Part shown: positions 1-64,000 of the stretch, piece by piece
Layout of the letters: the number at the start of each line of letters is the position of its first letter
How positions within the stretch are numbered: the stretch's first letter is position 1
Source of the DNA: Auriscalpium vulgare
Taxonomy: Eukaryota > Basidiomycota > Agaricomycetes > Russulales > Auriscalpiaceae
NCBI GenBank assembly: GCA_019915015.1
Contig: JAHBBC010000001.1
Coordinates: 1,178,001-1,242,000 of the forward strand
Reading direction: 5' to 3'
Length of the DNA stretch: 64,000 bases
Position numbers and translations under genes: made by a program
The notes under the pieces: model-generated
The model's database searches: none
What the model saw: the letters and a program-made list of their open reading frames with translations, nothing else
What the model was told of the DNA's origin: nothing

Positions 1-1
1 A

Positions 2-2281
2 TACCCCGGAGCGGACGAGGAGCGCAAATACACGATGGGCGACCTCGATCAGCTCGTCGCCGAGACAGCCCGCCGAGGCATCACGACCATCGGCGACGTT
101 GGGGAATACTATCGCGGTTTCTACGCGATCTCCCAGTTTCTTATAGGGCGGCAGCGTATCTCCGAGCGCGACCGCGACTACACTTTCTTGCGTGGATTTC
201 AGAAGGGACTGCAAGATAGGATAGAGCAGCGGCTGCAGCTGAAGTATCCCGACCACGACCGCGACGGCCCGTACCCGATGGACCAAATAGTGGAAGCGGC
301 GCGGTACGTGCTGCACGGCACGTCGAGCACCCCGCGATCGGCAGGGCTCAGCGTCCCCGCGGGTCTGGCCGACTTGTCCCAACCCGTGGCCGTCAAGGCG
401 GAAGAACCTGCGATCAAGGTCGAGCAGTTTGCCGCTCTGATGGAGAAGGCGGCCGAGCAGATCGCGAAAGCGTATAGCGCGGGGAGAGCCGATGCGATGG
501 GGATGAGTAACGCAGGCCCGCAGCCGTCGGCGTACACGCGCGGGCCACCGGGCCCGATGATGGCGTCGGCCGCTCGTTTCGATCGTCCTCGCCCGGCCCC
601 GGGACAGGATGGCGCCAGGTGCTCGTTCTGCAACGGCCCCGAGCACTTCATCCGCGAATGCCTCGTCCTGCAAGACTACATAGCGACGGGGCGGGTGGTA
701 CGCAACGAGATGAACCAGGTGGTACTCAAGAGCGGCAGGCCAGTGCCATTTGGGCTAGGCCCGATTCAAGCGAGGGTAGACGAATATTATCGCACGGACC
801 CGTCCGGGCTGCGCGCCGACGTCGCGGCCAGAGTCGCGGGCAACGCGACGGAAACAATGATGTTGGCATCGACAGGCCCCATCGCTGTCACCGACTACCC
901 ACTCCGACCTGCGCGCGACCAGCCCGTCGCCGGGCTCATCCAGTTAATCCCGCCATTGACGGACGACGAGCGACTAGAGGAGTTGCGTCAAGAGATGGCG
1001 GTGCTAACACTCATGAAGGAGCAGAGGAACGCCGGCCGGGTCCGAAGGGAGGCTGCGATTCGCAACGGAGAGTTACCGCCACCAATCGGGCCGCTGCCCG
1101 GGGAGAGAGTGCGATCCAGGAAGCTAGTCCCTGAGGTGGTGATATCCCCGTCGAAATTCACGGCAAAACGGTCGAAGGTTACGTTCGCGGTGCCCGAAGA
1201 TCCAGAGGAGGCGGAAGAAGCGAGGGAAGCGAGCGAGGGCGAACCGACAGTCGAGAAGGACCCCAACGAGATAGAGCCGGAACCCATCCATCCGTTTGCC
1301 TCCGTACCCGACGCAACCTACATACCCGTCGGGGACGCGTCCCGACCAGACAAAGGGAAGAAGCCAGTCGCCGCCTATACCAAGGACACGCCCATCCATA
1401 GGGAAGAAGTCGCGAAGGAAGTCTACGGCCGCGCGATGGGGACTTCCGTCACTCTGACGCAGAGCGAGTTACTGTCGCTGGCGCCAGAAGTACGCTCCCA
1501 GTTGCGATACGCTATCACCCCGCGACGCATAGCGGCCCCGGTATTGTCCAGCGGGGACTCCCCAGTAGCGGTCCTGCACACGGCCGTAGCGGAAGGCGAA
1601 GATCCTACCAAGGAGTGGTCGGACTTACCAGGCGACTTGTACGAGGAAGAGCGCGAGCAGGAGAGAGATCGAGCGCGGGGATACACCTCGCACATGCCGT
1701 CGTCGTTCTTGCAGGCCATACAGAGCCAGCCAGCGGTGCCGCCTCGCGGGTCGCTAGTGCTCTCCGACCCGATGCTGACGTTGATGAGTGCCTCGGCCGA
1801 GAAACCGGCCCCGCTGGTGGTCGCAAAGGAGTCATCGGCATTGCGAGCGGTCCTGCCCTTGGTGGATAACCAAGCGCACATTGAGGCCATCCTGGACCCA
1901 GGGTCGCAGGTCATCTCCATGTCCGAGGACGTTTGCCATTTTCTCGGCCTAGCATACGATCCCGCGATCACACTGGACATGCTTTCCGCCAACGGCTCGA
2001 TTGACAAATCCCTCGGGCTAGCCCGCAACGTAGCGCTAAAGCTAGGCGACATTACGCTCTACGTGCAGATACACGTCATACGTTCTCCGGCCTACGACAT
2101 CCTGCTAGGGAGGCCCTTCGACGTCCTCACTGGGAGTATAGTCCGCAACTTTGAAGATGAGCGACAGACCATCACGATCACCGATCCCAACACTCAAGCG
2201 ACGGCGACCGTCCCGACAGTAGAGCGAGGCTCGCGTCGCATCGTTCAGAGCGCCGGCGAGCGCAGGGATTTTCGGCTCTAG
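2..2281 (+). CDS. gag: Gag-protease polyprotein of element 1 (5'-truncated by window)
   Basis: The frame is open from base 2 to a TAG at 2279-2281; the first ATG at 35 is internal, because the upstream codons still align with the gag of element 2. The product packages element RNA into cytoplasmic particles and carries the protease. Visible domains are a Retrotrans_gag-like helical region over about the first 100 residues (ERDRDYTFLRG), a CCHC zinc knuckle (CSFCNGPEHFIREC) near base 620, a proline- and acid-rich linker, and a C-terminal aspartic protease around bases 1850-2140 with AILDPGSQ and the hydrophobic YDILLGRPFD strand. The active-site triplet is D-P-G rather than the usual D-T/S-G; element 2 has the same. 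Pol follows in the -1 frame. Confidence 0.93.
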   Translation, partial: YPGADEERKYTMGDLDQLVAETARRGITTIGDVGEYYRGFYAISQFLIGRQRISERDRDYTFLRGFQKGLQDRIEQRLQLKYPDHDRDGPYPMDQIVEAARYVLHGTSSTPRSAGLSVPAGLADLSQPVAVKAEEPAIKVEQFAALMEKAAEQIAKAYSAGRADAMGMSNAGPQPSAYTRGPPGPMMASAARFDRPRPAPGQDGARCSFCNGPEHFIRECLVLQDYIATGRVVRNEMNQVVLKSGRPVPFGLGPIQARVDEYYRTDPSGLRADVAARVAGNATETMMLASTGPIAVTDYPLRPARDQPVAGLIQLIPPLTDDERLEELRQEMAVLTLMKEQRNAGRVRREAAIRNGELPPPIGPLPGERVRSRKLVPEVVISPSKFTAKRSKVTFAVPEDPEEAEEAREASEGEPTVEKDPNEIEPEPIHPFASVPDATYIPVGDASRPDKGKKPVAAYTKDTPIHREEVAKEVYGRAMGTSVTLTQSELLSLAPEVRSQLRYAITPRRIAAPVLSSGDSPVAVLHTAVAEGEDPTKEWSDLPGDLYEEEREQERDRARGYTSHMPSSFLQAIQSQPAVPPRGSLVLSDPMLTLMSASAEKPAPLVVAKESSALRAVLPLVDNQAHIEAILDPGSQVISMSEDVCHFLGLAYDPAITLDMLSANGSIDKSLGLARNVALKLGDITLYVQIHVIRSPAYDILLGRPFDVLTGSIVRNFEDERQTITITDPNTQATATVPTVERGSRRIVQSAGERRDFRL
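2266..2272 (+). promoter_or_regulatory. Probable -1 ribosomal frameshift heptamer G GAT TTT (gag/pol, element 1)
   Basis: The heptamer lies two codons before the gag stop at 2279. The -1 frame is open from here through the stop into the pol frame, which has no ATG at its beginning. G GAT TTT is a near-canonical slippery sequence; I recall a GGAUUUA-type site at the mouse mammary tumour virus pro/pol junction. Element 2 has G GGT TTT at the same place, a canonical X XXY YYZ heptamer. A downstream structure was not assessed. Confidence 0.6.
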
Positions 2282-2289
2282 AGGCGTCG

Positions 2290-5200
2290 TTGGACGACCA
2301 GGCGGAAGTGGCGCTCGTCCTCGAGTTCACGGGCGACGCCGCCGATCCTATTTCCGTGGAAGCCGTGGTCCCCTTCGACTCCTCTAGTTCGCCGGAAGAG
2401 TTACGAGCAACCTATCTATCATTTTGCGATCTCCCAGAATCTACCCCTCCCATATTTAATCGGCCGACAGACGCGACTTTGGACGCTCCGTCGGCGCCCG
2501 TCTTCTTTCTCGCCCCAGCCGGGGTGCCCTCGTTCGCGGGCGAACAGGAATTTCGCGACTGTAAGTCGTTGCCTAGCAGCGCGCGGGCACGCGCGGTTTT
2601 CGCAGCGACCAAGAAAAAGTATAAGCCCGCCCACCTAAAAGTGAAGCCAGTACTAGCCGACTTGCCTGGGCAGTTCAGAATCATACGCGACATACGAGGC
2701 GACCCGCTAGCGACACTACCCAAGTTACCGACGAAGCCCCCGACTTCCGGCCGACGGGGCGTTACACCGAGGAGCGCCGCGACCAATTCGACGTAGTTCA
2801 CGAGGGGGACTTCTTGTGGAAGGAGGAACGCAAGCTGATGCACCATTTTATGTGCGAGCACAACGGTGCGTTCGCGTGGGACGACAGCGAGCGAGGCCAC
2901 TTCCGCGAAGATTTCTTTCCGCCGGTCACGATACCCGTCGTACCGCACACGCCATGGGTACAACGCAACATACCGATCCCGCCGGGAATCTACGACCAAG
3001 TCATGGAACAAATCAGTCGGAAGTTGGCCGCGAACGTCTACGAACCATCCAATTCGTCGTATAGGTCGCGGTGGTTCTGCGTGGTCAAAAAGGATGGAAC
3101 GAGCCTGCGCATAGTGCACAGCCTGGAGCCGTTAAACGCCGTCACGATAGCTCATTCCGGTGTGCCCCCGTTTACCGACCAACTGGCCGAGCAATTCGCG
3201 GGTCGGGCTTGCGGCGCGATGCTGGATCTGTACGTCGGATACGACGAGCGAGCGTTGGACCCAGCGTCGCGCGACCTCACTACGTTCCAGACCCCTTACG
3301 GCGCGCTGCGGTTGGTAACACTACCGATGGGCTGGACGAATTCAGTGCCTATCTTCCACGACGACGTCACACATATCCTGAGGCCGGAAATTCCCCACGT
3401 CACGATACCGTTTATTGATGACGTACCGGTCAAGGGCCCCGCGAGCGAATACAAGGACGACCAGGGGAAGTACGAGACAATCGCTGACAACGAGGGCATC
3501 CGCCGATTTGTCTGGGAACACTTTCAGAATCTCAACCGCGTCGTACAGCGCATGGGTTATTCGGGCGGGACGTTTTCGGGTTGGAAGACTATTTTGTGCG
3601 CGCCCGAAATTGTCGTGGTCGGACACCGCTGCACGAGGGACGGGCGGATCCCCGACGAACAACGGGTGGCTAAGATTGTGAATTGGGGGCCATGTCAAGA
3701 CCTGTCTGATGTACGGGCGTTCCTCGGGACGGTCGGGGTGCTGAGGATCTTCATCCACCATTTCGCACATCGCGCGCATGCGCTCACGCACCTTACAAGG
3801 AAAGATGTGCCGTTCGAATTCGGAGCGGAACAGTTAGCAGCTATGGAAGATCTCAAAAGCGCGTTGCTGGAGTCGCCAGCTCTGAAACCGATCGACTATC
3901 AGTCGGGCGAACCGGTTATCCTCGCGGTCGATACGTCTCCTATTGCGGTCGGGTTCTTGCTGTGCCAGGCTGACGCCGACGATCCGAAGAGTCGCAAGAA
4001 GCGTCGGTACGCACGGTTTGGGTCCATCGCGTTGAACGATCGCGAGGCGCGTTTTTCGCAACCAAAGTTAGAATTATACGGCCTGTTTCGGGCGCTCCGC
4101 GCGCTGAAGATATATCTCATCGGAGTGCGGAACATGGTCGTGGAAGTCGACGCACGCTACATTAAGGGCATGCTCGACAACCCCGATATTGAACCCTCAG
4201 CCAGCATGAATCGGTGGATTATTGCCATTCTAATGTTCCATTTCGTCCTCGTTCACGTGCCCGGCCTATTTCATGGACCTGACGGGATGTCACGACGAAG
4301 GCGCCAACCGGGCGACGTACCAGAAAACGAGCACGACGGGTTCGAGGACTGGGTCGACGCCATGTATGGATTTATTCACCTCGTAAACGCATACGTACCG
4401 CGCAGTACAAGGCCACGGTCGGGGGATCCGCGCGACCACCCAAGGGCCGCGATCGCGACGTTCGTTACCCAGGCCGCCCCGACAGAGTTGTCTTACGACG
4501 CCGTCGACCGCGACATCAAGGCGCAGCAAGCCGACGAACGAATCGTGCGAGTACGGGAATGGCACAACACGCTCCAGCGGCCGGAAGGCCTAGCAGACCA
4601 AGAGTATGCGACGTTCCTGCGGTACTGCACCGAGTTCTTCCTCGACGGCACGAGTCTCTTTCGCAAGGAGCCCCAGGGGCGACACCAACTCGTACTGCCC
4701 CCGGAACGCCGCATAGGAGCCCTGAAGGCGTGCCACGACGACGTCGGCCATCGCGGCGCGTACCCGACGAAGATGTTTCTCCTCGAACGCTTTTGGTGGC
4801 CCTACATGGACCGCGACGTCGCGTGGTTTGTGCGATCGTGCCACATCTGCCAGGTGCGGCAGGTGAAGCACGTGCTGATCCCCCCAACGGTCGCGACGCC
4901 GGCGCCGCTGTTTGCCAAGATGTACGCTGATACCATGCACATGCCGGCTTCACGGGGCTTTAAATACATCGTACAAGGAAGGTGCTCGGTCTCGCACTTC
5001 CCAGAATGGCGTATGCTGCGACAGGAAAACGCGAAGTCGCTCGCACGATGGATATTCGAGGACGTACTCTGTCGCTGGGGAGCGCTCCGGGAAATTGTAA
5101 CGGATAACGGAACGCCGTACCTGGCAGCGATGAAGCATCTCGAAGAAGATTACGGCGTGCACCACATCCGCATCTCCGGTTATAACTCGAGATCCAACGG

Positions 5201-5948
5201 AATCGTAGAGCGATCACATTTCGACGTCCGACAGGCCTTGTACAAAGCCGCCGACGGTGACGCGAGCAAGTGGGCCGCGGTCGCACACTCGGTATTCTGG
5301 GCGGACAGGATCACGACGCGCAGGCGTATGGGCTGCTCCCCCTACTTCGCGGCGACCGGCACGCAGGCGTTGATGCCCCTCGATATCGTCGAAGCGACGT
5401 ACCTCCTACCACCGCCCGACTCAATACTGTCGACCACGGATTTAATCGCGCGACGCGCTGTCGCACTACAGAAGCGCCGCACCCAGCTCCGCACACTCCA
5501 CTCGAAGGTGTTCGACAAGCGGCGGCACGATGCTCTAATTTTCGAGCGCGACCACGAAGTGTCGATCAAGAATTACGGCTTCCAACGAGGGGACCTCGTC
5601 CTGGTGCGCTTCACGCAGTTCGAGAAATCGCTCGACCGCAAGATGCTGCCCCGTTACGACGGTCCGTTCATCGTAATCGGACGGCGACGCGGCGGGCCGT
5701 ACGTCCTGTGCGACATGCACGGGGCGGTCTTTGACAGGCCCACAGCGGAGTTTCGCGTCGTTCCGTACTTCGCGCGACCGCACATCACGCTACCTCCGCT
5801 GCCGGAGTTCATTGACATACCCGCCAGGCGACTAAACGAACTCCTCGGGCAGCCTGACGTCGACGCCCAAGCACAGGAATCACGCAGCATCGACAGCGAC
5901 GCATCGGACACCGCGAGCAACAGCGCAGAAGACGGCAGTGTCACCTGA
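2290..5948 (+). pseudogene. pol: Pol polyprotein (RT-RNaseH-integrase) of element 1, frameshifted
   Basis: Pol copies the element RNA and integrates the cDNA. It is read in two frames: 2290-2796 and about 2742-5948. The frame changes at the C run 2737-2741, which has five C where element 2 implies six, so one base appears to be lost (real mutation or base-calling error). After the break the frame is clean: RT with FIDDVPVKGP as the YxDD-type motif near 3409-3438, RNase H with VDTSPIAVGF near 3928, an integrase HHCC finger (CHDDVGH to CHICQ, about 4729-4853), integrase catalytic D (YADTMHMP), D (VTDNGTPY) and E (GIVERSHF), and a GPFIVI/GPY-like module near 5662. There is no chromodomain. The first codon here is TTG, so pol is probably made by -1 frameshifting from gag. 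Confidence 0.9.
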
Positions 5949-5986
5949 CAGGCCCTGTACCGCTGCTGGGGTCAGCAGTCTCAGTC

Positions 5987-5996
5987 GGGGGGAGGA
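5987..5996 (+). other. Internal PPT-like purine tract after pol (element 1)
   Basis: GGGGGGAGGA inside TCAGTCGGGGGGAGGATG, 38 nt after the pol stop. The same core recurs between the B and A genes and directly before the 3' LTR, and at all three matching places in element 2. It may be a secondary plus-strand priming site or a scar of modular assembly. Confidence 0.5.
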
Positions 5997-6268
5997 TGCG
6001 ACGAGACGAGACTAGGAGGCACGCTAAGGAGATACACCACGGACAGTACATTGACCCTACTGATTTAACTTATTTTTCTTCCTCCTTTGTGGTGGGGGAG
6101 CACTAAAATTCTATTTTTACGAGCACATGCAGGTGGACAGCACACGAGAATCAAGAAAGGTAGCAGAGGTACGCTACGCAAGAAAAGGGAAAAGAAAACA
6201 CGTCGAGCGGCCGGGTATCGTACAACTATAGAAGGGGAAAAGGACAGGGAAGGTCGGGAAAACGTACA

Positions 6269-8460
6269 CTACTCGTCGACGTCCATGGCGACGGCCTCCG
6301 CGGAGGCAGCACCCTCCTCAGCAGCCGCCTCGCTGCTCTCCTCGTCCGTCGCGACTTCCCCGCCCTCGGCCACAGCGACGCCCGCGTCTTCTTCTTCCTC
6401 CTCATCCTCCGCATCGGCAGCACCGTCCGACGGTCGGTCGACCTCGTCGGGACCGTCGCTCTTGGCTGCGACTACGTCGTCCTCCTCGCTGCTCTCCTCG
6501 TCCGTCGCGACTTCCCCGCCCTCGGCCACAACGACGCCCGCGTCTTCTTCTTCCTCCTCGTCCGTCGCAACTTCCCCGCCCTCGTCACCATGGTCGGCCG
6601 CAGCGTCCGACGAACCCGCGACGGGAGCCGGGCTGGCACGACCCGAAGCGTGGTCGTCCTCCTCCTCGTCGGGACTCGGCGGCTGGTCGGGGACGGCGAG
6701 CTCGTCTTCGTCCTCGTCGGAGTCGGCGGGATCGCCCGGCGTCGAGGCGGCGACGGAACTCGGCGGGATGGTGGCAATGGCCGGCGAGTCGGGAGCGTGG
6801 GCAGCGCTAGGCCCGGCGATGGGGGAACCAGGCGGCGAGGGAGAGGGAGCGGCGTCGGAGCCGGGGACCTCGGACGTGTCCCGCGCCCCGTACCGATGAG
6901 TCAACTGCGCCCAGCGAAGGAGGAGGCGGTCGTGGCGGTGCGGCCAGGTGAGGAGGACGGTCCGACTGGCATCGAGCTCCGCCTGGACGAGGGCGATGGA
7001 CTCGGCGCCCTCGGGGAAGCGGTCGGCAGCCGGGAGCGACTCGAACCGACCGACATCCGCGTCCACAGACGACAAGACCTCGGCCAGGAGCTCGCGGGCG
7101 CGGCGCGGGGGATCTGTGAAAGGGGACCAGAGTCGTCAGAAAGGGGACCGGCGAGAGACGGGGGAGCACCCACCCATGGAGTCGGCGGACGCGAGCAGGT
7201 CCTCCAGCAGGCGGGCGGTGGACGACATCGCGGCGGCACGAGGTGCCGAGCGAGACCGCGGGGCACGAGAAGCAGCCCGCGAGCGGCCAGAACGCCCGCG
7301 GTTGGAGCGGGGAGGGGGAGCGAGCGGTCGCGTACCGTCCGCGAGCACGGCGCCGGAGCAGGATTTTCGCTGCGCGCGGCAGCGGATGCACTTCGAGGGT
7401 CGGTGCGGCTTGAACTCGCACCGCTTGGGCCCTTGCTTGAAGTTCGTGGCACAGCGGGTGCACCGGGTGGCAGTCTGCGAAACGAGGGGCGTGAGCCAGA
7501 GCGGGTACAGCGGAAGGATGGCGCGACTTACCTTGAGGCGCTCGCCGGCGTAGCGCTCAGTGTTTGTGGGGCGGCGGTCCGACTTGTGGAACATCGCATC
7601 GCCGTCCTCGTCGACCGCCTCCGACAGCGAGTCGTCGAGGCCGACAGGAGGCGACGGCGACGAGGCGCTACGGCGGGAGAGGGCGGGCGCGACGGAGGCG
7701 GGGGTCAGACGGCCCCTTTTGGTGGGGCGACCACGGGCGGAGCGGGGGCGAGGCGGCGAACGGGGAGACGATGTAGGCGCGGGCGAGCGCGACGCGCGGC
7801 GCTTCCCCGCGACCTTGGCAGACACCGAAGCGGTCGACACATCGGTGCGCGCAGCGTGGCGCTCACCCCGAGCAGAACGAGGGGACGCAGGGGGTACAGC
7901 GCGCGGCAGCACAACCTCGACACGGTTGGCGGGCACGCGGCGAGCCTGTGAGCGCAGCCGGGGGCGTGTTAGCGGCGATACAGGCAAGACGGGAAGCTGA
8001 CGCACCTTGGGGCGACCGGTACGAACTGGGCGAGTCTCCGCCTCCACGTCCCCTCCAGCGACGACAGCGGGCGGCAGAGTAGCGGCGGGTCGGGTAGGCG
8101 GCGGGGCGGACGCGGGGGCGTCGACGGCGTCCTCGTCCTCCTCCTCGTCGTCGAGGGCCTGGTGCGGCGGACGGACGGCCTCCTCGAGGGCGTAGAAGCG
8201 CGCCCGCGCCGCGGCCGAGAACGTAACGCCGCGATCACGAGCGTCGTGGTAGGTGCGCTGAGCGGCGACAGACAACGAAGAGTTAGCGGGGTTGGCAAGG
8301 ACTGTGAGAGCGGGCGCACCATGAACTGGCGGACTTGGGGCCGCAACAGAGCGAGCTGAGGCTCGGCGGTGGCGTCGCGAGCCATGCCCGCCAGCAAGGC
8401 GTGCTGGGCGTCCAGCAGCGCGCGGGTGGCAGCGGTGTCGGCGGAGGATGCGGCGTCCAT
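6269..8460 (-). CDS. Gene C of element 1: spliced zinc-cluster-like protein, antisense to gag-pol
   Basis: Five exons on the minus strand: 8460-8320, 8257-8006, 7945-7532, 7474-7174, 7113-6269, giving about 650 aa. Introns 8319-8258, 8005-7946, 7531-7475 and 7173-7114 have donors GTGCGC, GTGCGT, GTAAGT and GTGGGT, acceptors ending in AG, and phases 0,0,0,1, the same as gene C of element 2. Intron 1 shifts the frame and intron 4 holds a stop, so splicing is required. Residues about 274-308 have six cysteines spaced C-X2-C-X10-C-X9-C-X2-C-X6-C (CTRC ... CIRC ... C), like a widened fungal Zn2Cys6 cluster. Basic Arg/Pro/Ser-rich stretches precede and follow it, and the C-terminal 200 residues are strongly acidic with repeated EGGEVATDEE units. 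A nuclear DNA-binding or chromatin role is inferred only. Confidence 0.8.
6330..6584. repeat. Imperfect direct repeats in the acidic tail of gene C (element 1)
   Basis: A segment of about 72 bp at 6330-6401 recurs nearly unchanged at 6489-6560, with a third partial copy to about 6584. It encodes repeated acidic units with the core GGEVATDEE on the minus strand. The tail therefore varies by unit duplication; the tail of gene C in element 2 has no such array. Confidence 0.8.
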
Positions 8461-8947
8461 GGGAAAGGAATCGGGGTGTCGAGGGAGGGAGCGAGTGAGG
8501 GGGAAGGAGGGAAGAAGGGCGACGGCGACTTCGCCACAGGCGCACGAACAATGGCGCGTGCGTGGGAGCGACCGGCCGCGTGGCCCGGCCAGAGCGCTGG
8601 TTTTGCCTCCGAGCGCCCACGACGCCGGGTCGATCCGCGATCTGATCAGCGATCGTTGATTTGATCCCGCGACAGGCCCCGGACCGGTGCGGGACGCCAC
8701 GCGCGGCTCCGACGCCGCGTGGCGGGCACGTGTTGCTGGCGCGAGCGAAATCGCACAAGTCGTTGGCGCCCGCCCCTCCCACGGGGCGCGACCACGGTAC
8801 ACTGGCGTCGCACAAGCGGGTAACGCGTCGCAAGTTCAATACTCGTATTGGGAGGCATTCAACGACGTACATGCGGGCACAAGGCACTACACTAACGCGG
8901 GCTCTTTCTTTCCCTTTATCTCCCGACGCTCCGACAGTGCGACGACG
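8461..8947. other. Spacer between genes C and B (element 1)
   Basis: This gap of about 490 bp should hold the 5' flank of gene C and the 3' end of gene B. I see no clear TATA box and no further coding potential. Confidence 0.4.
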
Positions 8948-10129
8948 CTACAGCGTGGCAGGATCGTCACGCGGGATACGCCCCTGCTGATTGAGGCGCC
9001 CCCGAGTCGCACCCCCGCCTCGACGACCACGGTGCGCGTTTTGCCAACCCATCGGGACTGCGCGGAACGTCACGACCTCGTCCAAGAACATCGTCGGGTC
9101 GCTGTGGACGTCGGCCAATAACTCGGTGGGGAGGTTCGACGCGAGGATAGCGCTCTCAATGGCGGTGCGCGCATGAAGACTGTCGATAGTGGTGGACCAC
9201 TGCAAGGCGTCGCGCAGATACGCGGCAGCGGCGGCCTCCAAGAACCCATCCGCAGAGTCAAAGGCGTCGGCATACGGACCCCAGCGACCACGCGCGCGGC
9301 GGTCGTCGGGTCGCGCAAGTTGCGCGATGGTGCCGTAGATCGACGCCAAGGTCGCCACGGTCTCGGTGGTGTGGGTAATGAGCGTATCGGACAGAGGGTG
9401 CGCGAGGGTACGCAGGAGGTCGGGGAGGGATATGCCGGTGGTCGAGTAGGAGAGGCGATGGACCTCGGACAGGAGGGCCTCTTCCCCGCCGTTCAGGCGC
9501 TGAAGAGCCGAAGCGCAAGCATTCATGCCGGCAATGAACTCCGCGTGGACTGTCGCGTCGATGCCCGCTCCGCGACCGGTGGGATGAGCGGCCAAGCAGA
9601 GCTCACCAAGGCTGCGACGGTACTGGGGAACGGACGTGCGGCCCGACTCAAATGCGGCCCACAGGGCGCCCTCGCAGAGGCGCGAGAGCTGGCGAGAGTG
9701 GTCGCGATTGTTCGGGAAGGTGAATCCAGCGATCGGGCGAACCGAAAATGTCGGGTCGAGAGGAGCGGACGTCGGAGGCGCGAGGTCGCTGATGAGGTTA
9801 CCACCCCATTCAGCAAACGCGGCGCGCGACTCGGGGGACACAGTGAACAGCGTCTCGAAGACGGGGCTGACAATTGCCTGGACAAGACGAAGGACGGATG
9901 GCTTCGCAGTGTTATACACTTCATTCTGGATAAGCGCGACACGGACGTGAGCGGGGATCGCAACGACAGCGCGAGGACTTACGTAGAGCGTAGCAACCTT
10001 GCGACCCCACTCCTCCCGAGCCAGAACCAGGGTCTCGACGGGAGCGGTCTCCAGGTCAATCGCGGGCGGAGTGAGGAGTAGCCCGACAAGGGCGAAAGCA
10101 CGCGCCTCAAGGGTGAAACTGGACGACAT
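8948..10129 (-). CDS. Gene B of element 1: spliced accessory protein, antisense to gag-pol
   Basis: Two exons, 10129-9983 (49 codons) and 9925-8948, giving about 374 aa. The 57-nt intron 9982-9926 begins GTAAGT and ends ATCCAG. I chose ATG 10129 because exon 1 is then 49 codons, as in gene B and gene A of element 2. The intron is a multiple of three with no stop, so an unspliced form would also read through. The protein is predicted mainly helical, with a conserved block REEWGRKV before the intron and PVFETLFTVSP...FAEWGG after it. It is collinear with gene B of element 2 and distantly related to gene A. No catalytic motif, signal peptide or membrane segment is visible; function unknown. Confidence 0.78.
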   Translation of the reverse strand: MSSSFTLEARAFALVGLLLTPPAIDLETAPVETLVLAREEWGRKVATLYVSPRAVVAIPAHVRVALIQNEVYNTAKPSVLRLVQAIVSPVFETLFTVSPESRAAFAEWGGNLISDLAPPTSAPLDPTFSVRPIAGFTFPNNRDHSRQLSRLCEGALWAAFESGRTSVPQYRRSLGELCLAAHPTGRGAGIDATVHAEFIAGMNACASALQRLNGGEEALLSEVHRLSYSTTGISLPDLLRTLAHPLSDTLITHTTETVATLASIYGTIAQLARPDDRRARGRWGPYADAFDSADGFLEAAAAAYLRDALQWSTTIDSLHARTAIESAILASNLPTELLADVHSDPTMFLDEVVTFRAVPMGWQNAHRGRRGGGATRGRLNQQGRIPRDDPATL

Positions 10130-10252
10130 GGTCGGAGGCTGGGTCGCACGCACCGACCGCACTCGTTATGTAGGCCGTCGGAAACCCGCCGCGACCCGAT
10201 ATGCCGGGGTTTGGCCGGAGAATTTGCGTCTGAGGACAGGCGCAGATTTCAG

Positions 10253-10264
10253 TTGGGGGGAGGA
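10253..10264 (+). other. Internal PPT-like purine tract between B and A (element 1)
   Basis: TTGGGGGGAGGA preceded by GATTTCAG. Element 2 has the same block (minus strand) at the matching place, with ATTTCAGTTGGGGGGAGGA conserved. It lies upstream of gene B on the minus strand and downstream of gene A. Confidence 0.55.
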
Positions 10265-10551
10265 TGGCCAGTCACGAGCGACGAGGAGAAAGATAGGGAT
10301 TTTCTCGGCGACGGGTGACCAGCCTGCGCAGGGTGCACGAGGAACAAGTAGCCAGAAGGGAGCGGGACAAGACAAAGTCAGAGCCGACCACGCGCAACCG
10401 AATCCGCGATCCATCAGAACACGGTCGGAGACCGCGCGACGCTATGAGTCGCCCACGCAGCGAAACGCGACGATCTTTGCTATGAGACATCAGGGGCCAC
10501 AGTTCTGTGCGATTCATGGCGGCCGGAGAGACCATTTACAGAAGGGGTACA

Positions 10552-11779
10552 CTACTCGCGACTGCTCGCGATGTCGCTATCACTATCGCTGCGGTAATCC
10601 ACTATCGCGCCGACATCGCCGACCACCACACGCTCCATCACAGCGACATTATCCCCGACACCCCCGGCGTCCACGGGATCGCCCTGCATCTGCTCGTCGG
10701 AATCGACACCGCCGGCATCGTCGTCAACCAAGCCGACACCCTCACCGGCGGGCAAGGCGGGGAGCCCCGACAATACACGATGGCGCACAAAGGTCACCAA
10801 GAGGTTGTTCGTGTAAAGGTCGGGCTCGGTCGGGGCGGCTGGGAAATGGCGCAGAACGTATGCCGCAGTCACTGCGTACTCCAGGAAGAGTCGGGTTGCG
10901 TGCTCGAGGGAGAGGCAGGGGTCGCGAACGATGGCTAACAGGTAGGGAGCGTCGGCCCAAAGGGCTTGCAGATTGGCGACGTTCTCCGTAGCCCCAGCGA
11001 GCTCCTCGACGGTCTCGCGGTACACGGCCTCGAAACGAGCTAAAAGACGCGCACCCAGTCCGCCGAGGTTGCGACCGTACTGCGTGGGGGGCGAAATGGG
11101 CCAAGCGGTCGACTCGCGGGCGACGTAGTCGGGAAGGAAAGCGGTCCCACCACGCGAGTGGCGAATGGAGAGCGCGGAACATTCCAAGGCCTCTCGGAGG
11201 ACGTACGCGACCCACGTCTGGTTGCCCAGGGGACGGTCATCGGGGATGGCGGCATGGAAAATGGCGAGCTCGCGCAAGTACGACGCGACCGAGCACCCGC
11301 GTTTGCGAAACACGACCCAAAAGTTCTCCTCAACCAGCGTCGCGGTCAGCCGAACCTTGGGGGCGTCAAGTAGGTCGACCCGATCAACAACGGAGGTCCA
11401 CGGGTGCAGCTCGGTCGTAGGGAGCGGGGCGGGACGAAGAAAGCGCCCCGCCCACGAGCGGAAGCGATCCTCGACCTCGGGTACGAGGAGGATGGCGTTC
11501 TCGAGTATCGGCATGAGGATGCGCTCGGCGAGGGGGATGATCAGCCTGGGGTCGGAATCGGTGATGGATTCCTACAGCCGATGGGAGCGGACGGTTAGCG
11601 CGACGACGGGGCGGAAAAGAGGGGAACCGTACGATGACAGCCAACACCTCCTGTGCCCAACGCTCGCGCGATTCGATCGCTTCGGCGGCTGCTGCGAGCG
11701 GGAAGTCCGCGCTGGGGGCCCGACCCAGGTGGTACAGCAAGAGAGTACCGCGACGGTACGTGTGGGGAGACCAGGTCAT
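10552..11779 (-). CDS. Gene A of element 1: spliced accessory protein, antisense to gag-pol
   Basis: Exon 1 is 11779-11633 (49 codons, starting MTWSP) and exon 2 is 11571-10552, giving about 388 aa against 387 for gene A of element 2. The intron 11632-11572 is 61 nt (GTACGG...CTGTAG, with a GCTAAC branch-point match), so splicing is required to keep the frame. Conserved landmarks shared with element 2 are RERWAQEV before the intron, PILENAILLVP after it, a VEENFW.VF / EEDLWTTY block, G.QT.VA.VLR, GLG.RLL and WADAPYLL. The C-terminus is acidic. No known domain was recognised. Its 5' end lies 137 bp from the PPT, so its promoter is probably in or next to the 3' LTR. Confidence 0.78.
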
Positions 11780-11916
11780 GATGATGTGTGGGGGGGGGTT
11801 GGTTGGTCGGGCGGGCGGTGCGACGCTACCTGACGACTCATCGAGACGGCGCGAGGGAGCCTTTATCAGGAGGGGCCATCCGGGGATTCGCCGACTGAGG
11901 GCAGTCGGTAGCTCAG

Positions 11917-11928
11917 TTGGGGGGAGGA
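11917..11928 (+). other. 3' polypurine tract of element 1
   Basis: TTGGGGGGAGGA directly precedes the 3' LTR, which starts TGATGGG at 11929. The flank GGTAGCTCAGTTGGGGGG is identical in element 2, where the PPT also abuts the LTR. This is the expected plus-strand primer. Confidence 0.85.
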
Positions 11929-12786
11929 TGATGGGACCCGCAGCGCTACAGGCACCGAAACGGACCAATCACACCGCTACACCAAGACACACACCCCCGA
12001 GACGCCCCACAGGCGTCGCGGCACCGGCACGACCACGGGACAGCACAAAGCGAGCGAGCGTCTGGGGAGGAGACGGAGAGCCGAGGTAGGGAGTCGGAAC
12101 GGTCGGGCGCGGAACTTGGTAGGACGCGTAGGAGCGCAGACGCGTGGGAAGAGCTGACGAAGCAGCGGTATATAGACGCGATTCGACTTGTTGTAGGGAC
12201 ACTTTTGGACCTGGGGCCTACACCCGAGACTACACCTTTCATTCCTGCTTCACAGAGAGCATCGCACGACGCGACACAGCCAGACCACTGGGCCGACACG
12301 ATGCCTTAAACCAGGAAGCCGTAGCGACATCCGGGTCGCGCCACCTTTGCGATACCACGGGCTACGCTGCCCCGACTCAACCACAGACTGGAGTGATACA
12401 GTGTGGTAGGTTTTATGACTGACGTTTATATTCCAGGATAGCGACTCGGACGGTACAAGCGCGGGGACACAGGTCGGACGGTCGGACGGCAAGGGCGACT
12501 CCGCAACTAGGACGGACCGGCGGCGACAGACGGGAGGGTCGCACCGAATAGTGTGGGAAGAGACGCAACGTGCGACGGTCGGACGGGAGCGGAGAGAGAG
12601 AGAGAGAGGGGGAGAGGGCCGCAGGACGAGGGCAGGACCCGCGGGGTCCTGGGTGGTTTGTTCGGGGCACGGTCGCGATCTTGGGTTTCTTCCTCCGACC
12701 CACTACCTCTTGGGCCAGCGGTTGGCTGCTCGCTCCCTCCATTTCTATCGACGTTCCCGGGGCCTCCCCCAGGGTTCACCTCATCA
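11929..12786 (+). repeat. 3' LTR of element 1 (about 858 bp)
   Basis: It begins TGATGGGACC, as the LTR of element 2 does when read in its own orientation, and ends CTCATCA (TGATG...CATCA inverted termini). The interior is diverged from the LTR of element 2 and contains a GA-rich simple run near 12594-12615. The base after it (12787) is the first of a segment shared with 41392 onward. The matching 5' LTR is outside the window. Confidence 0.85.
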
Positions 12787-13051
12787 CCGGTTCACTATCC
12801 AAGCCAACGCCACTCGTTGTTGACGCTCTCGTGGATCTTTTCCGCGGCCTGGAAGATCCTTACGGCGAGTTCGACAGTCCAGTCGCACGCAATGCTGCGG
12901 CGTTTGGCCTCTCGAACATGCCGGGCGGTCTCAACCTGGACAGCGAGCTGAAGGACCACCGCATCGAGAGGACGCAGACGGAGATCGACGAGAACGGGTA
13001 TGTGCTGAGTTACGACCATCAATGGCTGAAGGTGGAGAGAGGAAAGAGGGT
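12787..13051 (+). repeat. Duplicate of the 3'-terminal ORF tail, left of the 5' LTR (element 3)
   Basis: It is identical by eye to 41392-41656, the end of the extra ORF plus PPT. Finding it left of the 5' LTR means either that this LTR was shared with an upstream tandem copy of element 3 that element 1 interrupted at CCGG, or that the LTR is really longer than 1.2 kb. The sequence left of the window decides. Confidence 0.8.
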
Positions 13052-13362
13052 TGAACGACGACTCTGATCAGATGGATGGTGGGTCACATGACTTGCTTCT
13101 CACTTACCCTTTTCATCCATGCTTCACAGTTTCTTACCAGCCAAGGTCACTTGCTGGTCTGTATTACTCATGCATTCCTTTTAACATGTGCTTTCTAGAG
13201 GCTGTACACCAAGTTCCTGGTGCCTGGTCATATGTGACTCCTTTTGACTCTTTGGACTTCTCTTATTCTGGCTCATTCTATTCCCCTTATTTCATGACTC
13301 CCTTATGACTCCTTCATATACTAGTACCCTAGTTAGGTAGAATATTCCCACAAGAGAAAAGG

Positions 13363-13370
13363 TATAAATA
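13363..13370 (+). promoter_or_regulatory. TATA box of the element 3 LTR promoter (left copy)
   Basis: TATAAATA within GGTATAAATACC, about 310 bp into the LTR. This would place U3/R near 13395 and drive the genomic RNA. The right LTR has the same box at 41968. Confidence 0.65.
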
Positions 13371-13580
13371 CCTGGCCTCTGGAGAAATTCTAGTGTCTCT
13401 TTTCCCCCTACAAAGCTTCTTATTCTATAAGTTGCTTTTTCCTTGACTTGATTGTTGAAGGAGTGCTGCTTGCCTCCTTGACTATATCAGTCACTTGCCG
13501 ACCCTTGTTGTTCCCTCCGTTCAACTCGTATTCTTGTGTTCCAATCGACGCTATTCTCACCAACGCTAGTTCTCATCGAC

Positions 13581-13722
13581 GTCACTGTTACGGAATTGGT
13601 CGTTGACTGCTCTGCTTTACGTGTCCCCTCGTGCTTATCTGTGTTATTGTCGTCACTGTTACGGAATTGGTTGTTGACTGCTCTGCTTTACGTGTCCCCT
13701 CGTGCTTATCTGTGTTATTGTC
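13581..13722 (+). repeat. 71-bp tandem duplication in the left LTR of element 3
   Basis: Two units start at GTCACTGTTACGG (13581 and 13652) and differ at one visible position (GGTCGTT against GGTTGTT). The same pair is in the right LTR (42187-42328), so the duplication predates this insertion. Confidence 0.9.
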
Positions 13723-14251
13723 GTATCCGTCCGTTGCGTGTGTTGACCCCGTACTCTGCGTGTGTCGAATCTGTGTTGGGAGTTCCACCGAAGTCTACTT
13801 GAAGTCCGCGTACGTTCGCATCTGTTATCCACTCCGCATACCCCCCATCCCTGCTCGACTTCACCGTCTAGTGTTTTCCCCCATCGGTTCATTCTCGTTC
13901 TTCGGTCGTACTCCGTTGAACGTCCCCGTCTAGAGTATCGTCACCCGTACTCTGTATTCTTGCATCTCCGGACAATATCAATCTACGTGCACATCCGTAC
14001 ACACCCTCCGCACGTCCCCGTGCATTTCGTCTTTTGGATCTCTTCACCAGATTCCAGAACTCGACTCTTCGATCCTTCCCAGGTACTTCTTACGACATAA
14101 GTGCGGACCACCGAAGAACCATCGCACAACGAACAACTAGGTAACTCCGGGAGTTTAGAGAACCCGAGGAGCCTAGGGCAGAAGTCTTCATCGTCACTCG
14201 TGCTGCGTTCCGCACCGCGATACTTCGAACCTCTTCCCGCCGCGACAACAC

Positions 14252-14269
14252 TGGAGCCCACCGCGAGGG
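14252..14269 (+). other. Primer-binding site of element 3
   Basis: TGGAGCCCACCGCGAGGG, four bases after the LTR. The same 18-mer is used by element 2. The complement ends GGTGGGCTCCA, resembling a tRNA 3' end; from memory a Lys(CUU)-type tRNA fits, but that is unverified. Confidence 0.8.
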
Positions 14270-14370
14270 GTTCTTCTTTCTTGGCCAGTCGTGTACCTCT
14301 GGACCTTCCACAGAATCGTCCCGACAGATCGTATCCTACGAACGAATTCTACAATCCAAGCTACACTCCC

Positions 14371-17300
14371 ATGGCCAATTTCTCAGAACAAGAGGAAGGG
14401 TCATCATCTCAGGGACCCGGAACGTACGGTTATGCCAACCCACACCCGGACGTTCCACCTCACATGCCAGATCCCGCGTACCCCGCCTACAATGCTACGG
14501 GTGGAGGCGCTCCGCCACCACCACCGCCACCGCCGCCGGGCAACGCATATGTTCCGCCTGTACAGCCACCGCCACCAGGACCCCCACCAGTTCCCAGGCA
14601 AGCGGCGGGCACTTACAGACTATCAGTATTATCCCTACCCCTCCCAGGAACGAAGCACGCACCGCCGAAATTCCGCGGAGACTATTCCGAAGTCGCTCGC
14701 TTTATCTGGCTCTACGAACGTCTGTGTGTTGAACACAACGTAGTCCTGGACGAGGAGCGATGCCGGGGTATCATCCAGTACTGTTCCCGCAGCGTACGGG
14801 AATTTATCGAGGCTCTCCGCAGCTACACCACACCCAGCTGGCTATTGCTCAGGCGCGATCTCGAAAACTACTATGATGCGGCACGATACGACGAACGTTA
14901 CCAGAAGAAGGACTTGGTAGCGCTCGTCAAGAAGACTCGTGGCAAACGCATGGGCGATTTACGTGCATGGAAGCGCTACGCACGCGAGTTTATCAAGATT
15001 GCCGGCTGGTTGCGTCATGAGGGACGTCTCACCGAGCGCGAGCTCAACATTCACTTCTGGACCGGAATCGGGCGACGCTTACGCAGACGCGTAGAAGATC
15101 GCCTGGTTGCTTCAGATCCACTCTATGATCGACGAGAGCCATTCACCATGGAAAACGTCAACGTAATGGCAGAAGGAATTCTCCAGCGCGGAAAGTTCGA
15201 CGAGGAGATGGAGGATTCAGAGGATTCGTACGACTCCGACTGGTCCGGCCAGTCAGACTCTGAGTCTGAGTCAAGCTCGGACGAGGATGAACGACACTCT
15301 CGCAAGTCCAGTACCAAGAAGAAGTCCAAGCCGAAAGCCAAGGGCAAGACCGTGCGTTTCGAAGTCGACGAGACCAAGACTACGCGGAAGACGCGCACAG
15401 GCTCGAAGGCAGCCAAGACGGACAGCGAGAAAGTTACGGGTATGATCCAGCAGATGCGATCTATGGGTGCACGCGACGACCGCTACCCACTGTTGTATTT
15501 CCAGGCCCTCAAGCTCGACAGCGACATTGCCTCTATCGTTTCAGCCCCAGATTTGTCAAACACACCTGCACAAGTCTTTGTTAGCCCGCCTACGAATTCA
15601 TACAGTCAGCCAGCCCGCTACACTTCATCCCCAGTTCAATATCCACAGCAGTATAGTCCACCGCCCATTCAATATCAGCAGTCATATAGTCCACCACCAA
15701 TGCAATATAGCCCGCCAGCACAGCAACAGCAGCCGTATGCGCCAATGCAGACATATGCAGCCCAAGGACCGGTGACTGGGACAAACGCTGTGCCAATCGG
15801 TCAGCGTGACGCGCCACCACACATGCAGTCGCCAGGATCACAGCAACCGAACGTACCACAATACACGTCGCAGAATCGAGGCTGCTTTGGTTGCGGTGGT
15901 ACTGGCCATTCGGTCGGCAATTGCGGCATCCTTCGCGGAATGGTGGATAGCGGTATCATTCGTCGTGGCTACAAAGGCCAGTACATGCGTATGGACGGGT
16001 CCTACCTCGAGCGACTGGGAAATGAAACGATCGTTCAGGCTATCGAGCGTGAACGCATGCCTCCGACCGCCTCAAAGCCTCCTCCTGTTCCTGCTGCACG
16101 TTCGAATCTGGTCACTTTCCAAGAGTCAGATAGCGAATCAGACGCAGACAGCGAGTACGACTCACCTGTTTCGGACTGGGTCAACTGGATGCAGGGTGAC
16201 GAGTCGGAATCTGAGGGCGAGCTGGACAGTGAAGAGGAATTCAATGTCTATCCAGCCACCCGAAGCTCGAACGGTAATCGCTCTACCCGCAAAGAGGTGT
16301 TCGACGGGGTATATATGCCACCTAGAACGCCCACCAAGTCATCAGGACCGTACCGGCCAACAGAGAAGAAGGGCTCGGCGCACCTACGGCCTAGTCAGCG
16401 GGGCAACGTGGAACGTGCCTCCACGGCACCGAAAATCCCAGGTGAAAAGCCTGTGCACCCGCGCAAGAAGGGAGGGAACGTCACACGTCAGACATCTGCC
16501 GTGAAAGAAGCGCTAGAGAGCACAGAGCAGTACGTGCCCGCGCTGCCCACGCACACTGCACCGCCCGCGCCCGCGCCCGTCGCAGCGCCGCAGGAACCTG
16601 TCGCAAGGAATAGCGAACCTTCTCCAGCCCCACAGGAACCGGAGGAATTGTTGGAGCCGTTGGAAATGCGCGAGGGAACCGAACGAACGCGCGTTGTACC
16701 GATGGAGACACAGCCAACATTCTCGCCTCAGCATGAAGACGAATTCCTAGAAGATAACGACCTTACGAGTCAGCCACGGCCGCGTGCAACAGGAAATCAG
16801 AAGATTAAGGAACGTACCGTGGAAGAAGCTGCTAGCGCGCCTTTGGAATCTGCGACACGCAGAACGGCGGTGACGAAAGCAACGCCGCGCACCTCCGTAA
16901 TCTCGCGTATCGTGGATCCCAAAACTGTTTTGGGCCAAGTATTGAGCACCCCTGTGCAGCTAGCGTTCGGAGACGTCTTGGGCGTGTCACGCGAGCTCTC
17001 AAACCTGCTCGCAGACAGTATCAAAATGAAGAACTCGAAGGCCGGACTTACTGTGGCACGCGCCGCAATTCCTGGTACTCCACGACACGTTGCTCATGCA
17101 CTCGCACCACGGCCTGTCATGGCCAGGTCCTCATTAATCGAGATCCGCGTGCAAATTGAGGGCGAAGATGTGGACGCTATTGTGGACACAGGCTCGCAGT
17201 TGAACATCGTCCGGCGCGATGTGTGGGAGGATCTTGTGGGAAAACCTGTGGATATTCGCCGTGCTACCCGAATGAACGACGTGAATGGAGGCGATGGCGC

Positions 17301-18511
17301 GCTCTTGGGGCTCGTAACGGACGTCCACTTGCGGTTCGGTGCGGTCGACGCGCCAGCCGATATGTACGTGGCCGAACACGTTCCGTTCCGGCTTCTGCTT
17401 GGGCGTCCCTGGCAGCTACAAAATTATGTGAGCATAGATGAACGTACGCGAGGAACGTACCTGGTTTTCAAGGATCCAGGAGACACAAGACGCGTGCGGT
17501 ATGAAGTGCGGGTGGCCAAGCGCAATAACGAGGATCAAACGGACAGAACGGGGTCAGTATGGACGAGTCGCCGTAAAACAGACAACGCACCCGTCGTGAA
17601 CTCTGTTCTAACGGCAGGGTTCTGGCCTCCCGATCAACTTGATCTATCGCCATTGGGCGGCGAATCTTCCGCGGAGCGACATCGCTATCCTGACAAAGTA
17701 ATATGGCCGACATTCAGTGGACGGGCGGATCGTGCGGACAGCCTGGACGGACTCATGCGCAACACGCACCTGGAGGACGTGGATTTGACTGATGGTGGGA
17801 GCGACAACAATATGTTTGATGATATGCGCATAGCCGAGCGCGATAACAAACCAGCGTCCGCAACAAGATCAGAGCAAGCCAGTGCGCGCAGCGGTGACGA
17901 CGCACCTGTCCCGAGTTCTGTCCTGACCGCAGGGCCAGATCACACCGTCTCATTCAACTCCATGCGCTCAGGATCCAACGAGCTCGCCGACGCACTGGCT
18001 CTGGGGGTGTCGGTTCCGTGCCGCTGTTTCGACGGCATGCACATGATCGGTCATGGAGCCCGTGGATTCGTGAAGTTCCTGAGGGAGGGGTACATGAGCA
18101 AGAACAAGACACTCGATGGGTCGAACGACGGCGGGAGCAACGCTGGATATGGGGGACGCACGAGCAATCACAACACTCAATTAACAGGGAAGACGGCATC
18201 AGCGCGGGTCCTCAGCGACACAGGGCGCAACGCACCAGTATGGAGGTCCGTCCTGAACACCAAAATGCCGTCCGCGATCCCTATGGGTCTAACAAAGCCA
18301 CTAGCCGACTTTGAGATACCACCCCGTTATCTTGACGACTCGGTGCTTTCGGGTTCTTGTGAGTGTCTGGAGCGATTGAAGCTGCGGTTTGCTGAATGGA
18401 ATGAGATGGAAATGGCTCGAACGAAGGTGGGGGAAGTACAAAAGGACGAGAGAGAGGTGAGGAAGGAGCAAGCAGAGACTATGCCTGACTTGACTCACGC
18501 AGACAGCGCGC
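14371..18511 (+). pseudogene. gag: ORF1 of element 3 (gag-protease and start of extension), 5' part, split by element 2
   Basis: ATG 14371 is the first ATG after the PBS. The order is a Pro-rich N-terminus with a poly-Pro run, a Retrotrans_gag-like region (RFIWLYERLC to MENVNVMAEG), a Ser/Asp/Glu-rich segment and a Lys-rich stretch, a Gln/Pro/Tyr repeat region, a CCHC knuckle at residues about 505-518 (CFGCGGTGHSVGNC), and an aspartic protease with IVDTGSQ at residue about 938. About 450 further codons follow, with repeated V..SVLTAG and CDS-like segments of unknown role. The reading frame is cut at codon GCG/C (18511) by element 2 and resumes after the duplicated GCGC at 32606. Before insertion it was one frame of about 2,650 codons, unusually long for a Gag ORF. 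Confidence 0.85.
18508..18511 (+). repeat. Target-site duplication GCGC, left copy (element 2)
   Basis: GCGC at 18508-18511 and again at 32606-32609, directly outside the TG...CA ends of the LTR pair. Four bases fits Ty3/gypsy integration. Removing one copy and element 2 restores a continuous frame in element 3. Confidence 0.9.
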
Positions 18512-19226
18512 TGATGAGTAAACCCCCACTGCAGTCGCTGGGGGGGCCAAGGGTCGGGGTGAGGAGTGCTCTACTGCCTGGGGCGAGAGGAGAGAGGGTA
18601 AGAAGGAGCGTGAGAGCGCGCGACCGCTGGCGAAAACCCCCAACCACAGCGCGCTCTCTATCCTGGGGCGCGCTGCCGCTGCCGTCCTTCTCCTACTAGC
18701 CAGATACCGTCAGTCCCGTCGCAAACGTAATACACATACCGTCAGTCCAGCACCGTGCTGTCGAGTCCCTCAGTCTCCCATTTCGCTCGCCGTGTTCGCC
18801 TAAGCCGTACTGACTTGGTGACTCTTCGCCGAGACTACCGCTTCCCCTGCCGCTGCTATCTTCGCCTTTCCCCTAGTGCATGGTTAGGTCCCGTCGCCTG
18901 GTTCGCCGAACGCTCGCTAGGGTCGTATCTCTTGTTTTGTGCTGTGAAGTCTCGGGTGTCGTCTCCCAAGGGTAGATTGCTTTGTCATCACTCGTACACG
19001 TACACTCTATGCTCTATCACCTCTCGATTCCCACGCTACCCTTCGTTCGGCGCCTACGACCTCTCCCGCCTCCGGTCACTCTACCCTTCGCGAGTGGCAA
19101 CCTTCCCTCAGTTCGCTGCGTTTCGCCGACCTTGGTTCTGTCCCGCCGCGCCCAGGGGAGAGTGTGGTGGTGTGGTTTGAGGTGTGCGGTCCGGTCTACG
19201 TGCCTGTAGCACGCGAGGTCCCATCA
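18512..19226 (-). repeat. 3' LTR of element 2 (715 bp)
   Basis: Identical by eye to 31891-32605. Read on the minus strand it starts TGATGGGACC and ends TTTACTCATCA. It holds two copies of ATACCGTCAGTCC and one TTCGCCGAA dyad (18902). No TATA box was recognised on the minus strand. Confidence 0.95.
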
Positions 19227-19239
19227 TTCCTCCCCCCAA
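19227..19239 (-). other. 3' polypurine tract of element 2
   Basis: On the minus strand TTGGGGGGAGGAA directly precedes the LTR. The preceding GGTAGCTCAG is identical to element 1. Confidence 0.88.
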
Positions 19240-19391
19240 CTGAGCTACCGACTGTCCTCAGTCGGGTCCTCCTCGGAGACCCTCGGCGATGCTCGGCGAA
19301 TCGCGCTCCTGAAAAGACCCCCTCCCTACCGCCGAAGGCCCTAGCTGCGCCATCCCCGACGCCGCTATCCCAAACACACCCAACCACCAAC

Positions 19392-20615
19392 ATGGCCTGG
19401 TCCCCTTCCATCCTTGCCTTCCAACTCCATACCTTACGCCAGCTCGCTGAAGTCCCGCGTCCCTTCGCGTTCGCCGAAGACTCCGCCGTGGCCCTGGCCG
19501 AGCTGGAGACTTGGGGGCGCCAGCTGGTGGCCCTCCTGGTACGTGAACCGCGTTGCTCGTCCGTTTTTACGCCCAAATCTGACCGTAATTGCCCACAGGA
19601 AAACTTGGACCGCGGCAGTTCGCCCAGCATCTTTGCCGCCGCCGAACGAGTTGCTATGCCTTTGTTTGAGCAGGCCATGTTGCTAGCGCCCACGACTACC
19701 GCCAGCTTCGCCGAATGGGCCCGGCCCCTCCTGCGGCTGTACTCCGCCTACCACGCCCCCATGCACCCCTGGGATGCCGTCCTGGGCCCCGACGAGGGGC
19801 TCCCCGTGCGCGAGCTCCTTTTTAAAGCCAGCATCGTTGAGGAGGATCTGTGGACCACATACCGCGCCGGGACCAGCGACGTCGAGTCTTATTTGGAGGA
19901 GCTACGTCAGTTCCACGCCACGTTCCCCGCCCATCGTCCCCGCGGAATGCAGACCTTCGTCGCCGACGTTCTCCGCCGTGTTTTGACGCAGGCTGCCATC
20001 GTCATCGACCAATCTGACGGGGGTAGCCGTGTTCTGCTAGCCACGGTCGATCAACACGCCTCCCTGACTACCCAGCTCAACGCGCGTGCTTCGCGTGGCC
20101 GTCACCTCGCCGGACTTGGTGGTCGTTTGTTGGGCGCCTTCGTGGCTGAGTCCACTAGCAGCTTGGATCGCTTCCATTCCGCCTTGCGCTCCTTGGTCGG
20201 TATCCGCGCCGCGTGGGCTGACGCCCCTTATCTCCTCGACCTCATTGCCGAGCCCGTCGTCATCCTGGAGCGTAGCTTTATAGCCTTCCTGGAACGCGGC
20301 CGCGTCTACCACCACTTCCTTCTTGGCCTGCCCGCGACGGCTGCTGTGGCCGATCCGTTCGCCGGCTCCGCGGTGGCTATGATGTTGCTCGGTGGCGATC
20401 TCTCCGATTCCTCCGACGGAGAGGACGGGGCGTCGTACAGCCCCCTCGGCGTCACCTACAGCCCTAGCAACGGTTCCGCGGCGTCCAACGCTGAAGTCGC
20501 CCTAACGATCGCCGAAGAGTTGGGGGTGGCACTAGATGATGAGGAGATACAGACGTCCTCGGTGGTGCTGACCGCATCCGCTGTGGCCGCTGCCCTTCGT
20601 GACGCGGCCGAGTAG
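19392..20615 (+). CDS. Gene A of element 2: spliced accessory protein, antisense to gag-pol
   Basis: Exons 19392-19538 (49 codons) and 19599-20615, 387 aa. The 60-nt intron 19539-19598 has donor GTACGT, a CTGAC branch point and CCCACAG; it lies at the same codon as in gene A of element 1 and in both B genes. Start ATG 19392 follows ACCAAC and opens with MAWSP, like MTWSP in element 1. Conserved features are ELETWGRQ before the intron, PLFEQAMLLAP...FAEWA after it, EEDLWTTY, QTFVADVLR, GLGGRLL and WADAPYLL. The C-terminal 70 residues are acidic and Ser-rich. No known domain, signal peptide or membrane segment; function unknown. The ATG is 165 bp from the LTR end, so antisense transcription probably starts in or beside the 3' LTR. 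Confidence 0.82.
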   Translation: MAWSPSILAFQLHTLRQLAEVPRPFAFAEDSAVALAELETWGRQLVALLVREPRCSSVFTPKSDRNCPQENLDRGSSPSIFAAAERVAMPLFEQAMLLAPTTTASFAEWARPLLRLYSAYHAPMHPWDAVLGPDEGLPVRELLFKASIVEEDLWTTYRAGTSDVESYLEELRQFHATFPAHRPRGMQTFVADVLRRVLTQAAIVIDQSDGGSRVLLATVDQHASLTTQLNARASRGRHLAGLGGRLLGAFVAESTSSLDRFHSALRSLVGIRAAWADAPYLLDLIAEPVVILERSFIAFLERGRVYHHFLLGLPATAAVADPFAGSAVAMMLLGGDLSDSSDGEDGASYSPLGVTYSPSNGSAASNAEVALTIAEELGVALDDEEIQTSSVVLTASAVAAALRDAAE

Positions 20616-21020
20616 TAGATACTTCTGTACCGTTCTGCTCCTTCAAATGGCAATTGTGCGAGTCCTTATGACGCTCCTCGTTGACCCGGGGAGGCGGGGG
20701 TTCCTCCTCCTTCACTACTGACTGGGCGAAGCTCGCGCGTGGTTCGGCGAACGTCCGCCCCACCCTGTCCTGTCGTTCTGATCCGGTCAACGCGGTCTTC
20801 GTGCTCTCGTCGCTCCTCCTCGCCTTTATCGCTGTTCCGGGTTCCTCATGGTGCTTCTCGCCGCGCCTGTGTCTTGTGTCTTTGATCCGCCCGCTAATCT
20901 CCCGATAGGTGCCCTTTTTGCTCCGCTGATTTGCCTTTCCCGCTTGTAGTCCGCGGATCCTATTCGGCGGCGGTTCGCTGGCGAACGCCCTGCGATCGCT
21001 CTGCGCTCCTCCACGCGCGT

Positions 21021-21032
21021 CCTCCCCCCAAC
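21021..21032 (-). other. Internal PPT-like purine tract between B and A (element 2)
   Basis: On the minus strand the block reads ATTTCAGTTGGGGGGAGGA, matching 10246-10264 of element 1. The conservation extends several bases upstream, beyond the purine core. Confidence 0.55.
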
Positions 21033-21101
21033 TGAAATTTCGCCTGTCCGCAGGCGCACGCGGCCACCGGCCGCCGGCTCAGGAGTCCCGGCTGGCTGTA
21101 G

Positions 21102-21109
21102 CATAAAAG
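21102..21109 (+). promoter_or_regulatory. Possible TATA box of gene B (element 2)
   Basis: CATAAAAG about 40 bp upstream of the B start codon. A weaker TACATAAC sits at a similar place upstream of gene B in element 1 (about 10164-10173, minus strand). It would support an internal antisense promoter. Confidence 0.35.
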
Positions 21110-21147
21110 CTGACTGGGTCATCTGTCGCCGACGCTCCCCACGTACC

Positions 21148-22311
21148 ATGCCGTCGCCTTTTGTCCTGTCTGTCCGCGCCCTCGACTTGCTCACGCTTCT
21201 CCTCGCCCCGCCGTCGCTGATGCTAGAGGCTACTCCCGTGGTCGCCCTTGTCGAGGAGAGGGAAGCCTGGGGTCGCCGCGTGGCTGGTGCCATTGTATGT
21301 GAACTGCGCGGCCGCTCTTTACTGCCCAATACTGATTCTCCACAGGAGGGTGTCCGTGTTTCTGAGCGCCCATTGTTCCTGCGTGTGGCGGCCATGGTTA
21401 CTGTCCCCGTGTTCGAGGCCCTCTTCGTTGTCGCCCCCCACGTTCGCGACACGTTCGCCGTATGGGGTGGGTCCCTCGTTATGGCCTCGGCGCCCCCGGC
21501 GAACAGCCTCGCGCAAGATCCGCTCGGGCAGCCGCCCCTCGCCGCCCTTTCCTTCCGCGGAGTTTTGAGCCACGGGCGTGACGTTGTCCGCCTCGGCGAA
21601 GCTGTCTTGTTCAAGATGCTCGAGGGCGGCCAGCTCTCGCACGCAGCGTACCAGGGCGAACTCGGGGCGTTGTACCGCACCCGCGTACCCCTTCGCCAGA
21701 ACCCTGGCTGTCTGGCAGTGCATGAGGGGATCGTCGACGCCATGTATGCGTGTTCCACCGCCCTTCGCGCCGAGCATGGCGGCTCCCAGATCATCCTGTC
21801 CGCGGCCTATCATGCCACCACCGCCGCCGCGGGCGGCACCGCCGTGGACCTCGCCGAAACCTTCCAACGCATCGCCGGCCCCATTTCAGCGTCCTTCCTG
21901 ACGTACGCCGAAGATTCCATTGTACACCTTCGCCTCGCTTTCGATTACGTCCAGCTCGTCCGCGGCTCCCGTACTTCCGACCTGGCATATGGCGTTGAGT
22001 TTGCCCGCGCGGCCGACCAGCTGGAAGCCACCGCGCGGGAACATATTCACGACCTTACGCTCTGGGCTGTCATGCTTGATCGTTTTCGCCTCGTCACGTC
22101 GTTGGCGCGTTCCCTTCGCGTGGCCGGGCTGCCGCCTTCGGTGACGGGCCACCCCGGCGAGGAGGACATCATTCTAGTCGGCGATACCGGTCGCGGGGGT
22201 CGCCCCGTGCACAACCCTATGGAGGAAGGCGCGTACGTCCCTCCTGCGCGCCGCGCGGGACGGTTCCGCCCTCGTTCGGCGAACGCCGGCGTGAACGCCT
22301 CCGCAACGTAA
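21148..22311 (+). CDS. Gene B of element 2: spliced accessory protein, antisense to gag-pol
   Basis: Exons 21148-21294 (49 codons) and 21346-22311, about 370 aa. The 51-nt intron 21295-21345 runs GTATGT...ACTGAT...CCACAG. It is collinear with gene B of element 1 (REAWGRRV | ... PVFEALFVVAP...FAVWGG; QLSHAAYQGELG against TSVPQYRRSLGE; C-terminal Arg/Gly-rich tail). It is a distant paralogue of gene A: exon 1 has the same length, and the intron lies exactly eight residues after a conserved Trp. Predicted helical, soluble, function unknown. Confidence 0.82.
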   Translation: MPSPFVLSVRALDLLTLLLAPPSLMLEATPVVALVEEREAWGRRVAGAIVCELRGRSLLPNTDSPQEGVRVSERPLFLRVAAMVTVPVFEALFVVAPHVRDTFAVWGGSLVMASAPPANSLAQDPLGQPPLAALSFRGVLSHGRDVVRLGEAVLFKMLEGGQLSHAAYQGELGALYRTRVPLRQNPGCLAVHEGIVDAMYACSTALRAEHGGSQIILSAAYHATTAAAGGTAVDLAETFQRIAGPISASFLTYAEDSIVHLRLAFDYVQLVRGSRTSDLAYGVEFARAADQLEATAREHIHDLTLWAVMLDRFRLVTSLARSLRVAGLPPSVTGHPGEEDIILVGDTGRGGRPVHNPMEEGAYVPPARRAGRFRPRSANAGVNASAT

Positions 22312-22741
22312 ATGCGTCTGCGTAGCTGGGCGAAGACAGTAGAGGTTCTTGGTCGCCCAGCTATCCTGTGCGTTAGTAGTCGGAATGCAATAAAAGGTTG
22401 CTTGCGCGTTGATGGTATAGTGATCCCAGTGCATTGCCCCTTGTCGGCTACCATCGACCTCTTCCGCGCGATCCGCCCCCCACTGAGTGATGGGCGCTTC
22501 CGACTTGTAGGTTTTCTGGTGGCCGCGAGGCAGTGCTCCGAAGTAGCTGCGCGCGTACGTCATAGTGACTACACGCCTGCTGCCGAGCTAGGGCGCCTAT
22601 ACACGGAAGCAAAACTCGCGCGCTACGCACGGCCCAGCTCATCTGTACGGCATCAGCGTCTCTTTTGTGCCACAAGTTCGCCGCGCTTCGCTTCTTGTTC
22701 TTGGCCTTCACTTCCCCTCCCTTTCCTCGCGCACGCTTTCC
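22312..22741 (+). other. Spacer between genes B and C (element 2)
   Basis: This 430-bp gap contains the 3' end of B and the 5' flank of C. Pyrimidine-rich sequence precedes the C start (22690-22735). No motif was firmly recognised. Confidence 0.4.
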
Positions 22742-24813
22742 ATGGCCGACCCGTCCGCCCTGGCTGATTTCGCCCGCGACATCGTCGTCGCCGACCTGGC
22801 CTCCGTGGAGGCCGACCTCCCGGCGTCCGGTACAGTCGCTGAGCGGCAGGCTTGGTGCGTTCGCGCAGCCGTCGTTTCCGTGCGTGCCCCACTCTCCCCT
22901 TTTTCGTGTCCGCCTTGCTAACCTTCCCTTCAGGAGCGCCTGTGGGCATTACTGGGTCGCGCCGTCGCGCTGCCTCCCGGTGTGGCGGACCGCCTCCGCC
23001 TCTTGGACAGCGCGGTCGGCCGCCTCCGCCCCGCCGATCCCGCGCCCGCTCCGACGTTTGCGCCTCTCGCGCCGTTCCCGGCCCCTTCCCCTCCTGCTGC
23101 CAGCCCGGCACGTCCTACCCCCGCGTCCCGTAAGAAGAAGGTGCGTTCTCGTCATCTCACCCTTCTCACGTCCGCTAATCGCTCCGCCCCCAGCCCGTCA
23201 AGAAGCCGGCTCGCGTCGAGGTCGTGATCCCGGCACGCCCAGCGGTCCCCCCGCCCGTCGTCGCTGCGGCTCCTGCGGTCCCGCCTCCCGAGCCCGAGCC
23301 CGCACCGCTCTCTCCACGCGACGAGCGAGCCCAACGGAACGCAGCCCGCAGGGCTCGCACCGCCGTTGTGCCCGCTCCGGTCATTCCTCCCCCCGCCGTT
23401 ACCGCGCCCGTACCCGCGACTCCCCCTACACGCAAGCGAACGCGGAGTCAAGCCCGCAAGAAGACCCGCGCCCCGATCGACGCCGACGCCCTGTCCAGCG
23501 AGGTCGACGACGAGGGCGATCCCCTCTACCAAACTTCCCGCGTCCGTCCCACGTTCGTCGAGCGGTACGCCGGTGAACGTGTCCCGGTGCGTTCTTGCCT
23601 CCCGTCTCGTCCTCCTAGAGTCTGACCGCCCCTCCATCCTCTGTAGACCAGTCAGCGGTGCACGTACTGCCGTTATCACTTCGACGAGCCCGCGGACTGC
23701 TATTTCAAGCCCCACAGTCTCGCCAAGTGCGTCAAGTGCCGGGTGCACAAGAAGCACTGTGGTGGCGCTGTTCTGGAGGGCGGGTACGTACAGCGGCCCA
23801 AGCGCCGTACCCGCGCCGACTCGCCTTCGCCTGGACCTCGCCCACGCAAACGCGCGCGCGCCAACCCTCCGTCCTCGTTGCAAGTGGCGCACCCGCCGGG
23901 TTCGCCGTCGCTCCCCAACCACCGCGGGCTCTCCCCTGGCTCTCGCGTCGCGATGATGCCCTTCCCAGAGGCGCTAGCTTTCGCCGACCTTCCCAGTAGG
24001 TCACTTCTCCTCCTTTCTCCCTACCTGCCTTGACCCATTCCCGCAGGCGCATATGGCCCCGCCGCGCCGCTCCTCCGCGATATGGCGGCCGAAATCGAGA
24101 CGGCTCAGGCTGAGTGGACGTCCCTTCTGGCGCCCATCTCGGACTTCGGCGAGACCCTTGGCGACCTCAATGCGCTCTATATCGAGCTGTCCGCTAACGC
24201 GCACGCCCTCCGTGTCCTGGCGCGCCGCCACGACCGCCTCCACCTCCGCGCGCGCCAGATCGCCGATATCCTCGATCGGTCCCCCACTCCCGCGTCTGAG
24301 CCGTCGCCCGTCATCCCCACTGCTCTCCGGGTAGCGCCTGGCGGCCGCATCCGCTCGACTCCTCCCCCGGTCGCTGGTCCCTCCGGCCCCCAGTCGCGGG
24401 CGCGTCTTGAAGACGAGCTGGAAGACCTCGCTCGCTCCCCTTCGCCTCCGCTCCTTGCCAGCCCGCGTGCGCTCATTCGCACGGCTTCGCCTCCCGTCGC
24501 TGGCCCTTCCCGCCTGCGTTCGCCCACTCCTGTCGCCGAATCCTACGACACCTGGGGAGGGTTCCAGGATTCCTGCGACGAGATCGCAATGGGGCCGTCC
24601 TTCTCCGACCCTCTCGCCCCGTCGCCCCTCCCCGAGTCCGTTGCCAGTCCCGCGCCCGACGCCGCTGTGGCCGATGATCACCCCGGCCTTTTCCTGCCCG
24701 GCGCGACCGCTACCCCCGTCTCGGATGTCGGCGACATCGGCATCCTTCTGCCTGTTGCCGAGGATTCGGAGGGGGTGGAAGGGGAGGTCGCTGGCGTCAT
24801 TGCCTTGGAGTAG
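22742..24813 (+). CDS. Gene C of element 2: five-exon zinc-cluster-like protein, antisense to gag-pol
   Basis: Exons 22742-22879, 22934-23140, 23194-23586, 23647-23995, 24047-24813, about 617 aa. Introns: GTGCGT...TTCAG, GTGCGT...CCCAG, GTGCGT...TGTAG, GTAGGT...CGCAG; phases 0,0,0,1. Introns 1, 3 and 4 contain stops and intron 2 shifts the frame, so all four must be removed. Residues 251-284 carry C-X2-C-X9-C-X9-C-X2-C-X6-C (CTYC...CYFKPH...CVKC...C), followed by GGAVL; gene C of element 1 matches (CEFKPH, SGAVL). Long Pro/Ala linkers and Lys/Arg patches (KRTRSQARKK, RPRKRARA) look like nuclear localisation and DNA-contact regions; the C-terminus is acidic. A DNA-binding regulator is the best guess. 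Whether it is true Zn2Cys6 is uncertain because the middle spacing is wider. Confidence 0.83.
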
Positions 24814-25004
24814 TGGTGTTGCTTCGTTTCCATTGTTTCCGGTTCCTCGTTCTTCTGTCTCTTTTCCTGTACCGTTCCCCTCTTGTTTCCTGCTGCCTTC
24901 TCCGTGTCCTTGTAGCCTTCTCTTTTTCCCCAAAATGTAAATAGCCTGTGTCTTCCGCTGTTCAATTGAGATCCCTCCTGTTCTTGACGCGTGAGCTCTG
25001 CCAA

Positions 25005-25015
25005 CCTCCCCCCAA
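25005..25015 (-). other. Internal PPT-like purine tract after pol (element 2)
   Basis: On the minus strand CAAGTTGGGGGGAGG, 27 bp after the pol stop and matching 5987-5996 of element 1 in position. Confidence 0.5.
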
Positions 25016-25041
25016 CTTGAAGACAGAGCTGTCCTCAGCGC

Positions 25042-28000
25042 TTATTGATCGGCATGGTCGTCCACATCGCTCCCTACACTCGCGCGGTCGCTCCCGTCGG
25101 CGCCGTCTTCGCTGAGCGAACGTGACTCGCCTAGCTCGCCCACTACACTGGGAGCCAGGTCGCCAGACGTGAGTGCCACGACCCGGTCGATCGGCACATC
25201 TATGAAGTCGGGCAGCCTGGGCAGGTCCATGTGTGTACGGGCGAAGTAAGGGATGACGCGAAATTCGGCGACCGGGCGGTCAAAGATCGCGCCGTTCAAG
25301 TCGCAGAGGATGTACGGGCCGCCTTTTCGCCGAGCAACGACAATGAAGGGCCCATCGTACCGCGGGAGCATCTTCCGGTCCAGCGATTTCTCATACTGTG
25401 TGTAGCGGAGTAGGACAAGGTCGCCCCGTTGAAAGTTGTAGTCCTTGATGGACGTCTCGTGATCGCGTTCAAACTTCACGGCCGCGATTCGGCGAGCGTC
25501 ATAAACTTTCGAGTGCAACGTCCGCAGTTGTGTACGGCGTTTCTGCAAGGCGACCGCCCGTCTCGCGATGAGATCCGTCGTAGACAAGATTGAGTCTGGC
25601 GGCGGTAGGAGATACGTGGCTTCGACGATATCGAGTGGCAGCAACGGTTGCGTGCCCGTGGCCGCAAAGTACGGCGAACAGCCCATGCGCCGGCGCGTCG
25701 TGACCCTATCAGCCCAAAACACGGAGTGCGCCACATTCGCCCACTTAGTCGCGTCGCCGTCTGCTGCCTTATAGAGCGCCTGGCGAACGTCAAAGTGGGA
25801 GCGTTCGATGAGCCCATTGGAGCGCGAATTATAGCCGGAGATCCTGATGTGTCGCACGCCGTATTGGTCCTCCAAGGCCTTCAGCGCGGCCACGTACGGG
25901 GTTCCGTTGTCTGTGACGATTTCGCGGAGAGCACCCCACCGGCACAGGACATCTTCGAAGATCCATCTGGCGATGGACGTCGCGTTCTCCTGCCGGAGCA
26001 TTCTCCATTCCGGAAAGTGAGACACGGAGCAGCGGCCTTGGACCAGATACTTGAAGCCTTTTGACGCCGGCATGTGCATGGTGTCGGCGTACATTTTGGC
26101 GAAGAGTCCCGCGGGCGTGGCGACTTTCGGCGGAATGAGGACGTGCTTGACTTGGCGCGTCTGGCAGATGCCACACGTCCTCACAAACCAGGCGACGTCC
26201 CGGTCCAGGAACGGCCACCAGACGCGCTCCAGCAATAGCATGCGCGTCGCGTAGACGCCGCGATGCCCGACGTCATTGTGACAGGCCTCCAACGCTGCCA
26301 TCCTCTTGTCCTGGGGCAACACCAACTGATGACGTCCCTGGGGTTCCTTCTTGAAAAGGCTCGTGCCGTCCAAGAAAAATTCCGTGCAGTACCGCAAAAA
26401 GGTGGCGTATTCCTGATCGCTGAGGTTTGCCGGCCGCTGCAGCGTACGATGCCACTCGCGGACTTTATCAATGCGCGAGTCGGCATCCTTGCTGCGAGCG
26501 TCTCGCTCGACCTTATCATAAGAAACCGATACTACTTGGTTCAGCGAAAAGAAAGTGGCCACGGAGGTTCGAGTAACCCCACTCTGCTCCGTCGGCGAGC
26601 TTCGGCGAACTCCGGGCACGTAGACGTTGATGAGATGCATAAACCCGTACAGCGCGTCCACCCAGTCTTCAAAATGGTCGTCGTTGGGCTCGTCGGCGTC
26701 GCCTGGTTGGCGACGGCGACGTGATAACCCGTCTGGGCCGTGGAACAGGCCCGGGACGTGTACCAAGATAAAGTGAAACATTAAAATCGCTATGATCCAC
26801 CTATTGATGCTCGCCGACGGCTCAATGTCAGGGTTGTCCAGCATGCCTTTTATGTATCTTGCATCGACTTCGACCACGAGGTTCCGTACCCCAATCAGGT
26901 AAAGCTTTAGGGCGCGTAGCGCCCTGAAGAGGCCGTATAGCTCCAATTTCGGCTGTGAGAACCGTGCTTCCCGGTCGTTAAGGGCTATGGAACCAAATCG
27001 TGCGTAATGTCGCTTCTTGCGGCTCTTTGGCTCGTCGTGATCCGCCTGGCAGAGCAAGAACCCCACCGCGATCGGCGAAGTATCCACGGCAAGAATGACC
27101 GCGTCGCCCGAATGGTAGTCGATAGGCTGTAGCGCCGGGGACTCTAGCACCGCAGCCTTTAGGTCTTCCATGGCTGCCAACTGCTCCGCCCCAAATTCGA
27201 AAGGGACATCCTTTCGCGTGAGGTGCGTCAACGCGTGTGCGCGATGGGCAAAATGTTGGATGAATACTCGTAGGACCCCAACCGTCCCCAGGAATGCGCG
27301 CACGTCTGAAAGGTCTCGACACGGCCCCCAGTTCACGATTTTGGACACACGGGCCTCGTCGGGTACGCGGCCTTCCGCCGTGCAGCGGTGGCCGACCACC
27401 ATGATCTCCGGCGCACAGAGCACCGTTTTCCAGCCCGAGAACGTTCCACCCGAGTACTTCATCCGTTGTACCACCCGGTTGAGGTTCTGAAAGTGTTCCC
27501 ACACGAATCGGCGAATACCCTCATTGTCGGCGATAGTCTCGTAGTTTCCTTCCTCGTCTTGGTACCTACTCGCCGGACCTTTGACCGGTACGTCGTCGAT
27601 GAATGGTACCGTGATGTGTGGTATTTCCGCCTGCAGGATGTGGGTGACGTCGTCGTGAAATATCGGCACGGAATTCGTCCATCCCATAGGCAAGGTGACC
27701 AGTCGTAGGGCGCCGTACGGGGTCTGGAACGTAGTCAGGTCCCGTGACGCGACGTCCAGGGTCCGTTCGTCGTAGCCCACATACAGGTCCAACATCCCTC
27801 CGCACGCTCTCCCAGCAAACTGTTCGGCGAGCTGGTCCGTGAACGGCGGAACTCCCGAGTGCGCAATTGTCACCGCGTTGAGGGGCTCGAGGCTGTGTAC
27901 TAAACGCAAACTCGTGCCGTCTTTCTTGACCACACAGAACCATTTGGAACGGTACGAGGAGTTGGATGGTTCGTAAACGTTCGCCGCTAGCTTTCGGCGA

Positions 28001-28725
28001 ATCTGTTCGCAGACCTGATCGTAGATGCCAGGCGGGATTGGGATGTTGCGCTGCACCCACGGCGTATGGGGAACTACGGGAATGGTAACCGGCGGAAAGA
28101 AGTCCTCACGGAAGTGCCCTCGCTCTGTATCGTCCCATGCAAACGCCTCGTTGTGCACTCCCATGAAGTGGTGCATCAGCTTGCGCTCCTCCGGCCACAG
28201 GAAGTCCGGTCCGTGGACCACGTCGAACTGGGCTCTCCTCTCAGCCGTATACCGGCCTTCAGCTTTAAAGTCCGGGGGCTGGGTCGGCAGTACCGGTATG
28301 TCCGCCAGCGGGTCGCCAGCGATATCGCGCACTATCCGGAACTGCTGGGGCAGGTCGGCAAGAACGGGTTTCACTTTGAGATGTACTGGCTTGTACTTCT
28401 TTTTAGTTGCCGCAAAGACGGCCTTCGCTTTCTCGTTCTGTACCAAGGGTTCGGCGCCGAGGGTCTTGTCCGAACTCGCGTGCGAAGGCAGCTCAGCCGC
28501 TGCGAAATAGAATAAAGGATCCGCGGGTATATGGACGACATCGACCGGCGACGTCTTAAACAATCGTGGGGTATCCCCCGGCAAATCACAGAAAGATAAA
28601 TAGGTTGCACGTAACTCGTTTGCTCCCGTCGAGGAGTCGAAGGGGACCAGGTTTTCAATCTTAAGCTCTTCAGTGTCGCCGGGCCGGAACGAGACCACTA
28701 GCGCCACCTCCGCCTGATCCACCAA
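25042..28725 (-). CDS. pol: Pol polyprotein (RT-RNaseH-integrase) of element 2, intact
   Basis: 1227 codons from the TTG at 28725, but the frame is open upstream to the frameshift site, so pol is probably a -1 Gag-Pol fusion. Landmarks (residues of this frame): RT with D313 (MLDLYVGYD) and FIDDV at 375-379; RNase H with AVDTS at 546-550 and later D in VEVDARYIKG; integrase zinc finger H816, H821, C851, C854; catalytic core D881 (YADTMH), D939 (VTDNG), E974 (GLIERSHF); a C-terminal RGDLVLLR and GPFIVVARRKGGPY module. No chromodomain is seen. About 80% identical to pol of element 1 by eye and complete. Confidence 0.95.
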   Translation of the reverse strand: MVDQAEVALVVSFRPGDTEELKIENLVPFDSSTGANELRATYLSFCDLPGDTPRLFKTSPVDVVHIPADPLFYFAAAELPSHASSDKTLGAEPLVQNEKAKAVFAATKKKYKPVHLKVKPVLADLPQQFRIVRDIAGDPLADIPVLPTQPPDFKAEGRYTAERRAQFDVVHGPDFLWPEERKLMHHFMGVHNEAFAWDDTERGHFREDFFPPVTIPVVPHTPWVQRNIPIPPGIYDQVCEQIRRKLAANVYEPSNSSYRSKWFCVVKKDGTSLRLVHSLEPLNAVTIAHSGVPPFTDQLAEQFAGRACGGMLDLYVGYDERTLDVASRDLTTFQTPYGALRLVTLPMGWTNSVPIFHDDVTHILQAEIPHITVPFIDDVPVKGPASRYQDEEGNYETIADNEGIRRFVWEHFQNLNRVVQRMKYSGGTFSGWKTVLCAPEIMVVGHRCTAEGRVPDEARVSKIVNWGPCRDLSDVRAFLGTVGVLRVFIQHFAHRAHALTHLTRKDVPFEFGAEQLAAMEDLKAAVLESPALQPIDYHSGDAVILAVDTSPIAVGFLLCQADHDEPKSRKKRHYARFGSIALNDREARFSQPKLELYGLFRALRALKLYLIGVRNLVVEVDARYIKGMLDNPDIEPSASINRWIIAILMFHFILVHVPGLFHGPDGLSRRRRQPGDADEPNDDHFEDWVDALYGFMHLINVYVPGVRRSSPTEQSGVTRTSVATFFSLNQVVSVSYDKVERDARSKDADSRIDKVREWHRTLQRPANLSDQEYATFLRYCTEFFLDGTSLFKKEPQGRHQLVLPQDKRMAALEACHNDVGHRGVYATRMLLLERVWWPFLDRDVAWFVRTCGICQTRQVKHVLIPPKVATPAGLFAKMYADTMHMPASKGFKYLVQGRCSVSHFPEWRMLRQENATSIARWIFEDVLCRWGALREIVTDNGTPYVAALKALEDQYGVRHIRISGYNSRSNGLIERSHFDVRQALYKAADGDATKWANVAHSVFWADRVTTRRRMGCSPYFAATGTQPLLPLDIVEATYLLPPPDSILSTTDLIARRAVALQKRRTQLRTLHSKVYDARRIAAVKFERDHETSIKDYNFQRGDLVLLRYTQYEKSLDRKMLPRYDGPFIVVARRKGGPYILCDLNGAIFDRPVAEFRVIPYFARTHMDLPRLPDFIDVPIDRVVALTSGDLAPSVVGELGESRSLSEDGADGSDRASVGSDVDDHADQ

Positions 28726-28733
28726 CGACCCCT

Positions 28734-31700
28734 CTAGTTCCGAAAACCCGCAGCCTTTGTTTCTTGTTCCACAATCCGCCGCGATCCCCGTTCGATAGTG
28801 GGGACGGTCGCTGTCTCCTGAGTATTGGGGTCTGTAATCGTGATGGTCTGACGCTCATCCGGAAAGTTGCGGACCACGCTGCCCGTCAATACGTCAAACG
28901 GCCTCCCCAAGAGGATGTCATATGCCGGTGAGCGAATGACGTGTATCTGAACGTAGAGCGTGATTTCGCCGAGCTTCAGCGCTACGTTGCGCGCCAAACC
29001 CAGCGACTTGTCGACGGACCCGTTTGCCGACAGCATATCTAGCGTGATGGTGGGGTCGTAAGCGAGCCCTAAAAAGTGGCATGTGTCTTCGGACATGGAG
29101 ATGACCTGCGATCCTGGATCCAGGATCGCCTCTATGTGCGCTTGGTTGTCTACCAAAGGTAGTACTGCCCGTAGCGCCGACGATTCTTTTGCCACGATCA
29201 ATGGTTCCGACGGCCGCTCGGTCGCGTTGAGGAACTGCGATAAAACCGGGTCCGGCAAGATGAGGGCGCCGGCGGGCGGCGCCGCCGTCTGGAAGCCCAT
29301 CGCCTGCATGAACGATGCCGGCATATGCGAAGATATTCCCCGGACACGGTCCCTCTCGGATTCGCGCTCACTGCTGCCGTCGTCTAAACCGCACAGGTCG
29401 CCGAAGGCTTCGGCGAATTCATCCTGTCCTGCCTGTAGCTCCGTTTGCATCACCGCCACCGGCTCTTGTGCCGCTCGGGTCGGTGCGGTAGGGATACGCC
29501 GAGGGGTGACAGCGTGTCTTATCTGCGCCCGTACTTCTGGGGCCAACGACAGTAACTCCCGTTGCGTCAGCGTAACTGATGCTCCCATTGCCCGCTCGTA
29601 CACCGTGGATGCTATGCCCTCCTCGTGTACCGGCGTGTCCTTGACGTAGGCCGCGGTTGCCTTCTTATTCCTTTCTGCGCGCTGTTCCTCCTCCGTGGCC
29701 ACGTACGTGGCATCCGGTACTAGCGCGAACGGGTGTATAGGCTCCGTGTCTAACTCCGGTTCTTCTTCGTGCCCCGCGACCGCCTCGCTGGATGGCTTGG
29801 CGTTCTCCGGTTCGGCGAATGCGACTTTCTTTGGCTTCGCTGTATACTTGGATGGCGAAATGACCACTTCTGGGACCATGCGCCTCGTCTTAACCCGCTC
29901 TCCGGGTAGGGGACCTATGGGTTTGGCTAGCTCCCCGTTCGCCAAGGCTCGCTCCCTTCTAGCTTTCTCCTCTGCCCTCTTGTCTCGCAGATTCATCAAG
30001 ACTTGCACCTCCTGATGTAGTTGTGCGACGCGTTCCTCATCCGTGAGCTGGGGTATCATCTGGATCATCCCTGCCACCGGTTGGTCGCGTGCAGGCCTCA
30101 GCGGGTAGTCGGTAACCGCGATCGGCCCCGACGTGGCTAACATCATGTTCTCGGTCACCGCGTTCCCGAGTCTCGCTGCGACTTCGGGCCTCAACGCCGC
30201 CGGGTTCGCTCGATAGTAATCATCGACAATCTGCTGTAGAGTTCCTTTGCCCCAGGGTATCTCCAGACCGCTGGCGAGCGTCACTTGGCCACGGTTGTTT
30301 CGGCGAACCTTCCCGTCGGCGATGCTCTCCTGGAGCACCATGCACTCGCGCATGAAGTGGTCCGGCCCCCCACAGAACGTGCACCGCGCACCGCCTTGTC
30401 CTGGCCCTGGCCGCGGCCGATCGTACCCCATGTTGGCCGCCTGCATCGGGCCCGCGGGTCCGCGCGTGAAGTTCGGCGCACCGTTGCCGTTGCCAGCTAG
30501 TGCCTCAGCTCTCCCGGCCTGGTACGCTCTCGCTATCTGTTCGGTCGCCTTCTCCAATAGCGCCCCAAACTGCTCGACCTTTACTACCGGTTCGGCGGCC
30601 TTCGCTGGCGGCAGCTGGCTCTCCACCGCCGCGGTTACGGACGGCATATCCGTGTGTGAGCGCGGCGTCGTCGTGGTCCCGTGCAGCAGGTACTCGGCGG
30701 CCTCAAAGACCTTCGCCATTGGATAAGGGTCATCGCGATCATGGTCCGGCTCCTTGTACTGCAACCGCTGTTCCACCCTGTCCTGCAGCGACCTGGGAAG
30801 CCCTCGGAGGAATGCGAAGTCTTGATCCCTCTCCGATACGCGGCCCCTCTTCTTCAAGAATTCGGAGATTGCGTAGAACTCCCGGTAGTAGTGGCTCAGG
30901 TCACCAAGAGAAGTAAGCCCCCCGTTTGCGTACTGGGCCACCAGCCTATCGAGGTCCCCTAGGACGTACTTCCGTTCACCGTCCGCGCCCGGGTAGAGGG
31001 CTATGATCGCCTTCTCGAAATCGGCGAACTTCTTGCCCTTCTCAAACTCCGGACGTATCACCCACTGATCCGCTGTGAGGACGTCGAGGTAACGGACCGC
31101 ATGCGCCTTCATCTCTTCATCGTTCGTAATCCCAGCTTGCGTCAACAGGTGCTTGAGTTCGGCGAAGTAACGGGGTAGCTCGCGGGGACGGCTCCCATCG
31201 AACGTGGGGGCGCGCCTATCACCGCGCGTAGGCATCGGGGTTGTCATCCTGGTGGGTAACGGCTGGTTTACGGGGGAACTGGGTGCGTCTGAAAGTGGGG
31301 AAGAGGCAGCCGAGCCGCTTCGCTGCCGCTCGCCTGATAAACCTCCCTGCGACCCGCGGTTCGGCGAAACTGGTCTATTTCGCCGTGACCCTGGATTTGA
31401 TGGTTGCCGTTCCCCGCGCCCATCAATGATGTCGGCGACTTCGGGCTCCGAATCGTCCGCCTCCGCGACTCGTCGTGAGCGCGGTGTCTCGACTGGGCCA
31501 ATCCTGAGCCTGGCCGGGCTCTCGCCCATGCGCAACAGTTCCCTATGCAGCATTAGCGACTCTACCCACCCGTCTTGCTCCGCTGGGCGACCATCTGGCC
31601 CGTCGTGTCTTGGCAAGGGAGGGCCCTGACGCGACACTTCGACCTCGTCGACCCCTCCACTGCTTCCCCTGCCTGCGTTGGTCGGGTCGAGTGCAGCGTC

Positions 31701-31847
31701 GTAACCAGCAACATTCCCGTCTTGTTCCTCGTCTTCGAAGTGGCCTGGCATTTCGGCGAATTGAGCCACGGCATATGCGTCTGTGCATGAGGCTCGCAAC
31801 GGCTGTCGCCTCGTGGGCTCCAACACTACTCTGGCCTTCGGACCCAT
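28734..31847 (-). CDS. gag: Gag-protease polyprotein of element 2, intact
   Basis: About 1037 aa from ATG 31847, the first ATG after the PBS; codons upstream of it are leader. The order is an N-terminal acidic/Pro/Arg region, a Retrotrans_gag-like domain (FDGSRPRELPRYFAELKHLL to LQDRVEQRLQ), a CCHC knuckle at residues 489-502 (CTFCGGPDHFMREC), a charged linker, and an aspartic protease with ILDPGSQ (D910) and YDILLGRPFD. The D-P-G active-site triplet is shared with element 1, while element 3 has D-T-G. Stop at 28734-28736. The frameshift heptamer lies just before the stop, and six TTCGGCGAA dyads fall inside this gene in three different frames. Confidence 0.95.
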   Translation of the reverse strand: MGPKARVVLEPTRRQPLRASCTDAYAVAQFAEMPGHFEDEEQDGNVAGYDAALDPTNAGRGSSGGVDEVEVSRQGPPLPRHDGPDGRPAEQDGWVESLMLHRELLRMGESPARLRIGPVETPRSRRVAEADDSEPEVADIIDGRGERQPSNPGSRRNRPVSPNRGSQGGLSGERQRSGSAASSPLSDAPSSPVNQPLPTRMTTPMPTRGDRRAPTFDGSRPRELPRYFAELKHLLTQAGITNDEEMKAHAVRYLDVLTADQWVIRPEFEKGKKFADFEKAIIALYPGADGERKYVLGDLDRLVAQYANGGLTSLGDLSHYYREFYAISEFLKKRGRVSERDQDFAFLRGLPRSLQDRVEQRLQYKEPDHDRDDPYPMAKVFEAAEYLLHGTTTTPRSHTDMPSVTAAVESQLPPAKAAEPVVKVEQFGALLEKATEQIARAYQAGRAEALAGNGNGAPNFTRGPAGPMQAANMGYDRPRPGPGQGGARCTFCGGPDHFMRECMVLQESIADGKVRRNNRGQVTLASGLEIPWGKGTLQQIVDDYYRANPAALRPEVAARLGNAVTENMMLATSGPIAVTDYPLRPARDQPVAGMIQMIPQLTDEERVAQLHQEVQVLMNLRDKRAEEKARRERALANGELAKPIGPLPGERVKTRRMVPEVVISPSKYTAKPKKVAFAEPENAKPSSEAVAGHEEEPELDTEPIHPFALVPDATYVATEEEQRAERNKKATAAYVKDTPVHEEGIASTVYERAMGASVTLTQRELLSLAPEVRAQIRHAVTPRRIPTAPTRAAQEPVAVMQTELQAGQDEFAEAFGDLCGLDDGSSERESERDRVRGISSHMPASFMQAMGFQTAAPPAGALILPDPVLSQFLNATERPSEPLIVAKESSALRAVLPLVDNQAHIEAILDPGSQVISMSEDTCHFLGLAYDPTITLDMLSANGSVDKSLGLARNVALKLGEITLYVQIHVIRSPAYDILLGRPFDVLTGSVVRNFPDERQTITITDPNTQETATVPTIERGSRRIVEQETKAAGFRN
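28743..28749 (-). promoter_or_regulatory. Probable -1 frameshift heptamer G GGT TTT (gag/pol, element 2)
   Basis: Canonical X XXY YYZ in the gag frame, two codons before the gag stop. From it the -1 frame is open through TTG GTG GAT into pol. The position matches G GAT TTT in element 1. Confidence 0.68.
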
Positions 31848-31868
31848 TGTGAATTTGAGCAGAGAGAT

Positions 31869-31886
31869 CCCTCGCGGTGGGCTCCA
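31869..31886 (-). other. Primer-binding site of element 2
   Basis: On the minus strand TGGAGCCCACCGCGAGGG, four bases (TTTG) after the 5' LTR. Identical 18-mer to element 3 (14252-14269). Confidence 0.85.
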
Positions 31887-31890
31887 CAAA

Positions 31891-32605
31891 TGATGAGTAA
31901 ACCCCCACTGCAGTCGCTGGGGGGGCCAAGGGTCGGGGTGAGGAGTGCTCTACTGCCTGGGGCGAGAGGAGAGAGGGTAAGAAGGAGCGTGAGAGCGCGC
32001 GACCGCTGGCGAAAACCCCCAACCACAGCGCGCTCTCTATCCTGGGGCGCGCTGCCGCTGCCGTCCTTCTCCTACTAGCCAGATACCGTCAGTCCCGTCG
32101 CAAACGTAATACACATACCGTCAGTCCAGCACCGTGCTGTCGAGTCCCTCAGTCTCCCATTTCGCTCGCCGTGTTCGCCTAAGCCGTACTGACTTGGTGA
32201 CTCTTCGCCGAGACTACCGCTTCCCCTGCCGCTGCTATCTTCGCCTTTCCCCTAGTGCATGGTTAGGTCCCGTCGCCTGGTTCGCCGAACGCTCGCTAGG
32301 GTCGTATCTCTTGTTTTGTGCTGTGAAGTCTCGGGTGTCGTCTCCCAAGGGTAGATTGCTTTGTCATCACTCGTACACGTACACTCTATGCTCTATCACC
32401 TCTCGATTCCCACGCTACCCTTCGTTCGGCGCCTACGACCTCTCCCGCCTCCGGTCACTCTACCCTTCGCGAGTGGCAACCTTCCCTCAGTTCGCTGCGT
32501 TTCGCCGACCTTGGTTCTGTCCCGCCGCGCCCAGGGGAGAGTGTGGTGGTGTGGTTTGAGGTGTGCGGTCCGGTCTACGTGCCTGTAGCACGCGAGGTCC
32601 CATCA
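31891..32605 (-). repeat. 5' LTR of element 2 (715 bp)
   Basis: Same sequence as 18512-19226 with the same termini. It is followed on the plus strand by the right GCGC duplication. Confidence 0.95.
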
Positions 32606-32609
32606 GCGC
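32606..32609 (+). repeat. Target-site duplication GCGC, right copy (element 2)
   Basis: Partner of 18508-18511. Confidence 0.9.
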
Positions 32610-35600
32610 GGTCCGCTCGGGCCGCTCTAGGCCCTTGGCCCACGCCAGACATCATACTCGCCACCTTCTTCGACAGCGATGCTCTTGACCACCTCAACCA
32701 CTGCGTCAATGCTTCCGTGGACCACATTCTTCACAATGGACCTGCTCGTCGTCACGTCAAGATCGAAGGACCGGTGGTGGAATTAGGGTACTCAGAGGAC
32801 GGTGAAGGTCGCGTGGTACGCGACATTGTGATCGCTGGTGCGTACGACAGCCCGAACCCTCGATCTCAAGACGCTGAACAACCCCGTCGGCGCGAGGACG
32901 GACTCGTGGCGGATGTCTTCGCTAGGATCGTATATCGAACTCCCTTGGAGGACTGGCATACTGGCGCCGTATCGCCTACTGGGTCCGACGATGGCCAATC
33001 CAGTTACTACACGCCCCCACCAGCTCTTCTCCCGCTTCCCAATGGAAATTCGGGCGGAAGTCATTCCCCTACGCCGCCCAGCTCGACAGGACGCAATTCT
33101 CCTACGCGCTATGTCTCACAGGGTACGGGTACGTCTCCGCCTCGACCATCCAGCGTGGACGTATCGTCCCTTCTCCCCATCATGTCCTCACTTCCCCTTC
33201 CTTCCCACACAACCGATGCACTGTCTACTGTCACTACGCCCATGGCATCCCATCCCCTGCTTGTACTTCCGCTGATCAACGAGTCACAATATACCGATCT
33301 TGTCACCCGCACTACCAACCGAATGAATCAGCTATACGAGAAGACACAAGACGAAGACGCACGCATGGACACCATCAGACTGAGCTGCGTGGAGGTCAAA
33401 GAAGTCTTGGACGCCTCCAAGAGGGTACAGGACGACGCGGACCGCCTGATACAATGCGCCAAGTCCATGCATAACTTTGCCTGCCTGGCGCTCGACGAGG
33501 AGTTTGTTCACACCCAGAAGAAGTTTGACGATGAAAGTCGTGCAGCCGCAGCCCAGGCCACTGCACAGTACGTGAATGAGACAGCGGCCGTCGTCTCGCA
33601 TGAAGCTAGTGAGGAGTCACTGATGGTCGAGATCGCCGGGCTGCCCGACGCTATCTTTCCACGCCAACATCATCCATCCATCGTACACGCTATCGAGCAG
33701 CACATCCTACCCGATCCACCGTCTCTGCGAGCAATACAAGGCTACCTACAAAGTATTCTGGAGCCTCGAACATCGCCTGCGCCTAGCGACGAGGCCGCCG
33801 CACGCGAACTAGACGCTTACTATGCGTATCTCGACTATCTCATGCAACGCCGCCGACTTCTCTCGGTACCGGACGCGCCGGCAGCAATCGCCCAGCTCGA
33901 CAAGCAAGCGGCCGACCAAGGAATTGACACGTCACGCTACACGCCGGACTCGGACCCCGAGAACATGTCCATTTCGCTAGGCGGAGGAGTACGTGTATCT
34001 AGCAACGGATGGTGGTTCATTGATCGTGAACCAGTCATACAGATATCAGCCGAGCAAGAACGGTCTCCAAGCGCGTTCAACGAGTCGTCCCCGGCGCCCA
34101 TTACTATGGGAATCGGCCATGTATCTGCGACAACGAGCGTTGATCTCCCTATCCCCGCTACTGTCCCCGGTACCAGCACGTCCACGGAAGCACGCGCGGC
34201 CATGAAATTTGTCGCCAGTAATCTCCTTCCTCCATCAAGTCCACTTCCTTCTTTAGCCCTGGCGCCGCTCAACGTCTCGGTCGAGGATGACACTTGGCCA
34301 ATGTCGGACGAGCTGGACCTTGAGTATCCCGAGCCGTCGTCTCCCGGTCCCCATGCGACTACCACTGACCATCCTGCGCTTCTCCTTCCCCATCCCCTGG
34401 ACCCAATCGCGCAGAACGTCGAGTTTCTTGACGAAGAACACCATCTCAACAGCGAACCCTACAGCGAACGGTCTTATTCTGATTACAGCGGCCTGAACGG
34501 GTACCCGCCTGATACACGGTCGGCGGACTCAGATTTGGCTGCGCTCTCGGCTGCGTGGAGGCCGAATCCGGCGCAAGAGGCTGCAGGCCTCAACGATGCG
34601 CAACTTAACGTGCGTATCCTCGCACGAAATCGAGCGGACGGGCGACTCAAATTTATTCAGCGACACTTTGAGTGCGAGAATCCAGACTGCGATGTTCTAG
34701 ACGCGTCACGTCCCGCCTCACTGGCACCGCCGCCTCCTTCTCATCCTGCATCACCGCCTTCTCCTTTGCTCTGGAGCCGGTACGAGTACATCCGGCGTCA
34801 CAACCACGGTATCGACTTCACCCCCACGAGCCAGTTTGGGCGCCCAGTTGAGACCCCGCTAGTCCCTGACCGTCTCGCACGCGCGCGTCATGTCACTCCC
34901 ATCTCCAGCTTCGTCGACGACAACACGCCGGAGACGGACGCAGGACCACCGCCACTGGAAACAGACGATGAAGATAGCGGCGAGGATGACGAACAGGAGG
35001 ACGAACAGAACGAGCGAGAGACGGATACCGACGAGGATGAGGGTATGGACGAAGGCGAGGGCGACGAGGACGGTAGCGGAGAGGACGATCCGGAGTACCA
35101 GGGGCACAACGACGACGACGGCCCAAACGAGGACGGTGGGCTCGACGTCGACAACGATATGAGCGACGACGACGAGTCTGCCGACAACCAGGATCCCGGC
35201 ATGGACGCCGACAACGGCGATTTGATAGAGGACGAGCGCGAAGCCCGTGAACGAACCGCCAGTCGCGGATCGAAGCGCTCACGCTCGTACTCGTCGTCGC
35301 GGTCTCGCTCTCGTTCGCCACCGGCCTTTGTAGGCTATGCCGGGTCAAAACAATATGGAGCTGCGCCAGGATCGCTCGCTGGATTCAACGCATCAACTGG
35401 GTCTGCCCCTGTCAAGCGATCGTCTCGCGAGCCTCGGTTACAGTTTGCTCGTCGGACAGGAGGACGGCCATCATCAGCCCAACAGTTATCACCAGGTCGC
35501 GGCACGTCAACGGCCGCAGCTGAAGGGCCATTTTCGCGGCTGCTACGGCCCCGCCAAGTGACCGTGAAGGAGGAGTCCGAGAGCGAAGATGACGCTTCCC

Positions 35601-36418
35601 CTGGTCCCCGTTTCCCAGTCGAGCCGCTATCACGCACGCATGAGCCGCCGTCGCGTTCATCCGCACCTCCTGCGTCGCTGTCCACGTTGAATCCACTGGC
35701 TACGCGCTTTGTTCCAGGAGGTATGCTTCACGTCACCGCCCTCGACTTTGCCGCTTACATGGATGCCCAATCGACAGGCCATGCACCTCTGGACCCGTGC
35801 TCAGACCCATCACTCATGTCGGTTCCAGGTGTCGCCGACTCGCCACTTCCGCAGGTCACCGACCCCACCATGCTGGTTCAAGTGGTCACTGGAGTGTACG
35901 GTCATTTTCGGAGTCGCGCACGGGCCGTTATCTCGCACGTTCGCCAAGCTGTGTACGAGATTGCGTGCATTCGTCGTGCCAAGACGATTGAGGAGGGCAA
36001 CTATGCCATGGGTCGTCTCGATGCCATCACCTGCCGCCTTACCTCTGTTTTGCAGGAGCTTACTCGTGTCCCCGTTGCCGCTGGACGTCTACCTGCCGCG
36101 TTCATCGCGCCGATGTATCGCAACCCGTTGTTTCGCGGGTCCGAGGCCGTTCTCCTCGAGACGACCATCAGCCTATTTCGCGCCCGCAACAGCCCCGACA
36201 TTGCAACACTCCTCAACTACTTCCTTCGCTTTCGTTACGGCGACGACGTTCTCATTTCGGCACTTGTTGGGTGCGGAGTACTCGATGGGCCGGCGTTCCC
36301 CGACCTGTTTCGCGATTACGATGAAGCGGTCAACGGGACGGAACGACTTGCTCGCAATCTCAATTTCGAGATCTGGCAGGAGCGACCCATGGTCTGGCAG
36401 GAGCGCGGCGCTGCTTGA
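32606..36418 (+). pseudogene. ORF1 of element 3, 3' part (Gag extension), separated by element 2
   Basis: The frame continues the codon split at 18511 and ends at TGA 36418. About 1,270 codons lie downstream of the insertion. Visible: Ser/Pro/Thr-rich segments, a helical region around 33270-33630 (MNQLYEKTQDEDARMDTIRL and following), CENPDCDVL near 34680, a long Asp/Glu-rich run at about 34940-35240, an SR-rich basic stretch (SRSYSSSRSRSRSPP, about 35275-35325), and a helical C-terminal domain from about 35850. I recognise no enzyme. Acidic plus SR tracts suggest RNA or chromatin contacts, but that is inference. The pol frame overlaps the end of this ORF in +1. Confidence 0.8.
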
Positions 36419-37013
36419 AGGCGCAATTCCCATCTATCTATTCGCTGCTAATTTCTCTGTTTGTCAGTTCGTTTCCGTCACGCGTCTTTCTTTCCATGCT
36501 TGTGCTCTGCTAGTTGCCGTTATGCCCGCTCACTCGTTATTCAAGTTCCCCGCGCCTGGCTCGTTATTCAAGTTCCCCGCGGATGGCCAGCTGATCGTGT
36601 GCGTATCTCGCGCTCGTGCAGTCGCTCCAGTTCTAATCCAAACCTGGCTCGCAGATGATCTACTGGCTGTTCTTCGTGCATCTCCTCCCCTCTCGACTCA
36701 TTTTCTTGACGTTTCGCCGAGCCGTCGCTCGTCTCTGTACACATGCATTCCACATTTACTATTGTCATCCCTTCTCGCATTCTGTGATATGGTACCCTCG
36801 CCGCGTTCGCTCTGGCACGATGTCGTAGATCTCGCCGTTTGTTTACCATCCACTTGGGCTGCCAGCCAAGAACAGTCTTCGATTATGCGTTCTGTTCGTA
36901 ACTCTCGCATCCACGTTTCGAATAATGATGTTTCGATTCCTGCTCTCTCCCGCTGTGACCGTCTCGCTCGCAACACTCTCAACGCAGCCGGTCAACTTCC
37001 AGTTTGCCTATTC
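36419..37013 (+). other. ORF1-pol interval of element 3
   Basis: The pol frame is open across it, but the sequence does not resemble pol. It holds an acceptor-like stretch (TGCTAATTTCTCTGTTTG then TCAG, ending 36467) and two copies of CTCGTTATTCAAGTTCCCCG (about 36532 and 36559). Pol expression by splicing, +1 frameshifting or reinitiation all remain possible. Confidence 0.4.
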
Positions 37014-40000
37014 ATGACCCGCACTCCATCCTCGGCTTCCCAGCCAACTCTCACCGCTGCTCCCATTTCGTTTCCCGACGAGGATGCAAACATGGACACA
37101 CATTGGTCAGACCCCGGAATCACGGAAGTATATTTTGCGTTGCCCTCAGGCGATGTTTGCACGGCATACAAACGAGTCGATCAGAAGGTGCGACCAATAC
37201 CGGGCGTGTTTCCGCAGGAAGCGCGCGTGGAACGTCGTATACCCGAGGACCCACTTCTCTCGCTGCCACCACTATCGCCGCATTCCCCAGAATTCGTACC
37301 AACCGAACGTATCTCAGAAGACGGCATGGCGCGACTACAGATAAATTCTGAAGGATTCTTGCTACCGGAGGAAGTGAAGCTATTCAAACACATCATGGTA
37401 TTGAATGAGCAGGCGCTAGCCTTCGCCGATGATCAACGCGGAACCATCAAAGACTCCTACATGACTCCATACATCATTCCTACCGTTCCACACGAGCCAT
37501 GGGTGCATCGCAACATTCCTATCCCTCCTGGGATAAAAATGAAGGTCCTCGACTTGCTACGCGAAAAGATGCACGCGGGCGTATACGAACCAAGCCAGTC
37601 TAGTTATCGTTCGCGCTGGTTTTGCGTCGTCAAGAAGAACGGGAAACTGCGCATCGTCCATGATTTACAGCCGCTGAACAAGGTTACCATCAAAGACGCT
37701 GGGTTGCCACCTGTGCTCGATGATTTTGTAGAACCTTTTGGTGGACGCCAATGCAGTACCGTGTTTGATCTATTCTGGGGCTTTGACGCTAGGAAGATAC
37801 ATCCCAAATCCCGTGATCTCACTGCATTTCAGACACCCCTAGGACAGCTGCGAATCACATCGATTCCAATGGGATTCACCAACTCTCCTGCAGAGTTCCA
37901 GAACTGCATGGCGTTTATTCTCCAAGATGAGATCCCAGAATCGGCAAATATCTTCATTGACGACGTTGCTATCCGGGGTCCCGCATCACAATATCTAGAC
38001 GCCACAGGGCAGCCGGAGATCCTAGTGGAGAATCCAGGGATCAGGAGATTCATCTGGGAACACGCGCTAGACGTTCATAGAATCATGCACCGCATCAAAT
38101 GCGCCGGAGGAACTTTCAACCCGTCCAAGGCTCAGGTCTGTGCACCCAAGGTGTCTATTCTAGGTCAGACGTGCTCAGCCGAGGGACGGACTCCGGACGA
38201 TAAGAAGGTGGACAAGATTCTCACGTGGCCAGACCTCACGAACCCAACGGAAGTACGCGGATTCCTTGGTCTGTGTGGCACTGTGCGAATCTGGATCCCC
38301 AACTATTCAATGGAAGCGCGACCCCTAACGGAGTTGACCCGCAAGGACGAGGAGTTTGTATGGGACGCGCGGCGCAAAGAAGCTTTCGAGCGCTTGAAAA
38401 AGCTTATCACGTCATCACCCGCCCTGCGAGCCATCGATTACACATCTCCCAATCCTGTCATCCTCTCGGTTGATACCAGTTATATTGCTACGGGTTTCAT
38501 CTTGTCTCAGCTAGACGAAGAAGGTCGTCGGCGTCCTGCACGATATGGGTCATTACCCATGGGCGACGTCGAGAGCCGATATTCGCAGCCGAAACTAGAA
38601 CTCTATGGTCTCTACCGAGCGTTGCGCCACTACGCCTTACACATCATCGGTGTTACCAGTTTCTATGTGGAAGTCGACGCCCAGTACATCAAAGGAATGC
38701 TCAAGGCGCCCGATCTGCAGCCTAGCGCGTCCATTAATCGGTGGATCCAGGGCATTCTCATGTATGACTTTACCTTGGTGCATGTGCCAGGCGTTCGTTT
38801 CAAGGGGCCCGACGGACTCTCCCGCAAGGCACTTGCTCCGAACGAAGCGGTAGTTCCCGACGATGATTCCTGGTTGGACGATATTGCCTTATACGCAATA
38901 GACGGTGACCGTAACTTCCCACCGCGCTCGTCGAACTTGGTTCATGTGTTTCCTGCTATCGCCAGCAACACTATTGCGGTCTCGTCACAGGACACGGCTC
39001 TGCTCGAGATTGGCACTTTCCTAGCCAAATCGAAGTTCCCTTCACACGTAGAGACGCCCAAAGATATCCAACGGTTTCTCGCACAAGCAGCACAGTACAT
39101 GCTCAGAGACGATGCTCTCTTCCGTCGGAATGGAGAATTGATTCCCCTGAAGGTTATCTTTGACGTCGGGCAGCGTCGCGCCATCTTGATCAACGCTCAC
39201 GAAGATCTAGGCCACCGAGGCGAGCGCGCAGTATTCGAAATGGTTAGACTGCGCTTCTTCTGGCCACACATGGGCGCCGATGTCCGTCACCACGTGGCGT
39301 CTTGTCATGAATGCCAACTTCGCAAAACATTGAAGGGACGCATACCCATCACGGTATCCACTCCGGCAACACTCTGGACCAAGATTTATGTTGATGTCAT
39401 GTACATGCCCAAGGTTCGCGGGTACCGCTACATCGTGGCGGCACGCGACGATTTGTCCCGTGTTTCAGAAGGACGGGCGTTGCGCCATGCCGATGCCAAG
39501 TCACTGGCTAGCTTCTTCTGGGAACAGATATATTGCCGCTACGGCGTTGTCGGCCGAGTCGTCACGGACAATGGGCCTGAGGTTCAAGGAGCTTTCACTT
39601 TGCTTCTAGAAAGGATGGGTATTCCACATGTTCGTGTCTCGCCATACAATGCCCAGGCCAACGGAGTGGTGGAAAGAGGTCACTTCATCATCCGGGAAGC
39701 AATCGTCAAAGCATGCCAGGGCAAGATTGGTTTATGGCCGAGCAAGGTCCCCGTCGCGTTCTTTGCCGACAAAATTACGATCAGCCGCTCAACGGGCTTC
39801 TCTCCATACTATCTTCTCCACGGCGTTCATCCTGTCCTTCCATTCGATTTAACCGAGGCCACTTTTATGGTTGACGGTTTCCGTGCAAATCTCTCGTCGG
39901 ACGATCTGCTAGCCTTGCGGATTCGACAACTCGAGAAGCGCCCGGAGGATGTAGCCCGTGCGGCCAGAATGCTTGCCAAGTATCGCTTCACGTCCAAGGA

Positions 40001-40322
40001 CAAATTTGAACGACGCTTTCACTCCAGGATTCGTACCGAAGCGTTTGCTCCAGGAGATTTGGTGCTCTTGCGGAATTCGGAGATAGAGAAGTCGCTTAAC
40101 AAAAAGGCAAAACCGCGCTATCTAGGTCCATACATGGTGCATCGTCGGACGCAGGCAGGCACGTATATTCTCCAGGAACTGGATGGCGCATTCTCTCGCA
40201 TCAAGGCAGGAGCTGCTCGTGTAATCCCTTACATTGCCCGAGACGTCAAAAGACTTCGACGCATGGTTGAAGCCACTCTGGAGGATTCATCTAGTTCTTC
40301 ATCTAGTGATTCTAGTGACTAG
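37014..40322 (+). CDS. pol: Pol polyprotein (RT-RNaseH-integrase) of element 3
   Basis: About 1,100 codons; ATG 37014 is the best Met, although the frame is open far upstream (from at least 35709) and a Met at 37092 is also possible. Domains: N-terminal linker (HWSDPGITEVYFAL), RT with NIPIPPGIK...WFCVVKK and FIDDV with the Asp pair at 37959-37964, RNase H (SVDTSYIATGF), integrase HHCC finger (HEDLGHRGER ... CHECQ, about 39198-39320), catalytic D (YVDVMYMP), D (VTDNGPEV), E (GVVERGHF), then GDLVLLRNSEIEKSLNKKAK and LGPYMVHRR. The C-terminus is Ser/Asp-rich. Related to the pol of elements 1/2 but clearly a different family. No stops or frameshifts. Confidence 0.92.
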   Translation: MTRTPSSASQPTLTAAPISFPDEDANMDTHWSDPGITEVYFALPSGDVCTAYKRVDQKVRPIPGVFPQEARVERRIPEDPLLSLPPLSPHSPEFVPTERISEDGMARLQINSEGFLLPEEVKLFKHIMVLNEQALAFADDQRGTIKDSYMTPYIIPTVPHEPWVHRNIPIPPGIKMKVLDLLREKMHAGVYEPSQSSYRSRWFCVVKKNGKLRIVHDLQPLNKVTIKDAGLPPVLDDFVEPFGGRQCSTVFDLFWGFDARKIHPKSRDLTAFQTPLGQLRITSIPMGFTNSPAEFQNCMAFILQDEIPESANIFIDDVAIRGPASQYLDATGQPEILVENPGIRRFIWEHALDVHRIMHRIKCAGGTFNPSKAQVCAPKVSILGQTCSAEGRTPDDKKVDKILTWPDLTNPTEVRGFLGLCGTVRIWIPNYSMEARPLTELTRKDEEFVWDARRKEAFERLKKLITSSPALRAIDYTSPNPVILSVDTSYIATGFILSQLDEEGRRRPARYGSLPMGDVESRYSQPKLELYGLYRALRHYALHIIGVTSFYVEVDAQYIKGMLKAPDLQPSASINRWIQGILMYDFTLVHVPGVRFKGPDGLSRKALAPNEAVVPDDDSWLDDIALYAIDGDRNFPPRSSNLVHVFPAIASNTIAVSSQDTALLEIGTFLAKSKFPSHVETPKDIQRFLAQAAQYMLRDDALFRRNGELIPLKVIFDVGQRRAILINAHEDLGHRGERAVFEMVRLRFFWPHMGADVRHHVASCHECQLRKTLKGRIPITVSTPATLWTKIYVDVMYMPKVRGYRYIVAARDDLSRVSEGRALRHADAKSLASFFWEQIYCRYGVVGRVVTDNGPEVQGAFTLLLERMGIPHVRVSPYNAQANGVVERGHFIIREAIVKACQGKIGLWPSKVPVAFFADKITISRSTGFSPYYLLHGVHPVLPFDLTEATFMVDGFRANLSSDDLLALRIRQLEKRPEDVARAARMLAKYRFTSKDKFERRFHSRIRTEAFAPGDLVLLRNSEIEKSLNKKAKPRYLGPYMVHRRTQAGTYILQELDGAFSRIKAGAARVIPYIARDVKRLRRMVEATLEDSSSSSSSDSSD

Positions 40323-40613
40323 ATGCTTGGGCACCAGCGTACCCATCAAACGGGGACGTTTGCATTCAAGTTCCCCGCGGATGTCGCGCCGCAACATGGT
40401 TTGAAGATATTCTCTTCAAAACCAAGCGAGATCTCATCGAGATCGTATTTGACGATTGCCGACTGAATGATACAACTTTGCCATGAAGTCGAGCGCCCAC
40501 TCCTTTCAACTCTTTCCCCCACACTCCTTCGCTTCCAACAAATCCTTGTTCTTTCACTTTCATTCTCTATCCAGTCCCCATCATGCATTTCTCCCTTATG
40601 CCGAGTATCTGGC
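40323..40613 (+). other. Pol-ORF3 spacer of element 3
   Basis: It contains a third copy of ATTCAAGTTCCCCGCGGATG (about 40364-40383) preceded by CGGGGAC, which could form a short hairpin with it. ATG 40467 opens the ORF3 frame earlier than the start used here. Confidence 0.4.
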
Positions 40614-41672
40614 ATGCCGTCGATCGACTCCGGGCCGCAACAACTCGCCTGGCCCAATCTACGACTGCCACCAGTATGTGCGCTTATGCGCAGATTCCCT
40701 AACGACACTGACCGTACCATCACCACGCATCTCTCAGACTATGTGGCATTGCCTGACGAAGAGTTGTTCCGTCCGAGCCAGGATATTGAGAAGGAAGAGC
40801 AGACGAATCGGCTGTATTCGCTGGCGGAATTCGTCTCTCTGGAATCATCACCGTCTCGCCCTGCCCACCTCGTCGCACCTATCTGGAACAACGCACTTCT
40901 AGGTCGGCTCAGTCCTTTGCCGGAGTTCAAGGCTACTGGCACATTCACGTTCGCATCCCATCCGTTCCCCACTTCCTCCAGCACCTGCGTTGAGTCCCGT
41001 TCGGAGATGTTCCTTCGCCCCGAGCTCGATATTGCGCCGCCTCGCCGACGTCTATGGTGCGGAGAAGTTAGCGGTCAGGAGCAGCTCGATGCAGAACACC
41101 TTCATGTGCGGTTCTCCTACGACGGATACACGGAGTTTGGGCGCATCATGCATTACTTCGGTCAAGATGAGCAACATGCCGTATTCGCCGCATTACTGGT
41201 ACGCGCACCTCATCGTTCCCAGTACTCTCGCCCGCGCTTTGTCTTCCTCGAGGTTCCCCTGGAGCATTGCGCACCCTCGACTCTGCCCACCGATATTGTC
41301 TTCGCCCCCATCATCGAGCTCTCCGAAACCGACACCATCGAGTCCCGTCATATCATCATCGAACGTCCAGAACTCCCTGACTCGTCTAGCCCCGGTTCAC
41401 TATCCAAGCCAACGCCACTCGTTGTTGACGCTCTCGTGGATCTTTTCCGCGGCCTGGAAGATCCTTACGGCGAGTTCGACAGTCCAGTCGCACGCAATGC
41501 TGCGGCGTTTGGCCTCTCGAACATGCCGGGCGGTCTCAACCTGGACAGCGAGCTGAAGGACCACCGCATCGAGAGGACGCAGACGGAGATCGACGAGAAC
41601 GGGTATGTGCTGAGTTACGACCATCAATGGCTGAAGGTGGAGAGAGGAAAGAGGGTTGAACGACGACTCTGA
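40614..41672 (+). CDS. Extra ORF of element 3 in the env position (unknown function)
   Basis: About 350 aa from ATG 40614 (400 from ATG 40467); stop TGA 41670-41672. It lies between pol and the 3' LTR on the gag-pol strand, where envelope-like genes sit, but shows no signal peptide or transmembrane segment, so it is not an obvious Env. Recognisable segments are DVRFSYDG-like EHLHVRFSYDG, a YFGQDEQHAVFAALLV strand and PRFVFLEVPLEHC; I have a weak impression of similarity to the C-terminal part of basidiomycete DNA-transposon proteins. The coding sequence runs through the purine tract (KVERGKRVER) and ends about 16 bp inside the LTR. Intact frame. Confidence 0.65.
   Translation: MPSIDSGPQQLAWPNLRLPPVCALMRRFPNDTDRTITTHLSDYVALPDEELFRPSQDIEKEEQTNRLYSLAEFVSLESSPSRPAHLVAPIWNNALLGRLSPLPEFKATGTFTFASHPFPTSSSTCVESRSEMFLRPELDIAPPRRRLWCGEVSGQEQLDAEHLHVRFSYDGYTEFGRIMHYFGQDEQHAVFAALLVRAPHRSQYSRPRFVFLEVPLEHCAPSTLPTDIVFAPIIELSETDTIESRHIIIERPELPDSSSPGSLSKPTPLVVDALVDLFRGLEDPYGEFDSPVARNAAAFGLSNMPGGLNLDSELKDHRIERTQTEIDENGYVLSYDHQWLKVERGKRVERRL
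41633..41655 (+). other. Probable 3' polypurine tract of element 3
   Basis: 23 bases with one pyrimidine, GAAGGTGGAGAGAGGAAAGA then GGG, followed by T and the inferred LTR start TGAACG. The duplicate is at 13028-13050. Confidence 0.6.
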
Positions 41673-41967
41673 TCAGATGGATGGTGGGTCACATGACTTG
41701 CTTCTCACTTACCCTTTTCATCCATGCTTCACAGTTTCTTACCAGCCAAGGTCACTTGCTGGTCTGTATTACTCATGCATTCCTTTTAACATGTGCTTTC
41801 TAGAGGCTGTACACCAAGTTCCTGGTGCCTGGTCATATGTGACTCCTTTTGACTCTTTGGACTTCTCTTATTCTGGCTCATTCTATTCCCCTTATTTCAT
41901 GACTCCCTTATGACTCCTTCATATACTAGTACCCTAGTTAGGTAGAATATTCCCACAAGAGAAAAGG

Positions 41968-41975
41968 TATAAATA
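41968..41975 (+). promoter_or_regulatory. TATA box, right LTR of element 3
   Basis: TATAAATA, the duplicate of 13363. From here transcription would read out into the flank at 42854. Confidence 0.6.
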
Positions 41976-42186
41976 CCTGGCCTCTGGAGAAATTCTAGTG
42001 TCTCTTTTCCCCCCTACAAAGCTTCTTATTCTATAAGTTGCTTTTTCCTTGACTTGATTGTTGAAGGAGTGCTGCTTGCCTCCTTGACTATATCAGTCAC
42101 TTGCCGACCCTTGTTGTTCCCTCCGTTCAACTCGTATTCTTGTGTTCCAATCGACGCTATTCTCACCAACGCTAGTTCTCATCGAC

Positions 42187-42328
42187 GTCACTGTTACGGA
42201 ATTGGTCGTTGACTGCTCTGCTTTACGTGTCCCCTCGTGCTTATCTGTGTTATTGTCGTCACTGTTACGGAATTGGTTGTTGACTGCTCTGCTTTACGTG
42301 TCCCCTCGTGCTTATCTGTGTTATTGTC
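42187..42328 (+). repeat. 71-bp tandem duplication in the right LTR of element 3
   Basis: Units begin at 42187 and 42258; counterpart of 13581-13722. Confidence 0.9.
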
Positions 42329-42853
42329 GTATCCGTCCGTTGCGTGTGTTGACCCCGTACTCTGCGTGTGTCGAATCTGTGTTGGGAGTTCCACCGAAGT
42401 CTACTTGAAGTCCGCGTACGTTCGCATCTGTTATCCACTCCGCATACCCCCCATCCCTGCTCGACTTCACCGTCTAGTGTTTTCCCCCATCGGTTCATTC
42501 TCGTTCTTCGGTCGTACTCCGTTGAACGTCCCCGTCTAGAGTATCGTCACCCGTACTCTGTATTCTTGCATCTCCGGACAATATCAATCTACGTGCACAT
42601 CCGTACACACCCTCCGCACGTCCCCGTGCATTTCGTCTTTTGGATCTCTTCACCAGATTCCAGAACTCGACTCTTCGATCCTTCCCAGGTACTTCTTACG
42701 ACATAAGTGCGGACCACCGAAGAACCATCGCACAACGAACAACTAGGTAACTCCGGGAGTTTAGAGAACCCGAGGAGCCTAGGGCAGAAGTCTTCATCGT
42801 CACTCGTGCTGCGTTCCGCACCGCGATACTTCGAACCTCTTCCCGCCGCGACA

Positions 42854-44481
42854 GCGTGGACGGTCGTGGGAAGGTTGTCGGTGGCAACAGATTCGATACT
42901 TATCCGAGCCCTTCAGCTTATACTTACACCATGCGCACGAGTCTCTATGGCCACTCAATTTGCTATCCTCCCTTCGCAGGACTATTGCTCCGATGATGAA
43001 TGAGAATCTATGGCCACGCAACTGGTTCATCAAGCAAGCCGCCTTTAGTCGGCGAACCGTGGCTGTGCATGTCCCCGGGCCGGTAATACCTCGGGCCGGT
43101 CGCCACACGGTCTCCTCGTCTTCGACACTCCAGCCTCTCATCACGTCTCTGAAAGCCCAGCCAGCAGCCCGCTCATGAGAACGCTCTGATACGGACTGCG
43201 CTCCTCAGGCATGGCTTTTATGGCTCAGAGGTGCTGAGTGACAGTATGTCCGGTCGCTAAGTTTTGCGCTTCCGCAGCGGCGCGCCTCAATATCCCCCAA
43301 TGCTCACATGCACAGCAAGCATCTGCCAAGGGACGATGTATGGTGTAGATGGAACTCGGTGGATGTGGCCGCATCGTGACTGCAGTGTGCCCTTCATCAT
43401 GTCCACACTTGGCCTCTTACTGACTGCATTACTCGTCCTGCAGCGTCACCAATCTCGCGCGGGTTTTATGCCGCATACCCGCCTTTCGTTTCTTGTGGCC
43501 ACGCCCATGTCAATTAATTCGCCCTCTCGTGAGTACGCAGTTCGCTTCGCTCCTTTCATCTTATCTATCTGTCTCTTCAGGTCCGGCTGATGAGTGGAGA
43601 CTCGAAGCTGCGGGCGCTGGTTTGCAGCGCACATCCGAGCACGTTATTCGTGTATCCTCACTGCCGCCAGCAAGTTCTTGCACAGCTCATCGAGGAAAGC
43701 CCGGGCCCACGGTAGAGGCGCCACAGACGGTCACTCTCCTGTTGCCAAGTGCCCTGGTTACGTCCCGCGCCTGAGGATGGCGTCTAGCGACAAGTCAAGA
43801 CGTGGTGCGCCTCGAGCAGTGGGTGCCCGGTGTCCGTCGACACGGCGCACGGGCACCGCGAGGCACAATTTGGGGTGCTGGCCATGACGTACGTTGACTA
43901 TCCTGCGGGGTCGCTTGCATCCCCGAAGATTGGTCACTCATCCAACTCTCACAGTAACACCATATCTCCTCACTTGTCCGTCGAAGGTCGTACGTAGGAG
44001 CGTTGACAATGTATAATTGGCCCGTCACGTTGTCAGGTCCGCTCAATCTCCGGGGCAGGGCCTGGACCATGGCGTCGGCGCCAGATATCGTGGCCGCTGC
44101 GATCAGCATTTTCCAGTGTTCGGTCGTACACGTACAGTCAGTCAAGTGGGAGAGTCCGCGCGGCCCAGGTCCGGCGTCAAGCAATAGGTTGTGCAGTTTC
44201 CCGCTGAATCACAGCATCTTGTCCTTGTACGACAACGTAGACGTGCGGTGTTAGTCAAATCAGCTGCCTCGCGGATTTGTAGGCCAACCGATGATACATG
44301 CCACTGAGCAACGACGATCGACACGGCAGGTCAAATATATAGATATATTTTGGCAATATAAGCACCATGATCATTGTTCGACGGTGCGATGGCTAGTAAA
44401 CAACCAGATAAAACAGCAGGGAGAGGGTATATTGGGGATGAATAGATCCGAAACGTAGGTAATGAGCGAAATAGGGTCACG
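42854..44481. other. Flanking DNA right of element 3, no supported gene
   Basis: Only short frames occur, none with recognisable domains. The part 43580-44060 is distantly similar to 47020-47540 (see repeat entry). AT-rich sequence with ATATATAGATATATTTTGG lies near 44335. Confidence 0.4.
43580..44060 (+). repeat. Old degenerate duplication, copy 1
   Basis: Shares with 47020-47540 a series of collinear blocks, for example CGAAGCTGCG.GGCGCTGGT, CCTCGAGCAG and GGTCACTCATCCA against AGTCACTCATCCA. Roughly two thirds identical by eye. Nature unknown. Confidence 0.5.
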
Positions 44482-45820
44482 TCAGGTGTCAGGGATCGCA
44501 GGCTTCCTAGTAAGTATATATCCCAGGCGTCGATGCCAATGTAAAGCGGAGTGATACACCCCGTTGAGGATAGCCTCGTCACGGGGAACCATCCGCGAAC
44601 GCATTTTCCACGAGCCCACGGAGGCACGGATTTCCTTGAAGCGGGCCGCTACTTCGTCCATCTGCGGTCGCTTTTCCGGGTCCTGCGCAACCATGTTATC
44701 GACCAACGGCCGCATGAATGAAAAACCGTGGTACTTCTGCGGGAGGCTGTTAGAATGAGAGGCGGTGATACATTGCGACACATACGAGGATGAAATTTTG
44801 GCGTATCACATTGCCCAGGTAGTAAACGTCTGTAGGAAACGGATTGCACGGTATATCGGTGTCGACGTGTTCCGGTGCTGACTTGTCCCCACCTCGAGTC
44901 GCTATGTCGATGGGTGTTCCGAGTTCGGGGGGATAGACACGGGAAAGGCCGAAGGCAATGAAGAGATACCGCGGCGGGCGCTGTGTGCGAGTGTAGTATT
45001 TCGCTTTGCCTATCCAATCACGACACATCTCCAGCTTCACCGATTGTGGATGGAATGAATCCGGGTACATTCCAGTTGGATCCATCATGATGTTCTCATT
45101 CGTGCAGTCCCTGTAGCAAGAAAAGATTAGAGCTGACGGCACGGAAAGAGAGGAATTGAGCTCACCTGTGAGCGATGTGATGTTGATGCATGAACTGCAG
45201 ACCCTTCGGAAACGTTGAGCCAACCCACAATGGCAAGGACCTGCTCCTAGACACTGACCTCGATTATCTGATGAAAAAAGGCAATCGCTTCGCCGATAGT
45301 ATCAAACTTCGGATTGTAGTAGGGACGCAGCTGCGGAATCACGATGAGCTGGTGGCCCGGTTCGTCGGGTACATCCAAGGCATCCAGAAGCGGCGCGGAA
45401 TGGTTGGCAGGGTCGGACACAAGAGGTGGACTTGACAGCAGTTTGTTGATTTCGACCTCTCGCACGGCCGAGCCTTTGGGGATCTGCTTGATGACCACAT
45501 AGGCACCGTCTGAGGAGCGCACAGCGTCCATGAGTGCCGACTGTTGCGAGCTCAGCTGTTGTCGAAGGAGCGTGGGTTTAATGACGCACATCATTTACTC
45601 GTCCGTCTTCAAACCTTGGATAGAACTCAGTCTCACGATTCCACGACGGTTGCCATCCGGGCTGGTAGCGAGCCCTGAGTTTGTAGCCGCACTCCTCTAG
45701 CCATTCCCGATGTTTGACCCACCACTCTTCGAAGTGAGTTATGCCACCATAAAGAGCAAAGGAGCCCGGTGGGTCAAGAGCATCGAGCTCGGCGTTCTCT
45801 ATGTTGGGGATGTCGTTCAT
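44482..45820 (-). CDS. Kinase-like gene 1, open frame but DFG changed to AFG
   Basis: Five exons: 45820-45599, 45555-45259, 45203-45166, 45110-44786, 44736-44482, about 378 aa. Introns are 43-55 nt with GTAAAT, GTCAGT, GTGAGC and GTATGT donors; the HRD codon for Arg is split by intron 3. Kinase landmarks: VVIK (beta-3 Lys), HRDCTNEN (catalytic loop), then IAFGLSR where DFG is expected, so the metal-binding Asp is replaced by Ala. The C-terminal region has DPEKRPQMDEV. This is the protein-kinase-like fold seen in expanded fungal families; with AFG it may be a pseudokinase. Exon sizes match kinase-like gene 2 (57716-59058) almost exactly. The frame is complete. Confidence 0.8.
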
Positions 45821-48800
45821 GATGAAGGAAGAACGCGAGGTTGGCGGTTGGGATTGCGACCGATGAACGCTAGTCTAGTACAAGGCGCGTGAATTAGGAA
45901 CAGTGTCGATGGTGTTAGCCCCAACGACTTCGCCCATAGAGAGGATGAAAGTGAGGTTGTGTTGAAAAATTGCTGGGCCACTTGAAAACCTTGGCTAGCA
46001 TTACGGCCAACGCCGCCGTTCGAACAATAGCGACAAGTTTGGTGGTCGGCGACGAGCAGACGCGGCTCGGAGCTATCGGTGGTGGCTGTGCCTCCGCGGC
46101 CCGGTAACCCGCCGGGTTGCCTCCGCCGCGGCCGCGATTTTCTGCCAGTCTCTCCTCAGTCTTTTCTCTCTTCTCTTGCAAGACGTCCACCACAATGGCT
46201 TGCCGGCAGCTCGCAGTAGCCCGCTGAACACGATAGCACGGGCAGTAGTGATGCTGTCTGGCTTCCTCCTCATCCCCGGTACTAACGTATGGCGCGAAGT
46301 TGGCAGAAGTTGGTGCTCCTGGACACCGGCAAGATCCAGTAAGGACGACGCAGCGAAGTCTGGGAGCGTATGGAGCGAGATAAACGGTTAGAATTGGCCA
46401 CGTTGACGCGCGAGCCTGTCGTTTTTGTGGTGCGTTCTTCTTGATGTACTGATATCGCCTCCCACTGACGGCATACCGAGTTAGCTGTAGCCTGTGTGGA
46501 CAGCGCAACAATACTACGACTGCCGTAGCTGCGACCAATGTGGCATGACAGTCTTAAGCCCACGCAGTGCCCATATCGCATTGCAGCCCGTCATCGACCC
46601 TGTGCGCGGGCCTTCTGCCAGTGCGCATCTCCCCGCTTCTGCAGCTCCCTCGTGCGGGGCCAACCGTCTCGATCAGTCGGCGGTGCTCACAAAACACGGA
46701 CACAACTCTTCAGTCCTTCATCTAACCCTTGGCTACTTTCCAGCAACCTTAGATTGGGTGTGGATCGATCGTGTTCCTGCCTCCTGACTGCTCGCACTCC
46801 CCGGACTCCTGTGAGTACCTAGCTCTTCCCGCTCTATTCATCACATGTATAACAAATTTTTCCAATGAATGATCCAGGCCGGGATTCTGAGCGTCTGGAT
46901 CATCGAAGCCGACAATTCGCAGCGCAGACTCTTCCCGCGCGACTCTTCCCTGTATCTATTCATCTTGCGTTGCATCGCTGCAGAATCAAAGCATTGTATC
47001 CTCCCAAGCAAATCTTCGTTCAAGACGCGCTGCGGACCCGAAGCTGCGTGGCGCTGGTGCGTAGTGTACATCCACTGATCCAGTCACGGTATATTCTGAT
47101 GATCTCTATGCGAGGATCCTCTGCCATCTAGGAGCGAGCTTTTGCGCCGCGCCACGAGGAGAGCCGACGCAGCCGGGGTTACGGGTGCTCACTCTGTTGG
47201 TGTTATTAAGGTCTCCGTCAAGCCCGGTCCCTTCCTGCGCACTAACCGCGAGGAACTCAGGACTGCATCGCGCAAGGTATGAAATCGTGATGGACCTCGA
47301 GCAGCGCGTGCACCGTGGCGGCACAAGTTCGGTACCATTTGTCGGCAGGGTCTGCTGGCCCGTGACGTAAGTGCGCGCTTTTTTGAGGGGGGGTGGGCAG
47401 GTCACTTCCCCAGAGACTAGTCACTCATCCAGCTCCTACAGGAACATCATGTAGCCCGACTTGTTGGTCGAGGATGGTACGCAAGAGTGTTGGCAAGGGA
47501 TACGCGCACGTTGTCGGTTCCGCTCAGACTCCGCGGCAATCCGGCGCCACCGTGGCCGAGGGCTCCAAGCTGCGAACAGTGTCGCTCGTGTCGCATCTAC
47601 TAATCGAATGGGAGACTCTGGTCGTCTGAGTATTCCAGCGCTCCGGTGCGTGCACATATCATCTCAAGCGATGTCGAAAGACTTAACGATCTCCACGTAG
47701 CACCGCGCCCAAACCGCTTCCATTGACACGCAGGTTCCCGGTGATATGTGTACCATCTGTCGCTGGCTCTACGCCGCGCGGTGATTATTGTTGTTCCTCA
47801 CTTTTCTGTCTTTTGTTTCTCATCCGGAGTGCTTTCATGTCGGCGATTCTCACACAGATAGGCGAATGGTTGTCGATCGGCGACCTTGTATCCGAAGGTT
47901 TGCACAGCGTGAGCATAGTCAGCGCCGTTTCTTGTACGTATCAGCGCCTCATATGCATCACACCGAATGAAGCATGTTGAGAGAACCCAGCACGGACGCC
48001 GCAGCCCTTGTGTCCAACCCGGCGCCACCTCGCGCTCGCTTCCCCAGCTCCCTGGTAAGATCTGCGGCATTGTTTGGGCATCCGTTACTAGGCGCAAACC
48101 TGCTGAGCTCGCTTTGTGTGGCGCTTCCGCTGTCGTACGTGTACAACAGGGGCATTCATGCAAAGTCCACGGACCTATCCCGACCTATCAAGCAACAACG
48201 TCGTCGTACTGATGCCATTTGCGATGACCACTGGCAGTGCATCATGTCCGCGTCTTTTGTCCAGACTCAAGCCTGTAACTGTTATATCTGATTCACGTTC
48301 TTCGCGAGATGGCCAGAGATTCAACCACCGCCTTATGGCACCAAAAGCTTTCTGTGCGCCTCGCATCGAGCCCTTGTTCGGATCCTTCCGCAGCCTTATC
48401 GTGACCAGGAATCGGTCCAAGTCCCTCACACGTACAGGTGCGTGGCTACTTGTGACTTAGCATGTGCGTCTTGAGCATTTCGTAGGTTGATTGACGGCGC
48501 ATGCGGGAATCCCTGGCGAGTTGGCGATCGCTGTCGGGTTACTTCCTGCTTCCTGCTGGAGTCGCTCTGCCATGAGCACCGACGAAAGTACGCATCATTC
48601 ATTCCATTCTCCTGTCAGCCCTGGTCCTGACCTGCAGTAGTCAAGGATGCACTGTCGTGTCGTGTAGCACTTCAGTTCTGGCGGCATCAAGTTCCGGAAA
48701 GCGACACTGCTGCGACTTTTCGTCTCGAACACTGAACACGACTCGACTGGGATCAGGCTGCCCCTCCATGCAACCGCGACCTCGCTACGGATCTAGTAAT

Positions 48801-49429
48801 CATCTCCCGCGTGGTCCCCGTACACTTTACTGCAAGCGGGTCCGCCTATAGCCTCGTCTGGTGGGCGTCGTCCTCGTGGGCGCCGCGCCCGAGCGCTCCT
48901 CGGACAAATCGCATCATCTCTGCGCCCGGGCATGTGGGATGCCGGTGCCGGCTATCTCGCCGACCTCGAGGCTGCGTCCTTCGCTCGAGCTAGGCCCTGC
49001 TACACCGCCAACTGCACCGGGTCCGAAATAAAGGCTTGGTGAATTATCGGCAGTATCTTGGGGACAGAGCTGCACGTTATCGGGCACAGGTTTGTAAGGT
49101 CCGAAGATGAGTATCAGGGGAGAGCCAATAAATTAGGATACCTACCGGAGATCCTGCGAGGTCCCAGGCTGTGATCTTGACAGAGATTGTCGTGGCAACA
49201 GCGAGCAGTCTTGCGGTAGCATCCAGATCAGATACTGAATAAATATCTATACATCATATGACCTCATTGCCATTGCTTGCACGATAGAATAGGGGTGGCA
49301 AAGGATAGAGCATTCCCGCACAGATAAGCCACGATACAAGATAGCTAAGATATGTACTATATACGAAGAAGGTCCGCGACACAGCGTATGACATAGACAG
49401 TGTTCGATGCTGCGTGCTGCGTTGGGTCG
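45821..49429. other. Gene-poor stretch with relic sequence
   Basis: No frame with recognisable domains. Short frames with intron-like borders occur near 46800-47100 and 47970-48460, but none could be assembled into a convincing gene. 47020-47540 is an old duplicate of 43580-44060. Confidence 0.4.
47020..47540 (+). repeat. Old degenerate duplication, copy 2
   Basis: Partner of 43580-44060; the clearest block is around 47424-47505 (CTAGTCACTCATCCAGCTCC ... TTGTTGGTCGAGGATGG). Confidence 0.5.
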
Positions 49430-50901
49430 TCAGGTCGAAGCAGCGTCGGTGAGGCCGACGGCTTGTATGTCTGCGATGTTGTCGGCCTCGATCTGGTCAT
49501 CGTTGGCCACTTCGTCGCGCAACCCATCCAAATTGGCTTGCCCATAGGTTGCGCGGTCGTTCTTGAGGATCTTTGCGAAGAATCTGTCCATGGGTTACAT
49601 TCAGCGCGGCAAAAGACATCTGGCAGGTGCACGACACTCACCTGGAGGTTTTCTCTGCGTCCCCGGCACATTTCGCTCTCACAGTCGCCAGTTGCTTGTC
49701 GACAGCAAACCAGAACTTCCCGGAATTGTTTTCCTTGAGGACAGCGCGCTGGTCGGATGTCAGGACACGAAAATGACTCATAAACACTGTAAGCGCACCA
49801 GAAATGCGATCCGAGCGCACATCTTGATGGTGACCTTGAGATTTGCGGACTTGTTGATAGCCACAAGTTGCTGGCAGAGGTCGACGATGTCGACGGCTTT
49901 GGGCTCGGAATCTGATGGGTCCGGTGTCGGTGTCACGCTCGCGGTTACAATACTCGCACTTAACTATATAGAATAGAGTTAGATTGAGATGGAAAGCACG
50001 CGACGCCACGCACAATTCCTTTGATGTTGAATCGACGGTCTGTGAGCTTGGTCTGGATGCGTTTGAGCACGACGGCCATCTTCGTCCTATTGTGCTTGGC
50101 ATCTGCGGGCAGACCCCATTCTGGATGGTTGTCGACCAAGCTCTGTGCGGTGGACTCGGAGTGAGACAGAGCAAACATGACAGAGGTCAGGCGCACCAGG
50201 AGAAGCTTGATCGGCACGTCGCCTTGGATGTATGCGGACAGCGCCGGTGACATGACGATTGTGAATGCAAAAGTATCAATATGCGCCTGGATATCATACA
50301 GATAATTGACCATGAGAATGCAGTTGATGTGACGAACCTGAAGTGTTTGCGGTAACACAAATATAGCATCTGGCGGCGACAGCGTGTCGAGTCGCTCCTG
50401 AATCTTGAGCATACTGGCCACAAGCCACATGCTGCGCTCACTGTCGGAGAGCTAGAGCCATAGCAGTTGCGTGAGCTGTGAGCCGCATATCCGTGACCAT
50501 GGCAGCAAACGTGTCGTCACCTTTTCGACGGACTCCAAGACGGACTGTTCCTGCTTTCTCAGCTTGAGCTCTCGTCCGACGGCCAGCGCATATTGATGTA
50601 GGTCAATTGATGCGACTCTTTTGCGGGGTGTAACCGTGTTGATGACGGGACCCAGCGGCAGGTTCTCGCTGTCATAGGGGTTGATGTTAGTGACTGGCTC
50701 TTGGTCGTCCTGAAGACGGATATCCGACGTGGCGTTATGAAGGAGACTTGACAATGTCCCGTTCGCATCCTGGTTATTAGCTTGAAAGCTGTCAGGTAGC
50801 GACAGACCACTCGAGTCGCCATCGTCAAGCTCGTCAACTTCGAACGCCGCCGGGGGCGAGCTTGGGCAATTAAAGGCGTCCTCTATGAAACCTCCGGGCA
50901 T
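49430..50901 (-). CDS. Multi-exon hypothetical gene, divergent partner of the transposase-like gene
   Basis: Start ATG 50901 (MPGGFIEDAFNC), stop TGA 49430-49432; at least six exons. An acidic N-terminus (EVDELDDGD) is followed by a long helical region (HQYALAVGRELKLRKQEQS; LSDSERSMWLVASMLKIQE), then IQGDVPIKLLLVRLT, NHPEWGLP, a segment FWFAVDKQLATVR, and a C-terminal FFAKILKNDRATYGQANL. Candidate introns: donor GTGACG near 50524, GTTCGT near 50341, GTGCGC near 49815 and GTGAGT near 49640. No catalytic motif recognised. Only about 200 bp separate its start from that of the plus-strand gene, so a shared promoter is likely and the two may form one transposon. Exact exon borders are approximate. 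Confidence 0.6.
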
Positions 50902-51102
50902 TGTTGAAGACAGTGATGGATATAAGGAATGTGGGAGGCACACAGTGGTGATGCCGGTGCGAAGTGAAGGGTGAGCGACTTGGAGACGACTGAACCGTGA
51001 AAATAATTGCGCAGGAGTCCTGGCACGTGAGTCGCGCACAGAGATGCATCAAGGCAAGCGTACCTTTGAGACAAGTGTACCTTGAAGATCCGCAACTGTT
51101 CC
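50902..51102. promoter_or_regulatory. Bidirectional intergenic region between divergent genes
   Basis: 201 bp between start codons at 50901 (minus) and 51103 (plus). No TATA box seen; inferred from gene arrangement only. Confidence 0.4.
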
Positions 51103-54100
51103 ATGGCACCCTCGAGGACGGCCGTTCAAGCAGATGGTGAGTGCTCCATTGCGGCGATCCTGGTCAATCTAACCTCACCCCAGGATTTCACGATGATCCA
51201 GACAACACGACACATATTGTCTGCCTCTCGTGCACTGCGGCCTCACCTTTCGGGCACGTTAGCATACACAAGCAAGGGCTGAAAAAACACATCAGCTCCA
51301 AAAAACACATAGCGGGGCTCAGCAGCGTACCTTTGGATGTGACCAGGACCCATCCGATTGGCCACGAGCCTACCGCTGGTCCGAGCGATGCCAGTGCTGC
51401 GATGTTGAATCTGGCAGACCAGTTTGCACTGTCTGACAGCGACAGCGATGGTGATGATGGTGGTTCAAATAGCGCATGGGAAACCCCATTTGACGCCGTG
51501 GACATCTTTGGCGACGGCTTCTTTGACGCTGGTGGGAACAAAATCTTCTTCAGCGCTGGACCAAACCCTCTCGAAGCTCAGCAACAGACCCACCTTCAAA
51601 TCCACTCGCAGATTGATGACCTTGCCCTCTATGAGCATACTTTCCTTGCCGATGGCTTGGGTGATCGAGTCACGTCTTTGGAGGGTCGAGTTGATGACCG
51701 CGATGACGCGTTCAGCAACGATGCAACTGTCGCCAACATCGTTGCTGAAATGCGAACACTTGGTCAGTCCGAGTCTATCCGACAATCGGTACCAGATGCT
51801 CACCAGTGACAGGAATTGATCAAGGAAGTGATAGCGATGAAGACGTTGGTGGAAACATGCCGGAAGACGGAGCAGCCGACGCCGGCCCTGAGTGGGCTCC
51901 TCATGGATCGAAGACGGTATGTGGCCACTCGCTTTGCAGGTCCTACTAGAAGGCTGACCAATAATTTGCTTCAGATGTTCATGTTAGACCTTTTAGACAA
52001 CTTACCACGACTCCGCCTCTCCGACGATCATCTGAAGACATTTATATGGGTGATGCGCGAGTGTGGCACACCAAATGTCCCATCGTTCCACGCTCTTCGC
52101 GCAAAGCAAGCCGAACTTCTCAATGCTGTCAATATCCGCACCTGTTCCCATGTGTCGGCGATGGAGAACCACTTCTATATGAATCCTCCCAGCACATTGC
52201 TGGCCCTCGTACGTGATTCGAGACGTCATTGAAACAGGCAAGCTGAAATATACCTCCAGGACTGGGCCAACCCTCTTGTCCGAGAGCACATACAGCTGTA
52301 TCCTGAGATCACAGACTCGATATCCGAGGCGTGGCAGGCTGGCAAGTGGGCTCGAGAGCCGGACGCTCACAATGTTGCGCCAATGTGGGCAGACTGGGAG
52401 CGTGCACCGCACCGGCACTATTATGTTGACGAGTTGGCTCGCTTGCAAAGCGGCGAGTTTGTGATACCCATCCGATGGTTTTGCAAAGACGGGGAAGACC
52501 ATGCGGACATATATGATGTTGACAGAGAGGCGATCGTGCGTACCATCTGAACTGTTGTAGCTGCGTGCCGCTTGCTAATTCTGCCGCTGCAGTCAGGCTG
52601 TTTCTCCGTGCGCGATAATGAAAGTTCACGCCAGGTTTGAGCAGCCGAGCTGCAGTCAAATTGGCTGGATATTGCGGCCCAATATGATGTCAATCTCTCC
52701 CGTATGTTCACGTCTACTGTACCTGAAAGTCCGGAACTAAATCCTATCTGTTTAGCTCGCTCTAATGCTTGGTCTACACGAATGCCACATCCTGTGCGCG
52801 CGATAGCTTCAGGGCGGCCAGTTTTCACGCTACACCTGGTCCCGTGGAGTGACGACGTCTCGGGCAATGTCACAAAGCAATTCAATCCGCACCTGAATGT
52901 GTACCTGGTCAACGGTAACATCCCTCATCAGAAGCTTGCCCAGGAGTACTTCACGCGCTTCTGCGCGACCTCTCCTTATGCCGACTCGCTGGAACAAATG
53001 GCGGCCTTAGCGGATGACATGTACGTGCCTACAATATATTCCGGCAGCCTATGAATAACTTTCTAAATAAATCAGTGGCCCAGAGCGTTTCCATTCTGCG
53101 TTCGATTGCAAACTCAAAACGGAGATACTGTTCAACATCATCGCTCATCTTGTCGCCGCCGACAATCCTCAAGCGTCCGAGCTGTGCTCACACATCGGTA
53201 TGCACGGCAATAAATATTGCCGCCGTTGCAACGTCGGAGGAGCGCGAGAGCATAAAGAAAGCAACGAAGGGTATGCCTCATTATTTGAGGTGTGTAGTTC
53301 TGTTGATTTACTTCATACCCATTGCTTATGACTCGTGACAACCCAGCCTGGACCTCCACGTTCAGCCGCCGACACAGTCGCAGCTATTCAGATGCAGCTG
53401 ACGACAGCTGCACTTGGTGTTCAAGAAGCAGTCGACAAGCTCCAGACAGCCACCGGAGTCAAGGACAAAATAGCGCAGCACTGGATCAACAAGCTCATCG
53501 TCAGAGCTCGAGAACAGCAAGCCGTACGACTCTCCAATCCGTTGACGCAGGATCCGCGCCTGCGCCTGCAAACTTTGAAAGGAGATGCACGGGCCGAGGT
53601 GAAGCGCAAGATTGTCCGGGATATCCAGGACGAGCTTCTTCGCTGGCTCCCAACACAGCCGTCGCATCGGTATGAAGCGCTTGATGCCGACTCTCGTGAG
53701 GACCTGAGATATATCGGCGCACAATATATCAAACTGACTGTTCTTTGGCAGCTCTACGACGAGAACTTCGCCCAGGTGATCATTACAATCCGCTTCTCAG
53801 CGTTGTCGGTGAGTTCAAAGACGGCATCTCATCGTGGCTTGCTCACTGAAAAGATATGCACAGATCTTGATGTTCATCGGGACACACCATGTGAAATACT
53901 GCATACATATCTCCTTGGGCAGGATAAGTATGTCTGGTATCTATCGCATAAGCCATGGGAAAAGAAACAAGAGGACCAATTTGTGAGTCGGCTCCAATCA
54001 GCATCTATCGACGGGCTGTCTGTTGCTCCCGTGCGCGCTTCGTATGTCATGCAGTACAAGAACGCCTTAATTGGCAAGCACTTCAAGATGCTGCAGCAGC

Positions 54101-55729
54101 TGGCAGTGTTTCAAGTGCACGACATGTGCCCGCCGCACGTGTTCAGTCTGTGGAAAGCAACAGGTCAGCTCGGCGCGCTGCTTTGGTATCATACCATCAC
54201 GAACATGGACATTTATTTGGTACGGTAATCCTTTGCAATTGAAAGCCTTCGATCAACTAATTGTATCACCGTCAGAGCGACTTACAGATTCTGATTGACA
54301 ACGTTCTTGACCTCTGGGCGCTGATTGATCCTTCCCGTATTATCGACAAACCAAAGCTACATATCCTCACGTATCTTGTCCCCGACATCCGTCGATTTGG
54401 CCCCGCAATTCTGTACTCAACAGAGGGCTTCGAATGCTGGAACGCAATCTTCCGCATGTGCAGTGTACTTTCTAATCATGCAGCACCCAGCCGAGATATT
54501 GCCCTGACGTTGGCGGATATGGAACGCTTCAAGCATCAGGTCAGCGGCGGATGGTGGAGAGATCCGAAGTCAGAGTCTACGAGCTTCGTCCGTGCCGGTG
54601 AAGAGGTCCGGAATTTCTTAGCTCGGAATGCCGGCCTTCAGCGACGTCTCGGATGGGTCAATCTGGCACATATCACTGCTGGTATGCCCCTGTGCGTGCC
54701 CGCAAAGCCGCGCAATGCTGACATCAAATTTGATAGGAAAGGTGATGCTGCTCTCGCAAAAGAAGCAAAAAATATCGAGCTGGTCAACGCTGTCCAGCTC
54801 ACTCAGGCTGTCAATGCGCGAGAGGGACGAGCTCGCAGCTGCTTTGCCAGGAAGTTTGCGGTGCTGCAAAAGCATTGTGTCGCGTGCGAAGGATATCTGT
54901 CGTCCGGCATCTTGGGTGTTCTTCCGGGGAAGTGAGGACGCAGAGCTGAGCAACGGAGGTGCACCGGAAGTACGTGCCTGCATATATATCATACGGAGTG
55001 GGATAATCTGATGAACATGACGCAGGAGAAGCAAGGAGTGCGCGTTGGTCGAATTTTCCAGATAGTAGCTCCCGGCGAAAACACAAAATCAACGACGGGT
55101 GCCAAGGTCATTATCGAGGTATTTTCCATGCCAGATCAGCTTCACAGCACGTTGGATATGCCCGTCCTAACACGCCCGAGTGTTCCCTTGGACTCCGGCT
55201 CTGTTTGCATTGTTGCACCAAATGTACGACCTCCGCATTTACTTTATTCAACTCATGCTGATATTTGTCATGAGAGCAGGATATACTGTTCATATTCAAT
55301 GCTCAGCACGATTGTATTTCGGGCGGCTGTCTGGCAACAAATACACGGCCCATGCGTCAGGAGCGCCACAACACAACCCTCCTCGAACAACGCACTCAGC
55401 ACAGCGACGATGACTTGTACATCATCAATATGCACGGCATTCATAACGCGGCCGTACTTCGTGATTCGCTACCCCGAGCTCTCACTGCCCCACGTCGATA
55501 TCTGCAAGATCGAGCCACGTCACATAACGACATCGCGGCGCAACTTCGAGTCACCGGGCCAGCCAAGCGCGCTCAGACCCAGGCCAAAAGTGCGGAGACG
55601 AGAGCAAAGAAGAAGGCGGCGAAGGAAGGTGGCACGACAGGCTCTGGGGGCGGCCAGGCTGCATCGCTGGCGCTGAATCCGCAGATAGATGTCATGTCCG
55701 TCGATGCGCCGGTCTCACCCACGCGGTGA
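51103..55729 (+). CDS. Transposase-derived multi-exon gene (Tnp2/CACTA-like family of Agaricomycetes), possibly decayed
   Basis: Starts ATG 51103; intron 1 is 51137-51183 (GTGAGT...CCCAG). The N-terminus has CLSC...H...H like a BED/C2H2 finger (51215-51310). Characteristic blocks then follow: GTPNVPSFHALRAKQAEL, WADWERAPHRHYYVDELARL, HLVPWSDDVSGNVTKQFNPH, ELCSHIGMHGNKYCRRCNV, LHTYLLGQDKYVWYLSHK, IGKHFKMLQQLAVFQVHDM, KPKLHILTYLVPDIRRFGPA, STEGFECWNAIFRMCSVLSN, and a C-terminus ending HNDIAAQLRVTGPAKRA and a Lys/Ala tail. I recall this combination from a large Agaricomycete family treated as Tnp2/CACTA-type transposase relatives. Around 52630-52640 an in-frame TGA interrupts a likely exon unless it is spliced out. 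Terminal inverted repeats were not found. Confidence 0.62.
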
Positions 55730-55807
55730 CCAATTCTCGAAATTGTGCTGTTTGTATTCATTCAGTGTGTTGGCTTAAACACGGAGCTGTGGAATTACTA
55801 TGCATTT

Positions 55808-56362
55808 TCAATCTTCTTCTTCGTCATCTGAGAATACATGTATGCAACTGAAAACATCTGCGACAAACTGCCGCTCTGCCAACGACGCGCCTTCAAGCAA
55901 GCCATGCAAACGGCGCGATTTCTCTCTGCGGCTGCGGCTTTCAGGTGTGCTACGCCGGCGAACACGGGCTGTTGATGCCTCTCGAGAAGGTCCGCTGCTC
56001 GAGGCACGGCCGCGTTCAGACGGGCTAGCTGCCAAAATATGATCATTTATGAATGCCGGTGATGGTGTCCGAGAGCCTGCAGGATAAGTACGGTAAGCTA
56101 AGGTGTTTGTTAAGAATGAGAGTGACATACGCATCGCCGGGGCAGGCGTGCACCATTCGCGCATGCGAGGAGGATCGGAGCGCACCCCCGACAACCCGAC
56201 TCCGCTGTATGGCGGAAGAAGTTCGCCGCGGCTGAGGATCACTTGTTCGAGCTGTACCATGCGATCGTAGCATGCGAGCCACTCTTCTCGGTAAAAGGGC
56301 GCCTCCGATACTCGGGACACATCACAGCTTGAGGGCGGGACATCTCTGAGCTCCAGCTCCAA
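55808..56362 (-). CDS. Hypothetical protein gene with one intron
   Basis: 184 codons unspliced; a 54-nt intron 56130-56077 (GTATGT...CTGCAG) is likely, leaving about 166 aa. The frame may extend upstream (SSEADELELE). Contains EAPFYREEWLACYDRMVQLE, an Arg/Ser-rich middle and an acidic end (FSDDEEED). No family recognised. It follows the transposase-like gene tail to tail. Confidence 0.5.
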   Translation of the reverse strand: MELELRDVPPSSCDVSRVSEAPFYREEWLACYDRMVQLEQVILSRGELLPPYSGVGLSGVRSDPPRMREWCTPAPAMRMSLSFLTNTLAYRTYPAGSRTPSPAFINDHILAASPSERGRASSSGPSREASTARVRRRSTPESRSRREKSRRLHGLLEGASLAERQFVADVFSCIHVFSDDEEED

Positions 56363-56395
56363 CTCATCTGCCTCGGAGCTTGGCTCGGAGACTGG

Positions 56396-57234
56396 TCAAG
56401 TTTGAGTATCATTCTCATTTGCAACAATCGCGCAAGACGTACCGGCGTATGCATTCTGCGATCCGACGAGCCCGACAATGTGCTGTGTCTCACTGGTTTG
56501 CGAGTCTAGTGCGCCGCCCGGTGCGTAGAACCTGAGGACCAGCTGGAGGTCAGCCGTGCACAACGTGAGCACGGTTATGCACATACCCTGATGCCAGATT
56601 GCGGGCTCAGATTGCTGCCGTGCGTGGCAGTCGTGCTTGTTGACTTGTGGTTGGAGCTCCAGTAGCCGTGTCATCTTGACAGAAGTCCCCGTATAGCGAT
56701 GACATGAGGAGCGGAGGCCAAGTCGGTGACCGTCACGGTTACCGAAATGGCACTCATCGTCAGTGATCAGCAAGATACCTGTGATTTTGCAAGGCTTCGT
56801 CTGGATAGCACACAGATATCAAGGGGGTCTCATTGAGGGCTCACGGTGATATCTCTCGCAGGCTGACGACGCGGCATCTTACAGGTCTCAAAATCGGATC
56901 TTGCCGATATTTCCCACTGAGCTCTGTACAGCGCTGTGCGCAAGCAACCCTCACATATCAGGTCCAGTTGGCGGTGTAGGCCGCGGTTCTTCTCCGCTGG
57001 CTGCGAACGAATGATCTCCTCTATGGGCTGCATAGTGCAAGCGTTGTCTCTCCAGTTGTTCCGCGAGGCGCAGCTCACGAGGCGCATATCGGCAGGTAGA
57101 CTACCGGACCCCATCTGTGACGTAGCGCGCAATTTATAGCAGCCTTTTTCTTCGTATCCAGCTGCTGCGGGGAACATCTTGTCGAAGCCATCAACCTTTA
57201 TTGTCGACCACAATGGAGTGGTAAATGGTGGCAA
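56396..57234 (-). CDS. Possible upstream exons of a hypothetical gene, Cys-containing
   Basis: Two open stretches, 57234-56830 and 56773-56396. The first holds a plausible protein segment (CTMQPIEEIIRSQPAEKNRG, LDLICEGCLRTALYRAQWE) with spaced cysteines that could bind zinc. Whether they join 55808-56362 is not established. Confidence 0.3.
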
Positions 57235-57715
57235 GGCGCGAGCGCCACGTTGTCGGTGTCGCTCATCCAGACGACAGTCCGCGCCTGACGCTCATTTCGC
57301 TTGGTAGCTGCCGTCCATTCGTCTTGGAACAATGCGACTGACCCTGCGCTATTCTATTCCGCTTTCGATCGTGCAGCCGAGCTGGTGTGTCCTGGTGTGT
57401 CCCTGCCACGCGCGCCCCCGTTCACGGCACCAGCGTCGAGACTCCGAGACGTCGCAACTCGCTGCATAAGGCAAACTAGTGCTCTTAGTGTCGGATGCAG
57501 TTGAATAACATTGGATCAATAGAATCGAGGGCCGAGGTTACAGAAATGCGCCCGCTATTATAGTGAGAATACTGAACAATAAGTGGGGTAACGAGTGGGG
57601 TAGCGAGTCAGGAGGCAATAGCAAAACAAGAGACATAGTAGAAGACGATTTCGATCGAGAAGAACTTTGGGTATGTGTGTGTACACGGACAAATGGCAGA
57701 CGTACGAATGACATA
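57235..57715. other. Intergenic, no gene seen
   Basis: Contains ACGTTGTCGGTGTCGCTC near 57251, weakly like the duplicated relic at 47508 (ACGTTGTCGGTTCCGCTC). Otherwise unremarkable. Confidence 0.35.
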
Positions 57716-59058
57716 CTATGGATCAGGGATAGCAGGTTTCCTCGTGATGATGTACCCCAGTCGACGATACCAATGACCCAGCGACCTCCAGAAGCCGACA
57801 ATGCGCCATTCTTTCCTGTAAACCATGCGCGAGCGCAGCTTCCAGAAATTCACTGACTCCCGAATTTCCTTGAAGCGTGCCACGACTTCAACCATCTTCG
57901 GCCGCTTCGACGGGTCGCGTGCGACCATGTCTTTCACCAGAGGGTGCATGAAGGAAAATCCGTGGTACTTCTGGAATACGGCGTTTAGCACAGAGGTATA
58001 GTGAGAGGGCGAATGATTACCATCATAAAGCGTTCGCGAATGAGGTTCGCGAGGTAGTAGACGTCCACGGCAAACGGGTCGCATGGCTCATCGCGATTGG
58101 CATGCTCCGCGACAGTTTTGTCGCCACCCCGCACGGGGAAATCCATAGGCGGGCTGCCATCATCGGTTGGAGGGTAGAAACGGGATAGACCAAAGTCGAT
58201 GAAAAAATAGTGCGGCGACAGTTGCGTACGCGTGCGATGAGGCTTCACCTTGCCTTTCCAATCTCGACGCATATTTTGCTTTATAGGATGGTATGGGACT
58301 GTATACATGCCGGTGGGATCGAGCATGATGTTGTTGTGTGTGCAATCCCTGCAATATGTCAGTTGACACTCCCAGATATACGTGCGCTGTGGTTACCTAT
58401 GCGCGATGTGATGCTCGTGCATCAGTTGGATACCCTTACGAGTTGCTCAGATAAATTTTGAAAGAACCGAACGAATGCCGCTGGAGCTCCGCACCTCGAA
58501 GATTTGCGTGAAGAAAGCCATGGCTTCCCCAAAAGTCTCAAACTTGGGGTCGTCGTGGAGCCTCAAGAGCGGCATTACAAGTAAGCGATCGGGCTCGTCT
58601 GGTATCTATAAAACCCCGAGCAAAGGAGCCGTATGGTTCCGTGGATCCGAGGCAAGAGGCTCGGACGTCAAGAGCTTGAACGTCTCCACTTCTTCTCTGT
58701 CGTCACCAGCGGGCACTCTCTTCAAAATAACAGCATGCTCGACTCCATCGACGATGCGCGTGGCGTCCATTACCGGTTTCTGGAAGATGCACTGAGCATT
58801 AGTAGCCTGAGATATTGGTAGAAAGCTCACATATACGCGAACTCCATCTTCGAATTTGTCAAGGTATTGTTCCGGTTTGAAAGACGGTGTCCAGTCGGCT
58901 TGATAGCGACGCCTGAGTTTCAAGTAGCCACACGTAGCAAGCCATTCCCGATGCTCTGTCCACCACTTCTCTTCATGACTCCATGCGCTGGGGAACGGGA
59001 GGGCCCACTCATCTGGCACTTCGAATGTGCCGTCAGCATTGAGGACGGCTCGTGGCAT
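57716..59058 (-). pseudogene. Kinase-like gene 2, intact DFG but premature stop
   Basis: Paralogue of 44482-45820 with the same five-exon layout: 59058-58831, 58779-58495, 58434-58397, 58348-58021, 57970-57716. Exon 3 (38 nt) and exon 5 (255 nt) are the same length in both copies. Motifs: AVILK, HRDCTHNN, FIDFGLSRFYPP (DFG present), DPSKRPKM. In exon 2 a TAG at 58606-58608 interrupts the frame where gene 1 continues with a VPDEP segment (here IPDEP follows the stop). No donor/acceptor pair removes it, so this looks like a recent pseudogene or a sequencing error. Intron borders are GTGAGC, GTGCGG, GTAACC and GTAATC donors. Confidence 0.78.
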
Positions 59059-59217
59059 GGTGACTGGTGGATAGGCTGAGCAAGGGCGATGAGCGGGAGT
59101 GGGGGCGAGGTGTTCAGTGAGTGGGCGAGGAAGTACATCATATCCAACGCCGATGTTAGAACAATAGCTCACGGCGGGGCGACGACTGCATCAGCAAAAG
59201 CCACAAAATCTTATGAA

Positions 59218-59238
59218 GCGAGGTGGCAGCCACCTCGC
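59218..59238. repeat. 21-nt perfect palindrome upstream of kinase-like gene 2
   Basis: GCGAGGTGGC-A-GCCACCTCGC, 160 bp upstream of the gene 2 start codon. A TATATATT-type AT box lies next to it (59242-59250). Could be a dyad operator or a hairpin. Confidence 0.6.
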
Positions 59239-60065
59239 GCGGGCCGGTATATATTGCCATATAAGCTGCCCACCTCCGAGGCGGCCGCGTCCACAATATA
59301 TGTATGTATCATACAATGCAAGATATTGCTATGTAAGATGGGTCCCGATTCTATATGAACGCCATTTCCGAGCGCCTGTCCTGGACTACATGTCTCAGAG
59401 CGCTGAAGCCGGCCTCTGCGACGAGTTGCTCACATCGTCGGCGAACCCGGGCCCCCGCTCCATGCCCGCCGCCTCGTCGCCGTCCCCTCCCCTGCGGCAT
59501 CGCCCTCCGACTCGTCAGGGCCGCCCCATTCATCCTCTCACTCGTCTTCGGGCCAGGGCGTCCTCGTCGGCCTCGTAAGCGGCGGCCGTCGACATCTGCA
59601 CGAAACATCGCATCAGCACATGTCTGCGGGCCGTCCAACGTGCTCGACATACCTGCAGCGCGCCCGAACGGCCCGTTGTGTTGTGTAGCCTCGACACATG
59701 GTTAGTACCCGACCACATCCTCGGACAGCCATCGTGCTCACCTTGCAGTGATGGCAGCGCAACCGCACAATCAGCGCCCGCGACAACGCCCCTGGACTCG
59801 CGACGACCGGCAACGGTGCCCCTCTTGCGACGGAGCAGGTGGTTGGCCGACGAGGGAAACGGCGCCGGCGCATCGTAGACGTACGTAGGCGCACCCTGCT
59901 CGACAACCTTACCGGCTGACGGTGAACAATCAGCGCGAGGCCACGCATCATGCGAAGGACGTACCGTCGGGGCGGAGCCGCTCCTGACGGGCAGCGTCAG
60001 CGAGCACGCAGCACAGCGACGACGACCACACGTACCGATCGATGCTGCATCAGGAAACCGGGACC
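59239..60065. other. Intergenic, no supported gene
   Basis: Short overlapping frames on both strands (59351-59951) are rich in Arg/Pro/Ser and share no domain. No repeats beyond those listed. Confidence 0.3.
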
Positions 60066-60199
60066 GAGCTTGACGCGTCTTGACAGAGCCTCAAGCTCAC
60101 AAGACGTCTCTAGCTAGGTCCCTTCTGTCCAGACGCATCAAGCTCTACTAGCCGAGCTTGACGCGTCTGGACAGCTCACACAAGACACGTCGCTTCGGA
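60066..60199. repeat. Palindromic 21-nt unit in three copies, one pair forming a hairpin
   Basis: Unit GAGCTTGACGCGTCTGGACAG occurs at 60154-60174, inverted with one mismatch at 60125-60145 (8-nt loop TACTAGCC), and as a variant at 60066-60086. It is followed by ACACGTCGCTTCGGA (60185-60199), repeated in the same orientation at 61719-61733. Confidence 0.8.
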
Positions 60200-61049
60200 C
60201 GGCTGTTCTCGCAGCTGGCTCCTTGACAGCTCTTGACAGCTGGCACCAGCTCGCTCGGCTGCTGTTCCTCTCGCGTATTGAATGCTCGCAATATTATTCA
60301 GATAATCGATTCTATTACTACTGACAGGAGTGAATGAGCGGGATAGAAGGTTTGATTACATGTAAACTACATCCAGGCCAGCTGCTCTCCGAAAGCATAC
60401 CCCGCGGGGAGCACAGGTGACGCGTACGTCATGAGCCCATTGTTGCGCGCGGCCTGGGGGACCCGGGTCTCAAATGCGCGGCGTACATGACCAACGCAGT
60501 CCAATGTATGCGACGGGCGGGGAGCATGCCTGCGTGGCGCCGGTGGAACGGGCGGCCTCAGCCAATTTTGGCTATATTCATCACAGGCAGTTAGCGGCAG
60601 GCGCATCATGAGCAGGACCCGCACGCACCTTTTTCATGTGGATTTTATCCTCAGGATATCCTTTCCGTGCGAGCTGGCGACGGGGCAGGTGAGACGCGCG
60701 CGTGTACTATGAACACATCACATACGCACCGGAAATGCGGTACCTCACCGCGCCGGGGTCCATGCTCCCGATGTGCCTGTGCCTGCACGCACCGCCGTTG
60801 CTGTTGCTGCCGCCGCCGGGCAGTGTCCCCATCCTCCAACTCACCGTTGTCCTCGGACGAGCCCGCCGGCCAGTGCTCCCGCGAGCGCGTCGTGCCCGGC
60901 CGCGACCGATACTCTGCCACCACCGCCTCCTGCCGTTGCTGCTATCATTGCTGCAGCTGAGCGTCGGGCAGGCTCAAAGCACGCTTGAAACAGGTCCGGC
61001 TGAGTGATCATGTTGAAGCATGACACGCGCCCGGCCTGTGCTCGGCGAC

Positions 61050-61119
61050 GATGCGACGGTTGTCCGCAGGATGCGACGGTTGTCCGCAGGATGCGACGGT
61101 TGTCCGCAGGATGCGACGG
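61050..61119 (+). repeat. 20-bp tandem repeat, 3.5 copies
   Basis: Unit GATGCGACGGTTGTCCGCAG repeated without visible change from 61050. Confidence 0.92.
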
Positions 61120-61681
61120 CAGCGCATAAGCGGTGTGGGGCTTGAGAACATGGTAGTCAGTTGCATCTGAGGGTGGTGGCATGTGTGGGAAAGCTGGCGC
61201 GTGGAGCGCGCGATGCGGGACACGGTGGTGTGCAACATGCGGGGACTAAGTCAGTGACGTGGCAGACCCAGTAAGAACTGCCGCCCGGGCAGACTCCTTG
61301 AGGCACGTACTCACCTGAAGCTCAGCACACTTATGCCTATAGCCGGCAGGGACTGACACATTCGAGGCCGTTGAGGCGGGGGTGTCCGGGAGGTTGCCAG
61401 CATGGCCATTGGCAGGCGACTCGACTCCAACATTCGAGCATAGTCCATTGCGAGTGATCCCTGTTGGGGTGTGATGAAGCGCCAGCATCGAGGTGCGAGT
61501 GGATAGGCAAAAGGTGAGGACAGGAATGACGGGATGAGGGTAGAGTACGAGAGAGACTTGTAACTTACGAAGTCGCGAACAACTGTGTGACGTCGACGGT
61601 CACAGTTCCTGCGGCCCCGATTTCGGGTCTGTAACTTTCAGGCCTCAGGTCTGGCAAGTTCTGTCAAGCCGCCGCGGAGAG

Positions 61682-61803
61682 CTGTCCAGACGATACAAGA
61701 GACAAGCCCGCGTACCTTACACGTCGCTTCGGAAGTGGGATCTTGCGCTAGCTGTCCAGACGGCACAAGCTGTCGCAATGTCTTGCGGGTGCTTGTGAGC
61801 TTG
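61682..61803. repeat. Right-hand repeats matching 60066-60199
   Basis: CTGTCCAGACG at 61682 and 61752, ACACGTCGCTTCGGA at 61719, and CTTGTGAGCTTG at 61792-61803, the inverse of CAAGCTCACAAG at 60092-60103. These bracket a segment of about 1.7 kb that could be a relic non-autonomous DNA element. Confidence 0.6.
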
Positions 61804-62649
61804 CAGCATCTAGTCGCTCGGCAACCGTTTTCCTGATGTGTCAGGAGTCGTATCGTCGGGCTCCACATGACTGTGCGCTATCTGGCGTGCGGGCTAATGC
61901 TCGTGCGCATCGTCAACCTGTGAGTGCACGCCGTTCTTCCGTTATTCGAAAAACGGGTCGCGATACGGTGGAGAGTACCCACTGCGAGCGCAGTGCGGCA
62001 ATGAAGAGTGCATTTGCGGGTCGGGGTCGCTGCGGATGATGGTGAGGTGAAGGTGCGGGAGGACCGAAAGATGGTGTAGGCTTTTGACGGCCATGAGATA
62101 GTTATGCGGCCACGCGGTTGATTTTGAAGTGCTCAGCTTCGGGATGAGTATTGGTGCTGGCGTCCCGGGATTCTTGACGTGCATGAACGCGCTGGTGAAT
62201 TGGACGGCGGTCAGCAAAGGCGCGAGTGGCAGCTGTGTGGGGAGACGCACTTGAGGAAGGTGAGAACGGCCGATGCGTTGTACCACGCGCCTGCGATATA
62301 TGCATCAGAGGAACGCGCAACCCCCACGTTCCCGTGCACGCCCGCGCCGCCAGCAATGCAAGCGGGTGCCGGTAGGCCGTACTCGGATGGTTGAACGCGC
62401 TCGGCAGGTACATCGCACGGTAGCCTACACTCCCGATGCGCCCGTGGCGGTACACACCGCCGTTGCTGCTGCTGCCGGGTTGGTGGTGAGATTGCGCGTA
62501 CGCGCCCCCGTCGCCATACTCACTGTCATCTTCGGATCTTGAAGCCCGCTTGCGAGTCATCCCGCGAGCGCGCAGTGCTGGCGAATCTGCTGCGTAAGGA
62601 GAGCTTGTGTGTGCGCCAGGCCGGCCAGCGCGGTCTGCGGTGCGGCCTC

Positions 62650-63220
62650 CTTTGATTCTAGGGCACATCGCTCGCGTCTTAGGTCCGTGTTGAACTTGCG
62701 AGGAAGCATCGAGGTTGGCTTGCACGCTCTCGCCGGCGGCGCGCTCCATGTTGACCTCCGCGACCAGGTCCTGGAGGTGGCGCGTGAGCTCCTCCTGCCG
62801 GGCGCGATGATGTCCTGGTTGGTGTCCTCGTACAGGCGCGTGCCCTCCTGGAGTACCGCCTGGAGATTGGTAACCTTTTGGGTGAAATGTCAAAAGGAAA
62901 GTTAGCAGCGGGACAGGACGGACGGACGTTATTCAGCGCAGCGTAACGTCGCGCATTCTCCAGCTCCTCCTCCAGTTCCGCGTTGTGCTCTTCTGCATCC
63001 CGCAGAGGCCACATCGGGGCACACTGCCCGTCACTGCCGCAGCTCGCAGATCTCACAATCCCGCTCCTGCAAGACCCTCAAGCTCGAGCTCGTGTTCAAG
63101 GATAAGCTTGAGAAGGTTCTGTGCGAGGCGCTCCTCGAGGAAGTAGACTTTGAGCTCAATGTTGATGTTCTGCTGCTCAAGTTGTCGATGTGCTGGAAGA
63201 AGCGAGTTAGCCACGTCGCA
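62650..63220 (-). pseudogene. Coiled-coil gene remnant with centrosomin N-terminal (Cnn_1N)-like motif
   Basis: On the minus strand, near 63190-63060, the frame reads LEQQNINIELKVYFLEERLA, closely resembling the Cnn_1N motif of microtubule-organising proteins (fungal Mto1/Pcp1, animal centrosomin), which recruits gamma-tubulin complexes. It continues as coiled coil (HELELEGL, then QERDCEICELRQ in a shifted frame), AEEHNAELEEELENARRYAA near 63000-62940, LQAVLQEGTRLYEDTNQDII near 62870-62810, and QEELTRHLQDLVAEVNMERA near 62800-62735. The consecutive coiled-coil pieces are in different frames: at about 63070 and 62800 the frame jumps without a convincing intron. It is therefore a decayed or error-containing copy; borders are uncertain. 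Confidence 0.55.
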
Positions 63221-64000
63221 TTTTGAGGGGCTACTGCGACACACCTTCTCCTGATCCCAGAGAGGGAGATTCGTTGCTACAAGTACACCGCCCACCCCGT
63301 TTGAATCGTGCCGTTCGCGATCACCTGGCGCCAGAACCTGTTCGAGGACACAGCCTCGCCCAGCCCGTTCGCGTTCGCGTCGTATAGCAACGCGGACATT
63401 AGCTGCCAGGCAATCAGTCATGCCGCGGCGCGATAGGCAGGTAAGCAATGCGCACCTGCAGGTATTGCTGTTTGAACATAAGCGCGGATCCATAGTACTC
63501 GGTGCGGTTGTCGCTCGCGTTGATGAAGGGCGCGATGGGCGCGGGTGGGAGTGACGCGGCGCGGGTGTCGAAAACCGGAGGCGCGGCGGGGTCGGACCGA
63601 CGTGTGATTCATAAGGCGAAGGGCGCTGGGTCGTAGCTAAATTGTCAGAGGTGTTCTTCCAGGCGCTGGATGTGTGTTGGCGGGGCAGGGCAATCGAAGT
63701 ATCCTGGTGGTAGTGCCGGCAGCAGACAGGCAAGCCACTATACGCTACGTCGGCCAACTACACGGTGCCCTGCCGCCGCCAGCGTCGCGATGGAGCGCGC
63801 TGCGCTCCGTCCAGAGTCGTGGCACCGAGCCGCGGACCCTGAGGTACGTAGCTCTCAGCGTGGTACGATGCTCGAACGAGGTTGACGGCACTCACTTTTG
63901 TAGGCTGCCCGTGTGCACCGCGCGAGATTGCGCCCAACGTCCCGACCGTCCACCGCGCGGATAGGCAACACGCACGCCACGCGCGGGGCGACGCATCCAG
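63221..64000. other. Right edge, no supported gene
   Basis: It may contain the 5' exons of the coiled-coil gene on the minus strand; nothing definite seen. Confidence 0.3.

Follow-up and report, generated by a model that had tools for sequence, protein, structure and literature searches.

Genes in antisense orientation have been described in several LTR retrotransposons of plants, among them Retand, Grande and RIRE2, and the descriptions available give a length of 2.9-6.6 kb for the region between pol and the 3' LTR of Retand and report a promoter upstream of gene23 of Grande (PMC7264820, PMC11963269). A fungal counterpart is found in the Boty-like elements of Botrytis, which are described as carrying the antisense gene brtn between pol and the 3' LTR (PMC7264820; PMC8365987, citing Zhao et al. 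2011). The role of such extra genes for the elements is presented as an open question (PMC7264820). The initial annotation of the locus analysed here had placed antisense extra ORFs in plant gypsy elements; that part stands, but by these descriptions a fungal gypsy case, Boty brtn, was already known (PMC7264820, PMC8365987).

In a 64-kb stretch of Auriscalpium vulgare DNA (henceforth the window), we identified two elements that each carry three genes, A, B and C, antisense between pol and the 3' LTR (Table 1). We consider it probable, at roughly 60%, that these are element-encoded accessory genes, probably nuclear regulators, which antisense promoters would drive and which would pass between copies as modules. 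The sequence features of element 2 are those of a Ty3/gypsy-type (Metaviridae) element, namely its paired LTRs, TG...CA ends, protease/RNase H/integrase order and polypurine tract. Above the Pfam cut-off, its pol frame matched PF17917, PF17919 and PF17921, with PF00665 below it (E 3.2e-4); RNase H (555-690) is followed by integrase zinc (847-901) and integrase core (921-1009, below cut-off), and the protease lies in the gag frame. Reverse transcriptase (PF00078) had no match in element 2 and one below cut-off in element 1 (E 0.013), and zf-CCHC in the element 2 gag was below cut-off in the Pfam search (E 0.029). Both element 2 LTRs have GCGC on their outer flanks, a putative target duplication, though one of just 4 bp in a GC-rich setting carries little weight on its own. 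The polypurine tract adjoining the LTR reads TTGGGGGGAGGA in both elements and TTGGGGGGAGAAA in a third family. Element 1 runs off the start of the window, its 5' part lying outside; its pol is 79.9% identical to that of element 2 at the amino-acid level, and its 3' LTR is full-length at 97.1-100% at 12 of 18 matched loci, the window copy being one of the 12. From pol to the 3' LTR the elements measure 6.0 kb (element 1) and 5.8 kb (element 2).

Table 1. Coordinates of the features of both elements in the window.
Feature	Position	Strand	Details
Element 1 gag + protease	35..2281	+	PF13650 E 6.1e-7
Element 1 pol, stop-to-stop frame	2625..5948	+	PF17921 E 2.9e-16, PF17917, PF17919
Element 1 motif iii	5962..5995	-	
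Element 1 gene C, 650 aa	6269..8460	-	four introns
Identity break before C (46-51 nt upstream)	8506..8511	.	log-likelihood gain 172-180
Element 1 gene B, 374 aa	8948..10129	-	intron 9982-9926
Element 1 motif ii	10226..10263	-	hairpin 10226-10243
Element 1 gene A, 388 aa	10552..11779	-	intron 11632-11572
Element 1 motif i	11891..11927	-	
Element 1 3' LTR, 858 bp	11929..12786	+	LTR comparison
Element 2, whole Ty3/gypsy-type element	18512..32605		LTR to LTR
Element 2 3' LTR, 715 bp	18512..19226	-	identical to 31891-32605; ends TGATG...CATCA
Element 2 motif i, 3' LTR/A junction	19229..19265	+	polypurine-tract complement + hairpin CCGACTG-TCCT-CAGTCGG
Element 2 gene A, 387 aa	19392..20615	+	intron 19539-19598, GT-AG splice model
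Element 2 motif ii, A/B spacer	21021..21057	+	polypurine-tract complement + hairpin
Element 2 gene B, 370 aa, paralogue of A	21148..22311	+	intron 21295-21345, GT-AG
Element 2 gene C, 617 aa	22742..24813	+	introns 22880-22933, 23141-23193, 23587-23646, 23996-24046
Element 2 motif iii, between C and pol stop	25005..25042	+	polypurine-tract complement + hairpin
Element 2 pol, stop-to-stop frame	25042..28854	-	RNase H, integrase (Pfam); RT by position
Element 2 gag + aspartyl protease, stop-to-stop frame	28734..31949	-	PF13650 E 8.6e-7; slight run into LTR
Candidate primer binding site TGGAGCCCACCGCGAGG	31870..31886	-	4 nt past 5' LTR; outer element has same 17 bases 4 nt past its first LTR
Element 2 5' LTR, 715 bp	31891..32605	-	100% identity to 18512-19226

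The three antisense genes had been proposed for element 2 and, with similar protein lengths, for element 1; our splice models, which use GT-AG introns throughout, place the element 2 genes at the same positions, and the lengths in both elements were reproduced. Conservation of order, strand and introns between diverged copies had also been claimed and was borne out, as A, B and C share 30-35% amino-acid identity and position and phase agree for 6/6 introns. The introns of A and B lie at amino acid 49, phase 0 in each, and those of C at amino acids 46/47, 115/131 and 246/269 (phase 0) and 362/369 (phase 1). Three public gene models of Auriscalpium vulgare splice at these positions too: P0001 (A), P0003 (B) and P0004 (first C intron). 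By homology, A and B are paralogues of one another (profile E 1.6e-14; single-sequence E about 1e-6).

Matches across the genome show the cassette in the majority of the copies detected for two element families, and A at least in a third family. The order A-B-C-integrase was found in all nine near-identical type 2 copies and at 28 of 43 type 1 places, with no case on the wrong strand. The set of nine excludes four C10 fragments and a diverged, full-length A at C19 (86%), which is accompanied by a B fragment only and by no integrase match. An antisense integrase lies downstream of 70 of the 102 A-like places, 4.7-5.5 kb away in 63 of these, while at one place the sole integrase is on the same strand, 10.7 kb off, and by position part of another copy. 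The expectation that the genes always lie antisense beside an integrase is borne out, within this genome, at those 70 places; the other 31 had no integrase in a list in which 104 of 431 candidates were scored. Seen from the integrase, 35 of 105 rows lack any A-like match on the opposite strand within 12 kb; 7 of them belong to a fourth type (60% identity) and 28 are others. With the longer third-family list, an A-like match on the opposite strand lies no more than 12 kb from 39 of 48 third-family integrases; of its 67 A rows, 52 reach a length of 850 bp or more, and an antisense integrase accompanies 34 of these. Only A was read in the third family, and none of the listed B and C places falls inside a third-family cassette. 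One B near a third-family fragment is part of a type 1 copy.

Each element contains three copies, at homologous places, of a motif that joins a polypurine tract to a hairpin (6 matches in 64 kb vs 0.01 expected). The hairpin covariation score was reached by 0/500 shuffles, and four of seven pairs have changed on both sides, a count reached by 12/500 shuffles; this test used 8 of 18 distinct motif forms, with close variants and decayed copies (L019, L020/L021) excluded. Of the 18 forms, 16 retain an intact hairpin core, one (L025, L048) has it altered, and a decayed copy (L020, L021) has lost it. As no antisense gene follows motif iii, an account of the motifs purely as promoters fails. In several cases a TATA-like sequence follows motifs i and ii, and a CT-rich tract precedes C. 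The motifs bracket the cassette and lie upstream of both paralogues, A and B, as they would if they were relics of its construction, by tandem duplication or LTR-edge insertion, with no current role. We judge this unlikely, given that the polypurine part is nearly letter-identical between the elements at all three places despite 30-35% identity of the genes, and that compensatory changes maintain pairing in the hairpin.

Comparison of the copies further shows that mosaics exist, nearly identical elsewhere and diverging mainly in gene C. Among 27 copies whose B is 98-100% identical (short B fragments and all type 2 copies excluded), the C genes sort into four identity classes. Just upstream of C, the identity of element 1 to ten of 15 compared loci drops from 99% to 66-67% (Table 1), and an A/B identity break in element 1 (interval 10203-10250) overlaps the hairpin of motif ii. 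No polypurine-hairpin motif accompanies the break before C, so the motifs are dispensable for some exchanges. One copy, on C12, has no C within 4.5 kb, and a 99% identical C is found 11.9 kb on, probably past an insert. It is possible, if doubtful, that evolution here resembles that of temperate phages, with polypurine-hairpin joints splitting the antisense cassette into modules traded between lineages. C would then act as a specificity factor, and the swapping of its divergent alleles onto otherwise near-identical elements would perhaps let these evade cross-regulation by related copies that share their nucleus.

The C protein is basic, with an acidic tail and a cysteine cluster of spacing CX2CX9CX9CX2CX6C in element 2 (CX2CX9-10CX9CX2CX6C overall). 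Zn2Cys6 domains (PF00172) are spaced CX2CX6CX5-12CX2CX6-8C; C was rejected as a Zn2Cys6 transcription factor since its spacing differs and it has no PF00172 match. For A, B and C of element 2 no Pfam family, TRP28 (PF04195) included, matched at E up to 1; in a PDB sequence search the best match for A was not below E 0.5 and C had none, and a fold search with A gave no match at E up to 0.001. Protein searches, with up to 7,996 candidates scored in each, returned four matches, all from Auriscalpium vulgare. A nuclear-regulator role is accordingly proposed from composition and the cysteine cluster. A and B are predicted to be all-helical, in low-confidence models (mean pLDDT 61.6 and 60.4), and their dN between families (A 0.84, B 0.78) exceeds that of gag (0.30) and pol (0.16). 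Both observations would suit a cassette that serves particle structure, packaging or entry, with A and B capsid-like or substituting for env, rather than nuclear regulation; we hold this to be unlikely, as fold searches gave no significant match and C resembles a basic nuclear protein.

A and B are shown by their substitution patterns to be under purifying selection. In closer copies, at dS 0.67-1.01, dN/dS was 0.061-0.147 for A and 0.065-0.073 for B, far from 1; values for A were 0.22-0.25 at dS 0.05-0.07, and part of C gave 0.33. Elements 1 and 2 have themselves diverged almost to saturation at synonymous sites, so the comparison of those two, as suggested in the initial annotation, says nothing on selection. 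Since synonymous sites of A and B evolve 7-16x faster than nonsynonymous ones and intron phase is kept, a translated product is indicated. The antisense frames might instead act just as an antisense RNA by which the element is tuned or silenced, with protein secondary. Antisense transcripts with possible regulatory roles are described for LTR elements (PMC7264820, in the part available), and both roles may coexist; in its RNA-only form the idea is very improbable, because dN/dS is well below 1 and intron phase conserved. That the cassette consists of captured host genes, passengers of no use to the element, is likewise very improbable, for while its spliceosomal introns are like those of host genes and host-gene capture is described for retrotransposons (PMC7264820, likewise in part), none of the 102 A-like places, 70 of them with the antisense integrase, was identified as a host locus, and shared genes, order and introns at 30-35% amino-acid identity, with dN/dS near 0.06 among closer copies, fit passengers poorly. 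Recurrence of the cassette across the genome together with purifying selection on A and B amounts to more than chance, and the initial proposal of a selected element function, not captured debris, is supported by the antisense integrases and by dN/dS.

Taken as accessory genes of the element, A, B and C would have been acquired by a Ty3/gypsy clade in Auriscalpium vulgare, antisense between pol and the 3' LTR, and would be transcribed from their own antisense promoters. Their introns would persist because those splice signals are absent from the genomic RNA, which is of opposite strand. C may enter the nucleus and bind nucleic acid, either the element's own or that of its target, with the predicted helical proteins A and B working together with it. 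On a genome of 14 kb, the repeated polypurine tracts could let plus-strand synthesis begin at additional sites; together with the hairpins they could also form joints at which template switching trades gene modules. The triple motif offers a testable link of plus-strand priming to modular recombination in a retroelement. This fungal three-gene system, with two duplicates, splicing, selection and natural alleles on near-identical backgrounds, is a ready genetic experiment on function.

Antisense extra ORFs are already known from plants and from fungal Boty; the spliced, multi-gene, swapping form is new. Retand-type elements, as far as they are described, resemble ours in having an antisense ORF between pol and the 3' LTR in a region of similar length. 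They differ in being from plants and in that a TRP28 domain occurs in 97% of Retand clusters and is absent from A, B and C of element 2. The Retand paper nowhere uses the word "intron", whereas the Auriscalpium cassette genes are spliced, and the descriptions of plant aORF elements, in the parts available, report neither a repeated polypurine-hairpin nor gene swapping. Boty, compared by description, is likewise a fungal gypsy element with an antisense gene in the same place (PMC7264820, PMC8365987), but is an ascomycete element with one gene as described. HBZ of HTLV-1, compared by description, is also encoded antisense in a retroelement, and its product is nuclear (PMC11963269, as excerpted), where a nuclear role is predicted here; it is a single gene in an unrelated host. 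The central polypurine tract of lentiviruses is, in the account available, an internal copy of the plus-strand primer (PMC4393142), whereas the Auriscalpium elements have two internal copies, each with a hairpin and outside pol, whose priming is putative. With antisense genes kept by selection, one of them swapped between copies, these elements bring to mind modular viruses rather than simple retrotransposons.

Genes A, B and C, which lie antisense between pol and the 3' LTR in the Ty3/gypsy-type elements 1 and 2 of the window, are open in each element once GT-AG introns of 51-62 nt are removed. This splicing returns the protein lengths given in the initial annotation, and the introns are, as it had claimed, conserved between the two elements, with six of six agreeing in place and phase. 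In both elements the A and B intron follows codon 49 in phase 0 (codon 50 in A of a third family of related elements), and A is homologous to B (profile E 1.6e-14), so descent of both from one ancestral gene is the simplest source of the shared intron. For three homologues, predicted public gene models splice out introns at matching places. The C protein contains basic stretches, a CX2CX9-10CX9CX2CX6C cluster and an acidic tail, which in element 1 includes two direct repeats; no Pfam family matches it. Among the matches listed, the four close public proteins are all from Auriscalpium vulgare (Russulales), and one of them matches a quarter of B at 95% identity. P0004, a public Auriscalpium gene model, fuses the last part of B with the first part of C, and annotated proteins of the cassette region may therefore be chimeric.

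Across the genome (51.6 Mb, 96 contigs), A-like sequence was scored at 102 places, assigned by identity to type 2 (akin to element 2; 14), type 1 (akin to element 1; 43) and the third family (45). Downstream of 9, 30 and 31 of these, respectively, there is a same-clade integrase on the other strand, at a distance of 4.7-5.5 kb in 63 of 70 places. At one of the 102 the sole integrase is on the same strand, 10.7 kb away, and its position assigns it to another copy; 31 have none among the best 104 of 431 integrase candidates. The order and strand first described from two copies hold more widely: A-B-C-integrase is kept in all nine near-identical type 2 copies, while 28 of the 43 type 1 places have all four, five lack the integrase alone and ten are less complete still, with the wrong strand in none of these copies or places. 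At a diverged type 2 A on contig C19, B is present as a fragment with a stop, and there is no integrase match. Forty-seven places match the cysteine-cluster exon of C (E up to 0.001); no C place is in a third-family cassette. When a third-family query was used, antisense A-like matches lay within 12 kb of 39 of 48 third-family integrases. In the single third-family copy read, the start of A is 123 bases from the same polypurine tract adjoining the LTR. The A-integrase distance is 4.7 kb in 26 third-family copies and alike in the copy read, a spacing wide enough to accommodate further genes. At seven loci there is a fourth type of integrase, 60% identical to element 2, with no A-like match nearby; it represents either a cassette-less relative or one whose cassette is too diverged to see.

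The proposal that the cassette has a selected function is supported for A and B by sequence comparison. By Nei-Gojobori counts, dN/dS for A between element 2 and three diverged copies is 0.061 (327 codons, dS 0.91), 0.084 (117 codons, dS 1.01) and 0.147 (130 codons, dS 0.67); for B between element 1 and three diverged copies it is 0.065-0.073 (322-324 codons, dS 0.87). Two closer copies give 0.22-0.25 for A of element 1 (dS 0.05-0.07), and part of C gives 0.33 (146 codons, dS 0.80). Synonymous sites are close to saturated in the comparison of elements 1 and 2, where dN comes to 0.16 (pol), 0.30 (gag), 0.84 (A), 0.78 (B) and 0.77 (C); over long spans, then, the cassette is about five times as diverged as pol. 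This excess could reflect either faster change or an earlier separation of the cassettes by exchange.

The complement of the polypurine tract, CCTCCCCCC[A/G]ACT, is found six times in the window, where 0.01 matches would be expected; each element has three, at the LTR/A junction (motif i), between A and B (motif ii) and between C and the pol stop (motif iii). A hairpin built around CTG-N4-CAG follows each of them. Pairing was scored in eight forms picked from 18 distinct ones; the eight come from the two elements, the third family and a single diverged copy, and 91% of their cells pair, against 29-50% in slid controls. None of 500 shuffles reaches the covariation score or the count of cells changed on both sides, 12 of 500 reach the four of seven pairs changed on both sides and 27 of 500 the count of further pair types, in a test that favours the structure, as it was chosen after sight of the sequences. 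Sixteen of the 18 forms keep an intact core. Motifs i and ii precede the A and B start codons by 123-160 nt, in several cases with a TATA-like sequence, judged by eye, in between.

The stretch covering B and the first part of C was read at 15 type 1 loci. At ten of them identity to element 1 is 99% as far as a first break, 46-51 nt before the C start codon, and 66-67% beyond it; four, including the window copy itself, stay 98-100% identical past this point, and one is cut off near the end of B by other sequence. Where B is 98-100% identical to that of element 1 (27 copies), the identity of C, scored by coordinates against a 354-aa query, is 97-100% in 8, 63-66% in 3, 60-61% in 11 and 47-52% in 4 (the last from alignments crossing stops), and C was not found within 4.5 kb in one. 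Over the cysteine-cluster exon alone these classes, listed in the same order, score 99-100, 79, 66-68 and 81-85%; C forms four classes by either measure, with their ranking differing. By inspection, the 60-61% class is mostly paired with integrases at 80%, not 81%, to element 2, a slight difference that hints that exchange of C may continue into pol. A second break, placed alike in four of four loci tested (log-likelihood gain 10-12), parts A at 97-98% identity from B at dS 0.87 and overlies the motif ii hairpin; another drop in identity, from 98-100% to 91-94%, lies inside A. Because a spacer at 90% identity adjoins the start of B at 77%, which is hard to explain by constraint, recombination is the simple reading. 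At locus L053, a 93% identity island in the B-C spacer is flanked by sequence at 77% and 69%, as though it had been exchanged separately.

Element 2 carries gag-protease and pol on the minus strand in Ty3/gypsy domain order, and its insertion is probably recent, since its two LTRs are identical. Element 1 is on the plus strand, with its 5' end beyond the window. Element 2 interrupts a larger Ty3/gypsy-type element, whose first repeat directly abuts the end of element 1's 3' LTR; no TG was seen at the start of this outer LTR, and the start given for it is approximate. Element 2 and the outer element have the same candidate primer binding site, TGGAGCCCACCGCGAGG. A frame of 1,291 aa that includes long runs of acidic and proline-rich sequence starts inside element 2's LTR and lies between element 2 and the pol frame of the outer element; no family scores over its cut-off.

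Features of the elements, breakpoints and related loci (window positions unless a contig is named)
Feature	Position	Size	Remark
Element 2 LTRs	18512-19226 and 31891-32605	715 bp each	identical
Element 1 3' LTR	11929-12786		
Outer element	12787-42853		element 2 nested within
Outer terminal repeats	12787-14247 and 41392-42853	~1,461 bp	99.9% identical
Candidate primer binding site	31870-31886 (element 2), 14252-14268 (outer element)	17 bases	
Open frame	32543-36418	1,291 aa	
Repeats in element 1 C tail	6325-6569	89 bp each	94% identical
First break	8506-8511		
Second break	10225-10237		interval 10203-10250
Motif ii hairpin	10226-10243		
Fall in identity inside A	near 10800		
L053 island	8686-8587		
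Fourth integrase type (G000)	C4:892570, C13:1042398, C25:425044, C26:283144, C2:880382, C2:2616408, C2:2633591		

The sequence comparisons show that the spliced gene structures are conserved, that A and B are under selection, that the motif is present in triplicate and that there are mosaic copies. As a mechanism, we propose that the cassette genes would be transcribed antisense and that their introns would be protected because the replicating RNA is the other strand; C may act in the nucleus, and priming and template switching may take place at the motifs.

No spliced multi-gene antisense cassette in a fungal LTR element is named in the parts seen of the literature searched, a body outside which most subscription journals lie. 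In the portions consulted, additional antisense ORFs located between pol and the 3' LTR are an established feature of plant elements and are also mentioned for fungal Boty (PMC7264820; PMC8365987). For Retand, the sections consulted of a paper whose text does not contain the word "intron" report antisense coding regions in all cases studied and a TRP28 domain in 97% of clusters (PMC11963269).
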